Origin: Nocardiopsis prasina DSM 43845
GTDB lineage: Bacteria; Actinomycetota; Actinomycetes; Streptosporangiales; Streptosporangiaceae
Length of the DNA: 64,000 bases
Assembly (NCBI RefSeq): GCF_000341265.1
Contig: NZ_ANAE01000164.1
Coordinates: forward strand, 1-64,000
Reading direction: 5' to 3'
The translations under genes were made by a program, and so were the position numbers. Every line of letters begins with the position of its first letter. Positions within the stretch are counted from its first letter, which is position 1. Positions 1 through 64,000 of the stretch are shown in pieces. The notes under the pieces were generated by a model. It ran no database searches and was not told the DNA's origin. It worked only from the letters and a program-made list of their open reading frames with translations.

Positions 1-243
1 CGGCACCCCGACCCGGCCGTCCGCAGGGGGGAGGGGTGCCGCCTGCGAGAAGCGGCGGGGTCTTCCTCCTCAGCGGGTGCGCAGCGGCAGTGCGTGTGCA
101 CCCAGCGCGTGTGTGCACCCGGTTGTCCACAGGCGGAGGGGTCACCGCTGGCGTAGCGCGCCCGCCCGGTGTTGACTCGATATCGGGGGAGCCTCCGCCT
201 CCGCCAGCCTCAGCGTGCCCGGGGGCGCACTACCGTGGGGGCC
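1..243. other. Upstream region of rsmD, no gene recognised
   Basis: Several frames are open here simply because the sequence is GC-rich, but none gives a protein I recognise and none ends in a recognisable C-terminus. In related genomes a recG-like gene often precedes rsmD; I see no sign of its end. The stretch probably holds the rsmD promoter. Confidence 0.4.
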
Positions 244-810
244 ATGACCCGCATCATCGCCGGGGCGGCGGGCGGACGACGCATCTCCGCCCCCGACGGC
301 CGCACCACCCGACCCACCAGCGACCGGGCCCGCGAGGCCCTGTTCGCCTCCGTCCAGTCCGACCTCGGCCCCCTCGACGGGCTCCGGGTGATGGACCTCT
401 ACGCGGGGTCCGGGGCGATCGGCCTGGAGGCCCTGTCCCGGGGGGCCGCGCACGCGCTGCTGGTGGAGGCCGACCGCAAGGCGGCCCGCGTGGTGAAGGA
501 GAACATCGCCATACTGCGGCTCCCCGGCGCTGAGCTGGCCGCGGACCGGGTCGAGCGGGTGCTGGCGCGCGGCAACCAGGCCGCTCCCTACGACCTCGTG
601 GTCGCCGACCCGCCGTACGCGGTCACCGACGAGGAGGTCGCCTCGGTGCTGTCCGCACTGGTCGGGCACGGTTGGCTGGCCCCCTCCGCGATGCTCGTGG
701 TGGAGCGGTCCAAGCGCGGCGCCGAACCCGAGTGGCCGCGTGGGATCGAGCGGGACCGCAGCCGCAAGTACGGCGAAGCGATCCTCTGGTACGCCCGCAC
801 CACCGAGTAG
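244..810 (+). CDS. rsmD: 16S rRNA (guanine966-N2)-methyltransferase RsmD
   Basis: A SAM-dependent methyltransferase of 188 aa that modifies G966 of 16S rRNA during 30S maturation in the cytoplasm. The N-terminus MTRIIAGAAGGRRI matches the family start, the SAM-binding loop DLYAGSGAIGLEAL lies near residues 50-63, and the catalytic DPPY motif is near residue 121. The ATG at 244 fits the usual family length. It sits directly upstream of coaD, the standard rsmD-coaD order of bacteria, separated by about 200 nt, so coaD may have its own promoter. Confidence 0.95.
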   Translation: MTRIIAGAAGGRRISAPDGRTTRPTSDRAREALFASVQSDLGPLDGLRVMDLYAGSGAIGLEALSRGAAHALLVEADRKAARVVKENIAILRLPGAELAADRVERVLARGNQAAPYDLVVADPPYAVTDEEVASVLSALVGHGWLAPSAMLVVERSKRGAEPEWPRGIERDRSRKYGEAILWYARTTE

Positions 811-1008
811 ATATCGGGCATACGCCACGTTTTCTGGCGCCGCACCGGGGAAGGTTCAGACGACCCGGTGGGGTGGCTTCCGTGACGCCCGGGCCGGGTG
901 CGAAAGCGGACACTGGAGACCGCTAAGTGGGAGTTGCCCGAAATGGGGCGGGGGTGAGCCCCTACGATCGCTGTACCCGTGAGTAGTACCTGAGAGGGGC
1001 GATCCACC

Positions 1009-1497
1009 GTGCGCCGAGCCGTCTGTCCGGGCTCCTTCGACCCGGTCACCCACGGACACATCGACATCATCGGGCGAGCCGCCAAGCAGTACGACGAGGT
1101 CATCGCCGCCGTACTCAACAACGTCAACAAGCGGGGGCTCTTCACCGTCCCCGAGAAGCTCGACATGCTCACCGAGGGCACGGCCGAGTTCGACAACGTC
1201 CGGGTCAGCGAGTTCGACGGACTCCTCGTCGACTTCTGCCGCGAGAACGGCATCGAGACCATCGTGCGCAGCCTGCGCTCGGTCAGCGACTTCGACTACG
1301 AACTCCAGATCGCGCAGATGAACTACCGGCTCTCCGGCGTGGAGACCGTCTTCATGACCGCCAACCCGCAGTACTCGTACCTGTCGTCCAGCCTGGTCCG
1401 CGAGATCGCCATGCACCGCGGCGACGTCTCCAGCCTGGTCACGCCGTACGTCCAGGGGCGCCTCAAGGAGAAGTACGCCGAACGCGCCCAGGAGTAG
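1009..1497 (+). CDS. coaD: Phosphopantetheine adenylyltransferase
   Basis: Catalyses the penultimate step of coenzyme A synthesis, transferring AMP from ATP to 4'-phosphopantetheine. The 162-aa length is typical. The nucleotidyltransferase signature PGSFDPVTHGHIDI, containing the T/HxGH ATP-binding motif, is at residues 6-19, and the C-terminal SSSLVREI segment corresponds to the ISSTxVR motif. The start is a GTG at 1009 followed by the family-typical MRRAVCPGSFDP. It forms a cluster with rsmD upstream and the yceD-rpmF-rnc group downstream. Confidence 0.96.
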   Translation: MRRAVCPGSFDPVTHGHIDIIGRAAKQYDEVIAAVLNNVNKRGLFTVPEKLDMLTEGTAEFDNVRVSEFDGLLVDFCRENGIETIVRSLRSVSDFDYELQIAQMNYRLSGVETVFMTANPQYSYLSSSLVREIAMHRGDVSSLVTPYVQGRLKEKYAERAQE

Positions 1498-1615
1498 CCC
1501 CCTCCGCGAGCCCGATCCCGCCCCCTCCGCGGGTGCCTTCGGGGGGCTGATTTGGGTGGTCGGCGACATGGTAGGTAGAATCTGGGTTTGACCATGGGCG
1601 TCGCCGGTCCTCGGC

Positions 1616-2290
1616 GTGCGCTCAGGCCGGTCAGCACCACCGCGACAGCCCGACGTGCACCACGTCGGCGGCCGCGAGCCCGGCACCCGGAACTCTCCTG
1701 AAAGCGCGATCACTCTGTCTCGTCTAGATGCCCGTGACCCGTACGTGGTCGACACCCGCCAGCTGGGCCGCCAGCCGGGGTCGATGCGTACCGTCAACCG
1801 AATCGTGACCGTCCCCGAGGCGCTCGAGACGGCGATGGCCAGCGTGCCCAAGGGCCAGGAGATCGAGCTGGACCTGCGCCTTGAGGCGGTGATGGAGGGT
1901 GTCCTCGTCACCGGGACCGTCAACGGTCGCCTCACGGCGGAGTGCTCCCGCTGCCTCGACCCCCTCTCCGAGGAGTTGGAGGCCGGGTTCCAGGAGATGT
2001 ACCGCTACCCCGCCGACGACGACGTGAGCGTCCGAAGCGACGAGGACGCGGACGACGATGATGAGGACTACTATCTAGAGGGCGATCTGCTCGACCTCGA
2101 ACCGGTGATCCGAGACGCCGTCGTGCTCGCGCTCCCGCTCTCACCGCTGTGCGGCCCGGACTGCCCCGGCCTGTGCGCCGAGTGCGGTGTCAAGCTCGCC
2201 GACGCCGGGCCCGACCACGGTCACGGCGACGGTGTCGACCCGCGTTGGGAGGCGCTCCGCGACATCGCGGAGAAGCCCGACCAGCAGTGA
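1616..2290 (+). CDS. YceD/DUF177 family protein
   Basis: A DUF177 (YceD) protein, the usual partner upstream of rpmF; the family is linked to 23S rRNA/ribosome metabolism but its molecular role is not settled. Two cysteine pairs are visible, CSRC near the middle and a CxxxCxxxCxxC cluster (CGPDCPGLCAEC) in the C-terminal third, separated by a very acidic loop rich in Asp/Glu. The N-terminus is uncertain: the longest start is GTG 1616, but similarity to actinobacterial homologues begins only around 'SRLDARDPYVVDTRQLGR' (about 1714), so translation may start later, possibly from a non-ATG codon. It precedes rpmF by about 130 nt. Confidence 0.85.
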   Translation: MRSGRSAPPRQPDVHHVGGREPGTRNSPESAITLSRLDARDPYVVDTRQLGRQPGSMRTVNRIVTVPEALETAMASVPKGQEIELDLRLEAVMEGVLVTGTVNGRLTAECSRCLDPLSEELEAGFQEMYRYPADDDVSVRSDEDADDDDEDYYLEGDLLDLEPVIRDAVVLALPLSPLCGPDCPGLCAECGVKLADAGPDHGHGDGVDPRWEALRDIAEKPDQQ

Positions 2291-2423
2291 GTCCAGTGAC
2301 CCGATCGAGTGCGGTACCCAACGGGAACCGCCGACGACCGGGGCACACCCTCCCCGCCACAGCGCGCGGGGTGACCAGATAAGCGACCTCCCGCGACCGC
2401 GGGGGTGACCCAGGAGGATTGAA

Positions 2424-2600
2424 GTGGCCGTCCCGAAGCGGAAGATGTCGCGGAGCAACACCCGGACCCGCCGTTCCCAGTGGAAGGCGTCGCGCCCGGT
2501 GCTGGTCAACTGCCCGCGCTGCCGTGACCCGAAGCAGCCCCACATCGCGTGCCCGTCCTGCGGCACCTACAACAACCGCCAGGTCATCAACCCGGCCTAA
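2424..2600 (+). CDS. rpmF: 50S ribosomal protein L32
   Basis: A 58-aa ribosomal protein of the large subunit. The start GTG 2424 is preceded by AGGAGG at 2412-2417. The sequence begins [17 protein letters not shown], as in actinobacterial L32, and carries the zinc-ribbon type pairs CPRC and CPSC, meaning this is the zinc-binding (C+) form. Its position between yceD and rnc is the conserved one. Confidence 0.97.
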
Positions 2601-2947
2601 CCCGGACGTGCCAGGCTTCGGGCCGTGTGCCCGATCCCGTACTCCCGGACATCATCGGGGCGGAACCCTCTGAGGGCTCCGCCCCGAAGTGCTGTCCGGA
2701 AAGGGCCGTCCAGGGGGTCAGTGTCCCCAGGGCTTTGTAGAGTGATCTCGACGGACCGTGGGAAGACCATGATCCGTGGTGTCCGACACCGATCCCGGTC
2801 CCACAGGGGCTCCCGAGATCGTGGTGGCCGCCGGGGGAGTTCGCGCTCCCGCGACGATCACCTCGTTTTCGAGCGTCCCGGACGGGTCGGGGGCACCCCC
2901 ACCTCCGCGCGCCGTCCTCGGCGCGCCCAACAGGGAAGCGAACTCGC
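2601..2947. other. rpmF-rnc intergenic region
   Basis: About 350 nt without a recognised gene. It contains the hairpin at 2657-2685. A 57-codon GTG-initiated frame ([12 protein letters not shown]...) runs from about 2779 to just past the rnc start, but it has no recognisable domain and I do not call it a gene. The rnc promoter is probably here. Confidence 0.45.
2657..2685 (+). terminator. Hairpin downstream of rpmF
   Basis: A GC-rich inverted repeat (GGGGCGGA...TCCGCCCC with an inner CCCTC/GAGGG) lies about 55 nt after the rpmF stop. There is no U-tract, so intrinsic termination is plausible rather than certain. Confidence 0.5.
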
Positions 2948-3700
2948 GTGGCTAGCCAACTCTCCGTCTCCGAGGCCAGGTCGTTCCACCGTGCGATCGG
3001 GGTCGAGGTGGACCCCAAGATCCTGCTCCGGGCCCTGACCCACCGCTCCTACGCGTACGAGAAGGGCGGCCTGCCCACCAACGAGCGCCTGGAGTTCCTC
3101 GGTGACTCCGTGCTCGGCCTGGTGGTCACCGACACCCTCTTCCGCAAGCACCCGGACCTGCCGGAGGGCCAGCTCGCCAAGCTGCGCGCCGCCGTCGTCA
3201 ACATGAGGGCGCTGGCCGACGTCGCGCGCGGGCTGGGCATCGGCGAGTACATCCGGCTGGGCCGGGGCGAGGAGGGCACCGGGGGGCGCGACAAGTCGTC
3301 GATCCTCGCGGACACCCTGGAGGCCATCATCGGCGCGGTGTACCTGGACCGCGGTCTGGACACCGCCTCGGAGTTCGTGCACCGCCTCTTCGACCCGCTG
3401 ATCGCCACCGCCTCCGGGCTGGGCGCCGGACTGGACTGGAAGACCTCCCTCCAGGAGCTCACCGCCGCCGAGATGCTCGGCGTGCCCGAGTACCACGTGG
3501 ACGAGAGCGGCCCCGACCACCAGAAGACCTTCCGCGCCACCGTGCGGGTCGCCGGGGAGAGCTACGGCCTGGGTGAGGGCCGCAGCAAGAAGGAGGCCGA
3601 GCAGCAGGCCGCGGAGTCCGCGTGGAAGGCCATCCGGGCCCGCGCGGACCGCGCCGCCGAGCAGGCCAGGGGCGGATCCAGCGGCAACGGGCAGGGCTGA
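2948..3700 (+). CDS. rnc: Ribonuclease III
   Basis: A double-strand-specific endoribonuclease of 250 aa for rRNA and mRNA processing. The RNase III signature [13 protein letters not shown] is near residues 46-58, with the second catalytic acidic patch [13 protein letters not shown] around residues 119-131. A double-stranded RNA-binding domain follows at about 165-235 (SLQELTAAE...[13 protein letters not shown]). The start is GTG 2948. The mutM gene begins 3 nt after the stop, so the two are almost certainly cotranscribed. Confidence 0.97.
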
Positions 3701-3703
3701 GCG

Positions 3704-4561
3704 GTGCCCGAACTCCCCGAGGTCGAGGTGGTCCGGCGCGGCCTGGCCGAACACGCGGTGGGGCGCCGGATCGGCGCCGTCGAGGTGCTGCACACGCGCT
3801 CGGTCCGCCGCCACGTGCCCGGCCCCGCCGACTTCGCGGCTCGGCTCGGGGGCCAGACCCCCACGGCGGTGCGCCGCCGCGGCAAGTACATGTGGCTGGT
3901 GCTGGACAGCGGCGACATGCTCCTGGCCCACCTGGGCATGAGCGGGCAGATGCTGGTGCAGCCGCAGGGCAAGCCGGACGAGAAGCACCTGCGGGTGCGC
4001 ATTCCGTTGGACGACGGCAACGAGCTGCGCTTCGTCGACCAGCGCACCTTCGGCCACCTGCTGCTGGATCGGGAGGGTGAGCGCGCCGAGGTGCCGTCAT
4101 CGGTGGACCACATCGCCCTGGACCCGCTGGACGCCGAGTTCGTCCCGGAGGCGTTCGTCAGGGCGCTGCGGGCCAAGCGGACCGAGGTGAAGCGGGCGCT
4201 GCTGGACCAGTCGCTGATCAGCGGTGTGGGAAACATCTACGCCGACGAGGCGCTGTGGCGGGCCCGGCTGCACTGGGCCCGTTCCACGCGGGGGCTGTCC
4301 GACGCCCAGGCGCTGGAGCTGCTCGGCCACGTCACCGAGGTGATGACCGAGGCCCTGGACGTCGGCGGGACCACGTTCGACGGGCTGTACGTCAACGTCA
4401 ACGGTGAGAGCGGCTACTTCGAGCGGGGGCTCAACGCCTATGGGCGGCGGGACCGTCCGTGCGGCCGCTGCGGCACGCTGATCGTGCGTGAGGCGTTCAT
4501 GAACCGCTCCTCGTTCAGCTGCCCGAGCTGTCAGCGTGCGCCGCGCGCCGCCCGCTCCTGA
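3704..4561 (+). CDS. mutM: Formamidopyrimidine-DNA glycosylase
   Basis: A base-excision repair glycosylase/AP lyase of 285 aa that removes 8-oxoguanine and FaPy lesions. The N-terminus [14 protein letters not shown] carries the catalytic Pro2 and Glu3 (after Met removal, Pro1 is the nucleophile). RGKYMW near residue 65 holds the conserved Lys. The helix-two-turn-helix [12 protein letters not shown] and the C-terminal zinc finger CGRC...CPSC are complete, so the enzyme should be active. It starts with GTG 3 nt after rnc, a classic rnc-mutM pair. Confidence 0.97.
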
Positions 4562-4686
4562 GCCGCGTTCGTCGCCGTCCGGGGGAGCGGAACGTAATAT
4601 TTCGTCCCTTTTTTGATACGTCTGTGGTCTCACGTGGCGTGTCGGTGAGCAAAGTGTCTCCGTGAGGTAAGGGAGAGTTCGGGGCC

Positions 4687-4974
4687 GTGGGGCAAGAGGG
4701 AGAGCCGATCCGACTGACCGCCTGGGTGCGGGGGCGGGTCCAGGGCGTGGGTTTCCGCTGGTGGACGCGGGCTCGGGGGCTGGAACTCGGGCTCACCGGT
4801 GCCGCCACCAACCTGGACGACGGCCGGGTGGAGGTCGTCGCGGAGGGGTCACGGGAGAGCTGCGAGAGGCTGCTGGGACACCTGAGAAGCGGCGAAACCC
4901 CCGGAAGAGTGGACTCCGTGGTCGAACGCTGGGCTCCGCCCGGGGGTTCCTTCGACGGTTTCGTCGAGCGGTGA
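4687..4974 (+). CDS. acyP: Acylphosphatase
   Basis: A small (95 aa) enzyme that hydrolyses acyl phosphates such as carbamoyl phosphate. The catalytic signature [13 protein letters not shown] (conserved Arg) and the second motif [17 protein letters not shown] (conserved Asn) are both present. The start is GTG 4687, preceded by a GAGGTAAGGGAGAG purine stretch. The 125-nt gap after mutM contains a T6 run near 4610 in an otherwise GC-rich sequence, which may mark a terminator or promoter. Acylphosphatase upstream of smc is common in actinobacteria. Confidence 0.94.
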
Positions 4975-5345
4975 GTATGCTGGAACGGTAACGCGGTAGG
5001 AACATTGACCGTGGGGCGGCGCGACCGGGCGACAGACGGGCGCCGGGAGCCACGGGGATCACCGCGCGAGCCGTTCGAGGGCCGCGCTACCGGCGTCACC
5101 GCCGGGGGGTGGATCACGTTCTGACCGTGCGGTGCCACGTGCCCGGGTGGTTTCGGCCCGGGGTGTGGTCGTTACGGACTGTTGTAATCCAATCTTGACC
5201 AGCGGCGCGCGGAGTGAGACTCTGGAAGGCACACCGCGCAACTTCCGACCGTGGCGTCGGCCCTGAGTAACCCGGGTCGAAGAGTACACACGGGGACACG
5301 TATGCGCGCATCCCAACTGGTCACTCAGTGTGGAGGACCCACATC
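4975..5345. other. Intergenic region before the small coiled-coil gene
   Basis: About 370 nt with no recognised gene. The part around 5160-5215 is less GC-rich, and TTGACC-like hexamers occur, so a promoter for the downstream small gene is likely here. I see no convincing structured RNA. Confidence 0.4.
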
Positions 5346-5537
5346 ATGGCGAAGGCTCTGTTTGGCCACGTCGGCGGCTCCGACCCTCGTATGGTCTCGG
5401 AGATGCGACGGCTTCAGAAGCGGGTACGCGACCTCGAGGACGAGATCAGCCGTCTTCAGGCGAAGAACGACCAGCTCAGCATGGCCGTCACCGACGTCGC
5501 CGCCAGCGCGACCGACCGCGAGCCCGCGCTCGCCTGA
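5346..5537 (+). CDS. Small coiled-coil protein upstream of smc
   Basis: A 63-aa protein of unknown function. The ATG at 5346 has a GGAGG at 5332-5336. Residues about 14-45 (MVSEMRRLQKRVRDLEDEI and onward) form a predicted coiled coil with heptad Leu/Val spacing, followed by a short Ala-rich tail. Good ribosome-binding site, codon use like its neighbours and an ordered heptad pattern argue for a real gene. Its place just upstream of smc makes a chromosome-related role conceivable, but that is only context. Confidence 0.7.
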   Translation: MAKALFGHVGGSDPRMVSEMRRLQKRVRDLEDEISRLQAKNDQLSMAVTDVAASATDREPALA

Positions 5538-5991
5538 CACCGTGACGTCGTGAGGGCCGTCCGCGACGGCCTGGAGACGACACACGGAGGATGATCCACT
5601 GACGGGGACGCCGAAGCCACTTCCTGGCGTCCCTGGCCGGATCTCCACCGAACAGTCGAGGACTCGACACTCGGACTCGACACCCGATCGGCCCGTACCG
5701 CATGCGTTCCGGAGCCGGACGGGAACCCGAAACCGCCGCTCGCTTTCCCTTCCCTTGCGGTTTCCTTTACCGTTGTACCCGGCGGAATCGCACGCAACCC
5801 TCCGTGTTCGCGCGATCTCTCCGCCTCCGGCACCCCTCGGGCGTCGGCATCGCCGCAACGTCACGGTGTCGCAGCTCATCGCCCCCGAGTGGCCCCAACG
5901 CCGCACTTCGCGCCCTGCTTCATGGCACCCTTGAGGTCGGCCCCGTGGCGACCGCCCGTGGCGACAACGGTGACCGTCGTGGGAGGCGCGG
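5538..5991. other. Intergenic region before smc
   Basis: About 450 nt without a recognisable gene. A pyrimidine-rich, less GC-dense patch (about 5740-5780) may hold a promoter. No clear hairpin, tRNA or riboswitch seen. Confidence 0.4.
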
Positions 5992-8900
5992 GTGTACCTG
6001 AAGAATCTGACGCTGCGCGGCTTCAAGTCGTTCGCGTCGGCCACCACCCTGCGCTTCGAACCCGGCATCACCTGTGTGGTGGGGCCCAACGGGTCCGGCA
6101 AGTCCAACGTCGTCGACGCCCTGTCCTGGGTGATGGGCGAGCAGGGCGCCAAGTCCCTGCGCGGCGGCAAGATGGAGGATGTCATCTTCGCGGGCACCTC
6201 CACCCGCCAGGCGCTGGGCCGTGCCGAGGTCAGCCTCACCATCGACAACAACGACAGCGCCCTGCCGATCGACTACACCGAGGTCACCATCAAGCGGACG
6301 ATGTTCCGCAACGGCGGCTCGGAGTACGCGATCAACGGCGACACCTGCCGCCTTCTCGACATCCAGGACCTGCTCAGCGACTCCGGTATCGGCCGTGAGA
6401 TGCACGTCATCGTCGGCCAGGGACAGCTCGACACCGTCCTGCACGCCGGGCCCGAGGACCGCCGCGCCCTCATCGAGGAGGCGGCGGGCATCCTCAAGCA
6501 CCGCAAGCGCAAAGAGAAGGCGATCCGCAAGCTCAACGCGATGCAGGGCAACCTGGACCGCGTCACCGACCTCACCGCCGAGCTCCGCCGCCAGCTCAAG
6601 CCCCTGGGCCGCCAGGCCGAACTCGCGCGCAGGGCCGCCGTCATCCAGGCCGACCTCCGCGACGCCCGCCTGCGCCTGCTCGCGGACGACATCGTCACCC
6701 TCACCGACCAGCTGGCCAAGGAGGAAGCGGACGAGAAGGAGGTCCTCACGCGTCGCGGGGCCGCCGAGACCGCCCTCAACCAGGCCCAGGAGCGCGAGGC
6801 CGAGCTGGAGGAGCGGGCCACCGCAGCCGCCCCCGCCCTGGCCCGGGCCAGCGAGACCTACCACGCGCTGTCCCGCCTCACCGAACGCCTCGACGCCGTC
6901 CGGGGGCTGGCCACCGAACGCCACCAGAACCTCGTCGCGGTCCAGGGCGAGGTGGTCCAGCGCCGCGACCCCGAGGAACTGGAGATGGAGGCCGAGGAGG
7001 CCGCCGCCCAGGAGGAGGAGCTCCAGACCCGCTTGGAGGAGGCCCGCGAGGTCCTGGAGACCAGCGTCACGGAGAGATCCGCCGCCGAGGACGCCCTGCA
7101 CCGTGAGGAACGGCGCCTGGAGGCCGCCTCCCGCGCCGCCGCAGAACGCCGCGAGGGCATCGTCCGGCTGGCCGCCCGGGTGGAGGGGCTGCGCGGACGG
7201 CTGACCTCCAACGAGGCGGAGATCACCCGTCTGGAGGAGGCCGCCCAGCAGGCCGCCGAGCGTGCCGCCACCGCCCAGAGCGAGTACGAGATGGCCGCCG
7301 AGGAGGCCGCCGGGCTCGACGAGGGTGACGCCGAACTCGACGACACCCAGGAGCGCTTCGCCCGCCAGCTGTCCGCCGTGGACTCCGAGCTCAACCAGCT
7401 GCGCGACACCGAGCGCTCCGCCGAGGGCGAGCGCGCCGCGCTGGCCGCCCGCAAGGAGGCCCTCGAACTGGGTCTGGCCCACAAGGACGGCGCCGGGACC
7501 CTCCTGGAGGCCGGGCTGCCCGGCATGCTCGGCAGCCTCGCCGCCCTCGTCCAGGTCGAACCGGGCCACGAGACCGCCCTCGCCGCCGCCTTCGGCGTGG
7601 CCGCGGGTGCGGTCGCCGTCAGCGACGAGGCCAGCGCCGCCGCGGCCCTGGAACTGCTCAAGTCCGAGGACGCCGGCCGGGCCGGGATCGTCGTCGCCCG
7701 CGCCGTCCCCTCCGCCGACCGTGCCAGCTGGCCGTCCCTGCCCGGGGGCGTTCGCTACGCCGCCGACGCCGTCACCGCACCGGAACACCTGTCCGACGCG
7801 GTCGCCGCGCTCCTGGACCGGGTGGCGCTGGCCGCCGACACCCAGGAGGCCCGCGACCTGGTCTCCGCCCTTCCACAGGTACGCGCGGTCACCCCCGACG
7901 GTGACGTGTTCGCCGCCGCCATGGTGCACGGCGGCACCGCCGCCGCGCCCAGCCTCCTGGAGGTCCAGGCCGCGGTGGACGAGGCCGCCGAGAGCCTGGA
8001 GGCCGCCACCGAGGCGGCCAAGCGCGTCGCCGTGGAGCTGGAGGAGAAGAAGCGCGAGCGCGCCGAGATCGCGGAGGCCGCCGAGGAGGTCACCGCACGG
8101 CGACGCCAGGGCGACCGCAGGCGCAACGAGTCCGCTCAGCGGCTGGGCAAGCTGGGCGGACAGGCCCGCTCCGCCGAGGCCGAGTCCGAGCGCTACGCTG
8201 CCGCCGCAGCCAAGGCCGCCGCCTCGCGCGGTGAGGACGCCCAGAAGCTGGAGCGCCTGGAGGAGGAACTGGCGGAGGCCGAGGAGATCTCCGCCGCCGT
8301 CGAGGAGGAGGCGCCCGACGCCGACCACCGCGACGAGCTCTCCGCGCTGGCCTCCCGCGCCCGCGCCACCGAGATGGAGCGGCGGCTGGCCGTGCGCACC
8401 GCCGAGGAGCGGGCCCGTTCCATCGCGGGCCGCGCGGACGCGCTGCTGGCCCAGGCCGCCGAGGAGCGCCGGGCGGTGGAGCGCGAGGCCGAGCGGCGCC
8501 GCAACCGCGCCGCGCAGGCCACGGTCGCCCAGGCCGTGGTCGAGAGTGCCCGGCTGAGCCTGGAACGGATCGCTGTCTCCCTGGCCGCCGCGGAGACCGA
8601 GCGCGTGGCCGCCGAGGCCGAACGCGAGGCCCGCGACGGCGAGCTGAAGACGGTGCGCGCCCGCGTCCGCGAGCTCTCCGTCGAGCTGGAGAAGCTGACC
8701 AGCTCCGCGCACAGTGGCGAGGTGGCCCGCGCGGAGCGCCGGATGCGTCTGGAGCAGCTGGAGACCAAGGCACTGGAGGAGCTGGGCGTGGACGTGCCCA
8801 CCCTCATCGCGGAGTACGGTCCCCGGGTGCCGGTCCCCCCGGCGACCGACGCCGACGAGGACGCGGTGCCGCTGCCCTATGTCCGCGAGGTGCAGGCCAA

Positions 8901-9537
8901 GCGGCTCAAGGTGGCCGAGCGCCAGCTCAACCAGCTCGGGAAGATCAACCCGCTGGCGCTGGAGGAGTTCGCGGCTCTGGAGGAGCGGCACGCCTTCCTC
9001 AACGCCCAGCTGGAGGACCTCAAGAAGACCCGCCGGGACCTGATGGACATCGTCGCGGAGGTGGACGCCCGGGTGCAGGAGGTGTTCTCCTCGGCCTACC
9101 TGGACGTGGAGCGGGAGTTCGCGGCGATCTTCGGCCGTCTGTTCCCAGGCGGTGAGGGCCGCTTGGTGCTGACCACTCCCGAGGACATGCTCACCACGGG
9201 TATCGAGGTCGAGGCCCGGCCGCCCGGCAAGAAGGTCAAGCGGCTGTCCCTGCTGTCCGGCGGTGAGCGCTCACTGACCGCCGTGGCCTTCCTCGCGGCG
9301 ATCTTCAAGGCCCGGCCGTCGCCCTTCTACGTGATGGACGAGGTCGAGGCGGCCCTGGACGACACCAACCTCCAGCGTCTGCTGGTGATCTTCGAGGAGC
9401 TGCGGGAGTCGTCGCAGCTGATCGTGATCACCCACCAGAAGCGCACCATGGAGGCGGCGGACGCCCTGTACGGCGTCACCATGCAGGGTGACGGCATCTC
9501 CCAGGTGATCAGCCAGAAGCTCGACCGCCCGGCCTAG
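5992..9537 (+). CDS. smc: Chromosome segregation protein SMC
   Basis: A 1181-aa ATPase that compacts and segregates the chromosome with ScpA/ScpB. The N-terminal ATP-binding head has Walker A GPNGSGKS at residues 31-38. Long Ala/Glu/Arg-rich coiled coils flank a hinge at roughly 500-620 (GLPGMLGSLAALVQV...). The C-terminal head carries the ABC signature LSGGERSLTA near 1088 and Walker B FYVMDEVEAALDD near 1111. The start is GTG 5992 giving MYLKNLTLRGFKSFA, the standard SMC start, and the full length is preserved. In many actinomycetes smc is followed closely by ftsY; here about 13 kb of accessory DNA separates them. Confidence 0.98.
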   Translation: MYLKNLTLRGFKSFASATTLRFEPGITCVVGPNGSGKSNVVDALSWVMGEQGAKSLRGGKMEDVIFAGTSTRQALGRAEVSLTIDNNDSALPIDYTEVTIKRTMFRNGGSEYAINGDTCRLLDIQDLLSDSGIGREMHVIVGQGQLDTVLHAGPEDRRALIEEAAGILKHRKRKEKAIRKLNAMQGNLDRVTDLTAELRRQLKPLGRQAELARRAAVIQADLRDARLRLLADDIVTLTDQLAKEEADEKEVLTRRGAAETALNQAQEREAELEERATAAAPALARASETYHALSRLTERLDAVRGLATERHQNLVAVQGEVVQRRDPEELEMEAEEAAAQEEELQTRLEEAREVLETSVTERSAAEDALHREERRLEAASRAAAERREGIVRLAARVEGLRGRLTSNEAEITRLEEAAQQAAERAATAQSEYEMAAEEAAGLDEGDAELDDTQERFARQLSAVDSELNQLRDTERSAEGERAALAARKEALELGLAHKDGAGTLLEAGLPGMLGSLAALVQVEPGHETALAAAFGVAAGAVAVSDEASAAAALELLKSEDAGRAGIVVARAVPSADRASWPSLPGGVRYAADAVTAPEHLSDAVAALLDRVALAADTQEARDLVSALPQVRAVTPDGDVFAAAMVHGGTAAAPSLLEVQAAVDEAAESLEAATEAAKRVAVELEEKKRERAEIAEAAEEVTARRRQGDRRRNESAQRLGKLGGQARSAEAESERYAAAAAKAAASRGEDAQKLERLEEELAEAEEISAAVEEEAPDADHRDELSALASRARATEMERRLAVRTAEERARSIAGRADALLAQAAEERRAVEREAERRRNRAAQATVAQAVVESARLSLERIAVSLAAAETERVAAEAEREARDGELKTVRARVRELSVELEKLTSSAHSGEVARAERRMRLEQLETKALEELGVDVPTLIAEYGPRVPVPPATDADEDAVPLPYVREVQAKRLKVAERQLNQLGKINPLALEEFAALEERHAFLNAQLEDLKKTRRDLMDIVAEVDARVQEVFSSAYLDVEREFAAIFGRLFPGGEGRLVLTTPEDMLTTGIEVEARPPGKKVKRLSLLSGGERSLTAVAFLAAIFKARPSPFYVMDEVEAALDDTNLQRLLVIFEELRESSQLIVITHQKRTMEAADALYGVTMQGDGISQVISQKLDRPA

Positions 9538-9931
9538 GGGACAGGACAGGAGCCGCGGACCGGCGCGACAGCACCCTGTTGCGGCTGGTCATGTCGGTGG
9601 GTTACGGCCTGGCCGTCGCGCTGCCGGTGACGGACTCCGCGCCCCCGAAGGCTCGTCGGGGGAGACCAAGGTAGTTCCCCTGGGAGTGCCCCTCACTGGC
9701 AGACGGGACCTGCTCCCAGCTGGCCGTCTCCCGTCTGCTGGGGCCTGACGCCGTTCGTTGCGGTGACGGCGAGCCCGCGCTCCCACAGCCGGAACCCCGG
9801 ACTGACGAGCCGAGGGTGGCGCAGGTCACTCTCCCCCCGTCGCTTCGATGCGGACTCGGGGCCGGTCGGAGCCCTAGCCTGGCGGTTGGAGTGCAAGCAC
9901 CAACCCCAATGATCTGGTCGAAACGGACGCC
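9538..9931. other. Intergenic region after smc
   Basis: About 390 nt, left border of the smc-ftsY accessory segment. Only very short frames are seen and none is recognisable. It probably holds the promoter of the membrane-protein gene at 9932. Confidence 0.35.
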
Positions 9932-10318
9932 GTGTTCTTCATCCCCCTCGTGCTGTGGGCCCGACAGCGCATGCGCCACTTCCCCGGCGCGGTCCGCGCC
10001 AGCGTGGCCGTCGGGGGTACCGGCGTGTTCACCATGATGCTGCTCCTGGGCACCTCCTACGGCGTGCAGCCACCGCCGGGCGAGGACGGACGCGTGCGCT
10101 GCTCCCCGGTCGTGTGGGTGGGCCCGGCCCTGTGGGACGACCACCGCGACTGGGGCGAGGACCTGGAGCAGATGATCCGTCAGGAGTGGGTGGACTCCTC
10201 CTGCTCGGAGCAGCAGAAGCGCCGCGCCGTCCTGTCGTTGGCGCTGGCCCTGCCCTCCACGCTGTGCTTCGCCTACGCGGTCGTGAAGCTTCCCCGCGCC
10301 AAGGACGGAGACTCTTAA
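9932..10318 (+). CDS. Hypothetical membrane protein
   Basis: A 128-aa protein that I cannot assign to a family. It appears to have two membrane segments, one near residues 19-42 (AVRASVAVGGTGVFTMMLLL) and one near the C-terminus (VLSLALALPSTLCFAYAVV). Between them is a polar loop with two cysteines and a Trp/Asp-rich stretch, probably extracytoplasmic. The start is GTG 9932; no strong ribosome-binding site is evident. It stands alone between smc and the palindromic element. Confidence 0.55.
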   Translation: MFFIPLVLWARQRMRHFPGAVRASVAVGGTGVFTMMLLLGTSYGVQPPPGEDGRVRCSPVVWVGPALWDDHRDWGEDLEQMIRQEWVDSSCSEQQKRRAVLSLALALPSTLCFAYAVVKLPRAKDGDS

Positions 10319-10349
10319 CCGGGCCTACAGGCTTCTGGCTGGGGTTGGG

Positions 10350-11553
10350 CGCCGTTGGTCGCTCTACGGGTGGGGGTTGCTGCGGGTAGGTGGGTTCTGC
10401 GGTTGGGGTTGCTGTCCCGCGAGGGTTCTACGGCTTGGGTTGCTGTGGCGCGGCCTTTCTACGGCCAACCCGTTTTTCCCATGAGCTAAAGGCGGTCGGG
10501 TGCGGGTTCAACCGTACCCCTTGGGGTTTCTCGGTCTATTCAGGGCGGGGTGGGTGGATGGTGCTGTGCCCGCACCGCACTTGGCGGATGAGTAGAGCGG
10601 TGCACGTCTGGTAGTTCAGGGCCAAGTACGGACACGGGCCACCCCCCAGGACTACTGATGTGTTCTAGAGATGCGTGTCCCCACCTCTGGCGAAAACCCC
10701 TGCCGTCTGAGCGCCGACCACCGCACTCCGGCCAACCCGCACCTCCGAGCGAAGCGCGTACCTGTACCTCTGTACCCCGCTGTGTCTGAGGGGGTTGGCG
10801 CCGTGCGGGTTCAACCAGCGGTCTCCGAGCTTCAAGCACACCCCCTGGGGCTGAGGCAGCTGCACACCTGCACGCGCACACCCCCTGGGGTTGAGGGGGT
10901 TGGTGCCGTGCGGGTTACTACAGCTGGGGGCACTCAGTGGGGGTGCTTCGGGGGTCAGCCCCCTGGTCTCCAGCACCATGAACGCTTGAACCCACGCGGT
11001 GCGCAGATCCCTCAGCGCCAAGGGGTTTGTCTGAACCTCCGCCCCGGGTGGTTGAACGTGCACGGTGCGCAGATCCCCCAGCGCCAAGGGGGTTTGTCTG
11101 AACCTCATCACGCGCTGTAGTGACCCGCACGGCGCAACGCACCTCAGACACAGCGGGGTACAAACGTGCACCTGTGTGCTTGGTTCAGTGGTGCGGGTTG
11201 GCCGTAGAGCGGCAAGCGGTGCCCGGACGGAAGGGGTTTTTACCAGTCCGGGGGACACGCATCTCTAGAACACACCAGTAGTCCTGGGGGGTGGCCCGTG
11301 TCCGTACTTGGCCCTGAACTACCAGACGTGCACCGCTCTACTCATCCGCCAAGTGCGGTGCGGGCACAGCACCATCCACCCACCCCGCCCTGAATAGACC
11401 GAGAAACCCCAAGGGGTACGGTTGAACCCGCACCCGACCGCCTTTAGCTCATGGGAAAAGCGGGTTGGCCGTAGAGGTTCCCCGCTACAGCAACCCAAGC
11501 CGCAGAACCCCACCTACCCGCAGCAACCCCCACTCGTAGAGCGGTCAACGGCG
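10350..11553. repeat. 1.2-kb imperfect palindromic non-coding element
   Basis: Two arms, about 10350-10682 and 11249-11553, are near-identical in inverted orientation: for example, the 74-aa frame read rightward from 10390 and the 64-aa frame read leftward from 11513 share a long run of identical residues. One arm has an insertion of about 20 nt. The inner part (10683-11248) is also inverted but more diverged: ACCCCGCTGTGTCTGAGG near 10775 has its reverse complement near 11142. Each inner half contains two tandem copies of a roughly 40-65-nt unit (right side: 10999-11039 and 11065-11106; left side around 10826-10915). The centre is near 10950. No convincing coding sequence, transposase or target-site duplication is seen. 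Confidence 0.85.
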
Positions 11554-11780
11554 TCCGGCCACAACCGGTTGCGGAACGGTGTGGCCGTGAGTGCCGGGTG
11601 GGCGGCAGAAAGAGCAGAGATGTTTGTGGCGAGTGTGGGTGAATTGTCTGTTTCTCAACACCGTGCAGATGTGATGCCTTGCTGCTGACAAACGTGCAGT
11701 TCAAAGAGACTGCTCCCCGCGCACGGATGACCGGGGCCCGGGGCGAAGTCGCCGCCGGGCCTCGGTCTTCTCTTGGTGGC
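11554..11780. other. Intergenic region right of the palindrome
   Basis: About 230 nt, less GC-rich around 11600-11710, lying downstream of the leftward operon that ends at 11781. No gene recognised. Confidence 0.35.
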
Positions 11781-12275
11781 TTAGGTCAGGGTGCCGATGT
11801 TGTGGGTGAGAGTCTGCCCCAGGATCTCCAGGGTGGTCAGGCCCAGGAGGAGCGCGGAGCTCAGAGCGGCGGCGGGCCATCCCCACCACCGGCGGGGCGC
11901 GCGGTGGCGGCCTCGGGGGAGGGCTGCTTTCGGCTCGGCCCGGGGCGTGGCGGCCTCCCGTGCCTTCCGTTCGCGCTGTTGGCGGGCGACGTGCACCCAG
12001 TGCGGGAGGGGGCCGCGTTCGAGCATGTACGCCACCCGGGGATTGCCCTGCATCTGGCGCAGGAGGCGTTCTTGACGGGCCTGGTGTGACTCGGGCCAGG
12101 GCATCTCCGCGCGAGGCCTTTCGATCTGGGCCGACTGCGCCAGAGGTGACGCTGCCGGACTCGGAACAACTCGGGACAGCATGGTCTGCTGTGGGCGGGT
12201 CGGGCGGGGGAAGCGGTGGCCTCGGGGTGCAGCTAGGACGGACCGCACCCCCGGGCTGAGCTGGTGACCGGTCAT
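11781..12275 (-). CDS. Hypothetical protein with C-terminal membrane anchor
   Basis: A 164-aa protein of unknown function. The N-terminal two thirds are polar and rich in Arg, Gln and Pro; a hydrophobic helix near the C-terminus (AAALSSALLLGLTTLEIL) would anchor it in the membrane with the bulk in the cytoplasm. The ATG at 12275 overlaps the stop of the upstream ATPase gene by 4 nt (ATGA), so it is translationally coupled to it, and this choice of start is preferred over longer frames that run back into that gene. Context suggests a partner of the ATPase-type regulator. Confidence 0.6.
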   Translation of the reverse strand: MTGHQLSPGVRSVLAAPRGHRFPRPTRPQQTMLSRVVPSPAASPLAQSAQIERPRAEMPWPESHQARQERLLRQMQGNPRVAYMLERGPLPHWVHVARQQRERKAREAATPRAEPKAALPRGRHRAPRRWWGWPAAALSSALLLGLTTLEILGQTLTHNIGTLT

Positions 12276-12811
12276 CGGGCACACCTGCCAGCGACCAGGG
12301 CGGGGTGGGTGAACTCGGCCCAGATGACGGTGCCGAGCCCGGCGCAGAAGGGGAAGTCCAGCACGGGCCGGAATCCCCATCGGGTGGCGAGGTGGTCGAG
12401 TAGAAGCAGGCCGCGTCCGCGTTCAGCGCGCTCGTGTTGCTGCCTGGTGCGCCTGCGCGGGACCTTCGGGACGGTGTCCGTGGTGTTGGTGCGGGTGCCG
12501 TCGTCGATGATCGAGATCCGCACCGTCCCCGGCCGGGGCAGGTCCAGGGTGCGGACCACTCGTCCGTCGGGGTCTTCTCCGGAGCGGGAGTGTTCGCAGG
12601 CGTTGGCGAACATCTCGCTCAGACACAACACCATGTCTTCCCGCGCCTCGACCGGCAGGTTGGTCATGCGGTCGAGGTCGCAGGTGAGGTCGGTGCGGAC
12701 CTGGCTGGTCTGGGAGAGCTGACCGGGGTAGACGCGGCACTCCCACCGGAGCTCGTCACTGGGTGGGCTGTTCGTGTGGTTGAGGGCAGGCGCGTGCGGC
12801 ACAATGGGCAT
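12272..12811 (-). CDS. GHKL/RsbW-like ATP-binding regulatory protein (1)
   Basis: A 179-aa protein of the anti-sigma-factor kinase-like HATPase fold common in actinomycetes. The N-box-like segment SEMFANACEHS and the G-box-like GRGLLLLDHLATRWG are visible, with IIDDG between them, consistent with ATP binding. There is no DNA-binding domain. The start ATG 12811 (MPIVPHAPALNH) is chosen because the region upstream lacks conservation signals; a longer frame extends to 12922. It is coupled by a 4-nt overlap to the membrane-anchored gene downstream. Family members often act as anti-sigma or partner-switch proteins; the target here is unknown. Confidence 0.75.
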   Translation of the reverse strand: MPIVPHAPALNHTNSPPSDELRWECRVYPGQLSQTSQVRTDLTCDLDRMTNLPVEAREDMVLCLSEMFANACEHSRSGEDPDGRVVRTLDLPRPGTVRISIIDDGTRTNTTDTVPKVPRRRTRQQHERAERGRGLLLLDHLATRWGFRPVLDFPFCAGLGTVIWAEFTHPALVAGRCAR

Positions 12812-12911
12812 GTCGGCAATCTCTTCTCTTGAACGGGTGGTGCTTGTCGGCCTGCTCTGGGGGTGTTGGTGCACCCGCCAGAGCTTTTTCATGGAAGGGC
12901 TTCGGGGGCTC

Positions 12912-13430
12912 TCAGGCAGCACCCGGGGGTTCGGGGTCGCGCTTGTGGACGCCCAGGTGGCGGTGAGCGAGCAGCCTGAGGAGTTCGGTGCGGTTGGGTG
13001 CGGTGATGCGCTCGTAGGGGTCGCCGTCGCCGGTCCAGCCCAGGGGGCGGCGGGCCACGAAAGTCTCGTGGGGAACCTGGCCCTCCACGGTCATGTTCCA
13101 GTGCTTGTGCAGCAGGGTGCAGAGGACGTGTTCGGGGACCGGGAGCCCGGGATTGGAGTCCTTGTGTTTCGGGACGGTGCGCGCTACGGGCCGGTTGCCG
13201 GGTATCCGTGTGGGTGCGGGGTGGTCGTGGATGGCCTGGTCGATCAACCGGACCGCCAGTTCCCCATCGCTCTCCTCCCGCGCGATGCGTAGGGCTTCCA
13301 GGACCAGGGGGATGCGGTTGCGCAGGGTGTGGTTGTGCCACACGTCCACCTGCGCCGGGGTCAGGTGGCATGGAGCGGTCAGGGCGTCTTCGGCCACGGC
13401 CAACAGGTCCCGGGTGTCGATGTCCAACAT
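12912..13430 (-). CDS. Hypothetical protein in ATPase cassette
   Basis: A 172-aa soluble protein that I do not recognise. It is largely helical by composition, starts MLDIDTRDLLAVAEDAL, and has a conserved-looking central block HVLCTLLHKHWNMTVEG and LGWTGDGDPYERI. The ATG at 13430 shares one base with the stop of the upstream ATPase gene (TGATG), so the two are translationally coupled. It likely works with the ATPase proteins on either side. Confidence 0.6.
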   Translation of the reverse strand: MLDIDTRDLLAVAEDALTAPCHLTPAQVDVWHNHTLRNRIPLVLEALRIAREESDGELAVRLIDQAIHDHPAPTRIPGNRPVARTVPKHKDSNPGLPVPEHVLCTLLHKHWNMTVEGQVPHETFVARRPLGWTGDGDPYERITAPNRTELLRLLAHRHLGVHKRDPEPPGAA

Positions 13431-13993
13431 CACTGTGCTCCCTCGATCTGGGTCCATGGGTTGTGGGTGAGGTCGTAGGACAGGTGGAACCAGACCTGTC
13501 GGAACTTCGGGTTGCCGTTATCTCCCCATCGGTCCGCCAGCGCGTTGACCAGACCGAGGCCTCGGCCGCTGCCCGGACCCGCGTCGGGGGCCAGGGTGGC
13601 GAGGTCGGTAGCGGTAAGGGGCCCGGGGGTCGTGGGGTGGCGGGTGCCCTGGTCCTGGCAGGTCAGCGTCATGCCGTTCGCGCCTCGGTCGACGGTGAGT
13701 GAGTAGGTCTGGCCGTGTTCGCTGGAGAGCGAGTGGGCGATGGCGTTGTTGGCCAGCTCAGATCCGAGCAGCGTGAACAGGTATCGGTAGTCGGTGGAGC
13801 GTTCGGCGGCGCTGGTGTCCAGGAACGCGCGGACCAGGGGCATGAGGCCGGGGAGTCCGGCGAAGGAGTACTTGCGCTTACGGAACGGGGTGTCCACGGT
13901 GCGGAAGAAGTAGTGGGCGTGGAACGGCTTGATGAAGCTCGCCAGAGGGACCGTCGCCTCGCGGGTGGTCAGTTCGGGGGAGAACACGCTCAC
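13430..13993 (-). CDS. GHKL/RsbW-like ATP-binding regulatory protein (2)
   Basis: A 187-aa HATPase-fold protein, second of three in this cassette. The N-box-like GSELANNAIAHS, a DxG-type CQDQGT and the glycine-rich GSGRGLGLVNALADRWG are clear. The start is taken as GTG 13993 (VSVFSPELTTREATV); a longer frame to 14143 has Pro/His-rich sequence unlike the family. It is coupled to the unknown protein at 12912. The role is probably regulatory, by binding a sigma factor or another regulator; no kinase target is visible. Confidence 0.72.
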   Translation of the reverse strand: MSVFSPELTTREATVPLASFIKPFHAHYFFRTVDTPFRKRKYSFAGLPGLMPLVRAFLDTSAAERSTDYRYLFTLLGSELANNAIAHSLSSEHGQTYSLTVDRGANGMTLTCQDQGTRHPTTPGPLTATDLATLAPDAGPGSGRGLGLVNALADRWGDNGNPKFRQVWFHLSYDLTHNPWTQIEGAQ

Positions 13994-14286
13994 GTGGCCA
14001 CCGCCAACCGTCGAAGCCCGGACAGGACGGCTCCCAGGACCTGCAAGGGGATGGAGTCGATCGGCCTCCTGGGCGAGGGGATCAACGGACCACGAGAACC
14101 GGCAGTGGTGCAGCGGGGGTTGGTGAGTACTCGGGTGAACCACCCAGGTCGAGGCGGCAGGCGGTCAGCGCTCATATTCGTCCAGTTCTCTTGAGAGTGG
14201 TTGGTGATGCACGGGTGTGAAGGGTGGGCGTCCCACCGGGAAATGCGGTTCGACTCCCGTGTGTGGCGGGAGGTGAGGGTGGTGGG

Positions 14287-14766
14287 TCAGCTGAGGTCGA
14301 GGACAACCTCGACGGTGGTCTGCTGGATGCGGTGGCCGTCCCATGTCCAGGAGGGGTTCCAGGAGAGGGCGAGGCGGTTGAGGACCGCCAGGCCGGAGGC
14401 GCTTTCTCGGGAGTTGAGCTGCGGGTACTGCGGCCGGACGGTGTCTCGCGGTCCTTGATCCGTGACGTAGAGGTGGGGGAGTAGCGGTCGGGACTGGTCC
14501 AGGACCACTCGGACGGTTCCGCCGGGCAGGCCCGACCGGGAGTGCTGGTGGGAGTTGGTGACGAGGATGCGTGTGATGCGGGCCAGCCGGGTCCCCTGAA
14601 CGGGAAGCATGTTCCGACACCAGGCGGAAAGGGCTCGGTACTCGCGAGTGGGTGCGAGCAGGATTCCGTGACGTGCTGGCTCAGAGAATCGGAGCGCACG
14701 GGGATAACGCCCGAAATGGGTGTTTGTTGTCCTGGAGTGGTTCTGGATAGCCCGCATCTGTCTCAC
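14287..14766 (-). CDS. GHKL/RsbW-like ATP-binding regulatory protein (3)
   Basis: A 159-aa HATPase-fold protein, third in the cassette and the most divergent. It has TRILVTNSHQHS as N-box, VTDQGP as the D-box and SGLAVLNRLALSW as a G-box that lacks the double glycine of the other two, so ATP binding may be weaker. The start is GTG 14766 or ATG 14757. It is transcribed away from the XRE regulator gene at 14974, sharing a roughly 200-nt AT-richer promoter region, which suggests joint control. Confidence 0.68.
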   Translation of the reverse strand: MRQMRAIQNHSRTTNTHFGRYPRALRFSEPARHGILLAPTREYRALSAWCRNMLPVQGTRLARITRILVTNSHQHSRSGLPGGTVRVVLDQSRPLLPHLYVTDQGPRDTVRPQYPQLNSRESASGLAVLNRLALSWNPSWTWDGHRIQQTTVEVVLDLS

Positions 14767-14973
14767 CTCGGGTACTTCGGGGTGGGTCTTGGGCCCGGGT
14801 GGTCGCTCTCGACGTTGGCCACCGGGGCTTTTCTAGACTCTTGAGTCTCACGCTGGGGGTGTGCGTGGTTGCTGAGAGCAAGACTGCGGGTCCCAAGGCT
14901 TGGTCTCAAAGTCTTCGAGGTGATCTCGGAAACAATCGGTCCTTGGTGAGGCTGGTTTGATAAATTGTGTTGT

Positions 14974-15774
14974 ATGAATGCCCCCCAGGATCAAAAGATA
15001 AGTACGCCGTTCCAATCCTGCCTGGTCACGCTGCGCCTACTGACTCCGCTGGGGCAGGGCGATCTGGGTATTGAAAGCAAAACGTCCAAAGCCAGTGTCA
15101 ATCGGTGGGAACGAGGCAGTGGGCTTCCAAAACGGGACAATGTGGAACTTTTGGGTGCGACGCTCGAGAAGTACGGTGTCGAGAACGCAACCAAGAAGCT
15201 GTTGATGGCCCACAGGCAAACCATCGACGGCACGGGTCTCCCCGAATGGGCCCGCAACCTCAAATCCATAGAGCCAGGTGCACGTCATCTCATGGTGGTC
15301 ACACCTGCGATGGTCCCTGGCTACCTACAGTGCCCAGAGCTCGCGCGACTCCTCTTTAAGAACGCTCAACGGCTGGCAACTGACGACGAGCTGGATCAGC
15401 TCGTCTCTCTTCGTACGAACCGGCTCATGGAACTGCCCGACTTGCAGGTGGTCGCTGTCTTCCCCGCCTCGGCAGTGCGGGCGCTCCCCGGCGAGCTTCC
15501 AGCGGTACAGGCTGCCTATCTCATCGAGTGGGTCAACTCCGGACGTGTCTCGGTGCACCTGGTTCCTGAGGAGACACTGTTGCTTGGCCCCACGAGCCCG
15601 GTGATGCTCTTCCGTATGCAGGGTGGCGAACTGGCGGTCGTGACCGATCATGCGGACGGTAACGTGACCCTTGAGGATCACACTCACGAACGGCTGGAGG
15701 CCCAGGCCACAAACGCGCTGGCCGCGTCTCTGCCGCTCTCTCACTCGCTCGAAGCTCTGAGGACCATGACATGA
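14974..15774 (+). CDS. XRE-family regulator with DUF5753 domain
   Basis: A 266-aa transcriptional regulator of the WhiJ/Scr1 type. Residues about 10-60 form a helix-turn-helix (TSKASVNRWERGSGLPK includes the recognition helix), and the rest is a DUF5753 domain (VTPAMVPGYLQCPELARLL ... EWVNSGRVSVHLVPEE). The ATG at 14974 is preferred over an in-frame TTG at 14965. It overlaps the DUF397 gene by 4 nt, the standard arrangement for these pairs, in which the DUF397 protein is thought to modulate the regulator. The GC content is lower than in the housekeeping genes, which fits a horizontally mobile cassette. Confidence 0.9.
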   Translation: MNAPQDQKISTPFQSCLVTLRLLTPLGQGDLGIESKTSKASVNRWERGSGLPKRDNVELLGATLEKYGVENATKKLLMAHRQTIDGTGLPEWARNLKSIEPGARHLMVVTPAMVPGYLQCPELARLLFKNAQRLATDDELDQLVSLRTNRLMELPDLQVVAVFPASAVRALPGELPAVQAAYLIEWVNSGRVSVHLVPEETLLLGPTSPVMLFRMQGGELAVVTDHADGNVTLEDHTHERLEAQATNALAASLPLSHSLEALRTMT

Positions 15775-15950
15775 GCAGTAACAAGGCAGGCGACTGGCAC
15801 AAGTCCAGTTACAGCGCCAACGGAGGTAACTGCGTTGAGGTGGCAGAGGGGCTAGTCACGTACATCCGCGACACCCAGAACCGCGAACTTGGTTATCTGG
15901 AAGCTCAGACTGCGGAGTGGACGGCCTTCCTGAGGGCCATGGTTTCGTAG
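15771..15950 (+). CDS. DUF397 protein (copy 1)
   Basis: A 59-aa DUF397 protein, partner of the XRE/DUF5753 regulator. It shows the family pattern W(H/R)KSSYS...GGNCVEV near the N-terminus and RDTQNRELGYLEAQTAEWTAFL in the C-terminal half. The start ATG 15771 overlaps the regulator stop (ATGA), so the two are translated together. A strong terminator follows at 15962. Confidence 0.92.
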   Translation: MSSNKAGDWHKSSYSANGGNCVEVAEGLVTYIRDTQNRELGYLEAQTAEWTAFLRAMVS

Positions 15951-15961
15951 CCGTAAGCGCG

Positions 15962-15999
15962 ACCGGACCCCGCCAGTGATGTTGGCGGGGTCCGGTTTA
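15962..15999 (+). terminator. Intrinsic terminator after XRE-DUF397 pair
   Basis: A perfect 14-bp stem (ACCGGACCCCGCCA with its complement) with a 7-nt loop, followed by TTAT, begins 11 nt after the DUF397 stop. This is one of the clearest terminators in the window. Confidence 0.85.
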
Positions 16000-16099
16000 T
16001 GTTGTGCCTGTTCAGGCTACCTGTCGAGGAGAAACAACTCCAGGACCAAAGACCCGAGGTCCTCATGCGTAACAATGGCACCGGCAGCACCTCTGGGGC

Positions 16100-16243
16100 G
16101 TGACGCTCGACTACCTGCGGAAAAGCCTTCTTCTGGAGAGATCCCGAGAGGATGAGATCGTGGATGTGGCGTTCGAGATGTTGAAGCTGTTGGGTGAGAT
16201 GAAGTCCGGAGGTCGATCTCGGACGCAACACCGATCCTGCTGA
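16100..16243 (+). CDS. Possible small ORF, amphipathic helix
   Basis: A 47-codon frame beginning GTG 16100 with the sequence VTLDYLRKSLLLERSREDEI and continuing into a Leu/Glu/Lys-rich helix. It has no match that I recognise and only a weak ribosome-binding site. The charge and hydrophobic pattern is protein-like, but it could equally be a remnant. It lies between two DUF397 copies, in a 315-nt stretch otherwise holding only the terminator at 15962. Confidence 0.25.
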   Translation: MTLDYLRKSLLLERSREDEIVDVAFEMLKLLGEMKSGGRSRTQHRSC

Positions 16244-16265
16244 GGAAGAAAGAGGAGGAATTCCG

Positions 16266-16438
16266 ATGACGGACTGGCGCAAGTCTTCGTACAGCAACGG
16301 CACTGGTGGCAACTGTGTGGAAGCCTGTGCGACCGGGCTGGGGGTGCTGCGGTGCGGGATACCCAGCATCGACACCTGGGCAGCCTGCACGTGTCCGCTC
16401 GTGAGTGGGAGGTGTTCGTGGCGGTTGTCCGCCTCTGA
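16266..16438 (+). pseudogene. Frameshifted DUF397 (copy 2)
   Basis: The frame starts well with GGAGG at 16253-16257 and MTDWRKSSYSNGTGGNCVEA, a normal DUF397 N-terminus. After about residue 24 the family sequence continues in another frame as VRDTQHRHLGSLHVSAREWE and ends at a TGA at 16436-16438. Compared with the intact copy at 16505, about two extra bases lie in the G-rich run near 16330-16350. As read, the protein would have an unrelated Cys/Trp-rich tail. A sequencing error in this G-rich run is an alternative to a true mutation. Confidence 0.8.
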
Positions 16439-16504
16439 GGGCACGTGAACCGGCCTTGGCCAGCTTTGGAGTTCCGTACCAAGTGGAAGGGATCGAGGCA
16501 TCAT

Positions 16505-16681
16505 ATGATGATCGATGGTTGGAAGAAGTCCAGCTACAGCAATGGTCAAGGTGGGAACTGTGTGGAGGCTCGCGCCACGGAGCAGGGCGCTGCCGTGCGG
16601 GACACGCAGAACCGCCACCTCGGCCACCTGGACGCGTCCGCTCGTGAGTGGGAGGCGTTCGTGGCGGCCGTGCGCCTCTAG
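16505..16681 (+). CDS. DUF397 protein (copy 3)
   Basis: A 58-aa intact DUF397 protein: W(K)KSSYSNGQGGNCVEAR followed by VRDTQNRHLGHLDASAREWE. It is much closer to the frameshifted copy 2 than to copy 1, indicating a recent tandem duplication. The start is ATG 16505 (or 16508), with GAGG at 16495-16498. It has no adjacent XRE gene of its own and may act with the regulator at 14974 or one elsewhere. Confidence 0.88.
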   Translation: MMIDGWKKSSYSNGQGGNCVEARATEQGAAVRDTQNRHLGHLDASAREWEAFVAAVRL

Positions 16682-16735
16682 GCCGCAGGACACCCGCGTC
16701 GGATCAACCGAGCTCCACGCTCCGCGATCAGTCCA

Positions 16736-17086
16736 CTAACCCTGGTCGAGGCTTCCGATGAACCGGGACGCCTCGTCCTCGGTCATCCCGGTCTCCTGAG
16801 CCACCATCCGAACGGCGTCCGCCACACGGTCCTGTGACACCAGCTCACGCACCCGGTCGGCCAGGCTCCCGTCCGGAGCGGGCGCCCACCGCCCCGCCTC
16901 GATGGCCTCGGAGAGGTTCTTGGCCTCCAGTAGCCCCATCCCGGTGAGTTCCCGAATCCTCTTGATCGCCAGGATCTGGCGGTCGGTCCTCAGGAGACCC
17001 AGCACCTCCTCGTACCCCTCCCGGGTGAACTCCGCGCGTACGGGCTCCGGCTCGGGCTTGCGGAAGCGGTCGAAGAATCCGGCCAT
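16736..17086 (-). CDS. Ribosomal L7/L12 C-terminal-like domain protein
   Basis: A 116-aa cytoplasmic protein. The centre, residues about 25-65 (LGLLRTDRQILAIKRIRELTG ... LLEAKNLSEAIEAG), resembles the C-terminal domain of L7/L12, whose signature has K-x-R-x-x-T-G-L-x-E-A-K. The C-terminal third (ADAVRMVAQETGMTEDEASRFI) looks like a second short helical module. The N-terminus MAGFFDRFRKPEPEP is a short linker. It is not the true L7/L12, which lies in the rplJ-rplL locus. Function unknown; such stand-alone domains occur widely in actinomycetes. Confidence 0.7.
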   Translation of the reverse strand: MAGFFDRFRKPEPEPVRAEFTREGYEEVLGLLRTDRQILAIKRIRELTGMGLLEAKNLSEAIEAGRWAPAPDGSLADRVRELVSQDRVADAVRMVAQETGMTEDEASRFIGSLDQG

Positions 17087-17187
17087 GGGTCGGTGGGTCC
17101 TTTCGGAGCGGGAGACACAGGGCGATCCGTCCAGGTCCCGCAGTGTACGCCCGGCCGGTGACCCGCCCGTGCCCGCACCCACACGCG

Positions 17188-17222
17188 GGCGGGGCCGCCT
17201 CCCAAGGGGAGACGGCCCCGCC
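17188..17222 (-). terminator. Terminator of the S8 protease gene
   Basis: A GC-rich hairpin with a stem of about 16 bp (one mismatch) and a 2-4-nt loop lies 18 nt beyond the protease stop on the minus strand. There is no U-tract. Confidence 0.65.
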
Positions 17223-17239
17223 ACGTTCACCGAGCCGGA

Positions 17240-19909
17240 TCAGCCCCGGTCGATGGTGATGACCGGGGAGGTCCAGGTCTCCCAGTGGTCCGGGTTCTCC
17301 GGGTCACCGAGCGCCTTCAGCGCCCGGGCCCGCAGGCGGTAGTCCCCGTCGCGGACGTCGGTCACCCGGTTGCGCGAGTCCACCACGGTGCCGTCCCAGA
17401 CGTAGCTGAAGAAGGCGGTGCTGGTGGCGCTGCGGTTGACGTGGTCGACGCTGACGGCGACGTTGCGGTCCGGGTGGACCGGGCGGCCGGTGCGCTCGTC
17501 GACGACCGTCATCTCCAGCCGGGTGACGTGGTGGTCGAAGTGCGCGATCACGTACGGCACGTCCGGCAGACCGTCCACCCAGTCCATCGAGAAGGTGGCG
17601 CCGTCGGGCTGGTTCCGGAAGGTTCCGCCGCCGGTGTCGGCGCACTCCAGGCCGGTGAAGACCTCGCACTGGGAGATGCGGGTCAACCACGGCAGCTCGT
17701 GCACGTTCCCGTTGGCGTCGGTGATCGGGGTCATCGCCTCGATCTCCTGGTAGTCGCCGTTGTAGGCGGCGTACGGAACACGGACGGTGCCGGTCTCCGC
17801 CGCACCACCCACCTCGGTGACCTCGACGTAGCCGCCGTAGAGCATCTGCGCGTACTCACGCGCGGGCGGCGTTACGGTCACCTCGACCTCTGCGGACTCG
17901 CCGGGGCCCAGGGTCACCTTGTCCTCGCTGAGGTCGGCTTGGGCGTAGGCGTCGTTGAAGGACGGCGCGAAGGTATTGCCGTGCGTGCCCAGCGCGGGAG
18001 CGTGGGCGATCTCGTAGGTGGCCTGCTCGTCCCCGCCGTTGGTGATGGTGACGGTCTCGGTCACGGGTCCCTCGGTGGCGCCCAGGGGCAGCTTCGCGGG
18101 GGACAGGCCCGTGGTGGTCAGGATCGAACCGGGGACGTCGAGCATGCCCGCGCCCTGGCGGTGGACGTTGTCCAGGGCACCCAGGTCCGGGTTGCCCCAC
18201 CAGGCGGTGGGGTCGGCGGTGTTCTGGAGGACGTCGCGCACGTCGTGCGCGGCCAGGTCCGGACGGGCCTCCAACAGCAGGGCGACGCCGCCCGCGACGT
18301 GCGGGGACGACATCGAGGTGCCGCTGATGGTCGCGTAGCCGCCCTTGGCCATCGGGTACGTGGAGTTGATCAGACCGCCGGGGGCGCCCAGGTCCGGCTT
18401 GATGTCCAGGTCGGCAGACAAGCCGTAGGAGCTGAAGCTGCTGATCAGACCCCCGGTCGGGTTGGGGATCGTGGTCTCCTCGCCGGTCCAGGTGAGGGTG
18501 ACGGACTCGCCGCCCTCCAGCAGCTCGCGCAGGTGCGCACCGGCCTCGTCGGAGACGCCCACGGAGAACGCGCCCTGGTCGACGATGCCGCCGCCCGCGA
18601 ACATGCCGGGCAGGTTGTTGTGGATGACGACACCGGTGGCACCGGCGGCCAGCGCGGCGTCGTACTTCTCACCGAAGGTGCACTCGCCGCGCACCATGAG
18701 CGCGGTACGGCCCTCGGGGTCCCCCTCCAGCTCGTCGCCCGCGGCCAGACAGCCCCGTCCGACGTACACGAGTTCGTCGGTCTCGCCGGAGGTGGGCGGC
18801 AGGACGGCGTCGTCCATCTCCATGTAGGCGATGGTCTCGCCGCTCTGGGTGACCTCCGCGGCGTTGGCGCGGATGTGCGTGTTGTCGTAGGCGGCGACGC
18901 CGATGACGTCGGCTCCCAGGCCCGGGGCCCCGGCGGAGTACAGGCCGGAGGCGCCCTCGTTGCCGATGGAGGCCACGACCACCATGCCCTCGTCGACCAG
19001 GTTGTCCGAGGCGACGGCGGTCGGGTACTGGGGCCACGTGTGGGCCGAGCCCACGCTCATGTTGAGCACGTCCATGTCGTCGGCCAGCGCCTGTTCCATG
19101 GCCGCGATCATGATGTCGGAGGTGGTGGAGCCGGTGCAGCCGAACACCTTGTAGGCGCCGAAGACGACGTCGGGCGCGACGCCGGTGACCTGGCCCTGGG
19201 CGCCGATGATGCCCGCGACGTGGGTGCCGTGGCCGTTGCAGTCCTGCGGGTCGTCGTCGGGGACGGGGTGGTTCCTCGCCGGGACGCTCGCGTTGAAGTC
19301 GTCGCCGACGAAGTCGTGTCCGGCGACCACGCGCTCGGACGGGAAGCCGCCCGGGCCGCCGAGGTCGGGGTGCGTGTAGTCGACGCCGGTGTCCATGACG
19401 GCCACGCGCAGGCCCTCACCGGACAGTCCGAGTTCGCTCTGGACGATGTCCGCGCCGGTCATGCCGAGGGCGGTGTCCATCTCGGGCGAGCTGTCGTCGA
19501 AGTCCGGGATCTCGTGGCGGACGACCGGGTGGATGGCGGCGACGCCGGGGATCTCCCGGGCCGTGCTCACCTGGGCGTCGTCCATCTCCACGGAGAGGCC
19601 GTTCCACAGTTCGCTGAAGGACAGCCGCTCGGTGTACTGGAGGCCGAACTCGTCGGCCTCGGAGCGGAACTCGGCCTGTTCGTCCTCGACGAGCGCTGAG
19701 GCCGTTCCCTCGGCGGTGGGCGGGCTCTCCAGTTCGATGAACCACAGGTCCTGGACCTGGTGGGTCAGTTCGCCGTTCTCCGCGGTGGGCGCCGGGTGGA
19801 GCGGTGCGAGTTCCGAGCCCTCGTCGGCGCCTGCCGGTGTGACCGCGACGAGTCCCGCGATCAGTGTCAGCCCGGCGATCGGTGCCAGGCGTGACAGGTT
19901 GCGTGCCAC
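17240..19909 (-). CDS. Secreted subtilisin-like serine protease (S8)
   Basis: An 889-aa secreted protease. A signal peptide covers about residues 1-28 (hydrophobic core LAPIAGLTLIAGLVAV, cleavage near AGADEG). An inhibitor-I9-like propeptide follows to about 140. The catalytic triad is complete: Asp in VAVMDTGVDYTHPD near 173, His in NGHGTHVAGI near 225, Ser in SGTSMSSPHVAGG near 533. A protease-associated (PA) domain is inserted at about 375-470 (GECTFGEKYDAALAAGATGVV). The C-terminal 300 residues form Fn3-like beta domains. The start is GTG 19909. It probably degrades extracellular protein. It is monocistronic, with its own terminator. Confidence 0.93.
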   Translation of the reverse strand: MARNLSRLAPIAGLTLIAGLVAVTPAGADEGSELAPLHPAPTAENGELTHQVQDLWFIELESPPTAEGTASALVEDEQAEFRSEADEFGLQYTERLSFSELWNGLSVEMDDAQVSTAREIPGVAAIHPVVRHEIPDFDDSSPEMDTALGMTGADIVQSELGLSGEGLRVAVMDTGVDYTHPDLGGPGGFPSERVVAGHDFVGDDFNASVPARNHPVPDDDPQDCNGHGTHVAGIIGAQGQVTGVAPDVVFGAYKVFGCTGSTTSDIMIAAMEQALADDMDVLNMSVGSAHTWPQYPTAVASDNLVDEGMVVVASIGNEGASGLYSAGAPGLGADVIGVAAYDNTHIRANAAEVTQSGETIAYMEMDDAVLPPTSGETDELVYVGRGCLAAGDELEGDPEGRTALMVRGECTFGEKYDAALAAGATGVVIHNNLPGMFAGGGIVDQGAFSVGVSDEAGAHLRELLEGGESVTLTWTGEETTIPNPTGGLISSFSSYGLSADLDIKPDLGAPGGLINSTYPMAKGGYATISGTSMSSPHVAGGVALLLEARPDLAAHDVRDVLQNTADPTAWWGNPDLGALDNVHRQGAGMLDVPGSILTTTGLSPAKLPLGATEGPVTETVTITNGGDEQATYEIAHAPALGTHGNTFAPSFNDAYAQADLSEDKVTLGPGESAEVEVTVTPPAREYAQMLYGGYVEVTEVGGAAETGTVRVPYAAYNGDYQEIEAMTPITDANGNVHELPWLTRISQCEVFTGLECADTGGGTFRNQPDGATFSMDWVDGLPDVPYVIAHFDHHVTRLEMTVVDERTGRPVHPDRNVAVSVDHVNRSATSTAFFSYVWDGTVVDSRNRVTDVRDGDYRLRARALKALGDPENPDHWETWTSPVITIDRG

Positions 19910-20334
19910 CTTGTCAACACATCCCTTCTCGTGCGCGCCTCAGGACACCGGGGGAACGGCGCACCCCGGGTGCGGAGGAACGCGCACGGGGGGATACGCC
20001 GCAGGTTGTCCGTGATCGGATAATCGGCGCGCATGGCAACGAGATCATTGCCTTGTGCGATAGAGGTGTCAATGTGCTGTGAGGATCAATATGGCCACAC
20101 AATGGATTCATGTGGTTCAAGTTCCTCTGGAGCCTCATCTCCCAATAAAGAGGACATAAAGCTCTTGTGGGTCGAAAGGGCACCATAAATTCCGGTGGTC
20201 ACACTCGGTCCCGAGTTTCGCTGCCCGCACGGTCCCACGAAAAGCCCAGGTGGGAGCGGTGTGCGCGCCCAAGCGGAGGTCGCTGAGGTGCAGCCGGAGT
20301 CCGGGAGTGCCGCCGAGTAGAGTGAAGGGGTTGT
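19910..20334. other. Divergent promoter region, protease / B12 uptake
   Basis: About 425 nt between the leftward protease gene and the rightward riboswitch. A clearly AT-richer patch at about 20030-20170 is the probable site of promoters for one or both. No gene recognised. Confidence 0.45.
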
Positions 20335-20520
20335 GCCGCCCTCCGGCGGTGCGACGGGTGTCGAACGAGCGAAGTCCGGTCCCGCGGCCACCACGGCCCG
20401 CGCAATCCGGCGCTGCCCCGCAACTGTGATGCCCCGCGCGTGCGCGGGGACGAGCCAGGTCGCCTCCTCGGCACCGACGAACCCCGTCCTCGTGGGAAGG
20501 ACCGGCCGTCCCCGACCGGG
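20335..20520 (+). promoter_or_regulatory. Cobalamin riboswitch
   Basis: The conserved segments of the adenosylcobalamin aptamer appear in order: GGCGGTGCGAC at the 5' side, GAAGTCCGGT (20371), GCAATCCGGCGCTGCCCCGC (about 20400), the B12-box-like GCAACTGTGA (about 20420) and GAGCCAGGT (about 20452), with a variable hairpin between the last two. It precedes a BtuF-type lipoprotein gene by about 40 nt, so it is expected to repress B12 uptake when cobalamin is abundant. Confidence 0.9.
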
Positions 20521-20558
20521 CCGTGCTCTTCCCCTGCTCACTGAAGGAGCACCGCACC

Positions 20559-21560
20559 GTGCGGATCGCCCGCCAACTCCCCATCGCACTCCTGGGCGCC
20601 ACCCTCGCCCTCACCGCCTGCGGCACCACCGACCCCGAGTCCGAGTCCGAGCCGACGCAGGAGACCGAGACCGCCTCCGCCGAGTGCGGGGCCCCCGAGC
20701 CCGCGGCCGACCGCGCGACCGTCGGCGACGGGACCTTCCCCGTCACCGTGGCCGACATGGTCGGGGAGGTCACCGTCGACGCCGCCCCCGAGCGCATCGT
20801 CTCCCTCTCGCCGAGCAACACCGAGATGCTCTTCGCCATCGGCGCCGGCGACCAGGTCGAGGCGGTCGACGACTACTCCAACTACCCCGACGAGGCCCCC
20901 ACCACGGACCTCAGCGGCTTCACGCCCAACGTCGAGGCGATCAGCGAGTACGACCCCGACCTGGTGATCCTCGCTGACAGCGCCGTCGACACCGCCGACC
21001 AGCTCGGCGCTGTCGACATCCCCACCCTGGTCCTGCCCGGCGCCGCCGACCTGGAGGACGTCTACGCCCAGATCCGCCTGCTCGGGGACGTCACCGGGAA
21101 GACCGAGGAGGCCGACACCGAGGCCGACCGGATCGAGGACGAGTTCAACGGGATCGTCGAGTCCGTCTGCGCCGAGATCGGTGACAGCGAGCTCACCTTC
21201 TACCAGGAGCTCGACGACACCCTCTTCTCCGCCACCTCCGGCACCTTCGCCGGACAGATCTACGACTCCTTCGGACTGGTGAACATCGCGGACCAGGCGG
21301 ACGACGGCGAGAGCGGCGGCTACCCGCAGCTGTCCCCGGAGTTCGTGGTCGAGGAGGACCCCGACCTCATCTTCCTCTCCTACGGTGACGAGTCCGCCGT
21401 CGAGGCGGTGGAGGAGCGCCCGGCCTACGACACCGTCTCCGCCGTCGAGACCGGCTCGGTCCACCTCCTCGACACCGACATCGCCTCCCGCTGGGGACCG
21501 CGCGTGGTCGACTTCGCCCAGTCCGTGGGCGACGCGGTCGTCGAGACCGCCCAGAAGTAG
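20559..21560 (+). CDS. Cobalamin-type ABC transporter substrate-binding lipoprotein
   Basis: A 333-aa BtuF/TroA-fold binding protein. The signal peptide ends in the lipobox LTAC (Cys near residue 20), anchoring it to the outer face of the membrane. The N-lobe begins ERIVSLSPSNTEMLFAIGAG, typical for B12 and siderophore binding proteins; the C-lobe includes SPEFVVEEDPDLIFLSYG. The start is GTG 20559, with GAAGGAG at 20543-20549. The cobalamin riboswitch upstream makes a corrinoid the likely ligand. The permease gene follows 61 nt later. The symbol btuF would be by analogy only. Confidence 0.88.
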   Translation: MRIARQLPIALLGATLALTACGTTDPESESEPTQETETASAECGAPEPAADRATVGDGTFPVTVADMVGEVTVDAAPERIVSLSPSNTEMLFAIGAGDQVEAVDDYSNYPDEAPTTDLSGFTPNVEAISEYDPDLVILADSAVDTADQLGAVDIPTLVLPGAADLEDVYAQIRLLGDVTGKTEEADTEADRIEDEFNGIVESVCAEIGDSELTFYQELDDTLFSATSGTFAGQIYDSFGLVNIADQADDGESGGYPQLSPEFVVEEDPDLIFLSYGDESAVEAVEERPAYDTVSAVETGSVHLLDTDIASRWGPRVVDFAQSVGDAVVETAQK

Positions 21561-21621
21561 GTCCGGAGCCGCACGGGCCGCACGCCCGGGCGAACGGGGA
21601 CGAGAGCGAGGAGAGCGGGAC

Positions 21622-22656
21622 GTGAAGGGCTTCGGGGTTCCCCTGGGCTGGATGCTGGGCGGCGCGGTCGCCCTGTTCGCGGCCGGGGTCCTCGGCGTCG
21701 CGGCGGGGGCCGCCTCGATCTCCGCCGGCGACATCCTCCGCCACCTGCTCAGCCTCCTGCCGTTCGGGGCGGTCGAGACGCCGCTCACCGAACGGCAGGA
21801 GGCGCTCCTCATGGAACTGCGCCTGCCCCGGGTGGTGATGGGCGCCCTCGTCGGCGCCCTGCTGGCCACCGCGGGCGGCGCCTACCAGGGCGTCTTCCGC
21901 AACCCGCTCGCTGACCCCTTCCTCCTCGGCGCCGCGGCCGGGGCCGGGTTGGGCGCCACCATGGTCATGGTCTTCGGCCACGAGGTGCTCGCCGACCCGC
22001 GCGCCCTCGTCCCGGTGGCCGCCTTCGTCGGCGCGCTGGCCGGGGTGGCCGCCGCCTACCTGCTCGGCTCCACCGCCGGGGGAGGGGGCACCGCGGCCCT
22101 GGTCCTGGCCGGGGTGGCGGTCTCCTCGTTCCTCTCCGCCGCTCAGACCCTCGTCCAGCAGATGGGCGTGGACCAGCTCCAACGCATCTACGCGTGGCTG
22201 CTGGGCGGACTCGGCCGGGGCGGCTGGGACGACGTCCGCCTCATCGCCCCGTACGCGATCGTCGGACTGCTCGTCCTGCTGCTCTCCGGCTACCTGCTGG
22301 ACATGCTCGCCCTGGGCGACGACAAGGCGGTCAGCCTCGGCCTCAACCCCGTGGCCGTGCGGATGGTCGTGATCGCCGCCGCCTCCCTGGCCACCGCCGC
22401 CGCCGTCTCCGTGAGCGGGCTGATCGGGTTCGTCGGCATCGTCGTCCCGCACGTCGTGCGCCGCCTCGTGGGCTCCAACTACCGGGCGATCCTGCCCGTC
22501 ACCGTGCTGATGGGCGGCGCCTTCCTCGTCCTGGTGGACATCGTGGCGCGCACCATCGTCGCTCCCGCCGAACTCCCCATCGGGGTGGTCACCGCCTTCC
22601 TCGGCGCACCCTTCTTCGTCATCATCCTGCGCACCACCCGCCACCGTGGCACCTGA
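21622..22656 (+). CDS. BtuC/FecCD-family ABC transporter permease
   Basis: A 344-aa integral membrane protein with about ten hydrophobic helices, of the BtuC/FecCD family that forms the channel for vitamin B12 or siderophores. Family signatures include RLPRVVMGALVGALLATAGG, AYQGVFRNPLADPFLLG and the C-terminal GFVGIVVPHVVR. The start is GTG 21622, preceded by a GAGAGCGGGA purine stretch. With the lipoprotein upstream it forms a corrinoid uptake pair under the riboswitch. The next gene is ftsY, so no ATPase is encoded here; it must be supplied from elsewhere. Confidence 0.92.
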   Translation: MKGFGVPLGWMLGGAVALFAAGVLGVAAGAASISAGDILRHLLSLLPFGAVETPLTERQEALLMELRLPRVVMGALVGALLATAGGAYQGVFRNPLADPFLLGAAAGAGLGATMVMVFGHEVLADPRALVPVAAFVGALAGVAAAYLLGSTAGGGGTAALVLAGVAVSSFLSAAQTLVQQMGVDQLQRIYAWLLGGLGRGGWDDVRLIAPYAIVGLLVLLLSGYLLDMLALGDDKAVSLGLNPVAVRMVVIAAASLATAAAVSVSGLIGFVGIVVPHVVRRLVGSNYRAILPVTVLMGGAFLVLVDIVARTIVAPAELPIGVVTAFLGAPFFVIILRTTRHRGT

Positions 22657-22737
22657 GGCGCCGAACACCCCCACCAGCATCGTTCCCGGCACGCCACCGG
22701 GGCGTGACGCGAACGCGTCGGACACTCTGGGAGACTG

Positions 22738-23937
22738 GTGAACGCTATGGACATCACCTTGCTCGTCAGCATCATCGTCGTCGTCGCCCTCCTGGCGGTT
22801 GGTGGGTTCTTCCTGGTCAGGGCCGGACGCTCGGTCAAGCCGGGTAAGGAAGAAGCCAAGCCCGAGGTCACCAGGGAAACCGGGGCCACCGCCCTCGAAG
22901 AGGACCGTGAGAAGGACGGGGGAGCGGCCCAGACGCCCCCCGCCCACGCGCCTCCGGCCGAGGAGGCGGCCGCCCCGGCCCCGGCCGAACCCACCGCCCC
23001 CGAGATCGAGACCCCGCCCCCGTCCGCCGGGCGCATGGTCCGCCTGCGCGCCCGCCTGGCCCGCTCACAGAGCTCCTTCGGCCAGGGGCTGCTCAGCCTG
23101 CTCTCCTCCAAGAACCTGGACGAGGACACCTGGGAGGAGATCGAGGACACCCTCATCACCGCCGACATCGGTGTCGCCTCGGCCACCCAGATCGTGGAGA
23201 ACCTGCGCACCCGCGTCAAGGTGCTCGGCACCCGCGAGACCGACGAGGTCCGCGCCCTGCTCCGCGAGGAACTCCTCAAGCAGATCAACACCGACGCCGA
23301 CCGCGCCGTGCGCACCGAACCCCACGGCGACCGCCCGGCGGTCATCATGATCGTGGGCGTCAACGGCACCGGCAAGACCACCACCACCGGCAAGCTCGCC
23401 CGCGTCCTGGTCGGTGACGGCCGCAGCGTCGTGCTCGGAGCCGCCGACACCTTCCGCGCCGCCGCCACCGAACAGCTCCAGACCTGGGGCAGCCGGGTCG
23501 GCGCGCCGGTCGTGCGCAAGGAGGAGGGCGCCGACCCCGCCAGCGTGGCCTTCGACGCCGTCGCCCGCGGCATCGACGACGGCGCGGACACCGTGATCAT
23601 CGACACCGCCGGGCGCCTGCACACCAAGACCGGCCTGATGGACGAGCTGGGCAAGGTCAAGCGCGTGGTGGAGAAGAAGTCCCGGGTCGACGAGGTCCTG
23701 CTCGTCCTGGACGCCACCACCGGCCAGAACGGACTGCGCCAGGCGCGCGTGTTTGCCGAGGTCGTCAACGTCACCGGCATCGCCCTGACCAAGCTCGACG
23801 GCACCGCCAAGGGCGGCATCATCGTCCAGGTCCAGCGAGAGCTGGGCGTCCCCGTCAAGCTCGTCGGACTCGGCGAGGGCCCCGACGACCTCGCTCCCTT
23901 CGACCCCGAGGTCTTCGTGGACGCCATCCTCGGCTGA
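22738..23937 (+). CDS. ftsY: Signal recognition particle receptor FtsY
   Basis: A 399-aa GTPase that receives SRP-ribosome complexes at the membrane. A hydrophobic segment at about 4-28 (TLLVSIIVVVALLAVGG) gives membrane anchoring, as in actinobacterial FtsY; an acidic, Pro/Ala-rich linker follows to about residue 100. The NG domain carries GVNGTGKTTTTGKLAR near 206, DTFRAAATEQL, DTAGR and TKLDGTAKGG. GGGAGA at 22729-22734 could serve either GTG 22738 (very close) or ATG 22747, so the start may be three codons later. Confidence 0.97.
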   Translation: MNAMDITLLVSIIVVVALLAVGGFFLVRAGRSVKPGKEEAKPEVTRETGATALEEDREKDGGAAQTPPAHAPPAEEAAAPAPAEPTAPEIETPPPSAGRMVRLRARLARSQSSFGQGLLSLLSSKNLDEDTWEEIEDTLITADIGVASATQIVENLRTRVKVLGTRETDEVRALLREELLKQINTDADRAVRTEPHGDRPAVIMIVGVNGTGKTTTTGKLARVLVGDGRSVVLGAADTFRAAATEQLQTWGSRVGAPVVRKEEGADPASVAFDAVARGIDDGADTVIIDTAGRLHTKTGLMDELGKVKRVVEKKSRVDEVLLVLDATTGQNGLRQARVFAEVVNVTGIALTKLDGTAKGGIIVQVQRELGVPVKLVGLGEGPDDLAPFDPEVFVDAILG

Positions 23938-23960
23938 CCCGGGGGCACCACGAGCACCAG

Positions 23961-23995
23961 ACGGCCGGACACCCGTGACACGGGGGTCCGGCCGT
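23961..23995 (+). terminator. Hairpin downstream of ftsY
   Basis: A 15-bp stem with one mismatch and a 5-nt loop begins about 24 nt after the ftsY stop, followed by TCGTCGTTCG rather than a U-tract. Confidence 0.6.
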
Positions 23996-24200
23996 TCGTC
24001 GTTCGTCCTCCGAGCACGGCTTGTTCATGGCGGCTTAACACTCCGAGCCGCCCTTTTACGCCTCCGCAACACGTCGGGTCCGGTCGGGAAACACCCGGGC
24101 CGGAAGGTGGTCGCCGTGGCCAGCGCATCGGGCCCGAAGACGCGCTCGCTGACCGCCGCATCTCACGACCATCCCCCGTCCGTGCAACGGAGGCGACGAA

Positions 24201-25544
24201 ATGATTGACTCAGGCAACACCGCGTGGCTGCTGATGAGCGCCGCGCTGGTGATGCTCATGACCCCGGGCCTGGCCTTCTTCTACGGAGGCATGTCGCGGG
24301 CCAAGAGCGTCCTCAACATGATGCTGATGAGCTTCGGCAGCATCGCCATCATCAGCGTCCTGTGGGTCCTGGTGGGCCACTCACTGACCTACGCGCCCGG
24401 CCACGGCGCCCTGGAGATGTTCGTCGGAGGCTTCGACTACGTCGGCCTCAGCAGCATCATGACCGAGGTCGAGCCGATGGACGGCACCGACGGCGGCTAC
24501 CCGCTGCTCGTCGACGCGGGCTTCCAGCTGATGTTCGCGGTCATCACCGTGGCCCTGATCAGCGGCGCCATCGCCGACCGCGCCAAGTTCGGCGCCTGGC
24601 TGCTGTTCGCCCCGATCTGGGCGCTCCTCGTGTACTTCCCCGTGGCCCACTGGGTCTGGGGCGGCGGCTGGATCGCCAGCATGCACGAGTTCACCGGCCT
24701 GCCCGAGGTCATCGACTTCGCGGGCGGCACCGCGGTGCACATCAACGCCGGGGCCGCGGCCCTGGCCCTGGTCCTCGTCCTCGGCCGCCGCAAGGGCTTC
24801 GGCTCCGAGTCGATGCGCCCGCACAACCTGCCGTTCGTCCTGCTCGGCGCGGCCCTGCTGTGGTTCGGCTGGTTCGGCTTCAACGGTGGCTCCGCCTACG
24901 CGGCCAACGAGCAGGCCGCCCTGGCCCTGGTCAACACCCAGGTCGCCACCGCCGCCGCGACCGCCGCCTGGATGCTGGTCGAGCGCCTCCGTTACGGCAA
25001 GGTCAGCGCCCTGGGCTTCGCCTCCGGCGCCATTGCCGGGCTCGTCGCCATCACGCCCTCCGCGGCCAACGTCACCCCGGTCGGCGCGATCATCGTCGGC
25101 GCCCTGTCCGGCGCGATCTGCGCCTACGCCATCAGCTGGAAGTTCCGCTTCAAGTACGACGACGCCCTGGACGTCGTGGGCATCCACATGGTCGGCGGCA
25201 TCGTCGGCTGCCTCGCCCTCGGGTTCATCGCCTCCGCCGCCGTGCCCGGCGGCGGGGACGCGGGCCTGTTCTTCGGTGGTGGCCTCGGCCTCCTCGCGGC
25301 GCAGGCGATCTCCGTGATCGGCGTCATGGTCTACACCTTCATCGTCACGTGGGTCATCGCCAAGGTCATCGACCTGCTCATCGGCTTCCGTATCGCCGAG
25401 GAGGTCGAGACCAACGGCCTGGACCACGAGCTCCACGCGGAGTCGGCCTACGCCTTCGACGAGCTCGACGAGCTGGAGGAAACGACGGCCTCCTCGCCGA
25501 CGCCTCCGGGCGAGGAGGCTGCCTCACCGCGGGTCGGGTCCTAG
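24201..25544 (+). CDS. amtB: Ammonium transporter
   Basis: A 447-aa Amt/MEP/Rh family channel with about eleven transmembrane helices. Recognisable family segments are TPGLAFFYGGMSRAKSVLN near the N-terminus, the pore-region DFAGGTAVHINAGAAALAL with its His, and GIHMVGGIVG in the C-terminal half with the second His. A 55-residue acidic cytoplasmic tail ends the protein. The start is ATG 24201 with GGAGG at about 24189. In Streptomyces amtB is followed by glnK and glnD; here neither follows, so PII control must come from elsewhere. Confidence 0.96.
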   Translation: MIDSGNTAWLLMSAALVMLMTPGLAFFYGGMSRAKSVLNMMLMSFGSIAIISVLWVLVGHSLTYAPGHGALEMFVGGFDYVGLSSIMTEVEPMDGTDGGYPLLVDAGFQLMFAVITVALISGAIADRAKFGAWLLFAPIWALLVYFPVAHWVWGGGWIASMHEFTGLPEVIDFAGGTAVHINAGAAALALVLVLGRRKGFGSESMRPHNLPFVLLGAALLWFGWFGFNGGSAYAANEQAALALVNTQVATAAATAAWMLVERLRYGKVSALGFASGAIAGLVAITPSAANVTPVGAIIVGALSGAICAYAISWKFRFKYDDALDVVGIHMVGGIVGCLALGFIASAAVPGGGDAGLFFGGGLGLLAAQAISVIGVMVYTFIVTWVIAKVIDLLIGFRIAEEVETNGLDHELHAESAYAFDELDELEETTASSPTPPGEEAASPRVGS

Positions 25545-25951
25545 CTCTCAACGTCGAGGCGACCGGTCCCGATCCACCGGCACGGTGGGGCGGACAGAGG
25601 GGCCGACGGGGGATTTCTCCCCGTCGGCCCCGTTGGCGTTGTGGCTGTTCCGCCCGCCCAGCAGCCGCGGATTCCGATGATTTGTGCGTGTTCATGGAGT
25701 GGTGTTGGCAGTGGCGCGTGCTCGCGTTCGATACCCTTTCTGGGCGGTGCGGCGGCCAACCCGGTCTCGGGGGAACGGCGAAGGGCGCCGGGATGGGCCG
25801 ACCCACGGGGCCCACCGGACGCGACCGGCCAGGTCCGCCCGCGTCACCACGTCGCGGAGAGGCAGGGCGGGAAGACGCCCGGGACCCTCCCACGACCTTT
25901 TCTTCACGCGCATTCGGATCAGCACCCCACAGGTCGGGGTCAGGAGGCAAG
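25545..25951. other. amtB-lipoprotein intergenic region
   Basis: About 400 nt with the amtB terminator and, around 25670-25740, a less GC-rich patch suitable for a promoter. No gene recognised. Confidence 0.4.
25599..25631 (+). terminator. Terminator of amtB
   Basis: A perfect 13-bp GC-rich stem with a 7-nt loop, about 55 nt after the amtB stop, followed by GTTGGCGTTG. Confidence 0.75.
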
Positions 25952-27163
25952 ATGGCGCCGGTTACGCACAACAGGGGTCGCGGACGCGGACGGCTCGCCC
26001 TCGCCGCGGTGGGCACGATCACCGCGCTGGGACTGGCCGGATGCGGCTTCGGCGGCGACGAAGACGAGCCCGCTCCCGCCGAGGAGACGGCCGAGCCGGT
26101 CGACGCCGCGCCCCTGCTGGAGCAGGCCCTGGCGGACCTGGCCGACTACCCGGCGCTCACGGCGGACGGGCAGGTCGCCCACACCGTGGGCGGGGACATC
26201 CAGGAGACCACCGTGACCGTCGCCGACGGCGGCGCGACCAGCGGCACCGTCCGCGCCAACGGGGTCGAGGCGGAGATGATCGCCGCCGACAGCAAGATCT
26301 TCCTGCGCGCCGGTGAGGAGTTCTGGCTCGACAAGAACGTCTTCGGACCCGACAGCGACCAGTTCGACGGCGCCTGGGTGCGCTCCTCCACCGCGCAGGC
26401 GGGCATCAACCCGCAGAACACGCTGGCCCCGCCCGCGCTCGCGGCCATTCTGGAGGAGATCGGTCTGGAGGGCGACGAGGCCGTCGAGGAGACCCTCGAC
26501 GACACCCGCGCCTACAAGGTCGACCTCAACGGCGAACGCAACCAGCTGTGGATCGACGCCGAGACCAACCAGGTGCTGCGCGTCGAGGTCGAGGAACTCG
26601 TCCCCGAGGGCGGTGAGAACGGGCCGCAGGTCCGCCTGGACATCGCCCAGGCCGACGAGGCCGCCGCCGAGGAGCTCTACGACAACCTGACCACCGTCAC
26701 CGAGGAGGAGCTCACCGGCTCACGTGACGCGCGCATCGAGGTGAGCTGGGACGGCCAGCCCGAGATGGAGTGCGTCGACGGTCCGCACTGCACCTGGTCC
26801 GGCACCGTCCGCGACGCCGGCGCCTCGGGCAGCGGCACGGTCCTGGTCCGCATGGACGTCACCTTCACCCAGGACCAGATCGGTGACGAGGAGTGCTCCG
26901 ACAGCGGCTCCCTGGAGGCGGGCGGCTCGCTCGCCCTCTCCTGTGACGCCAACTACAACATCGTCACCTCCGAGCCCAAGACCTACGAGGACATCCAGGG
27001 CGAGGCCCGGTTGTCCACCCGCGGACTGAGCGGCGGCCAGCAGGAGGAGATGCTCGCCGCCCTGGCCGAGCAGCGCGAGGCCACCCTCGCGGGCGACGCC
27101 GAGGAGAGCGAGGGCGCCGAGGAGTCCGAGGGCGCCGAGGCGCAGGAGACCGAGGGCGAGTAG
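25952..27163 (+). CDS. Putative lipoprotein, LppX/LolA-like
   Basis: A 403-aa exported lipoprotein. A signal sequence with Arg-rich start and hydrophobic core (LALAAVGTITALGLAGC) ends at a lipobox LAGC, Cys near residue 31. The next 200 residues (ADYPALTADGQVAH ... LWIDAETNQVLRVEVEE) resemble the LppX/LprG or LolA type of half-barrel lipoproteins, which bind acyl chains; this is a fold guess from pattern only. The C-terminus is a run of Glu/Ser/Ala repeats (EESEGAEESEGAEAQE). The start is ATG 25952 with AGGAGG at 25942-25947. Function unknown. Confidence 0.75.
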   Translation: MAPVTHNRGRGRGRLALAAVGTITALGLAGCGFGGDEDEPAPAEETAEPVDAAPLLEQALADLADYPALTADGQVAHTVGGDIQETTVTVADGGATSGTVRANGVEAEMIAADSKIFLRAGEEFWLDKNVFGPDSDQFDGAWVRSSTAQAGINPQNTLAPPALAAILEEIGLEGDEAVEETLDDTRAYKVDLNGERNQLWIDAETNQVLRVEVEELVPEGGENGPQVRLDIAQADEAAAEELYDNLTTVTEEELTGSRDARIEVSWDGQPEMECVDGPHCTWSGTVRDAGASGSGTVLVRMDVTFTQDQIGDEECSDSGSLEAGGSLALSCDANYNIVTSEPKTYEDIQGEARLSTRGLSGGQQEEMLAALAEQREATLAGDAEESEGAEESEGAEAQETEGE

Positions 27164-27227
27164 CCCCGACCCCACAGGCCCGAACCCGACCCGTGCGCGG
27201 GTCCGGGTGCCCGGGAGGCGGGAACCG

Positions 27228-27249
27228 GGCGGGGGCGCGTCCCCCGCCC
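27228..27249 (+). terminator. Hairpin between lipoprotein gene and ffh
   Basis: A 9-bp all-GC stem (GGGCGGGGG and its complement) with a 4-nt loop, followed by TTCCG. It sits 65 nt after the lipoprotein stop. Confidence 0.5.
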
Positions 27250-27353
27250 TTCCGTGCCGGGGGTCGTCCCGGCCGGACCTGGGCTTCGTGCCCGGTGACG
27301 GCGGGGCGGTAGGCTAGGAAGTCAAACCCGACGACGAAGGACTGGCCAAACTC

Positions 27354-28958
<1,605 letters not shown>

Positions 28959-28990
28959 CTGGTAGGGCACGGCGACAGTGACACCCGCCA

Positions 28991-29021
28991 CGGCCCGCCC
29001 GGGGACTCCCCGGGCGGGCCG
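28991..29021 (+). terminator. Terminator of ffh
   Basis: A perfect 14-bp GC stem with a 3-nt loop, 32 nt after the ffh stop, separating ffh from the rpsP operon. Confidence 0.75.
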
Positions 29022-29226
29022 CGGTCGTTCTCGAACCGGGCCGCGCGCGCGGCGGTGTCCTGTCCAAGGAACACGTCCGCGTCTGGCACAATGAGTAGTC
29101 GACTAACGGTGGCCGGGTCAGCCCTCTAACTAACCCGCCGCCCACGTCCTGCCTCGACGGGTTCCACAACCCCACGTGGGTCGCCCATCAGGCGCTAACA
29201 CCGTTATACGGGAGAAGACCACTCCA

Positions 29227-29682
29227 GTGGCTGTCAAACTGAAGCTCAAGCGTATGGGCAAGATCCGTACGCCCCAGTACCGTGTCATCGTCGCCGACGC
29301 CCGCAACAAGCGTGACGGCAAGGCGATCGAGGAGATCGGCAAGTACCACCCCAAGGAGCACCCGAGCCTCATCGAGGTCGACTCCGAGCGGGCCCAGTAC
29401 TGGCTGTCCGTCGGCGCCCAGCCGACCGACGCGGTGAAGGTCCTCCTGCGCAAGACCGGTGACTGGCAGAAGTTCAAGGGCCTGGCCGCTCCGGCGCCGC
29501 TCCAGGTCGCCGAGGCCAAGGACCCCGAGGCTCAGGACGCCGCCTTCCAGGCCGCGCTGAAGGAGCTCGTCCTTCCCGGTCAGGAGAAGAAGACCAAGAA
29601 GGCCGAGAAGAAGACGGACAAGGCGGCCGACAAGCCCGCCGAGGCCGCCGAGGCTGAGAAGAAGTCCGAGGGCGAGGCCTAA
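29227..29682 (+). CDS. rpsP: 30S ribosomal protein S16
   Basis: A 151-aa small-subunit protein. The first 85 residues are the conserved S16 fold ([20 protein letters not shown] ... [20 protein letters not shown]); a 65-residue Lys/Ala/Glu-rich tail is typical of actinobacteria. The start is GTG 29227; an upstream in-frame GTG at 29176 is rejected because the S16 start [11 protein letters not shown] is exact. It heads the rpsP-khpA-rimM-trmD-rplS operon. Confidence 0.97.
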
Positions 29683-29684
29683 TC

Positions 29685-29927
29685 GTGCTGGAAGAGGCGC
29701 TTGAGCACCTCGTGAAGGGGATCGTCACGAACTCCGATGACGTCCAGGTGAGAGCCAAGCGGCTCCGCAAGGGCAAGGTTCTGGAGGTCCGGGTCCACCC
29801 GGACGACCTCGGCAAGGTCATCGGTCGCAACGGCCGGACCGCCAAGGCACTGCGGACCGTCGTCGGCTCCCTCGCTGGCGGCCGGTACGTCCGCGTGGAC
29901 CTGTTGGACCTGAACGAAGTGCGCTGA
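29685..29927 (+). CDS. khpA: KH-domain RNA-binding protein
   Basis: An 80-aa single-KH-domain protein (KhpA/YlqC family) that binds RNA and is always found between rpsP and rimM in this operon. The KH motif VIGRNGRTAKALRTVV (GxxG) is complete. The start is GTG 29685, only 2 nt after the rpsP stop. In other bacteria it forms a complex with KhpB/Jag; here that is by family only. Confidence 0.95.
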   Translation: MLEEALEHLVKGIVTNSDDVQVRAKRLRKGKVLEVRVHPDDLGKVIGRNGRTAKALRTVVGSLAGGRYVRVDLLDLNEVR

Positions 29928-29936
29928 CGCGCCTCT

Positions 29937-29967
29937 GGGGGCGCCGACCGCTGACGGTCGGCGCCCC
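29937..29967 (+). terminator. Hairpin between khpA and rimM
   Basis: A 13-bp stem of GC pairs with a 4-nt loop immediately after khpA. Because rimM, trmD and rplS normally share the operon, this may be a partial terminator that lowers downstream expression. Confidence 0.65.
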
Positions 29968-30116
29968 GCACTCGTGCCCGGGGACCGTGTGAACGGCCCC
30001 GGGCACGGTCTTCCCCGGGGTGGCTCCCCGCCCGGGGACACCGAGGGGGACCCGGACGCCGGGACGCCTCGTGTGACACCCGGGGATCGAGGAACAACCA
30101 AAGGAAAGCACTGCTC

Positions 30117-30638
30117 ATGCGACTCGTGGTGGGCCGGATCGGCCGCGCGCACGGTATCCGCGGCGACGTCGCCGTCGACGTGCGCACCGACGACCCCGAC
30201 GCCCGGTTCACCGTCGGCGCCGTCCTCCAGACGGACCCGGCCTCGACCGGTCCGCTCAAGGTGGCCTCGACGCGCCGCCACAGCGGCAGGCTGCTCATCC
30301 GCTTCGAGGGCATGGCCGACCGCGACGCCGCCGAGACGCTGCGCGGCACCCTCCTCACCGTGGACTCCGAGGACATCGCCCCCCTGGACGACCCCGACGA
30401 GTTCCACGACCACGAACTCATCGGCCTGACCGCCGTCACCACCGAGGGCGCGACCGTGGGTGAGGTCGAGGACGTCCTCCACCACGCGCAGGACGTGCTG
30501 GTCATCACCGCCGAGACCGGCGGGCACGAGATCCTGGTGCCGTTCGTCGCCGCCCTGGTCCCCGAGGTCGACGTCGCGGGCGGGCGGATCGTGCTCGACC
30601 CGCCGCCCGGCCTGCTCGACCTCCAGAACACCGACTGA
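30117..30638 (+). CDS. rimM: 16S rRNA maturation factor RimM
   Basis: A 173-aa factor that binds S19 and assists 30S head maturation. The N-terminal RimM domain begins [18 protein letters not shown], and the C-terminal PRC-barrel ([18 protein letters not shown] ... [14 protein letters not shown]) is complete. The start is ATG 30117, with AAAGGAAAG at about 30100. trmD begins 11 nt downstream. Confidence 0.96.
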
Positions 30639-30649
30639 ACGAGTACGCA

Positions 30650-31414
30650 GTGCGCATCGACATCATCAGCATCTTCCCCGACTACTTCGCTCCGCTCGAG
30701 CTCTCGCTGATCGGTAAGGCGCGCGAGGCGGGCCTGCTCGACGTGCGCGTCCACGACCTGCGCGACTGGACCCACGACCGGCACAACACCGTGGACGACA
30801 CCCCCTACGGCGGCGGTCCCGGCATGGTCATGAAGCCCGAGCCGTGGGGTGAGGCACTCGACGAGGTCGTGGCGGGGCGGCCGACGCGGTTGGTCCTGCC
30901 CACCCCGAGCGGACGCCCCTTCACCCAGGCCGACGCCGAGCGGCTCGCGGGTGAGGAGAACCTGGTGTTCGGCTGCGGGCGGTACGAGGGCATCGACTCC
31001 AGGGTCGCGGCGGACGCCGCCGAGCGGATGCCGGTCGAGGAGATCAGCATCGGTGACTACGTCCTCAACGGGGGTGAGTCGGCCACGCTGGTGATGGTGG
31101 AGGCCATCACCCGGCTGCTGCCCGGCGTGCTCGGCAACCGGGAGTCTCACGTCCAGGACTCCTTCGCCTCCGGTGGCATGGAACACCTGGTGGAGGGGCC
31201 GGTGTACACCAAGCCCGGCACGTGGCGGGGCCAGGAGGTTCCGCCGGTGCTGCTCTCCGGCAACCACGGGGCGGTGGACCGCTGGCGTCGTGACCAGGCG
31301 CTGCGCAAGACCGCCCGCAACCGGCCCGACCTGGTCGCGGCCACCCCGGCCGAGGCCCTCGACAAGCGGGACCGCGAGGTCCTTGCCGAGGAACGGACCG
31401 CACCGAGCTCGTAG
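30650..31414 (+). CDS. trmD: tRNA (guanine37-N1)-methyltransferase
   Basis: A 254-aa SPOUT methyltransferase that forms m1G37 in tRNA to prevent frameshifting. The start [13 protein letters not shown] is the family start (GTG 30650). The trefoil-knot SAM site is seen in [30 protein letters not shown] and [12 protein letters not shown]. The C-terminal domain is complete. It lies between rimM and rplS, as in most bacteria. Confidence 0.97.
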
Positions 31415-31639
31415 AGTGTGGTGAACGGCCGGTTCGGGACGGCCGGGATCATGTGGCAAACTGGGTGAGTTCCCCCCTGGTGACCCCAAGGCATCCGCAT
31501 GCCGGCGGTACGACGTCGGCCTCTGTGTCGGTCACCGGGTGGTTCCACAGTTCAGACCCAACAGGGCCTCGCCCGCGCACCCCCTCCCCGGAGCAGCCGG
31601 GGGGCAGGACGCGGCGCGCTATCGATGAGGATTCGCGAG

Positions 31640-31999
31640 ATGCACACCGCCATTCAGGAGCTTGAGAAGGCTCAGCTTCGCACCGACATTCCGGACTTCC
31701 GTCCCGGTGACACCCTCAACGTCCACGTCCGCGTGACTGAGGGCACCCGTACCCGTGTCCAGGTCTTCAAGGGCGTCGTCATCCGCCGTCAGGGCTCGGG
31801 CAACCGCGAGACCTTCACCATCCGCAAGGTGAGCTACGGCGTGGGCGTGGAGCGTACGTTCCCCATCCACACGCCGGCCGTCGAGAAGTACGAGGTCGTC
31901 GCCCGCGGTCGCGTGCGTCGCGCCAAGCTGTACTACCTGCGCGACCTGCGCGGCAAGGCCGCCCGCATCCGCGAGCGCCGCGAGCCCGTCAACAAGTAG
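31640..31999 (+). CDS. rplS: 50S ribosomal protein L19
   Basis: A 119-aa large-subunit protein located at the 30S-50S interface. The family pattern [20 protein letters not shown] and the C-terminal [18 protein letters not shown] are clear. Start ATG 31640 is chosen because GAGG at 31627-31630 is well spaced; an in-frame ATG at 31625 and longer frames are less likely. The 225-nt leader after trmD is long for a cotranscribed gene and could contain a separate promoter or leader structure. Confidence 0.96.
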
Positions 32000-32061
32000 G
32001 CTCTGGCTGATCCGGCCGGAACCATGCCGCCCCGCCGGGCGGCAGGATAGGCTTTCGGCCG

Positions 32062-32937
32062 ATGAGCAAAGACGAGAGGGACCTCGGCTCGGACGCGGTC
32101 CCGGACGAGGATTCCGCCCGGCCCGGCCCGGAGGAGCGCAGCTCCGCCACTGGCTCCCAGACGCATGAGCGCCTGGGAGCCAGTGGTGTATCCGACGCCG
32201 CTGGTCAGGGGCCGGAGGAGAGAGCTGACGCCGACATGAGCCAGTCCCAGAGCAGTGCGAAGAAGGGGTCGTTCTGGAAGGAACTCCCCATCCTGATCGT
32301 GATCGCCCTCGTGCTGGCGTTCGTGATCAGGACCTGGGTGATGCAGGCGTTCTACATCCCCTCTTCGTCCATGGAGAACACCCTGCTCGTGGGTGACCGG
32401 GTCCTGGTGAACAAGGTCGTCTACCAGGTCCGCGACATCGAGCGCGGAGAGGTGATCGTGTTCAACGGCGACGGGTCGTGGGACGATCCGACCGTCGTGC
32501 AGCCCCCGGAGTCGACCAACCCGGTCAGCCGCGGCTTCACGTGGGTGCAGCAGCAGCTCGGAGCGGCGCCCACGGGCAAGGAGTACATCAAGCGGGTCAT
32601 CGGTCTGCCGGGTGACACCGTGGAGTGCTGCGACGAACAGAACCGGATCCTGGTCAACGGTGTTCCCCTGGAGGAGGACGCCTACCTGTACCCGGGCAGC
32701 GTGGGGAGCCACACCGAGTTCGGCCCCATCGAGGTGCCGGAGGGGTACCTGTGGCTGATGGGCGACCACCGGGCCATCTCCTACGACTCCCGCATGAACC
32801 AGAACAACCCCGGGGGCGGGGCCGTCCCGGTCGACCACGTCGTCGGACGGGCCTTCGTCATCATCTGGCCGTTCAGCCAGGCCGGCGGGCTCGGCGTCCC
32901 GCAGACCTTCGATGAGCTGGACGGATCCGAGGACTGA
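32062..32937 (+). CDS. lepB: Signal peptidase I
   Basis: A 291-aa membrane serine protease that removes signal peptides. A long disordered cytoplasmic N-terminus (about 70 residues) precedes one transmembrane helix (LPILIVIALVLAFVI). The catalytic Ser is in IPSSSMENTL and the catalytic Lys in YIKRVIGLPGD; the box GDHRAISYDSR is also present, so the enzyme should be active. The start is ATG 32062. The N-terminal region includes a perfect inverted repeat in the DNA at about 32147-32187. Placement after rplS is standard in actinobacteria. Confidence 0.96.
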   Translation: MSKDERDLGSDAVPDEDSARPGPEERSSATGSQTHERLGASGVSDAAGQGPEERADADMSQSQSSAKKGSFWKELPILIVIALVLAFVIRTWVMQAFYIPSSSMENTLLVGDRVLVNKVVYQVRDIERGEVIVFNGDGSWDDPTVVQPPESTNPVSRGFTWVQQQLGAAPTGKEYIKRVIGLPGDTVECCDEQNRILVNGVPLEEDAYLYPGSVGSHTEFGPIEVPEGYLWLMGDHRAISYDSRMNQNNPGGGAVPVDHVVGRAFVIIWPFSQAGGLGVPQTFDELDGSED

Positions 32938-33206
32938 GCCGGTGACCCGGCCGACCGAACGATTTCCGGGTATCGTCGCAGGTCATGGCGGTGCTTTCGG
33001 GTCACGTGACCGATCCGTCGAAGGAATTCCGCTCGACGGGGCACAAAAGCCCGTTCCGTGACGCATGATGGAACTCGGATCGTATCGGCGTTCCCCGAAC
33101 GCGTGGGGCCGTCTCCGGCGGGTACCAGCCGGGTGGCGGAGGTGTTGCCACGTCAGGGGGACCGGCACATCATGACCGGAGAGTGCTGACGAAAGCGAGC
33201 GCGCAC

Positions 33207-33539
33207 ATGAGTTCTGAGGACCTGGAGAAGTACGAGGCCGAGATGGAGCTCCAGCTCTATCGCGAGTACCGCGACGTCGTCGGCCTGTTCGGCTACGTGG
33301 TGGAGACCGAACGGCGTTTCTACCTCACCAACCACGTGGACCTCCAGCCCCGCTCGACGGAGAACGGGGAGATGTACTTCGAGGTCGTGATGGAGGACGC
33401 CTGGGTCTGGGACATGTACCGCCCGGCCCGGTTCGTGCGCAACGTGCGCGTGGTGACGTTCAAGGACGTGAACGTCGAGGAGATCACCAAGTCCGACCTG
33501 GAGATGCCCCCGGCGGACGGTGGCGGTCCCGGGGAGTAG
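33207..33539 (+). CDS. DUF2469 family protein
   Basis: A 110-aa protein of the actinobacteria-specific DUF2469 family, found between lepB/rnhB and yraN in this conserved locus; function unknown. It starts MSSEDLEKYEAEMELQLYRE, as in homologues, and has the conserved block EDAWVWDMYRPARFV. Start ATG 33207. rnhB, often located just upstream, is absent here; the 270 nt after lepB hold no remnant of it that I can see. Confidence 0.93.
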   Translation: MSSEDLEKYEAEMELQLYREYRDVVGLFGYVVETERRFYLTNHVDLQPRSTENGEMYFEVVMEDAWVWDMYRPARFVRNVRVVTFKDVNVEEITKSDLEMPPADGGGPGE

Positions 33540-33655
33540 CCGTCCCGCGGCGTCCCCCTCCCTCCCTCTCCGTGGAGCGGGTTATCCACAGGAGAAACTG
33601 ACCCCTGGCGTGCCCGGCCCCGATCACCGACCGTGGTTACGGGAGGTGGTCGCCG

Positions 33656-34027
33656 GTGGATCGGTGGGCCGAGTACCGAAGGAAAGTGGGACGCCGCGGC
33701 GAGGAGCTCGCCGCGGCCTACCTCGAACGGGCCGGGATGCGGGTGCTCGCCCGCAACTGGCGGGCCCCGGGTGGCGCCGGGGAGATCGACATCGTGGCCC
33801 GGGACGGGCCCTTCCTGGTGGTCGCCGAGGTCAAGACCCGCGGTTCGCTGCGGTACGGCCATCCGGTGGAGGCCATCACCGAGAGCAAACGCCGCCGACT
33901 GCGGGGGCTGGGCCGGTCCTGGGCCCTTCTGCACCGCTGCCCGCCCCGGCCGCTGCGGATCGACGGGGTCTGCCTGCTGGTCTCGGGCGGGCGCGTGTTC
34001 GTCTCCCACGAACGGGGGATGGGCTGA
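33656..34027 (+). CDS. YraN/UPF0102 family putative endonuclease
   Basis: A 123-aa restriction-endonuclease-fold protein. The family start GRRGEELAAAYLERAGMRVL and the PD-(D/E)xK-like residues in GEIDIVARDG and FLVVAEVKTR are present. The biological role is unsettled. The start is GTG 33656. Its stop shares one base with the comM start (TGATG), so the yraN-comM-dprA group is translationally linked. Confidence 0.94.
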   Translation: MDRWAEYRRKVGRRGEELAAAYLERAGMRVLARNWRAPGGAGEIDIVARDGPFLVVAEVKTRGSLRYGHPVEAITESKRRRLRGLGRSWALLHRCPPRPLRIDGVCLLVSGGRVFVSHERGMG

Positions 34028-35547
34028 TGTCGCTCGCCCTCACACACTGCGTGACGCTGCTGGGCGTCCAGGGGCACATCGTCGAGGTGGAGGTGCACCT
34101 GGGCGGCGGAGAGCCCGGGGTCACCCTGGTGGGGCTGCCGGACGCCGCCCTCCGGGAGGCCCGGGACCGGATCCGCGCCGCGGTGGCCAACAGCTCCGAG
34201 GCCTGGCCCAGCGGACAGATCACCATCAGTCTGTCCCCGGCCAGCCTGCCCAAGTCCGGCAGCCTCTTCGACCTGGCCATCGCCGGTGCGGTGCTGGCCG
34301 CCGCCGGTGAGGTGCCGCTGGACCGGCTGGCCGGGACCGTGCTCATCGCCGAACTCGGCCTGGACGGTCGGGCCCGCCCGGTGCGCGGGGTACTGCCCGC
34401 CATGGTGTCCGCGGCCGAGCAGGGCTTCACCCGGTTCGTGGTGGCCGCGGGCAACCTGGCGGAGGCCCGGCTGGTACCGGACGTGACGGTCGTGGCCGTG
34501 GCCGACCTCGCCGAACTGTGCGGCTGGCTGCGCGGGGAGGAGGAGCCGGAACCGCCCGCCGAGAGGCCCGCACCGGTCGTCGCCCCGGACCACGGCGGCC
34601 CCGACCTCGCTGACGTGCTCGGTCAGCCGGTGGCCCGGCGGGCCGTGGAGATCGCCGCCGCCGGAGGGCACAACCTGATGATGTTGGGCCCACCCGGGAC
34701 GGGTAAGAGTCTCCTCGCGGAACGTCTGCCCACGGTGCTGCCCACGCTCTCCTCCACCGAGGCCCTGGAGGCCACGGCGATCCACTCGGTGGCCGGGCTG
34801 CTACCGCCCGGCGCGCCACTGGTCACCGTGCCCCCCTTCGCCGCGCCGCACCACACCTCCAGCCGCGCCTCGATCATCGGGGGAGGTCACGGCAACCCCC
34901 AGCCGGGCTGGGTGTCCAAGGCGCACCACGGCATCCTGTTCGTGGACGAGGCCCCGCAGTTCGGCCGGGGTGTCCTGGACTCGCTCCGCGAACCCCTGGA
35001 ACGCGGTGAGGTGGTGATCGCCCGCTCCGCCTCCACGGTGGCCTTCCCCGCCCGTTTCCAGTTGGTGCTGGCAGCCAACCCGTGTCCCTGCGCCAAGCCC
35101 GGCAGCCTCTGCACCTGTCCTTCCGGTGAGCGGCGGCGGTACTTCTCCCGGCTGTCCGGCCCGCTGCTGGACCGGATCGACCTCAAGGTGGAACTCCAAC
35201 CGGTTTCGCGGGCCGAACTCCTGGCGGACCGGGCCTTCGCCGAGTCCTCCGCGACCGTGGCCGCCCGGGTGGCGCAGGCCCGTTCCCGGGCCAGGGAGCG
35301 GCTGGCGGACACCCCCTGGAGCACCAACGCGGCCATCCCCGGAGCCAGGCTGCGGCGGGACTTCCCGGTGGAGCCAGCGGCCCTGCGGGTCCTCGGACGG
35401 GCGATGGACGCCGGACAGATCAGTGCCCGAGGGGTCGACCGCGCCCTGAGGGTGGCCTGGACCCTGGCCGACCTCGCGGGCCGCGAGCGCCCCACCGAGG
35501 AGGAGACCTCCTACGCCTACGCCCTCTGGGCGGGAAGGGCGTGGTGA
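34027..35547 (+). CDS. comM: YifB/ComM family Mg-chelatase-like AAA ATPase
   Basis: A 506-aa AAA+ protein of the ComM/YifB family; in naturally competent bacteria ComM is a branch-migration helicase for integrating donor DNA. The N-terminal ChlI-like domain (GEPGVTLVGLPDAALREARD) occupies 1-170, followed by the P-loop MLGPPGTGKSLLAERLP near 218-234 and Walker B ILFVDEAPQF. A cysteine cluster NPCPCAKPGSLCTC may bind zinc. The C-terminal domain is complete. It overlaps dprA at its 3' end, consistent with a DNA-processing operon. Confidence 0.95.
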   Translation: MSLALTHCVTLLGVQGHIVEVEVHLGGGEPGVTLVGLPDAALREARDRIRAAVANSSEAWPSGQITISLSPASLPKSGSLFDLAIAGAVLAAAGEVPLDRLAGTVLIAELGLDGRARPVRGVLPAMVSAAEQGFTRFVVAAGNLAEARLVPDVTVVAVADLAELCGWLRGEEEPEPPAERPAPVVAPDHGGPDLADVLGQPVARRAVEIAAAGGHNLMMLGPPGTGKSLLAERLPTVLPTLSSTEALEATAIHSVAGLLPPGAPLVTVPPFAAPHHTSSRASIIGGGHGNPQPGWVSKAHHGILFVDEAPQFGRGVLDSLREPLERGEVVIARSASTVAFPARFQLVLAANPCPCAKPGSLCTCPSGERRRYFSRLSGPLLDRIDLKVELQPVSRAELLADRAFAESSATVAARVAQARSRARERLADTPWSTNAAIPGARLRRDFPVEPAALRVLGRAMDAGQISARGVDRALRVAWTLADLAGRERPTEEETSYAYALWAGRAW

Positions 35548-36680
35548 CGGTGACCGACGAGGCACGCGCACGCGTCGGTCTGACGGCGGTGGCGCCACCC
35601 AGCCACCGCTGGCTGGGGCCGCTGGTGAACGAGCACGGGGCCGCCACAGTCTGGGCGGCCCTGCTCTCGGGGGAGCCGCCCCCGGGGCGCCCGCCGCCGT
35701 CGGAGCAGGCGATGCGGAGTTGGCGGGGCTGGTCGGAGCGGGCGCGGCGGGTGGACCCGGACCGGCTGCTGGACGCCTCGGCGGAGGCCGGGGTCCGGTT
35801 CGTCGCCCCGGGAGACCCCGAGTGGCCGGGGCGGCTCGACGAGCTGCCCGTCTGCTACGGGCTCTGGGTGCGGGGCATGGGCGACCTGCGCAACCTCTGC
35901 CTGCGGTCGGTGTCGGTCGTGGGCGCGCGCTCCGCGACCTCCTACGGGCTGCACGTGGCCGCCGAGCTCTCCTGTGAACTGGCCGACCGCTCCTTCTCGG
36001 TGGTCTCCGGAGGAGCCTACGGAGTGGACGGCGCCGCGCACCGGGCGGCGCTCACCACGGGGAGCACCGTGGTGGTCCTGGCCTGTGGTCTGGACACGGA
36101 CTACCCGCGCGGTCACGCGGGGCTGTTCGCGGACGTGGCTCGCACGGGGGTGCTGGTCAGCGAGTGGCCGGTGGGCCGGACCCCGCGAACCCCGGACTTC
36201 CTCGTGCGCAACCGGCTGATCGCCGCGCTCACCCCCGGCACGGTGGTGGTGGAGGCAGGGGCCCGGAGCGGGGCGCTGAACACCGCCTCCCACGCGACCG
36301 ATCTCCACCGGGTGCTGATGGCCGTCCCGGGGCCGGTGACCTCGCCGATGTCGGTGGGCTGTCACCGTCTGCTCCGCGAGGGCCGGGCCAGCTGCGTGAC
36401 CCGCGCGGACGACGTGGTGGAGCTGGTCGTTCCCCTGGGCGAGGCCGTCCCCGAGGTAGCGGGTCCCCTGGTGCCCGCCGCCGAACTGGACCGGGAGACC
36501 GCCCGGGTGCTCTCGGCCGTGACCCGTCGTGGCGTGGGCACCGCCGTGGTCGCCTCGAACAGCACCGGGAACCTGGAGCAGACGATCCGGTCACTGGGCA
36601 TGCTGGCGGCGGCGGGCCTGGTGGAACGCTGCGAGGCGGGCTGGCGTCTCCCGGAGCGCCGTCGCTCCCGGCCTCGGTGA
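35541..36680 (+). CDS. dprA: DNA processing protein DprA
   Basis: A 379-aa Rossmann-fold protein that loads RecA on single-stranded DNA. The signature VVGARSATSYGLHVAAEL and SGGAYGVDGAAHRAAL are clear, with a C-terminal winged-helix (NSTGNLEQTIRSLGMLAAAG). It overlaps the comM stop by 7 nt if GTG 35541 is used; GTG 35544 and GTG 35550 are alternatives. It is the last gene of the conserved block; the RiPP cluster begins about 220 nt later. Confidence 0.95.
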   Translation: MVTVTDEARARVGLTAVAPPSHRWLGPLVNEHGAATVWAALLSGEPPPGRPPPSEQAMRSWRGWSERARRVDPDRLLDASAEAGVRFVAPGDPEWPGRLDELPVCYGLWVRGMGDLRNLCLRSVSVVGARSATSYGLHVAAELSCELADRSFSVVSGGAYGVDGAAHRAALTTGSTVVVLACGLDTDYPRGHAGLFADVARTGVLVSEWPVGRTPRTPDFLVRNRLIAALTPGTVVVEAGARSGALNTASHATDLHRVLMAVPGPVTSPMSVGCHRLLREGRASCVTRADDVVELVVPLGEAVPEVAGPLVPAAELDRETARVLSAVTRRGVGTAVVASNSTGNLEQTIRSLGMLAAAGLVERCEAGWRLPERRRSRPR

Positions 36681-36899
36681 CAGGACCGAGGAGAGCCGGT
36701 CGGAGGTCTCGGGTGCGGCCGGGACCCGTCGGTCCGACGCGGGGCACGCGGACACGGCGGTCCGGAGCCCGGCGGCGTTCGGTATACCCATTCGAGTAAA
36801 GCCCGAAGTAGTCAGTCTGTAACTGCGATTGGTCAGAGTGGTAGGCGTCGATTACTCGACGCGTTGTCAAACCTTGGACGAAGAAAGGAGTGAGATCGT
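36681..36899 (+). promoter_or_regulatory. Probable promoter/operator of the RiPP cluster
   Basis: The region is AT-richer than its surroundings from about 36780. It holds two GTCAG-containing direct repeats (36811 and 36832, 21 nt apart), reminiscent of SARP heptamer repeats, and a 7-bp inverted repeat (GCGTCGA/TCGACGC) around 36846-36863. AAAGGAG lies just before the first precursor start. Operator identity is a guess from spacing. Confidence 0.45.
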
Positions 36900-37115
36900 A
36901 TGTCTATCGAGTCCGGTCACCTCTCGGCAAGCCTCGGAGACCTTCCGGTCGAGGAATTCAGTTCGAGTGGCGAGGGTGTCGTCGGCTTCGGCTCCAACCA
37001 GCCCGGTGGTATCGAGTCGCTCGGTTCCACGCTGGCCATGATGGAGATCGGCGCCTCCGGCGGCGGCGAGTGCTGCAGCTGCTGCAGCTGCTGCCCCTGC
37101 TGCTGCTGCAGCTGA
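36900..37115 (+). CDS. Thiopeptide-type precursor peptide 1
   Basis: A 71-aa RiPP precursor. The leader has SLGDLPVEEF, close to the DLPxxxF leader element of thiomuracin/GE2270-type precursors, and ends MMEIGA, like the xEVGA end of those leaders. If cleavage is after GA, the core is the 19-residue SGGGECCSCCSCCPCCCCS with ten Cys and four Ser. Cys would become thiazoles and Ser dehydroalanine or pyridine precursors. A strong AAAGGAG ribosome-binding site precedes ATG 36900. A near-identical precursor follows 184 nt downstream. Confidence 0.9.
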   Translation: MSIESGHLSASLGDLPVEEFSSSGEGVVGFGSNQPGGIESLGSTLAMMEIGASGGGECCSCCSCCPCCCCS

Positions 37116-37299
37116 CCCAGTGACCTGGTCGGCCGCCCCGTGCCGCGGCTGGCGGTCGGCCGGGTCGTCGGGGACCTTGGTCATGAATGCATTCAGGTGC
37201 AAACCCGCTGTAGGTGCGCTGTAAGCAGCGGCGGGGATGATGGTGCAGCACCGGGGCAGAAGGGCCTCGGTGTTCCTACGTAGAAAGGGAGGAGGTTCC

Positions 37300-37518
37300 A
37301 TGTCGATGAAGGCTGACCAGATCTCCGCTGGTCTCGGAGACCTTCCGGTCGAGGAATTCAGCACCAGCAGTGAGGGTGTTCTCGGCTTCGGTTCGGACCA
37401 GCCCGGTGGTATCGAGTCGCTCGGTTCCACGCTGGCCATGATGGAGATCGGCGCGTCTGGCAGTGGCGGCGGCTGCTGCAGCTGCTGTAGCTGCTGCCCC
37501 TGCTGCTGCTGCAGCTGA
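37300..37518 (+). CDS. Thiopeptide-type precursor peptide 2
   Basis: A 72-aa paralogue of precursor 1, with strong site GGGAGGAGG before ATG 37300. The leader (GLGDLPVEEFSTSSEG ... LAMMEIGA) is nearly identical over its central part. The predicted 20-residue core has SGSGGG in place of SGGGE, then the same CCSCCSCCPCCCCS. It thus has the same ten Cys, one extra Ser and one residue more before the first Cys. The duplication extends to the DNA level, so the pair is recent. The modification genes start 79 nt later. Confidence 0.9.
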   Translation: MSMKADQISAGLGDLPVEEFSTSSEGVLGFGSDQPGGIESLGSTLAMMEIGASGSGGGCCSCCSCCPCCCCS

Positions 37519-37597
37519 TCCGGCGGGGCGGTCCCGGTGCGGGCTTCCGTGCCGGGGTCGTCCCCTCGCAACAGTGAGAGAGAAGAGAAGGGCGCGG

Positions 37598-39406
37598 ATG
37601 CGACCGAAACTCCGGCCAGATGTCTACTACGTCCCGACCGCCGACGGGGCCTTCATCATCGACAGCGCACGGTCAGTGACACTGCGTGGTGGAGCGATCT
37701 ATCAGTGGGTGGAACTGCTCGCGCCGAGCCTGGACGGTTCCGTGCCGCTCGAGGACCTGACCTCTGGGTTGTCGCCCGCCCACCAGAAGATGGCCCTCGA
37801 CCTGGTGGGGCTGCTCGAACGCAACGGATTCGTCCGCGACGTCAGCGACGACCTGCCGCACACGCTGACCGAGACGGAGCTCAAGCGCTACCAGGCGGAG
37901 ATCGCCTACGTCGACTTCCGGTGCGACTCCGGCCCGGCGCGGTTCCAGACCTGGCGCGGCACCCGCATGGTCGTCGTGGGCAACGCCCCGCTCGCCGACT
38001 CCGCCGCGCGCGCCGCCTGGCACCTGGGCTGTAGCCGTGTGGAGGTCGTCGACCCCTCCGACGACGCCGACGCCCGCGCCGCGCGCGCCGCCGACCTCGC
38101 CGCGCTGCGGGAGGAGGACCCCGCCCTCGAACTCGTCGAGACCCCGGCCGCCGACCTCGCCGCGAGCGTGTCCGCCGCCGACTTCGTGGTCGTGCTGACC
38201 GAGGACCCGGCGCTCATCGACACCGTGGCGGAGGCCTGCACGGCTCCTCTCCTGCCGGTCCTGGTGACCCGTGACTCGGCGTGGGTGGGACCGATCCCGG
38301 GCGGTGCGGCCGGTTGGGCCGACGCCAAGGCGCGCCTGACCGACACCGGCACCCTCCCCGCCGGACCCTCGACCTGGTTGCGCGGACCCGCCGTGGGCGT
38401 GCCCGCCAACACCGCGCTGTTCGCGGCCTTCCGCGCCGTGACGGGCGCCTACCCCGCGCCGGTCTCCGGTGAGGTGGAGCGCATCGACCTGGAGACCCTG
38501 GAGTCCCAGACCGGGCGCGTGCTGCCGGTGGGCGCGGCACCGGCTCCCGCCAGCGAGGACCCGCGGGCGACGATCGACAGCGAGGCGTTCTCCCACGCCG
38601 CCGCCGAACTGTTCGACCCGCTCACCGGCCCGCTCCTCGAGATCGAGGAGCACCCGGAGCAGCTGCCGCTGCGCGTCGCCGTGGCCCGCCTGGTGAAGGG
38701 CGGCCAGACCACCGACGTCCTCGGTGTGGCCGACGCCTTCGTGGAGGCCCGGCACGGCGCCACCCTGGCCGCCCTCGGCCGCCTGGCCGCCGCCCATCCG
38801 GCGAGCGGACCGGCCCGGGACCTCGTCAGCGGTGAGACCGGTCCCGTGGTCAAGCCGGTGGACATCACCGACGCCCACGTCCCCGGTATCGGAGCCGCGC
38901 TCGACCGTGAGTCCGCGCTCTCCCAGGCGGTGCTGGACTACGCCGCGGAGCGGGCCGTGCCCGTCCCCGAACGGGCTCCGCTGATCGGCCGGGACGACCT
39001 CCCCGAACCCGTCGGCGAGCAGCTGCGCCGACTGGAACTGCTCGCGCAGTCGGGGGTCCGCCTCTTCCAGCTGGACGCCGAGCTGCCGACGGTCCTGGCC
39101 GCCTCCGACGCCGGGGCGTTGACGCGCGCCTCCGGCCCGGACCTGGCCTCCGCCGCCTCGCTGGCCGTCATCCGCGCCACGACTGCCGTGCAGTGCGGTG
39201 AGAACCCCGTCACGACGCCGCCACGACCGGAACGCGTGCCCGAACCCGAGGGTTCGGCGGCCCCGCTGACCGGACACCTGCTGACGTCCGAGGGCGCGGT
39301 CAAGCTGTTGGCCGCGCGCGGGCACCGGCTCGGGGTCGTGGAACTGGACGGCGAGCCCGCTCTGCGGACGGCGACGCCGCACCTGGTCAGGGTGGTGGAG
39401 CTGTGA
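37598..39406 (+). CDS. Ocin-ThiF-like / TOMM leader-peptide-binding protein
   Basis: A 602-aa protein expected to bind the precursor leader and deliver it to the YcaO enzyme. Residues 1-90 look like a winged-helix RiPP recognition element (VYYVPTADGAFIIDSARS ... LVGLLERNGFVRD). Residues about 120-250 form an E1/ThiF-like Rossmann domain (MVVVGNAPLADSAARAAWHLG) without a clear ATP site. The C-terminal half is poorly conserved. The start is ATG 37598. It corresponds in position and kind to the H-type protein of thiopeptide clusters. Its stop overlaps the next gene (GTGA). Confidence 0.85.
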   Translation: MRPKLRPDVYYVPTADGAFIIDSARSVTLRGGAIYQWVELLAPSLDGSVPLEDLTSGLSPAHQKMALDLVGLLERNGFVRDVSDDLPHTLTETELKRYQAEIAYVDFRCDSGPARFQTWRGTRMVVVGNAPLADSAARAAWHLGCSRVEVVDPSDDADARAARAADLAALREEDPALELVETPAADLAASVSAADFVVVLTEDPALIDTVAEACTAPLLPVLVTRDSAWVGPIPGGAAGWADAKARLTDTGTLPAGPSTWLRGPAVGVPANTALFAAFRAVTGAYPAPVSGEVERIDLETLESQTGRVLPVGAAPAPASEDPRATIDSEAFSHAAAELFDPLTGPLLEIEEHPEQLPLRVAVARLVKGGQTTDVLGVADAFVEARHGATLAALGRLAAAHPASGPARDLVSGETGPVVKPVDITDAHVPGIGAALDRESALSQAVLDYAAERAVPVPERAPLIGRDDLPEPVGEQLRRLELLAQSGVRLFQLDAELPTVLAASDAGALTRASGPDLASAASLAVIRATTAVQCGENPVTTPPRPERVPEPEGSAAPLTGHLLTSEGAVKLLAARGHRLGVVELDGEPALRTATPHLVRVVEL

Positions 39407-41280
39407 CCGAGTCGTTGACGGCCGCCCCCACCGTGGTGGGAACCGGTGTCCTGGCCGAGGCCCTCAGGGCCGTGGTCCCGCCGGAGTACACGGTGGTGGT
39501 CGGTGAGGACGGTGTCCTGCCGGAGATCCCCGCCGGGAGCGGGCCGGTGCTGCCGGTGCTCGCGCGCCGGGACCGGCTCTACGTCGGGCCGGTGGTGCGT
39601 GAGGACCGCCCCGGGTGCCCCGAGTGCCTGGAGTCGCGTCTGCTGTTGGCCCGGGAGTTCCCGGAGCCGATGGCCGAGATCGACCGCCGCGATCCGGAGC
39701 GGCTCCGAAGGTGGGCGCCGCCCGCGCTGACCCACCTGCACGCGGAGTTCGCGGCCGAGGTCGCTGGCAGGCTGGTCGAGCTGGACCGGGACCAGGACAC
39801 CGCCGAGCGGCGGTCGGTCATGGTCGTCCGGCTGATCGGCCTCGGTGTGCGCCGCGCGGTGCTCCTGCCCGACCCGCTGTGCGCCGTGTGCGGTGCGCTG
39901 CCCGAGGACAGCCCCGAGGACACGGAGACACTCGTTCCGAGCACCTCGCTGTCCCACAAGCCGGGTTCGATGCGGACCAAGTCCCTCGTGGACGACGAGT
40001 CCTTCCTTCCCACCTATGTGGACCGGGACGTCGGCCTCGTACGCACCCTCTTCAAGTACGGCGGCGGCGTGTTCCCGAACATGACCGCGCCGCTGGGTCT
40101 GCGGAACTCGACCGACATCGAGCAGGGCATCGGCCGTACCCCCTCCTACCGGGAGTCGGGAACCGCGGCCGTGGCCGAGGCGGTCGAGCGCTGGGGCGGG
40201 ATGAGCCCGTCGGGACACCGCAGTGTGGTCACGGGTGCCTACAAGGACCTCCCCGAGGCCCTCGACCTGCGACGGCTCGGCCTGCACGACGAGCACCGCT
40301 ACGACGAGGAGGGCTTCCCGTGCCAGCGGTGGACCGAGGAGTCGGAGCTGGACTGGGTCTGGGGCAGGTCCCTCACCCATGACAGGCCGGTCCTCGTGCC
40401 GGAGACCTACGCCTACTACCGCACCCGGCTGGTGCGCCCGGACCGTCCCCGGTTCCTGTACGAGGTGTCCAACGGCTGCGCCGTCGGCGGTTCCATGCCG
40501 GAGACGATCCTGCACGGGCTGATGGAGGTCATCGAGCGCGACGCGTTCCTGATGACCTGGTACTCGCGCCGCACCCCGGCCGAGATCGACCTCAGCACGG
40601 CCAAGGGAACCACCGTGCCGCTCCTGCTTGAGCGCATCGAGCGGCTGACCGGGTACACGGCGCACGCCTGGGACACCACCACCGAGCACGGCATCCCCAG
40701 CGTGTGGGTGGGCGTCGTCGACGAGCAGGAGCGCGACGGTTACGCCCGCTTCCTGTGCGCGGCGGCCTCGCACTTCGACATGGAGGACGCGGTGGCGGCC
40801 GGGCTCCTGGAGCTGGCCCCGATCATCGCCCAGCACCAGGACGAGCCCGACGACGTGCAGGACCTCGCCCGGCGTATGGTCGACGACCCCGACCTGTGCA
40901 CCTCGATGCTGCACCACAGCCAGCTCAACGGCAGGCCGGAGGCCCAGGACCGGTTGGCGTTCCTGTTCGACGGGCCCAAGCGGGAGATGGCCGAGCCCGA
41001 CCCGAGGCTGCACACCGACGGGCCCACCGACCTGGAGGCGCTGCTCAACGACACCGTCGAGCGTCTGCGGCAGCACGGCCTGGAGGTGCTGGTGGTGGAC
41101 CAGACCACTCCCGAGCACCGGGCGGGCGGTCTGTTCTGCGTGAAGGTGATCGTTCCGGGGATGCTGCCGATGACCTTCGGCAACAGGTTCCGCCGTGTGC
41201 GCGGACTCGACCGGGTGTTCGCGGCGGCGGCGAAGGAGGGCTTCGACGACGTGAACCCCGACCCGCACCCGTTCCCATGA
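39403..41280 (+). CDS. YcaO-domain cyclodehydratase (azoline-forming)
   Basis: A 625-aa enzyme that, using ATP, converts Cys residues of the precursor to thiazolines. The N-terminal 200 residues carry an E1-like module with two Cys pairs, C72/C75 and C160/C163, probably binding zinc. The YcaO domain follows: ESGTAAVAEAVERWGG and NGCAVGGSMPETILHGLMEV hold the ATP/Mg-binding Glu residues. The C-terminus DPHPFP gives the PxPxP motif of cyclodehydratase YcaOs. The start is GTG 39403, overlapping the previous stop by 4 nt. Confidence 0.93.
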   Translation: MTESLTAAPTVVGTGVLAEALRAVVPPEYTVVVGEDGVLPEIPAGSGPVLPVLARRDRLYVGPVVREDRPGCPECLESRLLLAREFPEPMAEIDRRDPERLRRWAPPALTHLHAEFAAEVAGRLVELDRDQDTAERRSVMVVRLIGLGVRRAVLLPDPLCAVCGALPEDSPEDTETLVPSTSLSHKPGSMRTKSLVDDESFLPTYVDRDVGLVRTLFKYGGGVFPNMTAPLGLRNSTDIEQGIGRTPSYRESGTAAVAEAVERWGGMSPSGHRSVVTGAYKDLPEALDLRRLGLHDEHRYDEEGFPCQRWTEESELDWVWGRSLTHDRPVLVPETYAYYRTRLVRPDRPRFLYEVSNGCAVGGSMPETILHGLMEVIERDAFLMTWYSRRTPAEIDLSTAKGTTVPLLLERIERLTGYTAHAWDTTTEHGIPSVWVGVVDEQERDGYARFLCAAASHFDMEDAVAAGLLELAPIIAQHQDEPDDVQDLARRMVDDPDLCTSMLHHSQLNGRPEAQDRLAFLFDGPKREMAEPDPRLHTDGPTDLEALLNDTVERLRQHGLEVLVVDQTTPEHRAGGLFCVKVIVPGMLPMTFGNRFRRVRGLDRVFAAAAKEGFDDVNPDPHPFP

Positions 41281-42935
41281 CGGACACGCACCCGAACACG
41301 ACGGCGGTACCCGTGACCGACGACGATGACGCGACCCTGGTGCGGGAGTACCTGTACGACGTGCACTACCGGTGGCAGGCGATCCACGCGGAGGGGCAGG
41401 GCGGGCTCGACGACCCCGCCCGCCCCCCGCTGTTCACCCTCCCCGCCGAGCCACGGCGCAGGTTCCCGCTTCCCACCGGGCCGCGGCACCGGATCGGTCC
41501 GCTCGGGGCCGCGCTCCGGGACGAGCACACGCGTCCCGGAGCCGGCCCCGGCGGGTCCGGCCCCGACCACGGTTCGGACCTGGAACGACTGGGCGAGCTG
41601 CTGTTCTACGGCTACGGCTTCTCCCGCATGGACATCGGCCCGCAGGTGGAGTGGCCGTGGCACCGCACGGTGGCCTCGGCGCGCTGCTTCTATCCGGTCG
41701 AACTGTCGGTGTGGTCGGACGCCGCGCCGGGCGGCGTCCACCGCTACGACCCGGCCCACCACGAACTCTCCGAGCTGCGCGACGACGTCGGCCTGTCCGA
41801 CCTGGCCGCCGCCGCAGCCGCGGAACTCGACGGCGCCCGGACCGTGCTGATCGTCACGGCCCGCCTGGGCAAGACCGCCTTCCGGTACCGGAACTACGCC
41901 TACCGGCTGGTCACCCAGGAGGCGGGGCTCGTCCTCGGCAACCTCCAGGTGGTGGCCTCGGCCCTGGGCCTGGGCGGGCACGCGCGGCTCCGGTTCCTCG
42001 ACGAGGCCGTCGCCCGGCTGCTCGCGCTGCCGGACGACGACTCGGAGTCGGTCTTGGCGCTCCTGCCCCTGTGGGACGGCGCGCAGGCTCCGACCGCACC
42101 CGGTCATCGGACGGCCGCTCCGGTGCCGCCGAGACGGACCGTGGTCCCGGTGGCGGGCGGCAACGGCATCGAACCGGCGCTCAGCTACCGGACCCTCGCC
42201 GTGGAACGGGCCTCGCGACTGCACGATCCGGCGGAGCTGGAGCCGGTGAAGGCGCCCGCCAGCACCCCGCTGGTCGGAGCGGGAGCCGCGGTGCCGGGGT
42301 CGGCCCCCGACCTGCCGCTGGCACCGCTGCGGCGGGAGAGCGGCACGGACACGGGGACGGCGGTGGTCCGCCGCGACTCCGGGCCGGACGTGTTCCTGCC
42401 CACCGCGAAGCCGGTGCCGTTGGGGGTCGTGGCCGACCTCCTGCTCGACGCGGTCCGACCGACCGCCGACGACCTCTGGCACGAGACGGCCCCGCCCGAG
42501 GTGGGGGTGCACGTGATCGCCGGTGCGGTCACCGCCCTGCCGCAGGGCCACTACCGGCTCGTGGACGGCGCGCTGCGCACCGTAAGCCACGGAGACCTGC
42601 GTCCCCCCTTCCAAGCCATGGACGTGTGGCGGACGGAGATCAACGCGCGGACCGCGCCGCTGATGGTGGCCGTCACCGCCGACACCGAGCGCCTGCTCGA
42701 ACACCACCCGAGGCGTGCCTTCCGCGCGACCCAGCTGCTCACCGGAGTGGTGGCGCAGCGGGTCTCCCTGGCCGCGGCCGCGCATGGTCTGTCCGCCCGG
42801 GTGACCAACAGCTACGACGCCGACGAGTGCGCCCGCCTGCTGGGCCTCGACGGCGAACGGGAGATTCCGGTGTTTCTTCTGGTACTGGGCGAGCCCAACG
42901 CGCCCTGGCACCTGGGGACGAGGGTGCGGCCTTGA
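41277..42935 (+). CDS. SagB/nitroreductase-like protein with two domains
   Basis: A 552-aa protein with two nitroreductase-like halves, likely FMN-dependent azoline dehydrogenase. The first half (ELLFYGYGFSRMDIGPQ, ASARCFYPVELSVW, GVHRYDPAHHELSEL) is clearly SagB-type; the second (RTAPLMVAVTADTERLLE ... TQLLTGVVAQRVSLAAAAHG) also has the family's C-terminal helix pattern. At the position of the Lys-Tyr pair reported for Bacillus TOMM dehydrogenases it appears to have RYRNYAYR, i.e. Asn-Tyr; an alignment is needed. ATG 41277 overlaps the YcaO stop by 4 nt. Confidence 0.82.
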   Translation: MTDTHPNTTAVPVTDDDDATLVREYLYDVHYRWQAIHAEGQGGLDDPARPPLFTLPAEPRRRFPLPTGPRHRIGPLGAALRDEHTRPGAGPGGSGPDHGSDLERLGELLFYGYGFSRMDIGPQVEWPWHRTVASARCFYPVELSVWSDAAPGGVHRYDPAHHELSELRDDVGLSDLAAAAAAELDGARTVLIVTARLGKTAFRYRNYAYRLVTQEAGLVLGNLQVVASALGLGGHARLRFLDEAVARLLALPDDDSESVLALLPLWDGAQAPTAPGHRTAAPVPPRRTVVPVAGGNGIEPALSYRTLAVERASRLHDPAELEPVKAPASTPLVGAGAAVPGSAPDLPLAPLRRESGTDTGTAVVRRDSGPDVFLPTAKPVPLGVVADLLLDAVRPTADDLWHETAPPEVGVHVIAGAVTALPQGHYRLVDGALRTVSHGDLRPPFQAMDVWRTEINARTAPLMVAVTADTERLLEHHPRRAFRATQLLTGVVAQRVSLAAAAHGLSARVTNSYDADECARLLGLDGEREIPVFLLVLGEPNAPWHLGTRVRP

Positions 42936-45442
42936 TCGTTGCACGCGTAGCGGGGCTGCCCAGCGCCAGCGCGCGGGTCGGCGAACTGCCCGACACCGCC
43001 CGCCGCCTCGGTGAACTCGACGCCCTCCGGGGCGACCTGACCCGCAGGGGCGAGGAGCTGGCGGACCTGATCCACGCGGCGGTGGGCGGCTGCGAGGACC
43101 GCGCCGTACGCCGCGCGCTGCTGGCCTGCCGCCGGGCCGTCCACAACGGCCGGGCGCCCAAGGCGTTGTCGGAGGCGGCCACGGCCCGGTTGTCCGGACC
43201 GGCGCGCGAACTCCACGCGCGGTTGGTCTCCGACCACGAGGCGCTGGACCGGGGGTGGGAGGAGGCCCGCGAGGCCTACCGCGCCGAGACGTCGGAGGCC
43301 GAACAGCGGCTGGCCGACCTCGTCCGGGACGAGAACTTCCGGCGTGCCCTGGCGATGGCCAGCGACGCCCTGTACCCCGACGTCGAGGCCTGGCTCTCCG
43401 GCCCGGCGAGTGCCCCCGAACACCTCAACACCCGCCGACGGGTGGTCAACTACGTCCTGCGGACCGCGCTGAAGACCAGCCCCTTCTCCACCCTGACCAC
43501 CGCCGGACCGCTGCCCGACGGCGACGGTGCCGGACCGGAGGGCGGGGCCGCGGAGACCGTCCAGGTCCAGGAGCCGGACCGGCTCTCCCGGCACCTGGAA
43601 CTCAACGCCGAGGTCGAGTTCCAGCTGGAGCGGCTGCTGGTCACCGGGCGCGGGCCGCTGTTCCTGCGGACCAATCCGACCCTGACCGTCCTGGGCGAGC
43701 GCGCCATGGTCGTGCACGCTGACGGGCGCTGCGTGGGTGTGCCCGCCCGCCCATGGCTGCTCGCGCTCGCCCGGCGGGCCGAGGACGGCGCCTCCCCGGC
43801 CGACCTCGCCGGGTTCCTCACCACCGAGTTCGGCGCGGCCGCAGCCGAGGCCGAGTCGATGCTCGGCCAACTGGTCAAGGCCGGTCTCCTCCAGAGCGAC
43901 CTCGGCGTGCCCGACCAGGCCCGGGACCGTCTGACCGACGTGGCCGACCGCCTCGGCCTGCCGGAGGCCTCCCCGGTGAGACGGGTCGGCGAAGCCGCGG
44001 GCGAGGTCGAGGCCGCCGACACGCCGGCTGACCGGTGGCTCTCCCTGGGACGTCTGCGCTCGACAGTCGGCGAGGCGCTGACCGAGGCCGGGGGCGACCC
44101 CTCCCTGATCCCGGGCAAGTACCTCTGTTACGAGGACGTGCTGCCCGGCTGGATCACCGCGCCCCGAACCCCGGACTGGTCGGCGTTCGACCGCGACCTG
44201 CACCGCGTCCGGCGCCTGGTGTCGGTGTTCGACGGGGCCCTGCCCGGCCGCCTGGCCATCGCGGAGCTGCTCGGACGCCGCTTCGGGACCACCGCCCGTG
44301 TGGGCCTGATGGAAGCCTGGCTGGCCTGGAACGAGGCCGCCCCCGCGAACGCCTCGGAGGGTGCCCCCGACACGGCCGTCCTCCACGCGCTGCGCGACAA
44401 CCCCTTCCACCTGGCCGACACCGGGGTGCCACGCGTCGAGGAGCTGCGCCGGTTCCAGACCGGGCTGCTCGGACTCCTCTCCCCGCCGGACGGCACTGGT
44501 CCCGCCTTCGACGCGGACGCCGGCGCCCTGGACCGGCTGCTGGACGCCGGTCCCGACTGGCTGCCCCAGGAACACCCCACCACCCTGTTCCTCCAGCCCC
44601 TGGCGGACGGGTCCCTCGCGTTCAACGCGTCCGCTCCCGGCCACGAGACCGCGGGCTCCCGGGTGCGCCGCTGGTCGGAGCCGCCCGTCCCGTACGAGGA
44701 CCGGGGCGGGGACGGGCCACTCCTGGTCGAGGTGGCGGGCCTGTTCCGCAGCTCCCTCAACCGGGTGGCGCCCCACGCCTCCCACGAGTTGGTCTGGCCC
44801 GGGTGCGTCCCCTCCCGGCCCCCGGAACGGCGGGTCCGCCCGGCGGACCTGGAGATCCGGCTGGACCCGGCCGGTGTCCCCACGCTGTGGTGGCGTCCTG
44901 CCGAACGCCCGGTGGAGCTCGTCCACCGGGGGACCATGGGCCGGTTCTGGTTCCCACCCGTGTTGCGCTTCCTCCTCGACCTGACCACCCCCATGTCCGA
45001 GGCGTGGGCGCTGGTGGGGCGGGCCCGCGCGCTGTACGTCAACCCGAAACCGTCCGAGGTGTCGGTCCTGCCGCGCCTGCGGGTCGGCGGGGTCCTCATG
45101 GAACGCCGGAGCTGGATCGTGCCCCGAGCGGAGCTGGACCTCGGCGAGGGGGACGACTTCGAGCGGTTCACCCGTGTGCGCCGCCGGGTCCGGGACCTGG
45201 GGCTGCCCGACGTCGTCTTCGCGCGGGCCGCCGACGTCGTCGACACCACCGAACGGGTCATGGAGAAGGCCAAGGACCGCAAGCCGCGCCCCCTGGACCT
45301 GTGCTCCTGGTGGGGGGTCGAGGAGCTGGCCCGGCTGTCCAAGGGGCGGGACCTGCTGCTGTTCCAGGAGGCCGCGCCGGACGTGTTCGGCTCCGGCCGG
45401 GTCGTGGAGTACGCCGTCGAACTACCGGGGGAGCGCCGATGA
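42932..45442 (+). CDS. LanB-type dehydratase, tRNA-Glu-dependent glutamylation domain
   Basis: An 836-aa protein of the lantibiotic dehydratase N-terminal family. In split LanB systems of thiopeptides this protein transfers Glu from glutamyl-tRNA to Ser/Thr of the precursor. Typical features are the block NYVLRTALKTSPFSTLT near residue 180 and the late segment FWFPPVLRFLLDLTTPMSEA. There is no C-terminal elimination domain; that role goes to the next gene. The start TTG 42932 overlaps the previous stop (TTGA); the reading frame is open far upstream, so the start rests on the overlap pattern. Confidence 0.88.
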   Translation: MIVARVAGLPSASARVGELPDTARRLGELDALRGDLTRRGEELADLIHAAVGGCEDRAVRRALLACRRAVHNGRAPKALSEAATARLSGPARELHARLVSDHEALDRGWEEAREAYRAETSEAEQRLADLVRDENFRRALAMASDALYPDVEAWLSGPASAPEHLNTRRRVVNYVLRTALKTSPFSTLTTAGPLPDGDGAGPEGGAAETVQVQEPDRLSRHLELNAEVEFQLERLLVTGRGPLFLRTNPTLTVLGERAMVVHADGRCVGVPARPWLLALARRAEDGASPADLAGFLTTEFGAAAAEAESMLGQLVKAGLLQSDLGVPDQARDRLTDVADRLGLPEASPVRRVGEAAGEVEAADTPADRWLSLGRLRSTVGEALTEAGGDPSLIPGKYLCYEDVLPGWITAPRTPDWSAFDRDLHRVRRLVSVFDGALPGRLAIAELLGRRFGTTARVGLMEAWLAWNEAAPANASEGAPDTAVLHALRDNPFHLADTGVPRVEELRRFQTGLLGLLSPPDGTGPAFDADAGALDRLLDAGPDWLPQEHPTTLFLQPLADGSLAFNASAPGHETAGSRVRRWSEPPVPYEDRGGDGPLLVEVAGLFRSSLNRVAPHASHELVWPGCVPSRPPERRVRPADLEIRLDPAGVPTLWWRPAERPVELVHRGTMGRFWFPPVLRFLLDLTTPMSEAWALVGRARALYVNPKPSEVSVLPRLRVGGVLMERRSWIVPRAELDLGEGDDFERFTRVRRRVRDLGLPDVVFARAADVVDTTERVMEKAKDRKPRPLDLCSWWGVEELARLSKGRDLLLFQEAAPDVFGSGRVVEYAVELPGERR

Positions 45443-46362
45443 GCTGGATCACGGCCCACTGCTACTACCACCAGGACCCGGCGGTGGTGATCACCTCCGT
45501 CGTCGCGCCGACCGTGCGGGCGCTGGGGGACAGAGCGCCGCACTGGTTCTACGTCCGCTACTGGACCGGCGGACCGCATGTCAGGTTCCGCCTGTGGGTG
45601 CCCGGCCCCGACGACCGCGAGACCGCGCGCGAGGAGGTCCGGAGCCGGTTCGAGGACCTGGTCCGACAGCGGCCCTCACGCGTCGAGGCGGATCCGGCCG
45701 ACTTCCAGCGGCTCGCCGACCTGATCGGCAACCCCGGCGACGAGGCCGGGGCCGACATCCTCCCGGACAACACCCTCACCTGGGAGTCGTACCGGCCCGA
45801 GACGGAGCTGTACGGCGGCCCCGCCGCCATGGAGCACGTCGAGGAGTTCTTCACCGCGTCCAGCCGCGACGCCCTGGCGTACGTCGGCACCCCCACCGAC
45901 CCGGTGGCCCGCGCCGTGTGGTGCATGGCCAGCGGGCTGGCGACGGTCGGCGACGCGGACTGGGTCAACCGGTTCGTGGACCACATGGTCGGCCGTTGGA
46001 TCGGTGAGCAGATCGGTGCCCAGTGGCAGCGGGTCGTCGACCAGTCCTGGCAGCGGTCCGGGGACCGCGTCCGCCATCTCGTCCGGCACGCTCTGACCGC
46101 CTCGCCCGGTGGCGGCGAGGGGGAGTGGCTCGGGGCCTGCCAGCGGCTCCAGGAGGGACTGGCGGACGTGGAGGCGCGGGGCCTGCTGGAGCCGGCCGAG
46201 GGCACCGCGCCCGACGGGCTCGCCCACCTGGACCGGGGGATGGCGACCCTGTCCGCGCTGCACATGCACAACAACCGTCTCGGGGTCCACATGGAACGGG
46301 AAGCACTGGTGATGGAACTGCTCAGGCTGGCCCTGGCCGACACCGTGTCGGTGGGGTCGTGA
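45439..46362 (+). CDS. Thiopeptide-type elimination protein (small LanB)
   Basis: A 307-aa protein of the thiopeptide-type bacteriocin biosynthesis (LanB C-terminal) family. It begins SWITAHCYYHQDPAVVIT and has the family block WFYVRYWTGGPHVRFRLW, then a C-terminal part (MHNNRLGVHMEREALVMELL). In split LanB systems such a protein removes the glutamate to give dehydroalanine. The end resembles elimination domains in keeping HNNRLG, so I favour elimination for this one and pyridine synthesis for the next. ATG 45439 overlaps the previous stop by 4 nt. Confidence 0.82.
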   Translation: MSWITAHCYYHQDPAVVITSVVAPTVRALGDRAPHWFYVRYWTGGPHVRFRLWVPGPDDRETAREEVRSRFEDLVRQRPSRVEADPADFQRLADLIGNPGDEAGADILPDNTLTWESYRPETELYGGPAAMEHVEEFFTASSRDALAYVGTPTDPVARAVWCMASGLATVGDADWVNRFVDHMVGRWIGEQIGAQWQRVVDQSWQRSGDRVRHLVRHALTASPGGGEGEWLGACQRLQEGLADVEARGLLEPAEGTAPDGLAHLDRGMATLSALHMHNNRLGVHMEREALVMELLRLALADTVSVGS

Positions 46363-47459
46363 CGGCCGCCAGGCGGCTCCGGGTCGCCTACCACGACGCC
46401 GACCCCGCGCCCCTGCTGAGGGTCGGGGTACGCCCCCTGCTCGCCGAACTGGCGGCCGAGGGCCTGCCCGCGTACTGGGCGCGGCACTGGCGCCGGGGTC
46501 CGCACCTGCGGATCGTCGTGGACGCCGACGACGCCGCCTGGGAGGGGATCGTACGCCCCGCGGCACGACGCCACCTGGAGGCGGCACTGGCCGCCCACCC
46601 CTCCACCACGGTGATCGACCCGGCAACCCTCCGTGAGACCTACCGGCTGCTCGCCGAACGCGAACGGGAGTACGGGCCGCTGGAGCCGCAGCAGCCCGAC
46701 AACACCGTCGAGGAGGAGCCGCACGACCCCCGGCTGCACGTGCTCGGCACCCACGACGCCGTCGCGCTGTTCGAGGGCTTCCACCAGCGCACCAGTGACG
46801 CGGCGCTCACCATGGCCGTGGGCGAGGGCCCCTCGCTCAGCACCCACGTCGTCGACCTCATGCTGATCATGGCCCAGGAGGTGGGCGGCTACCTCGAACG
46901 CGGATTCGTCTCCTACCGCTCCCACGCCGAGGCGCACATCATGGGCAGCCCCGACCCCCGGGCCGTCCGCGCGCTGTTCGACGAACGCTCCGCCAGGCTG
47001 CGCGACCCCCTCGTCCAGAGGGTGCGGGCGCACGCCGAAGGGGCCACCGCCCACCTGGACGAACTCACTGTCTCCGTGGGCCGCGAACTCGTGCGGGCCG
47101 CAGACGACGCCCGGCCCCTGCTCGCCGACGGCCGACTCGACCTCGACGGTCCGATCGCGAACGGCGGGGGAGCCGAGGGCGGCGACGCCACGGAGGAACA
47201 GACCCGCCACAGCGACTTCCACCGGACCCTGCGCGGTTCCGGCGACTTCGAGCGGACCCTGCGCGAGGCCCCCTGGTTCCTCCGCTACCGGGTGGCGCTC
47301 AACCTCCTGTACCTGCACCTGGCGCGCATCGGCGTCCGCCCGGTGGACCGTTTCCTGTACTGCCACGTCGTCGCCGACGCGGTGGAGCAGGCCTGTGGGG
47401 TCGACGCCGTGGCGATGGTGGCCTCGGGCGCGACCGAACTCGTAGAAGGGCACTCATGA
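46359..47459 (+). CDS. Second small LanB-like protein, probable [4+2] pyridine synthase
   Basis: A 366-aa protein related to, but diverged from, the preceding one. It starts RLRVAYHDADPAPLLRVGV, followed by YWARHWRRGPHLRIVVD, the counterpart of the GGPHxRxR block. Thiopeptide clusters contain exactly such a second small LanB homologue (TclM/TbtD type) that joins two dehydroalanines into the central pyridine and releases the leader. A purely linear dehydrated azole peptide would need only one, so this gene is the main evidence for macrocyclisation. The assignment is by cluster logic. GTG 46359 overlaps the previous stop. Confidence 0.7.
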   Translation: MTAARRLRVAYHDADPAPLLRVGVRPLLAELAAEGLPAYWARHWRRGPHLRIVVDADDAAWEGIVRPAARRHLEAALAAHPSTTVIDPATLRETYRLLAEREREYGPLEPQQPDNTVEEEPHDPRLHVLGTHDAVALFEGFHQRTSDAALTMAVGEGPSLSTHVVDLMLIMAQEVGGYLERGFVSYRSHAEAHIMGSPDPRAVRALFDERSARLRDPLVQRVRAHAEGATAHLDELTVSVGRELVRAADDARPLLADGRLDLDGPIANGGGAEGGDATEEQTRHSDFHRTLRGSGDFERTLREAPWFLRYRVALNLLYLHLARIGVRPVDRFLYCHVVADAVEQACGVDAVAMVASGATELVEGHS

Positions 47460-48814
47460 GCACGGCCGAGCGCACGACCGCGACCGACGCCGACCGGGAC
47501 ACCGTCCTGGCGTACCTGGCCGACCGCGAACTGCCCCAGGTGTCGGGGGCGTACCAGCTGTACCCGACGAGGGCCGGGCGGCCCGGGGTGGCCGAGCACG
47601 CCCTGCCCCGCCCCGGTCACGGCCCCGACGGGCCCGTCGACCGCATCTCCCGCATGCTGGCCACCGGCAACGGACTCGCCCGGCACCGGTTCCTGACCGT
47701 CTCGGGAGCACGGGCGTTCCTGCCCACCGGCGCCCCCGGATGGGGGTTCGACGAGCAGCACGTGATGACCACCCTGCTGCGCCTGGTCGCCAGCGGCGGC
47801 GCGGCCTACCCGGTGGACCTCTGGCTGCTCTCGGGCGGGGAGTCCGGACTGCCGGTCGGCGCGCACCGCTACAACCCGGTGCACCACGGGCTGACCCAGG
47901 TCACCACCGAGGACCCCCGGCCGCGTCTGGCGCGGGCCCTGGGCGGTGCGGTCTCCGACCTCACCATCGTGCTGACGACCCGGCTGGAGCGCACCACGGG
48001 CCGGTACGGCAAGTTCGCCCACCGGCTGCACCTGCTGGACACCGGCCACACGCTGGCGCAGCTGCTGATCGCGGGGCGCAGTCTGGACTGGGAGTGCACA
48101 CCCCGGCTGGCGTTCGTCGACGACGAGATCGAGCACATCCTGGACCTGGGCGACGAGACCGAGATCGCCTTCGCGGTGGTCACGGTCGGCCCGACCAGCA
48201 CGGTGACGCCCGCCAGCGACCCGGCGCCCGTCCGGATCCCGCCGGTCCCGGACCGCTACCCGCAGGACGTCCTGCGCGCGGCCCGCCGCTCCGAGCCCGG
48301 GCCGGAGCTGGAGTTCGGCGAGATCACCATGCCCCGCGACCCGGACCGCGCGATGCAGCGCCGCCGCAGCCCGGTCGGCGGGTTCGTGGCTCCGCCGCCC
48401 TCCGCAGAGGACCTGGCGCCCGTGGCCGCGGCGGTCGACTCCGTGCTCGGCCCGCTGGGCGGGCACGGCAGGCTGGTCCCGCCCAAGGACCCGAGGGTGG
48501 CCACCCGGATCGGGGCCCCGGGACACCGGCTCAACCTGTCGCTGGCGGGCGTGGTCGTTCCGGTCCTGGAACTGCCCGAACTGGTGCGGAAGCACGGCCC
48601 CGGCGCCTTCCGGGTGGGGGCCGTGGCGATCGGCGTCTCACTCCAGGCAGCGGCCCTGGTCGCGGCCGACCGTGGTTTCGGGACCTTCCCGCTGTGCGCC
48701 TACGACGGCCCGGGGATCGAGGCCAACCTGGAGCTGCCCGAGGCGTCCACGATGTGTGTGGCGCCGATCGGTGTGGCCGCGCACGTCGGAGCCTCACTGG
48801 AGGTGCCGCTGTAG
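47456..48814 (+). CDS. SagB-type dehydrogenase (second)
   Basis: A 452-aa FMN-dependent oxidase of the SagB/nitroreductase type, last gene of the overlapping series. The pattern AYPVDLWLLSGGESGLPVG, GAHRYNPVHHGLTQV and GRYGKFAHRLHLLDTGHTLAQ is typical for azoline dehydrogenases. The Lys of the expected Lys-Tyr pair is present, but Tyr is Phe (GKF). A second region (LVAADRGFGTFPLCAYDGPG) forms the cofactor pocket end. It may oxidise thiazolines to thiazoles, with the other SagB-like protein as partner or for a subset of sites. ATG 47456 overlaps the previous stop by 4 nt. Confidence 0.85.
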   Translation: MSTAERTTATDADRDTVLAYLADRELPQVSGAYQLYPTRAGRPGVAEHALPRPGHGPDGPVDRISRMLATGNGLARHRFLTVSGARAFLPTGAPGWGFDEQHVMTTLLRLVASGGAAYPVDLWLLSGGESGLPVGAHRYNPVHHGLTQVTTEDPRPRLARALGGAVSDLTIVLTTRLERTTGRYGKFAHRLHLLDTGHTLAQLLIAGRSLDWECTPRLAFVDDEIEHILDLGDETEIAFAVVTVGPTSTVTPASDPAPVRIPPVPDRYPQDVLRAARRSEPGPELEFGEITMPRDPDRAMQRRRSPVGGFVAPPPSAEDLAPVAAAVDSVLGPLGGHGRLVPPKDPRVATRIGAPGHRLNLSLAGVVVPVLELPELVRKHGPGAFRVGAVAIGVSLQAAALVAADRGFGTFPLCAYDGPGIEANLELPEASTMCVAPIGVAAHVGASLEVPL

Positions 48815-48875
48815 GCGGTTCCGAGAACGGCCCGGTCCCGGTGGTGGGGGATGCCGACGGGACCGGGCGCACGTG

Positions 48876-48914
48876 GGGCCGGGCCGGTCGAGAAATTCTC
48901 GACCGGCCCGGCCC
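48876..48914. terminator. Bidirectional terminator between convergent operons
   Basis: A perfect 19-bp inverted repeat with a single-base centre (AGAAATTCT at the tip) lies between the RiPP operon (stop 48814) and the leftward dehydrogenase gene (stop 49001). Its symmetry suits termination from both sides. Confidence 0.85.
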
Positions 48915-49000
48915 TCGCACATCGGAGTAGGGCGAAGGTTCGCGGACGCGTATCGGTCGAGGCTGCGCCGCCACCGACGAAGCGTCCGGAAGGAGACGCC

Positions 49001-50176
49001 CTAGACACCCTCGAAGAGGGAACGCACCTGCTCCCGGGTCCTGGGCCGCAGCGGCTCGGACCAGGCCCGCCACGTCTGCTCGGTCAGCTCCTCGGCGGTG
49101 GTGTCCAGGCCCAGCTCCTCGAACTCCGTGGGGAAACCCCAACGGCGCAGGAGGTCGGTCAGCGCGTCCGCGACCTCGGCCGGGGTCACGGACGTCCCCG
49201 TGAGACCCAGCGCGCGGCCACCGAGGTCGGCGAGCCGGTCGGCGTGCCCGGCCAGCTTGTCGCCGTCGACCACCATCCGCGCCCACCGGGTCAGCAGGAC
49301 CCCGAGGGCCGGACCCTTGCGCAGTCCCTGCGCGGTGAGCGTGTTGGTCGGGTACCAGACCCAGAACGAGTGCAGGTGGCGGCCGATCTGGTGCAGCGTG
49401 AACGTACTGACGCTGGCGGCCAGCGCGATGGTGCCGCGCGCCTCCAGGTCGTCGCCGTCGGCCAGGGCCCGTTCGGCGGCCGGGATGACCGCCCTGATCT
49501 GACCGATCGCGACCTCGTCGGGCAGGGCCGTGGTCGGCGGGTCCGACACCATGGGGACCAGGAGGCGGGCGACCGTTTCGAGCGCGCCCTCGGCGGTCAG
49601 CGCGGGCGGCAGGGACGTGTGCAGCATCGGGTCGATCACCGCGACCCTGGGGAACAGGGACCAGTGGACCAGGAAGCGGCGGTCCGTGCCGTCGGCCAGG
49701 CTCGCCTTGGCGTTCACCTCGCTGCCGGTCGCCGCCGTGGTCGGTACCGCCACCACGGGCAGGCCGCCCCGCGTGACGGGCTCGGGCATGACGAACCCGC
49801 CGCCGGGCTTCCAGCCGGTGAGGAGACCGGGCAGCGCCACCGCCGCGGCGGCCGCCTTGGCCAGGTCCATCACCGTTCCGCCGCCGATCGCGCAGACGGA
49901 GCGCACACCCTCCGCGCGCAGGCGGTTGGCCAGGTCCTCGGCCTCCTGCCGGGTGGGCGTGGAGGCGGCGCGGCGTACGATCACCTCGGGGGCGAGCCGT
50001 TCCAGCAGCTGGGCGACGCCGGGGACGGCCGTCGCCGCGTGGTCGTCGACCACGACCGCGACCGGTCGGCCGGTCCGTTCGATCTCCAGCGGCACGTCGC
50101 GCAGACGGCCGGCGCCGAAGTCGACCCTGGTGGGTACCCACCAGTGGGGGTTGATGGTGGAGCCCGCTTCGGTCAT
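49001..50176 (-). CDS. Iron-ADH-like dehydrogenase, daptide MpaC-like
   Basis: A 391-aa protein of the iron-containing alcohol dehydrogenase fold. The NAD-binding AIGGGTVMDLAKAA (GGG at 98-100) and PTTAATGSEVN near 145 are clear. The metal site is unusual: the canonical G-x-D-A-x-x-H block appears as EGALETVARLL, His residues remain at about 262, 267 and 269, and the final PHG is PTNT. The dehydrogenase-aminotransferase pair recalls daptide clusters, where such an enzyme oxidatively decarboxylates the C-terminal Thr. Here the likely substrate is the C-terminal Ser of the core. ATG 50176 overlaps the aminotransferase stop (ATGA). An alternative is a small-molecule alcohol oxidation. Confidence 0.75.
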   Translation of the reverse strand: MTEAGSTINPHWWVPTRVDFGAGRLRDVPLEIERTGRPVAVVVDDHAATAVPGVAQLLERLAPEVIVRRAASTPTRQEAEDLANRLRAEGVRSVCAIGGGTVMDLAKAAAAAVALPGLLTGWKPGGGFVMPEPVTRGGLPVVAVPTTAATGSEVNAKASLADGTDRRFLVHWSLFPRVAVIDPMLHTSLPPALTAEGALETVARLLVPMVSDPPTTALPDEVAIGQIRAVIPAAERALADGDDLEARGTIALAASVSTFTLHQIGRHLHSFWVWYPTNTLTAQGLRKGPALGVLLTRWARMVVDGDKLAGHADRLADLGGRALGLTGTSVTPAEVADALTDLLRRWGFPTEFEELGLDTTAEELTEQTWRAWSEPLRPRTREQVRSLFEGV

Positions 50177-51513
50177 CGTGACCTCACCGCCTTCAACGCG
50201 CCGGCTAGCCGGGCCGCGATCTCGTCCACTTCGGCGTCGGTGACGACGAGCGGGGGGAACAGGAGCAGGCAACGGCGGCTCAGGTGCACCAGGAGCCCGT
50301 TGCGCTGGCACAGGTGGCTGATCATCGCCATGTCCATGGGGGACAGGGGCTCGCGGCTCACCGGGTCCCGGACCAGTTCGACGGCCAGGGCCAGGCCCTC
50401 GCCGCGCACCTCACCGACGATGTCCAGTTCGAGGAGCGCGTCCAGGTGCTGCCGCAACCGGGCCCCGGCCTTCGCGGAGCGCTCCACCAGGTTCTCGTCC
50501 TCCATGACGTCGAGCGTGGCGAGGGCGGCGGCGCAGGCGGCGGGGTTGCCGGACTGGGTCTCCCCGTGGGTGAGATAGGTCCCCGAGGCCTCGTAGGCCT
50601 CGTACACCTCGGCGGGGAAGAGCGTGGCGGCCAGTGGGAGGTACCCGCTGTTGATGCCCTTGGACAGGGTGACCACGTCGGGTCGGACGCCGGTGTGCTC
50701 GCTCGCGAACATCCTCCCGGTGCGTCCGAACCCCGTGGCCACCTCGTCGACGATCAGGTGGGCGCCCATGCGCCTGGTGGCTGCGGCGACCTCCTCAAGG
50801 AAGCCGTCCGGCGGCATGAGCACACCGCCCGAGCACAGGATGGGTTCGACGATGACCGCCGCCACCTGGTCTCCCTCGGTTCGCTCCAGTTCGGCCAGGG
50901 CCTCGCGGCAGGTCCGCTCGTCGGGGCCCAGCCCGCGTTCGGCGGCGAAGGGGTCCGGGTAGGGGAGCAGCCGGTTCCACCGGCGGTCCACCCCGTACTC
51001 CTCCTGGTCGAGGTCCTCTCCGGTCAGGGCCATGGCGCCGATTCCCGTGCCGTGCCAGGAGTGGGCGTCGAACGAGACCACCAGGCGGCGCTCGGGCTGC
51101 CCCACCAGGCTGCGGTACCGGCGCAGCACCTTGACGGCCGTCTCGTTGGCGGAGGACCCGGAGGAGGAGAAGTAGACGCGTTCGAAGTCGCCGGGCGCGA
51201 TCTCCAGCAGCCGGGCGGCGAGGTCCCGGGCCGTGTCGTGGCCGTAGCGGAACAGCGTGCCGTAGGAGAACCGGCGCAGCTGCTCGGTGACGGCGTCGAC
51301 GATCCTCGGGTGGTTCCAACCGCAGGTCACGTTCCACAGGCCTGACGTGGCGGACAGGTAGCTGTTCCCCGCCTCGTCCCGGACCCGGACCCCCTCACCC
51401 TCCACGAGGGTGGTCCCGCCTCGCTCGAACATGGACATCGAGGTCATCGGAAGCCACAGGGGCGAGGCTCCCGAAGATCCCGGTGGAGCGGGGGGTCGCC
51501 CGTCAGAGTTCAT
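50173..51513 (-). CDS. Class III PLP aminotransferase, daptide MpaD-like
   Basis: A 446-aa aminotransferase of fold type I, class III. Visible features are FSSSGSSANETAVKVLR (about 115-131), DAHSWHGTG, IVDEVATGFGRTG with the PLP Asp near 256, and the Schiff-base Lys near 285 in TLSKGINSG. It is the first gene of a two-gene leftward operon and is coupled to the dehydrogenase. In daptide clusters the homologue aminates the C-terminal ketone. Here it would give a C-terminal primary amine. The ATG at 51513 has GAAAGAG upstream. Related beta-alanine or diaminobutyrate aminotransferases cannot be excluded from sequence alone. Confidence 0.8.
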   Translation of the reverse strand: MNSDGRPPAPPGSSGASPLWLPMTSMSMFERGGTTLVEGEGVRVRDEAGNSYLSATSGLWNVTCGWNHPRIVDAVTEQLRRFSYGTLFRYGHDTARDLAARLLEIAPGDFERVYFSSSGSSANETAVKVLRRYRSLVGQPERRLVVSFDAHSWHGTGIGAMALTGEDLDQEEYGVDRRWNRLLPYPDPFAAERGLGPDERTCREALAELERTEGDQVAAVIVEPILCSGGVLMPPDGFLEEVAAATRRMGAHLIVDEVATGFGRTGRMFASEHTGVRPDVVTLSKGINSGYLPLAATLFPAEVYEAYEASGTYLTHGETQSGNPAACAAALATLDVMEDENLVERSAKAGARLRQHLDALLELDIVGEVRGEGLALAVELVRDPVSREPLSPMDMAMISHLCQRNGLLVHLSRRCLLLFPPLVVTDAEVDEIAARLAGALKAVRSR

Positions 51514-51734
51514 CTCGCTCTTTCTTGGCAGGCTTCAGTCGACGCTGGACCCAGCATGCGGTAAGTCACTTACACCTCGGTTACTGTCCGGTTGCGCCGA
51601 ACAGGTCTTTCGACCTACTTTCATCACGTGCTGAAGGTAGCCGCCGGCAATGATTTGCCACGTAAAGTAGTGATAAAGCTGGCCCGTTCCGGACGCACGG
51701 AGATGGGTAGAGCACTTCCCGAACAGGAGGCGAC
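51514..51734. promoter_or_regulatory. Divergent promoter region, aminotransferase / SARP
   Basis: About 220 nt, the most AT-rich part of the cluster (51560-51700). It separates the leftward aminotransferase operon from the rightward SARP gene and should carry both promoters. Related inverted segments (CTACTTTCATCAC and GTAAAGTAGTGAT) flank a CACGTG near 51626; these could be an operator. Confidence 0.5.
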
Positions 51735-52529
51735 GTGATTGAGTTCGGGATTCTGGGTCCACTGGTCATTTATCGGGACGGAGTTCCGGTTGTGCTCAGG
51801 GCCCCCATGTTGCGCCGTCTGTTGGCCGTACTGCTGAGTCAGGGCGGGCACCGGCTCTCGCTGGACGAACTGGCGGAAGCTCTCTGGGAAGGGGCGCCGC
51901 CGGACGGGGCCCGGAGCACCCTACAGGTGTACGTTCACCGGCTGAGGAAGGTGCTGGACGACAGCGGCCGTCTGGTTAGGGACGGTCCGGGTTACCGCAT
52001 GGTTTTGTGTAGCGCGGAGGTTGACGCGAAGAGGTTCGAGACGACCGTCGCCCTCGCCCGCAGGGCGCGCGGTCGCAGTGATCTCCAGCAGGCCTCCGAA
52101 ATGTACTGCCACGCGATGGCGCTGTGGAGGGGAAGACCCTATTCGGATATTCCCAACAGCGGAGTGGTGGCGAACGAGATTCGGCGTCTGGAGGAACTCA
52201 GGCTGTTGACCAACCAGGAACGGATCGAGATCGATCTGGACCGGGGACACCACGCCCGTCTGGTCCCCGAGCTGACCGAGCTCACCACCGCCCACCCGTA
52301 CCGGGAGAGGCTGCTCGCCCTGTTGATGCTCGCGCTGTACAGATCGGGCCGACAGGCCGAGGCACTGGGGATCTACCGGGGAACCCGCCTCCGGCTCGCC
52401 CAGGAGCTCGGAGTGGAACCCACCATGCCCCTGCGACGACTCCACGAGGCGATCCTGCGGGCCGACGGCCAGCTCCTGCGCATCACCGCCGACGAGCTGG
52501 ACACGCAGTGGGAACCGAGCGCCGCCTAG
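51735..52529 (+). CDS. SARP-family transcriptional regulator
   Basis: A 264-aa activator of the Streptomyces antibiotic regulatory protein type (AfsR/DnrI/RedD). Residues 1-90 form an OmpR-like winged helix (MIEFGILGPLVIYRDG ... STLQVYVHRLRKVLDD) and 95-245 a bacterial transcriptional activation domain (EMYCHAMALWRGRPYSDI ... RERLLALLMLALYRSG). There are no NB-ARC or TPR extensions. The start is GTG 51735, with ACAGGAGG at 51723-51730. Its place at the cluster edge makes it the likely pathway-specific activator. Confidence 0.93.
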   Translation: MIEFGILGPLVIYRDGVPVVLRAPMLRRLLAVLLSQGGHRLSLDELAEALWEGAPPDGARSTLQVYVHRLRKVLDDSGRLVRDGPGYRMVLCSAEVDAKRFETTVALARRARGRSDLQQASEMYCHAMALWRGRPYSDIPNSGVVANEIRRLEELRLLTNQERIEIDLDRGHHARLVPELTELTTAHPYRERLLALLMLALYRSGRQAEALGIYRGTRLRLAQELGVEPTMPLRRLHEAILRADGQLLRITADELDTQWEPSAA

Positions 52530-52732
52530 GCGGGTCCCTTCGGAGGGGTGTCCCGGACCACCTCCGATTACGGACCTGACCGGCCACACACGACGACGCG
52601 ACGGGGCACGGGTCCGACTCCGCGACGGACTCCGTGGCCCGGTCGCGGTCGAGCCCCGGCCCGGGAACGCGAACCCGTGCGGCCCGAGGACCCCAAGGGG
52701 TACCGCCGCCCGGGCCTGGGTACGGTTCGACC

Positions 52733-53092
52733 ATGGCCAGAACGTACAGTGACGCCCTGTTGGCCGACGGCCCGCTCCTCTTCGTCTCCGGACAGACCCC
52801 GGTGGCTCCCGACGGTGACGTCGCGGGAGACGCGGGCGGACAGACCCGGCAGATCTTCCGCAACATGGAGGCCGTCCTTGCCAGGCACGGAGCCGACCTG
52901 ACGCACGTGGTGAAGCTGACCTACTACCTCCGGCACATCACCGACCTCGACGAGTTCCGCTCCGCGCTCCTGGACTCCCTGCCCGGAGAGCACCGGCCCG
53001 CGGCCACGCTGGTCGAGGTGAGCGGACTGGTGGACCCGCGCTTCCACGTGGAGATCGACGCCGTCGCCTGCCTGCCCCGGGAGCGCGCTTGA
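52733..53092 (+). CDS. RidA family enamine/imine deaminase
   Basis: A 119-aa RidA/YjgF protein, which hydrolyses reactive enamines/imines such as 2-aminoacrylate formed by PLP enzymes. It shows LLFVSGQTPVAPDG, IFRNMEAVLARHGADLTHVV and the C-terminal Arg/Glu-type block RPAATLVEVSGLVDPRFHVE, in which the family Arg is present (PAAT preceded by R). The ATG is at 52733. Its stop overlaps the TTG start of xerC, so it appears to belong to the xerC unit rather than the RiPP cluster, although it borders the latter. Confidence 0.9.
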   Translation: MARTYSDALLADGPLLFVSGQTPVAPDGDVAGDAGGQTRQIFRNMEAVLARHGADLTHVVKLTYYLRHITDLDEFRSALLDSLPGEHRPAATLVEVSGLVDPRFHVEIDAVACLPRERA

Positions 53093-53985
53093 CCGCCCCC
53101 GAACCCGCCGCCGTGCTCCTGGAGCGCTTCGCCGCGCACCTGTCCGGCGAACTGGGCCGGTCCCCGCACACCGTGCGCGGCTACCTCGCCGACCTCACCT
53201 CCCTCGTCGAGGACCTCGACGCGCGCGGCCGCACCCCGGCAGACCTCGACGTCCCCCTGGTCCGTGCCTGGCTCTCCCGTGCCCGCGCGGCCGGGGCCAG
53301 CCGGTCCACCATCGCCAGACGGGTGGCGGCGGTCCGCGCCCTCACCCGCTACCTGCACCGCGAGGGGATCCTGGCCACCGACCCGGGCCCCCGTCTTTCC
53401 ACCCCACGCCAACAGCGCGGCCTCCCCACGGTCCTGGACGAGGAGCAGGCCGCGACCGCCCTGGAGGGCCCCACCCCGACGACCCCGGTGGAACTGCGCC
53501 GCCACGCGGTGGTGGAACTGCTCTACGCCACGGGCATCCGGGTCGCCGAGCTCTGCGCCCTGGACATCACCGACCTCGACCGCTCCCGCGACACCGTCCG
53601 GGTCCTGGGCAAGGGCGACAAGGAGCGCACGGTCCCGGTGGGAGCCCCGGCCCTGGACGCCGTCGACGCCTGGACCACCCGGGGCCGTCCGGAGTTCGCC
53701 TCAGGGGCGCCCGTCGGAGCCCTCTTCCTCGGGGTCCGGGGCGGACGCCTGGGTGTCCGCCAGGCCCGCGAGGACGTCCACGCCCACCTGCGCGCCGCCG
53801 GGGTGGACTCCGGTCCGCACGGACTGCGGCACAGCGCCGCGACCCACCTCCTCAACGGCGGAGCCGACCTGCGCAGCGTCCAGGAGTTCCTCGGCCACTC
53901 CAGCCCGCGCAGCACGCAGATCTACACCCACGTCTCCGTGGAGCGCCTGCGCTCCGCCTATCAGCAGGCCCACCCCCGCGCCTGA
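53089..53985 (+). CDS. xerC: Tyrosine recombinase XerC
   Basis: A 298-aa site-specific recombinase that resolves chromosome dimers at dif with XerD. The N-terminal SAM-like core-binding domain (GRSPHTVRGYLADLTSLV) is followed by the catalytic domain with Arg in YATGIRVAEL, HGLRHSAATHLL (HxxR), a His in GHSS and Tyr in TQIYTHVSVERL. All catalytic residues are present. The start is TTG 53089, overlapping ridA by 4 nt. Its location upstream of the M23 peptidase and rpsB is the actinobacterial xerC locus. A phage-type integrase is unlikely for that reason. Confidence 0.93.
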   Translation: MTAPEPAAVLLERFAAHLSGELGRSPHTVRGYLADLTSLVEDLDARGRTPADLDVPLVRAWLSRARAAGASRSTIARRVAAVRALTRYLHREGILATDPGPRLSTPRQQRGLPTVLDEEQAATALEGPTPTTPVELRRHAVVELLYATGIRVAELCALDITDLDRSRDTVRVLGKGDKERTVPVGAPALDAVDAWTTRGRPEFASGAPVGALFLGVRGGRLGVRQAREDVHAHLRAAGVDSGPHGLRHSAATHLLNGGADLRSVQEFLGHSSPRSTQIYTHVSVERLRSAYQQAHPRA

Positions 53986-54766
53986 CCCCGCCGGGCACCG
54001 ACCCGGCGAAGGGGCGCGGCCCCTCTCCCGCAGCAGCCACCCCCAGCGGCCGAGCGGACGGGGACCCACCTCTGCCCGCCGCGGCCCCTGCCCGCGGCGG
54101 CCCGGACGGGGGCCGGGTCCGCGCCTCGTGACGGTCTCCGGGCACGCGGTGCCGGTGGCCGGTCCGGGACGGCCGGGACCGGCGGGCACTCGTCCCCCTG
54201 CCCGGGACGTCGGCCCGGCCGCTCGTCGTGTCCGACCCGATCTCCGACCCGATCGGCGCCGTGCTGTACAGGGGGAGGAGCCGCACCTCCCCGCGCCCCA
54301 GGAGGCTCAGCGGGTCCAGGTAGGCGGAGCCACGGATCAGGCCCCAGTGGAGGCAGTGGCGGTCGGGGCAGTGCCGGGGCTCGGTGGACAGGGTCCCCAG
54401 GGGCCGGTCGCCCACCGGGTCGCCCCGGGCGACGGAGGCGTCCACCGGTTGGTAGGTGGTGCGCAGGTCCCCGTGGGAGACGCTCACCACTCCCACGCCC
54501 GCGATCCGACCGGCGAAGTGGACCCGCCCCGGACCCGCCGGGTGGATCGACTGCCCAGGCTCGGCGGCCAGGTCCACGCCCCGGTGGCCGGGCAGCCAGG
54601 GTTGTTCGGGCGGGGCGAACTCCCGCAGGACCTCGGCCGGGGGGTCCACCGGCCAACGCCACGAGGACACGGCGAAGGTCGTGGGAGCCGTGGTGCGGTG
54701 CGAGAGGACCGGCAGGAACAGGAGCGAGAGCGACAGCAGGAGGTGCCAGACACGGCGAGGGCTCAT
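53852..54766 (-). CDS. M23 (LytM-type) peptidase
   Basis: A 304-aa exported protein with a signal peptide (WHLLLSLSLLFLPVL) and an M23 domain at about 35-165. The zinc motifs HRGVD and CLHWGLIRG are present, and the fold between them (GRVHFAGRIAGVGVVSVSHG) is typical, so it may cleave peptidoglycan peptides. The last 120 residues are an Arg/Pro/Gly-rich low-complexity tail that runs 134 nt antisense into xerC. This tail may be real or just an open frame in GC-rich DNA. The start is ATG 54766. The location between xerC and rpsB is conserved. Confidence 0.85.
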   Translation of the reverse strand: MSPRRVWHLLLSLSLLFLPVLSHRTTAPTTFAVSSWRWPVDPPAEVLREFAPPEQPWLPGHRGVDLAAEPGQSIHPAGPGRVHFAGRIAGVGVVSVSHGDLRTTYQPVDASVARGDPVGDRPLGTLSTEPRHCPDRHCLHWGLIRGSAYLDPLSLLGRGEVRLLPLYSTAPIGSEIGSDTTSGRADVPGRGTSARRSRPSRTGHRHRVPGDRHEARTRPPSGPPRAGAAAGRGGSPSARPLGVAAAGEGPRPFAGSVPGGVRRGGGPADRRSAGAPRRRGCRSACCAGWSGRGTPGRCAGRLRR

Positions 54767-55117
54767 GCCTCCAGCGTGCGCCACGGGGCCGGACTCCGCC
54801 ACCGCCGATCCGGATCTGTGGACAACCCGTTCCGAGACCCGTCCGCACTCCCCAACGGCCTCCCCGGAACCGACCGTGGCGGAGCTCCGCTCACCCACTG
54901 ATCTGCCTGGGCACGGAGCTGTTCCGGGGTGTGTCCCACGGAGGATAGAATCATCCGTGGTCCGCTGGACCAACCAACAATACGCACGCCCACACGCCTC
55001 CTCAGGGAGGGGTCGCACCCACGGTCCACACCGTTTCGGCGGGGTGGCGGTACGGCCGGGGCGTCAGGATCAACCGACGGCGGAGCACTCCTCCGCCACC
55101 GCAAGGAGGACCAGGTC
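54767..55117. other. Leader/promoter region of rpsB
   Basis: About 350 nt between the leftward peptidase gene and rpsB. TAGAATC-type sequences near 54945 in a less GC-rich stretch (54900-54990) are candidate -10 elements. A possible S2-leader structure cannot be judged by eye. Confidence 0.4.
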
Positions 55118-56080
55118 ATGGCCACAGTCGTGACGATTCGCCAGCTCCTGGAGAGCGGCGTCCACTTCGGGCACCAGACCCGTCGCTGGAACCCCAAGAT
55201 GAAGCGCTTCATCTTCACTGAGCGCAACGGCATCTACATCATCGACCTCCAGAAGTCGCTGGCGTACATCGACCGCGCCTACGAGTTCGTCAAGCAGACG
55301 GTCGCCCACGGTGGCACCATCCTGTTCGTCGGCACGAAGAAGCAGGCGCAGGAGGCCATCGACGAGCAGGCTCGCCGCGTCGGCATGCCGTTCGTCAACC
55401 AGCGCTGGCTGGGCGGCATGCTCACCAACTTCTCCACCGTGCACAAGCGGCTCCAGCGCCTCAAGGAGCTGGAGGAGATCGACTTCGACGACGTCGCCGG
55501 CTCCGCCCTCACCAAGAAGGAGCTGCTCAACCTTCGCCGTGAGAAGGACAAGCTGGAGCGCACCCTCGGTGGTATCCGCGACATGTCCCGCGTGCCCAGC
55601 GCCGTGTGGATCGTGGACACCAAGAAGGAGCACATCGCGATCAGCGAGGCTCGCAAGCTGAACATCCCGGTCGTCGCCATCCTCGACACCAACTGCGACC
55701 CGGACGAGGTCGACTACCCGATCCCGGGTAACGACGACGCCATCCGCAGCGTCAGCCTCCTCACCCGCGTCGTCGCCGACGCCGTCGCCGACGGTCTCCT
55801 GGTCCGCTCCGGTGCCTCCGGCGCGACCGAGGAGAAGGCCGCCGAGGAGCCCCTGGCCGAGTGGGAGCGCGAGCTCCTCGAGGGCAAGAGCGAGACGGCT
55901 GCCGCCGAGGCCGCCGCCGAGCAGGCCCCCGACGAGACCCCGACCGTCGCTCCGGCCGACGAGGTCGCCGCCGAGGCTCCGGCCGAGGCCACCTCCGAGG
56001 ACTCCCCGGTGGACGCCCCCGAGCAGGCCCCCGCCGAGGCTCCGGTCGAGACCCCCGCCGAGGACAAGACCGCCGAGTAG
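55118..56080 (+). CDS. rpsB: 30S ribosomal protein S2
   Basis: A 320-aa small-subunit protein. The start [20 protein letters not shown] and the blocks [14 protein letters not shown] and [20 protein letters not shown] are family signatures. The last 70 residues are an Ala/Glu/Pro-rich acidic tail, long even for actinobacteria. The ATG at 55118 has AAGGAGGA at 55103-55110. It is followed by tsf, the usual rpsB-tsf pair, with 130 nt between them. Confidence 0.97.
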
Positions 56081-56213
56081 TCAGCGGCCCCTTCCGGGGA
56101 CACCGTTTCCCGCGCGCCGCCTCGCCCCTTCCGGGCGGGGCGGCCCGCGCGGTGCTCACCCGGGTCGCTCCACTTCCAGATCAGACTTCACTCAAGGGAA
56201 TCCGAGAACAGTC

Positions 56214-57050
56214 ATGGCGAACTTCACCGCCGCGGACGTCAAGAAGCTGCGCGACGCGACCGGCGCCGGCATGATGGACTGCAAGAAGGCCCTGACCGAG
56301 GCCGACGGCGACTACGACAAGGCCGTCGAGGCCCTGCGCATCAAGGGCGCCAAGTCCGTCGACAAGCGCGCGGACCGCACCGCCGCCCAGGGCATGGTCG
56401 TCCTCAAGCAGGAGAGCGAGGGTAAGGCCACCCTCATCGAGCTCAACTGCGAGACCGACTTCGTCGCCAAGAACGCCGGCTTCATCGAGCTCGCCAACGA
56501 GGTCGCCGACTTCGTCGCCGCCCAGGACGGCGACGACATCGCCGCCATCGCCGCCGCCGAGATCGAGCCGGGCAAGAGCCTCCAGGCCTACATCGAGGGC
56601 AAGAGCGCGATCATCGGCGAGAAGCTCGAGTTCCGCCGCATCGCCAAGTTCGACGGCGCCTACGTCGCGAGCTACCTGCACAAGTCCGACCCGGACCTGC
56701 CCCCGAGCATGGGCGTCCTGGTCGAGCTGGACAAGCAGGACGAAGAGGTCGGCAAGGACCTCGCCCAGCAGATCGCCGCGCTGGCGCCGCAGTACGTCAG
56801 CAAGGACGAGGTCCCCGCCGAGGTCGTCGCCAACGAGCGCCGCATCGCCGAGGAGACCACCCGCGAGGAGGGCAAGCCCGAGCAGGCGATCCCGAAGATC
56901 GTGGAGGGCCGCCTCAACGGTTACTTCAAGGACGTGACGCTGCTCGGCCAGCCGTTCGTCAAGGAGAACAAGAAGACGGTCCAGAAGATCGTCGACGAGG
57001 CCGGAGTCACCGTCAAGCGTTTCGTGCGCTTCAAGGTCGGCCAGGCCTAG
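56214..57050 (+). CDS. tsf: Elongation factor Ts
   Basis: A 278-aa nucleotide exchange factor for EF-Tu. The N-terminal UBA-like domain contains [16 protein letters not shown] and the core has [12 protein letters not shown], both hallmark EF-Ts motifs. The protein is of normal length and ends [12 protein letters not shown]. Start ATG 56214. A strong terminator follows at 57118. Confidence 0.98.
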
Positions 57051-57117
57051 GGAGTTGTTCGGTGGATCGTTCCGAGAAGGCGTCCACCGCACACACCCTG
57101 GGGTTTTGACATGATGG

Positions 57118-57151
57118 AGGTGCCGGGGAGACTTCTCTCCCCGGCACCTTT
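57118..57151 (+). terminator. Terminator of rpsB-tsf
   Basis: A 14-bp stem (AGGTGCCGGGGAG with its complement) with a 6-nt loop, followed by TTTT. One of the strongest in the window. Confidence 0.9.
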
Positions 57152-57256
57152 TGGTGGATATGGGCGGATTTGGGGCGTCGTGAGCCCCCGCCGCCCGCAG
57201 CAGGAGCACTCGGGGGACCCTGTGCCACTCGGGGAGAACAAGGGAGGCCGCAGGCC

Positions 57257-58018
57257 GTGTCGGAGAACGAAGCGATGACCACCGAACCCGCCATGCACGA
57301 TTCCGGTTGGAAACGTGTGATGCTCAAGCTGTCGGGGGAGGCTTTCGCGGGCGGTGGCGGTCTCGGCATCGAGCCCGAGGTCGTCCAGTACGTGGCGGAG
57401 TCCATCGCCGAAGCCGTCTCCGAGGGCATCCAGGTCGCCGTCGTCGTCGGCGGCGGCAACATGTTCCGCGGCGCGCAGCTCACCGAGGGCGGGATCGAGC
57501 GCGGTCGCGCCGACTACATGGGGATGCTCGGCACCGTCATCAACTGCCTCGCCCTCCAGGACTTCCTGGAGCGCCTGGGCGTGGACACCCGCGTACAGAC
57601 CGCGATCCACATGAGCCAGGTCGCCGAGGCCTACATTCCGCGTCGCGCCATCCGCCACCTGGAGAAGGGCCGCGTGGTCATCTTCGGTGCCGGTCTCGGT
57701 GCGCCGTTCTTCTCCACCGACACCACCGCCGCTCAGCGCGCGCTGGAGATCGGTGCCCAGGCGGTCCTCAAGGGCACCCAGGTCGACGGGGTCTACGACT
57801 CCGACCCGCAGCGCAACCCGGACGCGGTCAAGTTCGACAAGCTCAACTACAACGAGGTCCTCACCCGCGGCCTCAAGGTCATGGACGCCACGGCCGTCAG
57901 CCTGTGCATGGACAACGGGCTGCCCATCGTCGTGTTCGACCTCATGAGCCAGGGCAACATCCTGCGCGCCGTCCGCGGTGAGAAGATCGGCACCATCGTC
58001 GGCCCCGTCTCCGCCTAG
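57257..58018 (+). CDS. pyrH: Uridylate kinase
   Basis: A hexameric UMP kinase (UMP + ATP to UDP + ADP), about 253 aa. It contains [19 protein letters not shown] near the N-terminus, [14 protein letters not shown], and [17 protein letters not shown] for nucleotide binding. Start choice: GTG 57257 follows GGGAGG at a 9-nt gap; ATG 57275 follows GGAG at a similar gap. I chose the longer. frr follows 65 nt downstream, a conserved pair. Confidence 0.96.
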
Positions 58019-58083
58019 AGAGCGGACGGTCCGGCCGCGACCCCAAGCCACGAACACCCAGCCGAGAACCCGGGAGCGCCACA

Positions 58084-58641
58084 ATGACCGAAGAAACCCT
58101 CCTTGAGGCCGAGGAGAAGATGGAGAAGGCCGTGGTCGTCGCGAAGGAGGACTTCGCCACGATCCGGACCGGCCGCCCCACCCCGGCCACCTTCAACAAG
58201 ATCACCGTCGACTACTACGGTGCCCGCACCCCGATCAACCAGTTGGCGTCCTTCTCGGTTCCCGAGCCGCGGATGGTCGTCATCTCCCCGTTCGACGTGA
58301 ACTCGCGCACCGACATCATCAACGCGATCCGCAACAGCGACCTCGGCGTCAACCCCTCCGACGACGGTCAGGTCATCCGCGTGGTGTTCCCGGACCTGTC
58401 CGAGGAGCGCCGCAAGGAGTACGTGAAGGTCGCGCGCACCAAGGCCGAGGACAGCAAGATCTCGATCCGCAACGTGCGCCGTCGCGCCAAGGACAGCTTC
58501 GAGAAGGCGGTCAAGGCCGGTGACCTCGGTGAGGACGAGGCGCACCGCGCCCAGGCCGAGCTGGACGAGCTCTCCCAGAAGTACGTCGCCGCCATCGACG
58601 AGCTGTTGAAGCACAAGGAATCTGATCTTCTCGAGGTTTAG
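58084..58641 (+). CDS. frr: Ribosome recycling factor
   Basis: A 185-aa factor that splits post-termination ribosomes with EF-G. Typical segments are FATIRTGRPTPATFNKITVDYYG and VFPDLSEERRKEYVKVARTK. Start ATG 58084; the C-terminus HKESDLLEV is the family end. cdsA starts 3 nt after the stop. Confidence 0.97.
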   Translation: MTEETLLEAEEKMEKAVVVAKEDFATIRTGRPTPATFNKITVDYYGARTPINQLASFSVPEPRMVVISPFDVNSRTDIINAIRNSDLGVNPSDDGQVIRVVFPDLSEERRKEYVKVARTKAEDSKISIRNVRRRAKDSFEKAVKAGDLGEDEAHRAQAELDELSQKYVAAIDELLKHKESDLLEV

Positions 58642-58644
58642 CCG

Positions 58645-59598
58645 GTGAGCACACCTTCCAAGGGTTCCGGAGGCGATGACCACTCACCGGAGCACAGACC
58701 CGACGACATTCCCCCGTCCGGGGCGGACGACCCCTCCTCGGACACGGCCGCCGGGCAGCGCTTCGTGCTGCACAAACCGGGGGGCGGACCGGTCAGGACC
58801 GGTCGCAACCTCCCGGTGGCCATCGCCAGCGGGTGCGCCCTGGGCGCGCTCGTCTTCTTCTCGGTCTTCCCCTGGCCGCAGCTGTTCACGATCATCACCT
58901 CGCTCGGGGTGCTGATCGGCCTGCGCGAGCTCAACCGGGCCTTCGGCGGCAAGGGCGTGACCCTGGCCGTGGCCCCGTTGGCCGTGGGCGGCGTGGCCAT
59001 GCAGGCCGGAGCCTACTTCGGCGGCGCGGACTGGCTGGTGGGCATCGCCGCCCTCACGGCGATCTCCTGCCTGGTCTGGCGGCTGAGAGGAGGAGCGGAG
59101 GGGTTCGTCGCCGACGCGTCGGCGAACCTGTTCGTCCTGGTGTACCTGCCGTTCCTGCTGGCCACGTGGATGCTGCTCATCGCGCATCCCGAGGACGGGC
59201 AGTACCGGCTCGTGGTGTTCATCGTGGTGACGATCTCCAGCGACATCGGCGGGTACTTCGCCGGGATCCTGCTGGGACGGCACAAGATGGCCCCGGTGAT
59301 CAGCCCGAACAAGACCTGGGAGGGTTTCGGCGGCTCCGTGGTGGGCTGCGCGGTGGCGGGCGCGCTGTGCGTGACCCTGATGATGGGCGGCCCCTGGTGG
59401 GTCGGCGTGGTCCTCGGCCTGGCCGTGGTGCTGGCCGCCACGGTCGGCGACCTCATCGAGTCGCTCTTCAAGCGCGACCTCGGTGTCAAGGACATGGGCC
59501 GGTTCATGCCGGGCCACGGCGGACTGATGGACCGTATCGACTCGCTGCTCATCGCGGGTCCCGTGGTCTGGATCGTGCTGAGTCTGCTCCTGCCGTAG
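58645..59598 (+). CDS. cdsA: Phosphatidate cytidylyltransferase
   Basis: A 317-aa integral membrane enzyme making CDP-diacylglycerol from phosphatidic acid and CTP. After a 45-residue hydrophilic N-terminus come about eight helices. The CdsA signature region is complete: SDIGGYFAGILLGRHK, SPNKTWEGFGGS and KRDLGVKDMGRFMPGHGG(LMDR). The start is GTG 58645, right after frr, so it is likely cotranscribed with pyrH-frr. Confidence 0.96.
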   Translation: MSTPSKGSGGDDHSPEHRPDDIPPSGADDPSSDTAAGQRFVLHKPGGGPVRTGRNLPVAIASGCALGALVFFSVFPWPQLFTIITSLGVLIGLRELNRAFGGKGVTLAVAPLAVGGVAMQAGAYFGGADWLVGIAALTAISCLVWRLRGGAEGFVADASANLFVLVYLPFLLATWMLLIAHPEDGQYRLVVFIVVTISSDIGGYFAGILLGRHKMAPVISPNKTWEGFGGSVVGCAVAGALCVTLMMGGPWWVGVVLGLAVVLAATVGDLIESLFKRDLGVKDMGRFMPGHGGLMDRIDSLLIAGPVVWIVLSLLLP

Positions 59599-59609
59599 AC
59601 GACGGGTCG

Positions 59610-59664
59610 GGCCCCCGACCTCGTGGCACCCAGCGATCGACTGGGCGCGACGAGACCGGGGGCC
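59610..59664 (+). terminator. Long hairpin terminator after cdsA
   Basis: A 55-nt inverted repeat (GGCCCCCG... with CGGGGGCC) with internal mismatches and a CCCAG/CTGGG tip, ending 12 nt after the cdsA stop and followed by TTCGTCGT. Confidence 0.7.
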
Positions 59665-59715
59665 TTCGTCGTGCCCGGGGATGCCGGAGCGGGTCGGGGT
59701 GGATACGCTCGACGG

Positions 59716-60897
59716 GTGGATGAACCTCTGATCGAACGCATGCGCGAGTACGGTGAGACGATCTTCGCCGAGATGACGCGCCTGGCCGTGGAGACCGAGT
59801 CCGTGAACCTCGGACAGGGTTTCCCCGACACCGACGGGCCGCGCTCCCTCCTGGAGGGGGCCTCCCGCAACATCATGGCGGGGGTGAACCAGTACCCGCC
59901 GGGGCCGGGCCGCCCGGAGCTGCGCCAGGCGGTGAGCCGCTACCGTTCCCGCCACTACGGCCTGGAGTTCGACCCGGACACCGAGGTGTACGTGACCGTC
60001 GGCGCGACCGCGGGGATCGCCGCGTCCATGCTGGCCCTGGTGGAGCCCGGGGACGAGGTGATCGTCTTCGAGCCGATGTACGACTCCTACCCGGCGACCA
60101 TCTCACTCGCCGGAGGGGTGCGCCGCCCGGTCACGCTGCGCTGCGACCCGGAGAGCGGACGCTTCACCTTCGACCCGGCCGAGCTCCGGGCGGCGGTGAC
60201 CCCGCGGACCCGGCTGATCATGGTGAACTCCCCGCACAACCCCACCGGGACGGTCTTCACACCCGCCGAGCTGGAGGTGATCGCCGGGGTGTGCCGCGAG
60301 CACGACCTGATCGCGGTCACCGACGAGGTGTACGAGTTCCTCACCTTCGACGACCGCGAGCACGTGCCGCTGGCCACGCTCCCGGGCATGCGCGAGCGGA
60401 CCCTGTCGATCTCCTCGGTGGGCAAGACGTTCGCCGTCACCGCGTGGAAGACCGGCTGGGTCACGGGCCCGGAACCCCTGGTGCGCGCGGTGCGCACGGT
60501 CAACCAGTTCCTCACCTTCTCCGCCAACGGCGCGCTCCAGCTGGCCATCGCCGACGCCCTGGACAACGAGGGGGAGTGGATCGAGCAGCAGCGGCTCGGG
60601 CTCCAGAACAAGCGGGACCGGCTCGCGGAGGGTCTGACCCGGGCGGGGTTCGAGGTGAACGTCTGCGAGGGCACCTACTTCCTGATGACGGACATCCGTC
60701 CGCTCGGATTCCTGGACGGCGTGGACGTCGCCCGGGCCCTACCCCGTCAGGCGGGGGTTGCGGCGGTCCCCGCCAAGGTGTTCTACGACCGCGAGGACGA
60801 GGGGCGGCACCTGCTGCGCTTCGCCTTCTGCAAGAAGGACGAGGTGCTGGACGAGGCGGTCCGCCGCCTGGCCTCCTGGCACGGGTGGGTGAACTGA
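59716..60897 (+). CDS. PLP-dependent aminotransferase (class I/II)
   Basis: A 393-aa fold-type I aminotransferase of the aspartate-aminotransferase superfamily, closest in pattern to methionine/kynurenine aminotransferases or succinyl-DAP aminotransferase. It has NLGQGFPDTDGP, NQYPPGPGRPELRQAV, NSPHNPTGTVFT, DEVYEFLTF, and the Schiff-base Lys in SSVGKTFAVTAWKTGW. The start is GTG 59716; longer frames to 59623 have no ribosome-binding site. The physiological amino acid cannot be told from sequence. It stands alone after cdsA. Confidence 0.9.
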   Translation: MDEPLIERMREYGETIFAEMTRLAVETESVNLGQGFPDTDGPRSLLEGASRNIMAGVNQYPPGPGRPELRQAVSRYRSRHYGLEFDPDTEVYVTVGATAGIAASMLALVEPGDEVIVFEPMYDSYPATISLAGGVRRPVTLRCDPESGRFTFDPAELRAAVTPRTRLIMVNSPHNPTGTVFTPAELEVIAGVCREHDLIAVTDEVYEFLTFDDREHVPLATLPGMRERTLSISSVGKTFAVTAWKTGWVTGPEPLVRAVRTVNQFLTFSANGALQLAIADALDNEGEWIEQQRLGLQNKRDRLAEGLTRAGFEVNVCEGTYFLMTDIRPLGFLDGVDVARALPRQAGVAAVPAKVFYDREDEGRHLLRFAFCKKDEVLDEAVRRLASWHGWVN

Positions 60898-61226
60898 GTC
60901 CGGTCGACCGAGCCCGTGTGACACCGGGCCGGCCGGGGGCACGGGGTCGCGGCCCCCGGCCAGCCGCGCGCTGAGGCGTCGGCGTCGGGCAGGCCAGGGG
61001 CCCAGCACCCGGGCGAGTTCCCGGCAGGTCTCCACGAGTTCGCCCAGGTGGGGGGCGGCCCCGGACCGCTCGGCGCGGTCGAGGGCCCAGGGCTCGTGGT
61101 CGCCGCGTGCCGGTTGCCCGCGTCCACCAGCGCGACGACGGCGCCCGTGGCCGCCTGCGGGTCGTGGGCGCACCGGCCGCAAGGACGGGTGGTGGCCCCA
61201 GGAGCCGTGGCCCGCCCTGGCGGTTC
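60898..61226. other. Intergenic region with possible gene remnant
   Basis: About 330 nt between convergent genes. It holds the hairpin at 60931-60961. From about 60970 to 61200 short minus-strand segments read like protein in different frames (for example LVETCRELARVLGPW), which may be a decayed gene, but I cannot name it. Confidence 0.35.
60931..60961. terminator. Bidirectional hairpin between convergent genes
   Basis: A 10-bp GC stem with an 11-nt loop, 33 nt after the aminotransferase stop, between it and the leftward permease gene. No U-tract. Confidence 0.6.
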
Positions 61227-62660
61227 TCAGTGCGCGGGGGTTCTCCGTCTCGTGTCCCGGGAGTCCATGAGGTCGATGAGGCGCTCCTCGGCGTCCGGGC
61301 CCGGACTGACGCGAGGCAGGCGCCACATGAGCGCGGCTCCGCCGAGCCACCAGGCCAGGACCATGCCCCACTCGTTGGGCCAGCTCAGCGCCGCGGGCAT
61401 TCCGGGCAGGTAGAGCAGGAAAAGGCCGAACGCCAGGACGAAGGCGGTGACGCCCACCGGGGTGCCCGCGCGGACCCTGAACGGCCGCTCCATCTCCGGT
61501 TCACGGCGACGCAGCACCAGGAAGCACACGATCACCATCAGGTAGGCGATCACGATGTTGAGGCCGCCCGCGTTGACCAGCCACACCAGCATCGGGCGGC
61601 CGAAGAGCGGGGCCAGGACCGAGAGCGCGCCGATGAACAGCACCGCGTTGGCGGGGGTCCGGAAGCGCGGGTGGAGCTCACCGAACCAGGAGGGGAGCAT
61701 CCTCGAACGGGCCATCGCGTAGATGAGGCGGCTGCCACCGATGAGGAAGGCGTTCCAGCTGGTGAGCAGACCGGCCACACCGCCCAGGACCAGGAGGTTG
61801 CCCATGGCGGCGCTGTCCCACATGGCGGCCATGGAGTCGGCCGAGGCGAGCTCGGAGCCCAGGAGGTCCGAGGAGGGCAGCCCGGCGCCGGCGGTCAGCA
61901 TCACCATCACGTACCAGGCGGTGGCGCAGAAGACCGAGAACACCAGGAGTGATCCGACCAGACGATAGGGCAGCCTGATCTCCGAGGCCGACTGCGGGAT
62001 GACGTCGAAGCCCACGAACAGGAACGGGACCGCGACCAGCACCACGAACATCCCGGACACCCCGCCGGTGAACAGGGGCTCCATGTTCGCGGAGGACCCG
62101 CCCACGAAGGCGCCGGTGAGCATCGCCGCGCCCGCCGCCAGCAGGAACAGGACGGTGACGCCCTGGAAGACACTGGCAGGGCGGATCCCGACGTAGTTGA
62201 GCGCCGTCATGGCCACGGCGCTCAGGACGCCGATCGCCACCAGGCTGGCGTGGACGTCGTATCCGGCGATCGTCCACAGGTGGCCGACCTCGATGTTCGG
62301 GAACAGGTAGACGAGGGTCTGCGGGACGGCGACCGCCTCGAAGGCGACCACCGAGACGTAGCCCAGCACCATGGCCCAGGAGGCGAAGAAGGCGCCCTTG
62401 GGGCCGATGGCGCGCATGGCGTAGTGGTGTTCTCCGCCCGCGTGCGGCATGGCGGAGACCAGCTCGGCGTAGGTGAGGCCGACGAAGGCCATCACGACGC
62501 CGCCGATGACGAAGGCGAGGGCGGCGCCACCGCTGCCAGCCGCGTCGACGAAGTCGCCGGTGAGGACGATCCAGCCGAAGCCGATCATCGCTCCGAAGGC
62601 CAGGGCCAGGACGTCGGTCCTTCCCAGGACCTTGACGAAACCCGGACTTGTGTTGGACAT
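61227..62660 (-). CDS. APC-family amino acid permease
   Basis: A 477-aa transporter with about twelve transmembrane helices. The N-terminal VLALAFGAMIGFGWIVLTGD contains the unwound-helix glycine motif of the APC family, and SAMPHAGGEHHYAMRAIG is typical for its helix 2-3 region. The substrate is probably an amino acid or amine; it cannot be specified. The start is ATG 62660 (MSNTSPGFVKV); a longer frame upstream runs into non-family sequence. It is convergent to the aminotransferase gene and downstream of glgB on the same strand, 260 nt apart. Confidence 0.9.
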   Translation of the reverse strand: MSNTSPGFVKVLGRTDVLALAFGAMIGFGWIVLTGDFVDAAGSGGAALAFVIGGVVMAFVGLTYAELVSAMPHAGGEHHYAMRAIGPKGAFFASWAMVLGYVSVVAFEAVAVPQTLVYLFPNIEVGHLWTIAGYDVHASLVAIGVLSAVAMTALNYVGIRPASVFQGVTVLFLLAAGAAMLTGAFVGGSSANMEPLFTGGVSGMFVVLVAVPFLFVGFDVIPQSASEIRLPYRLVGSLLVFSVFCATAWYVMVMLTAGAGLPSSDLLGSELASADSMAAMWDSAAMGNLLVLGGVAGLLTSWNAFLIGGSRLIYAMARSRMLPSWFGELHPRFRTPANAVLFIGALSVLAPLFGRPMLVWLVNAGGLNIVIAYLMVIVCFLVLRRREPEMERPFRVRAGTPVGVTAFVLAFGLFLLYLPGMPAALSWPNEWGMVLAWWLGGAALMWRLPRVSPGPDAEERLIDLMDSRDTRRRTPAH

Positions 62661-62920
62661 GGAGGGGGCTCCCAACGGGTCGTGCCTGTGTCGGGGGACA
62701 CACGTGTGGGGGACAAGAGAACACGCGGGCGCCCCGAGGAGAAGTGCCGTGCTGGCCAGGTGCGCTGCCGGGGTTGTACAGAGCGGCTGGTGGTGGGTTG
62801 ACGGGATCTTTGGTGCTCGTGGGTGTGGGGAGGGGGCCGGTTTCCAGTAGAACCGGAATCCGGGGCGAGCGAAAGCCCCGGGGTGTCGCCTGTGGACAAC
62901 TCCCCGGGGCCGGGTCCGGG

Positions 62921-64000
62921 TCAGCGCTCCGGTTCGAACCAGACGGCGGCCAGCGGCGGCAGCGTGATCTCGGCGGAGAACGGCTGACCGTGCCACTCCT
63001 GGGCCTGGGTCTCGACGGACGTCGGCGCCTCGTGGCCGGAACCCCCGAAGCGCGGGTCGTCGGAGTTGAGCACCGACGTCCAGCGGCCCTCGGAGGGCAG
63101 GCCCACCCGCCAGTTCGGGCGGGGCACGGGCGAGAAGTTCACCGCGCACGCGAGCACTGAGCCGTCCTCGCCGTGGCGCAGGTAGCTGAGCGTGTTGCCC
63201 TGGCGGTCACCCCCGTCGAGCCAGCGGAACCCGGCCGGGTCGGTGTCCAGCGACCACAGCGCCGGACGCGGTCGATAGGCGTTGTTGAGTGCCCTGACCA
63301 GCCTCTGGGCCCCCGCGTGGTGCTCGAACTGGAGCAGCCACCACGGCACGCCCTCCTCGTGCGACCACTCGTCGCCCTGGGCGATCTCGCCGCCCATGAA
63401 GAGCAGCTGCTTGCCCGGGTGCGACCACATGAACGACAGCAGCGCGCGCAGCGTCGCGGCGCGCTGCCACTCGTCACCGGGCGGCTTGTTGAAGAGCGCC
63501 TGCTTGCCGTGCACGACCTCGTCGTGGGACAGCGGCAGCACGTAGTTCTCGCTGTACGCGTAGACCATCGAGAACGTGATGTCGTCGTGGTGGTACTCGC
63601 GGTGGATCGGCTCCTTCTTCACGTACTCCAGGGAGTCGTGCATCCAGCCCATGTTCCACTTCAGCCCGAACCCGAGACCGCCCATGTCCACCGGCTGGGT
63701 CACCCCCGTGTACGCGGTGGACTCCTCCGCGATCATTGCCACGTTCGGGTTGCGCCGGTAGACCGTGGTGTTGAGCTCCTTGAGGAAGTCGATCGCCTCC
63801 AGGTTCTCCCGGCCGCCGAAGGCGTTGGGCTCCCACTGCCCGGAGTCCCGCGAGTAGTCGAGGTAGATCATCGAGGCCACGGCGTCCACCCGGAGGCCGT
63901 CGATATGGAACTCCTCCAGCCAGTACAGGGCGTTGGCGACGAGGAAGTTGCGCACCTCGGTGCGTCCGTAGTTGAAGATGAGGGTTCCCCAGTCGGGGTG
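62921..64000 (-). CDS. glgB: 1,4-alpha-glucan branching enzyme, C-terminal part
   Basis: A partial GH13 enzyme; about 359 C-terminal residues are inside the window and the gene continues beyond position 64000. It forms alpha-1,6 branches in glycogen. The catalytic regions seen are [18 protein letters not shown] with the nucleophile Asp, [15 protein letters not shown] with the acid/base Glu and [14 protein letters not shown] with the stabilising Asp. The C-terminal beta domain ([16 protein letters not shown]) is complete. The missing N-terminal part would hold the CBM48 domain. Confidence 0.96.

Follow-up and report, generated by a model that had tools for sequence, protein, structure and literature searches.

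The window analysed here is a 64,000-nucleotide stretch of contig NZ_ANAE01000164.1 from Nocardiopsis prasina DSM 43845. The genome (G000) comprises 5,998,803 bases in 240 contigs. Within the window, a thiopeptide cluster is located between a dprA-like open reading frame (ORF), named by eye and ending at position 36680, and a RidA-like gene at 52634 (Table 1). Profile searches identified a pyridine synthase, a YcaO protein and a split LanB; with the Cys/Ser-rich precursors, this is the combination that defines such a cluster. The YcaO protein scored 320 bits against TIGR03604 (cut-off 219.25) and 93.1 bits against TIGR03882 (cut-off 36.9). On the opposite strand, convergent to the thiopeptide operon, are genes for an Fe-ADH-fold dehydrogenase (ADH) and a class III aminotransferase (AMT). 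The two overlap at an ATGA (50176–50173) that contains the ADH start (50176–50174) and the AMT stop (50175–50173). This arrangement, an overlapping Fe-ADH-like and aminotransferase gene pair facing a thiopeptide-type operon and next to a SARP, had been described in a sequence-only reading of the DNA. The description is borne out by profile searches (PF00465 and PF00202 for the pair) and by the coordinates. The same reading had noted the lack of a methyltransferase; likewise, none of the block's ten genes other than the precursors matched a methyltransferase family. A daptide-type peptidase and a daptide-type transporter are also absent from the block.

Table 1. Genes of the thiopeptide cluster, with positions in the window.
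Gene and product	Position	Strand	Evidence or remark
Precursor A1	36900..37115	+	core ...GAS-GGGE-CCSCCSCCPCCCCS
Precursor A2	37300..37518	+	core ...GAS-GSGGG-CCSCCSCCPCCCCS
F, ocin-ThiF-like partner protein	37598..39406	+	TIGR03693, 101.9 bits, below cut-off of 561.9
G, YcaO cyclodehydratase with N-terminal leader-binding domain	39403..41280	+	TIGR03604 and TIGR03882, both above cut-off
E, SagB-type azoline dehydrogenase	41277..42935	+	TIGR03605, above cut-off
B, LanB N-terminal part	42932..45442	+	PF04738; start codon uncertain
C, LanB C-terminal part	45439..46362	+	PF14028; TIGR03891, above cut-off
D, TbtD/PbtD-type pyridine synthase	46359..47459	+	NF045556 (equivalog), 371.2 bits, cut-off 325
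Second SagB-type dehydrogenase	47456..48814	+	TIGR03605, 83.3 bits, cut-off 78.4
ADH, Fe-ADH-fold dehydrogenase, relative of daptide dehydrogenases	49001..50176	-	PF00465, 1e-30; proposed C-terminal oxidative decarboxylase
AMT, class III aminotransferase, relative of daptide aminotransferases	50173..51513	-	PF00202, 5.7e-96; proposed C-terminal amine maker
SARP-type regulator (BTAD and Trans_reg_C)	51735..52529	+	last gene of the co-moving block

On the 3' side of the block, the scanned genes encode RidA-like, phage-integrase-family, ribosomal protein S2, amino acid kinase and CTP transferase proteins. The scan ran to 59598, apart from ORFs at 55812–57050 and 58084–58641, and upstream genes carry names given by eye. 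Elsewhere in the genome, at C111:4863-5906, there is a second pyridine-synthase-like gene, with 31% identity to D. Matches to D at 29–31% are listed in 14 other genomes of the genus.

The NCBIfam model that best fits ADH is daptide_DH (NF041822). The score of 152.5 bits is about half of the cut-off (300), which 6 of 17 daptide-labelled loci also fail to reach (195.6–283.7 bits). For AMT the best model is daptide_amino (NF041821), at 408.2 bits or about nine tenths of the cut-off (450). Hence, the kinship with daptide models proposed in the sequence-only reading held for the identity of the top model and failed at the threshold. With both scores under the cut-offs, ADH and AMT are relatives, not members, of the daptide families. 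In 14 control genomes, daptide_DH gave no match at 1e-28 among the four candidates scored per genome, and PF00465 matched in 13. A search of a genus guessed to be Streptomyces-like, scored in the same way, returned 31 matches. Of 20 contexts, 19 were daptide clusters, with matches to DapB, C, D, P and T. Among 35 further genomes there were three loci, all already in our daptide set. When the ADH from a related thiopeptide locus, L018, was used as the query, one new locus was obtained (L153).

Phylogenetic analysis placed both enzymes with those of daptide clusters. Among ADHs, one branch (SH-aLRT 99) divides the tree into groups of 39 and 32 rows. The first side holds 28 daptide, five window-type, three Thr-type thiopeptide and three orphan sequences. 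The other has 31 generic Fe-ADHs and L224, the twentieth context of the Streptomyces-like search. The generic set consists of L202, from the same genome as the window, and the 30 best-scoring sequences of at least 340 residues among at least 80 loci from a contig search; these 80 loci, with 23–37% identity, were taken to be generic Fe-ADHs. L200 fell under the length limit and was dropped from this outgroup. Window-type ADHs group with those of two thiopeptide loci, L016 and L017 (SH-aLRT 93), and that of L018 clusters with daptide dehydrogenases (97). The AMT phylogeny sets 27 daptide sequences, five of window type and L018 apart (SH-aLRT 99) from a small outgroup of 16 further class III aminotransferases, 11 of them encoded in the window's own genome. 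An initial FastTree run gave the same AMT group with support of 0.848. Both trees omit the frameshifted L015 and, in each, nine near-duplicate daptide rows. Loci L129–L145 were labelled daptide because of their ADH–AMT pair, and DapB was checked in three of them. Placement by tree had been named beforehand as a way in which the proposal could fail; both enzymes fell with daptide enzymes (SH-aLRT 99), apart from the small-molecule Fe-ADHs and the remaining class III aminotransferases.

The active site of ADH tells the same story. Four alignment columns, which we take to be the metal ligands of the Fe-ADH family, are occupied by E200, R204, W274 and K287 in the window enzyme. The E/R/W/K combination occurs in 45/45 daptide and thiopeptide rows and in 0/31 generic rows. 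At the same columns, generic rows have D (31/31), H (29/31), H (31/31) and H (31/31). Consistent with this, the daptide enzyme TfDapC has substituted metal-coordinating residues and works with NAD+ and no added metal (excerpts of PMC12670281). Window-type ADHs differ from Thr-type rows at further conserved columns, such as T279 (Glu in 39/40), F168 (Leu in 38/40) and A149 (Gly in 39/40). Such differences might mark a new substrate, or simply the common descent of the five sequences, which are close relatives.

The three orphans have the E/R/W/K replacement. Two are Fe-ADH-like proteins (L126:286-2627; L127:10163-12837, G118), each encoded directly 3' of a 379- or 407-residue protein with no Pfam match. 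These neighbours have Cys-rich tails that end in Thr (...CGPCGLPT and ...CARCVYPT), and searches near the two orphans found no YcaO, LanB or aminotransferase matches. Possibly, such orphans oxidise the C-terminus of a large Cys-rich protein. The third (L128, G133:C1:3749000-3768900) has a context without AMT or thiopeptide matches.

We next consider distribution. Family searches scored the first five candidates per genome for ADH and for the pyridine synthase. Window-type ADH (at least 81% identity) was found in G000 and five genomes of the same genus, 6 of 341 in the family. Window-type pyridine synthase (at least 80%) was found in the same six; other pyridine synthase matches, among those listed, have at most 45% identity. 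Distant ADH matches (33–38%) occur in two further genomes and at a second site in one of the six. Searches with tblastn located the whole block in all five relatives, with AMT adjoining ADH in 5/5. The block follows dprA in the window and at L011, L012 and L015. At L014 it comes before the ORFs that the window has 5' of dprA, and dprA there is directly 5' of the RidA-like gene (L233). At L013, the fetched DNA on either side has no match of at least 40% identity to any flanking ORF of the window. Two sites of the block are in one conserved housekeeping region; the place in G118 is unrelated. These different placements (window 36680-52634, L014, L233 and L013) suggest movement of the whole cluster together. 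The co-moving unit extends from the first precursor through the SARP gene, ADH and AMT included. The pair is part of the thiopeptide cluster: it occurs in the same six of 341 genomes and shares three genomic settings with it.

It could be argued that the pair is an ordinary small-molecule Fe-ADH and omega-aminotransferase, next to the cluster by chance. Enzymes of both kinds are frequent, with 15 PF00202 and six PF00465 matches in G000, and both window proteins are under the daptide cut-offs. Against this stand the trees, the loss of all four metal ligands, the conserved co-occurrence and the common moves. Coincidental small-molecule enzymes are therefore largely refuted, and we regard this explanation as highly improbable.

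As the sequence-only reading had it, both window cores end in Ser; each has ten Cys. All 13 window-type precursors found in the six species end CCSCCSCCPCCCCS and thus in Ser, although the whole core is invariant in these close relatives and so the 13 are not independent observations. Conversely, daptide-type precursors end in Thr in 68/68 motif-bearing cases, from 30 of 36 loci. The remaining 6/36 daptide loci had no motif match, and the filter ignored the last residue. This difference bears on whether the pair could be vestigial, or confined to Thr-ended products that an ancestor made, so that the present product keeps the Ser acid. The Thr ends of the 68 daptide-type precursors, and of those at L016, L017 and L018, are what such a history would predict. 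However, the pair is under purifying selection like that of the core enzymes. Compared with four orthologues (NG86), dN/dS is 0.17–0.23 for ADH and 0.15–0.21 for AMT, alongside 0.15–0.34 for YcaO and 0.20–0.25 for the pyridine synthase. Reading frames of the pair are intact in 5/6 copies; in the sixth, L015, several genes are frameshifted. We judge a vestigial pair very unlikely. At L015 (G095:C1), ADH, D, YcaO, E, B and dprA are all in pieces. These breaks probably represent assembly errors, since they also hit the housekeeping gene dprA.

The daptide RRE protein, DapB (NF041823), went unmentioned in the sequence-only reading. A search of G000 with this model gave a best score of 11.1 bits (E 0.32), and genome searches did not find DapB in G118, G088, G095 or G131. 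The model was positive in 3/3 daptide genomes used as controls (G115, G319 and G686). Hence, the thiopeptide ADH may act late or without DapB. A hidden DapB in G000 was considered and rejected on the search of that genome. G107 (C1:5.20 Mb) and G096 (C1:7.30 Mb) do have copies, far from the block (7.25 Mb and 1.64 Mb, respectively).

The kinship of the two enzymes with daptide tail enzymes probably means a thiazole-rich ring peptide with a small amine end, made from Ser. Our favoured interpretation, which we consider likely, is a thiopeptide cluster with a C-terminal tail finished by a daptide-type two-enzyme step and an N-(2-aminoethyl)amide as the product. Gene content, kinship, active-site signature, conservation and cluster membership are demonstrated here; from them we infer the reaction on Ser, the order of steps, the ring-closing pair and the product, as follows. 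Briefly, the YcaO, F and SagB enzymes would generate thiazoles from the ten core Cys and the split LanB would supply dehydroalanines. The pyridine synthase would then close the macrocycle and expel the leader, presumably joining the second core Ser to the one in the conserved GAS motif. The ring would be 29- or 32-membered, depending on the variable linker length. Beyond it would extend a bisthiazole-Pro-tetrathiazole-Ser tail with the last Ser free. In thiocillins, the last Thr likewise stays free. The Fe-ADH-fold enzyme without a metal site would, with NAD, oxidise the last Ser at its side-chain alcohol; CO2 would be lost and an aminoacetaldehyde end would remain. AMT would convert this aminoacetaldehyde amide to the primary amine, the N-(2-aminoethyl)amide. 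For ten thiazoles, three dehydrations and the pyridine, the calculated monoisotopic masses for A1 are 1504.059 (acid), 1458.054 (aldehyde) and 1459.086 (amine, [M+H]+ 1460.093), and those for A2 are 1519.070, 1473.065 and 1474.096 ([M+H]+ 1475.104); micrococcin P1 comes out at 1143.210 by this formula. The amine donor of TfDapD is the epsilon amine of L-Lys (excerpts of PMC12670281).

Alternatively, the last Ser might be removed to leave an amide, or otherwise used, as in the pyridine, with the pair modifying a small molecule or another peptide. If the pyridine formed from the first and last core Ser, a possible 32-membered ring, no Ser would be left for ADH. The amide end of nosiheptide arises when an extra C-terminal Ser is lost (excerpts of PMC3917276). 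Furthermore, MpaC rejects Ser, a C-terminal Ser variant being left unmodified (excerpts of PMC10036551); among biochemical results on this point it is the only one found. C-terminal Thr is named as the only strict requirement in excerpts of PMC12670281. These two statements, the scores under the daptide cut-offs and the missing DapB also weigh against the favoured interpretation. Even so, the pair always accompanies the operon and groups with enzymes that act on peptide C-termini, and a first Ser is available at the leader end, within the GAS motif, as in other thiopeptides. We consider a last Ser used in this way improbable, and retain amine formation as the preferred outcome. A more elaborate version is possible but doubtful. 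Here, a DapB-independent, metal-free decarboxylase switched from Thr to Ser would yield a tetrathiazole N-(2-aminoethyl)amide thiopeptide, with a flat cationic tail that might bind nucleic acid beyond the usual thiopeptide targets. The proposed polythiazole tail brings to mind bleomycin, with its bithiazole-amine tail.

If the favoured interpretation is correct, the C-terminal amine chemistry of daptides extends to thiopeptides and to Ser, and the published view of C-terminal Thr as a strict requirement would change. A cationic end would be added to a poorly soluble antibiotic class, and aldehydes or amines could be prepared from Ser-ended peptides with the enzyme pair. The six related species, together with Thr-type relatives that have the same enzymes, make the substrate switch directly testable.

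While the daptide kinship and cluster membership proposed by the sequence-only reading stand, its remark that it knew of no described thiopeptide made this way overstated the lack of precedent. According to the discussion of PMC10036551, thiopeptide-like pyridine synthases occur in subgroups of daptide clusters, and excerpts of PMC12670281 describe some of the YcaOs associated with daptides as azoline-forming enzymes of the thiopeptide kind. Moreover, three thiopeptide loci of the same family (L016, L017 and L018), with Thr-ended precursors, have an ADH with the E/R/W/K signature. The thiopeptide–daptide combination is already in print; what is new is the Ser-ended version without DapB or a methyltransferase. 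No Ser-ended, DapB-less version was found in the parts of the literature covered, although the 1,034-cluster supplementary list of PMC12670281 may hold some. Similarly, no thiopeptide with a primary amine from C-terminal Ser was found in the article text covered.

L016 and L017 appear TP-1161-like. As in the window, a thiopeptide cluster includes an ADH with the shared signature and DapB is absent, and their ADHs are the nearest beyond the genus-level clade. Unlike the window, with its Ser-ended precursors and AMT, these loci have Thr-ended precursors (SCVGTACTCSSTSSST for L016, SCTTTGCACSSSSSST for L017) and no AMT in the fetched DNA. TP-1161 contains three thiazoles and aminoacetone, according to a review (excerpts of PMC7345825). 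The L017 precursor end, with three Cys and a final Thr, fits this structure, and L017 may encode a TP-1161 relative. Such loci raise the prospect that ADH acts on the last Ser to give an aldehyde, an alcohol or a cyclised form as the end point, with AMT serving another step. Aminoacetone ends are known in both TP-1161 and YM-266183/4 (excerpts of PMC7345825). Yet AMT is in the daptide aminotransferase clade, overlaps ADH at the ATGA and adjoins it in 5/5 relatives. We think a non-amine end point unlikely, and an amine remains our preferred product.

L018/L226 (G294:C57) resembles the window in having a thiopeptide operon, an ADH and an AMT, the last 46.5% identical to that of the window. It differs in its DapB-like protein (83.9 bits, under the cut-off of 150), in three precursors ending CSVCST and in an ADH that groups with daptide enzymes. 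The pyridine synthase is distant (NF045556, 163.3 bits; cut-off 325). This locus is a closer thiopeptide–daptide hybrid than the window itself.

The daptide pathway (MpaB/C/D/M; TfDapBCDM) has the same two enzyme families, the same AMT-then-ADH order (also seen at L018) and the same metal-ligand replacement, and in both cases the enzymes probably act on a hydroxy amino acid at the C-terminus. However, daptides are helical hydrophobic peptides ending in Thr and the window specifies a thiopeptide precursor ending in Ser. The window also differs in lacking DapB (genome-wide) and, in the block, the methyltransferase DapM and a daptide-type peptidase or transporter, and its enzymes score below the daptide cut-offs. 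With thiomuracin/GE2270-type systems (TbtD/PbtD), the cluster shares a pyridine synthase above the NF045556 cut-off, a split LanB, YcaO and SagB enzymes. It is set apart from them by its polycysteine core, Gly-rich linker, second SagB and daptide-type tail enzymes.
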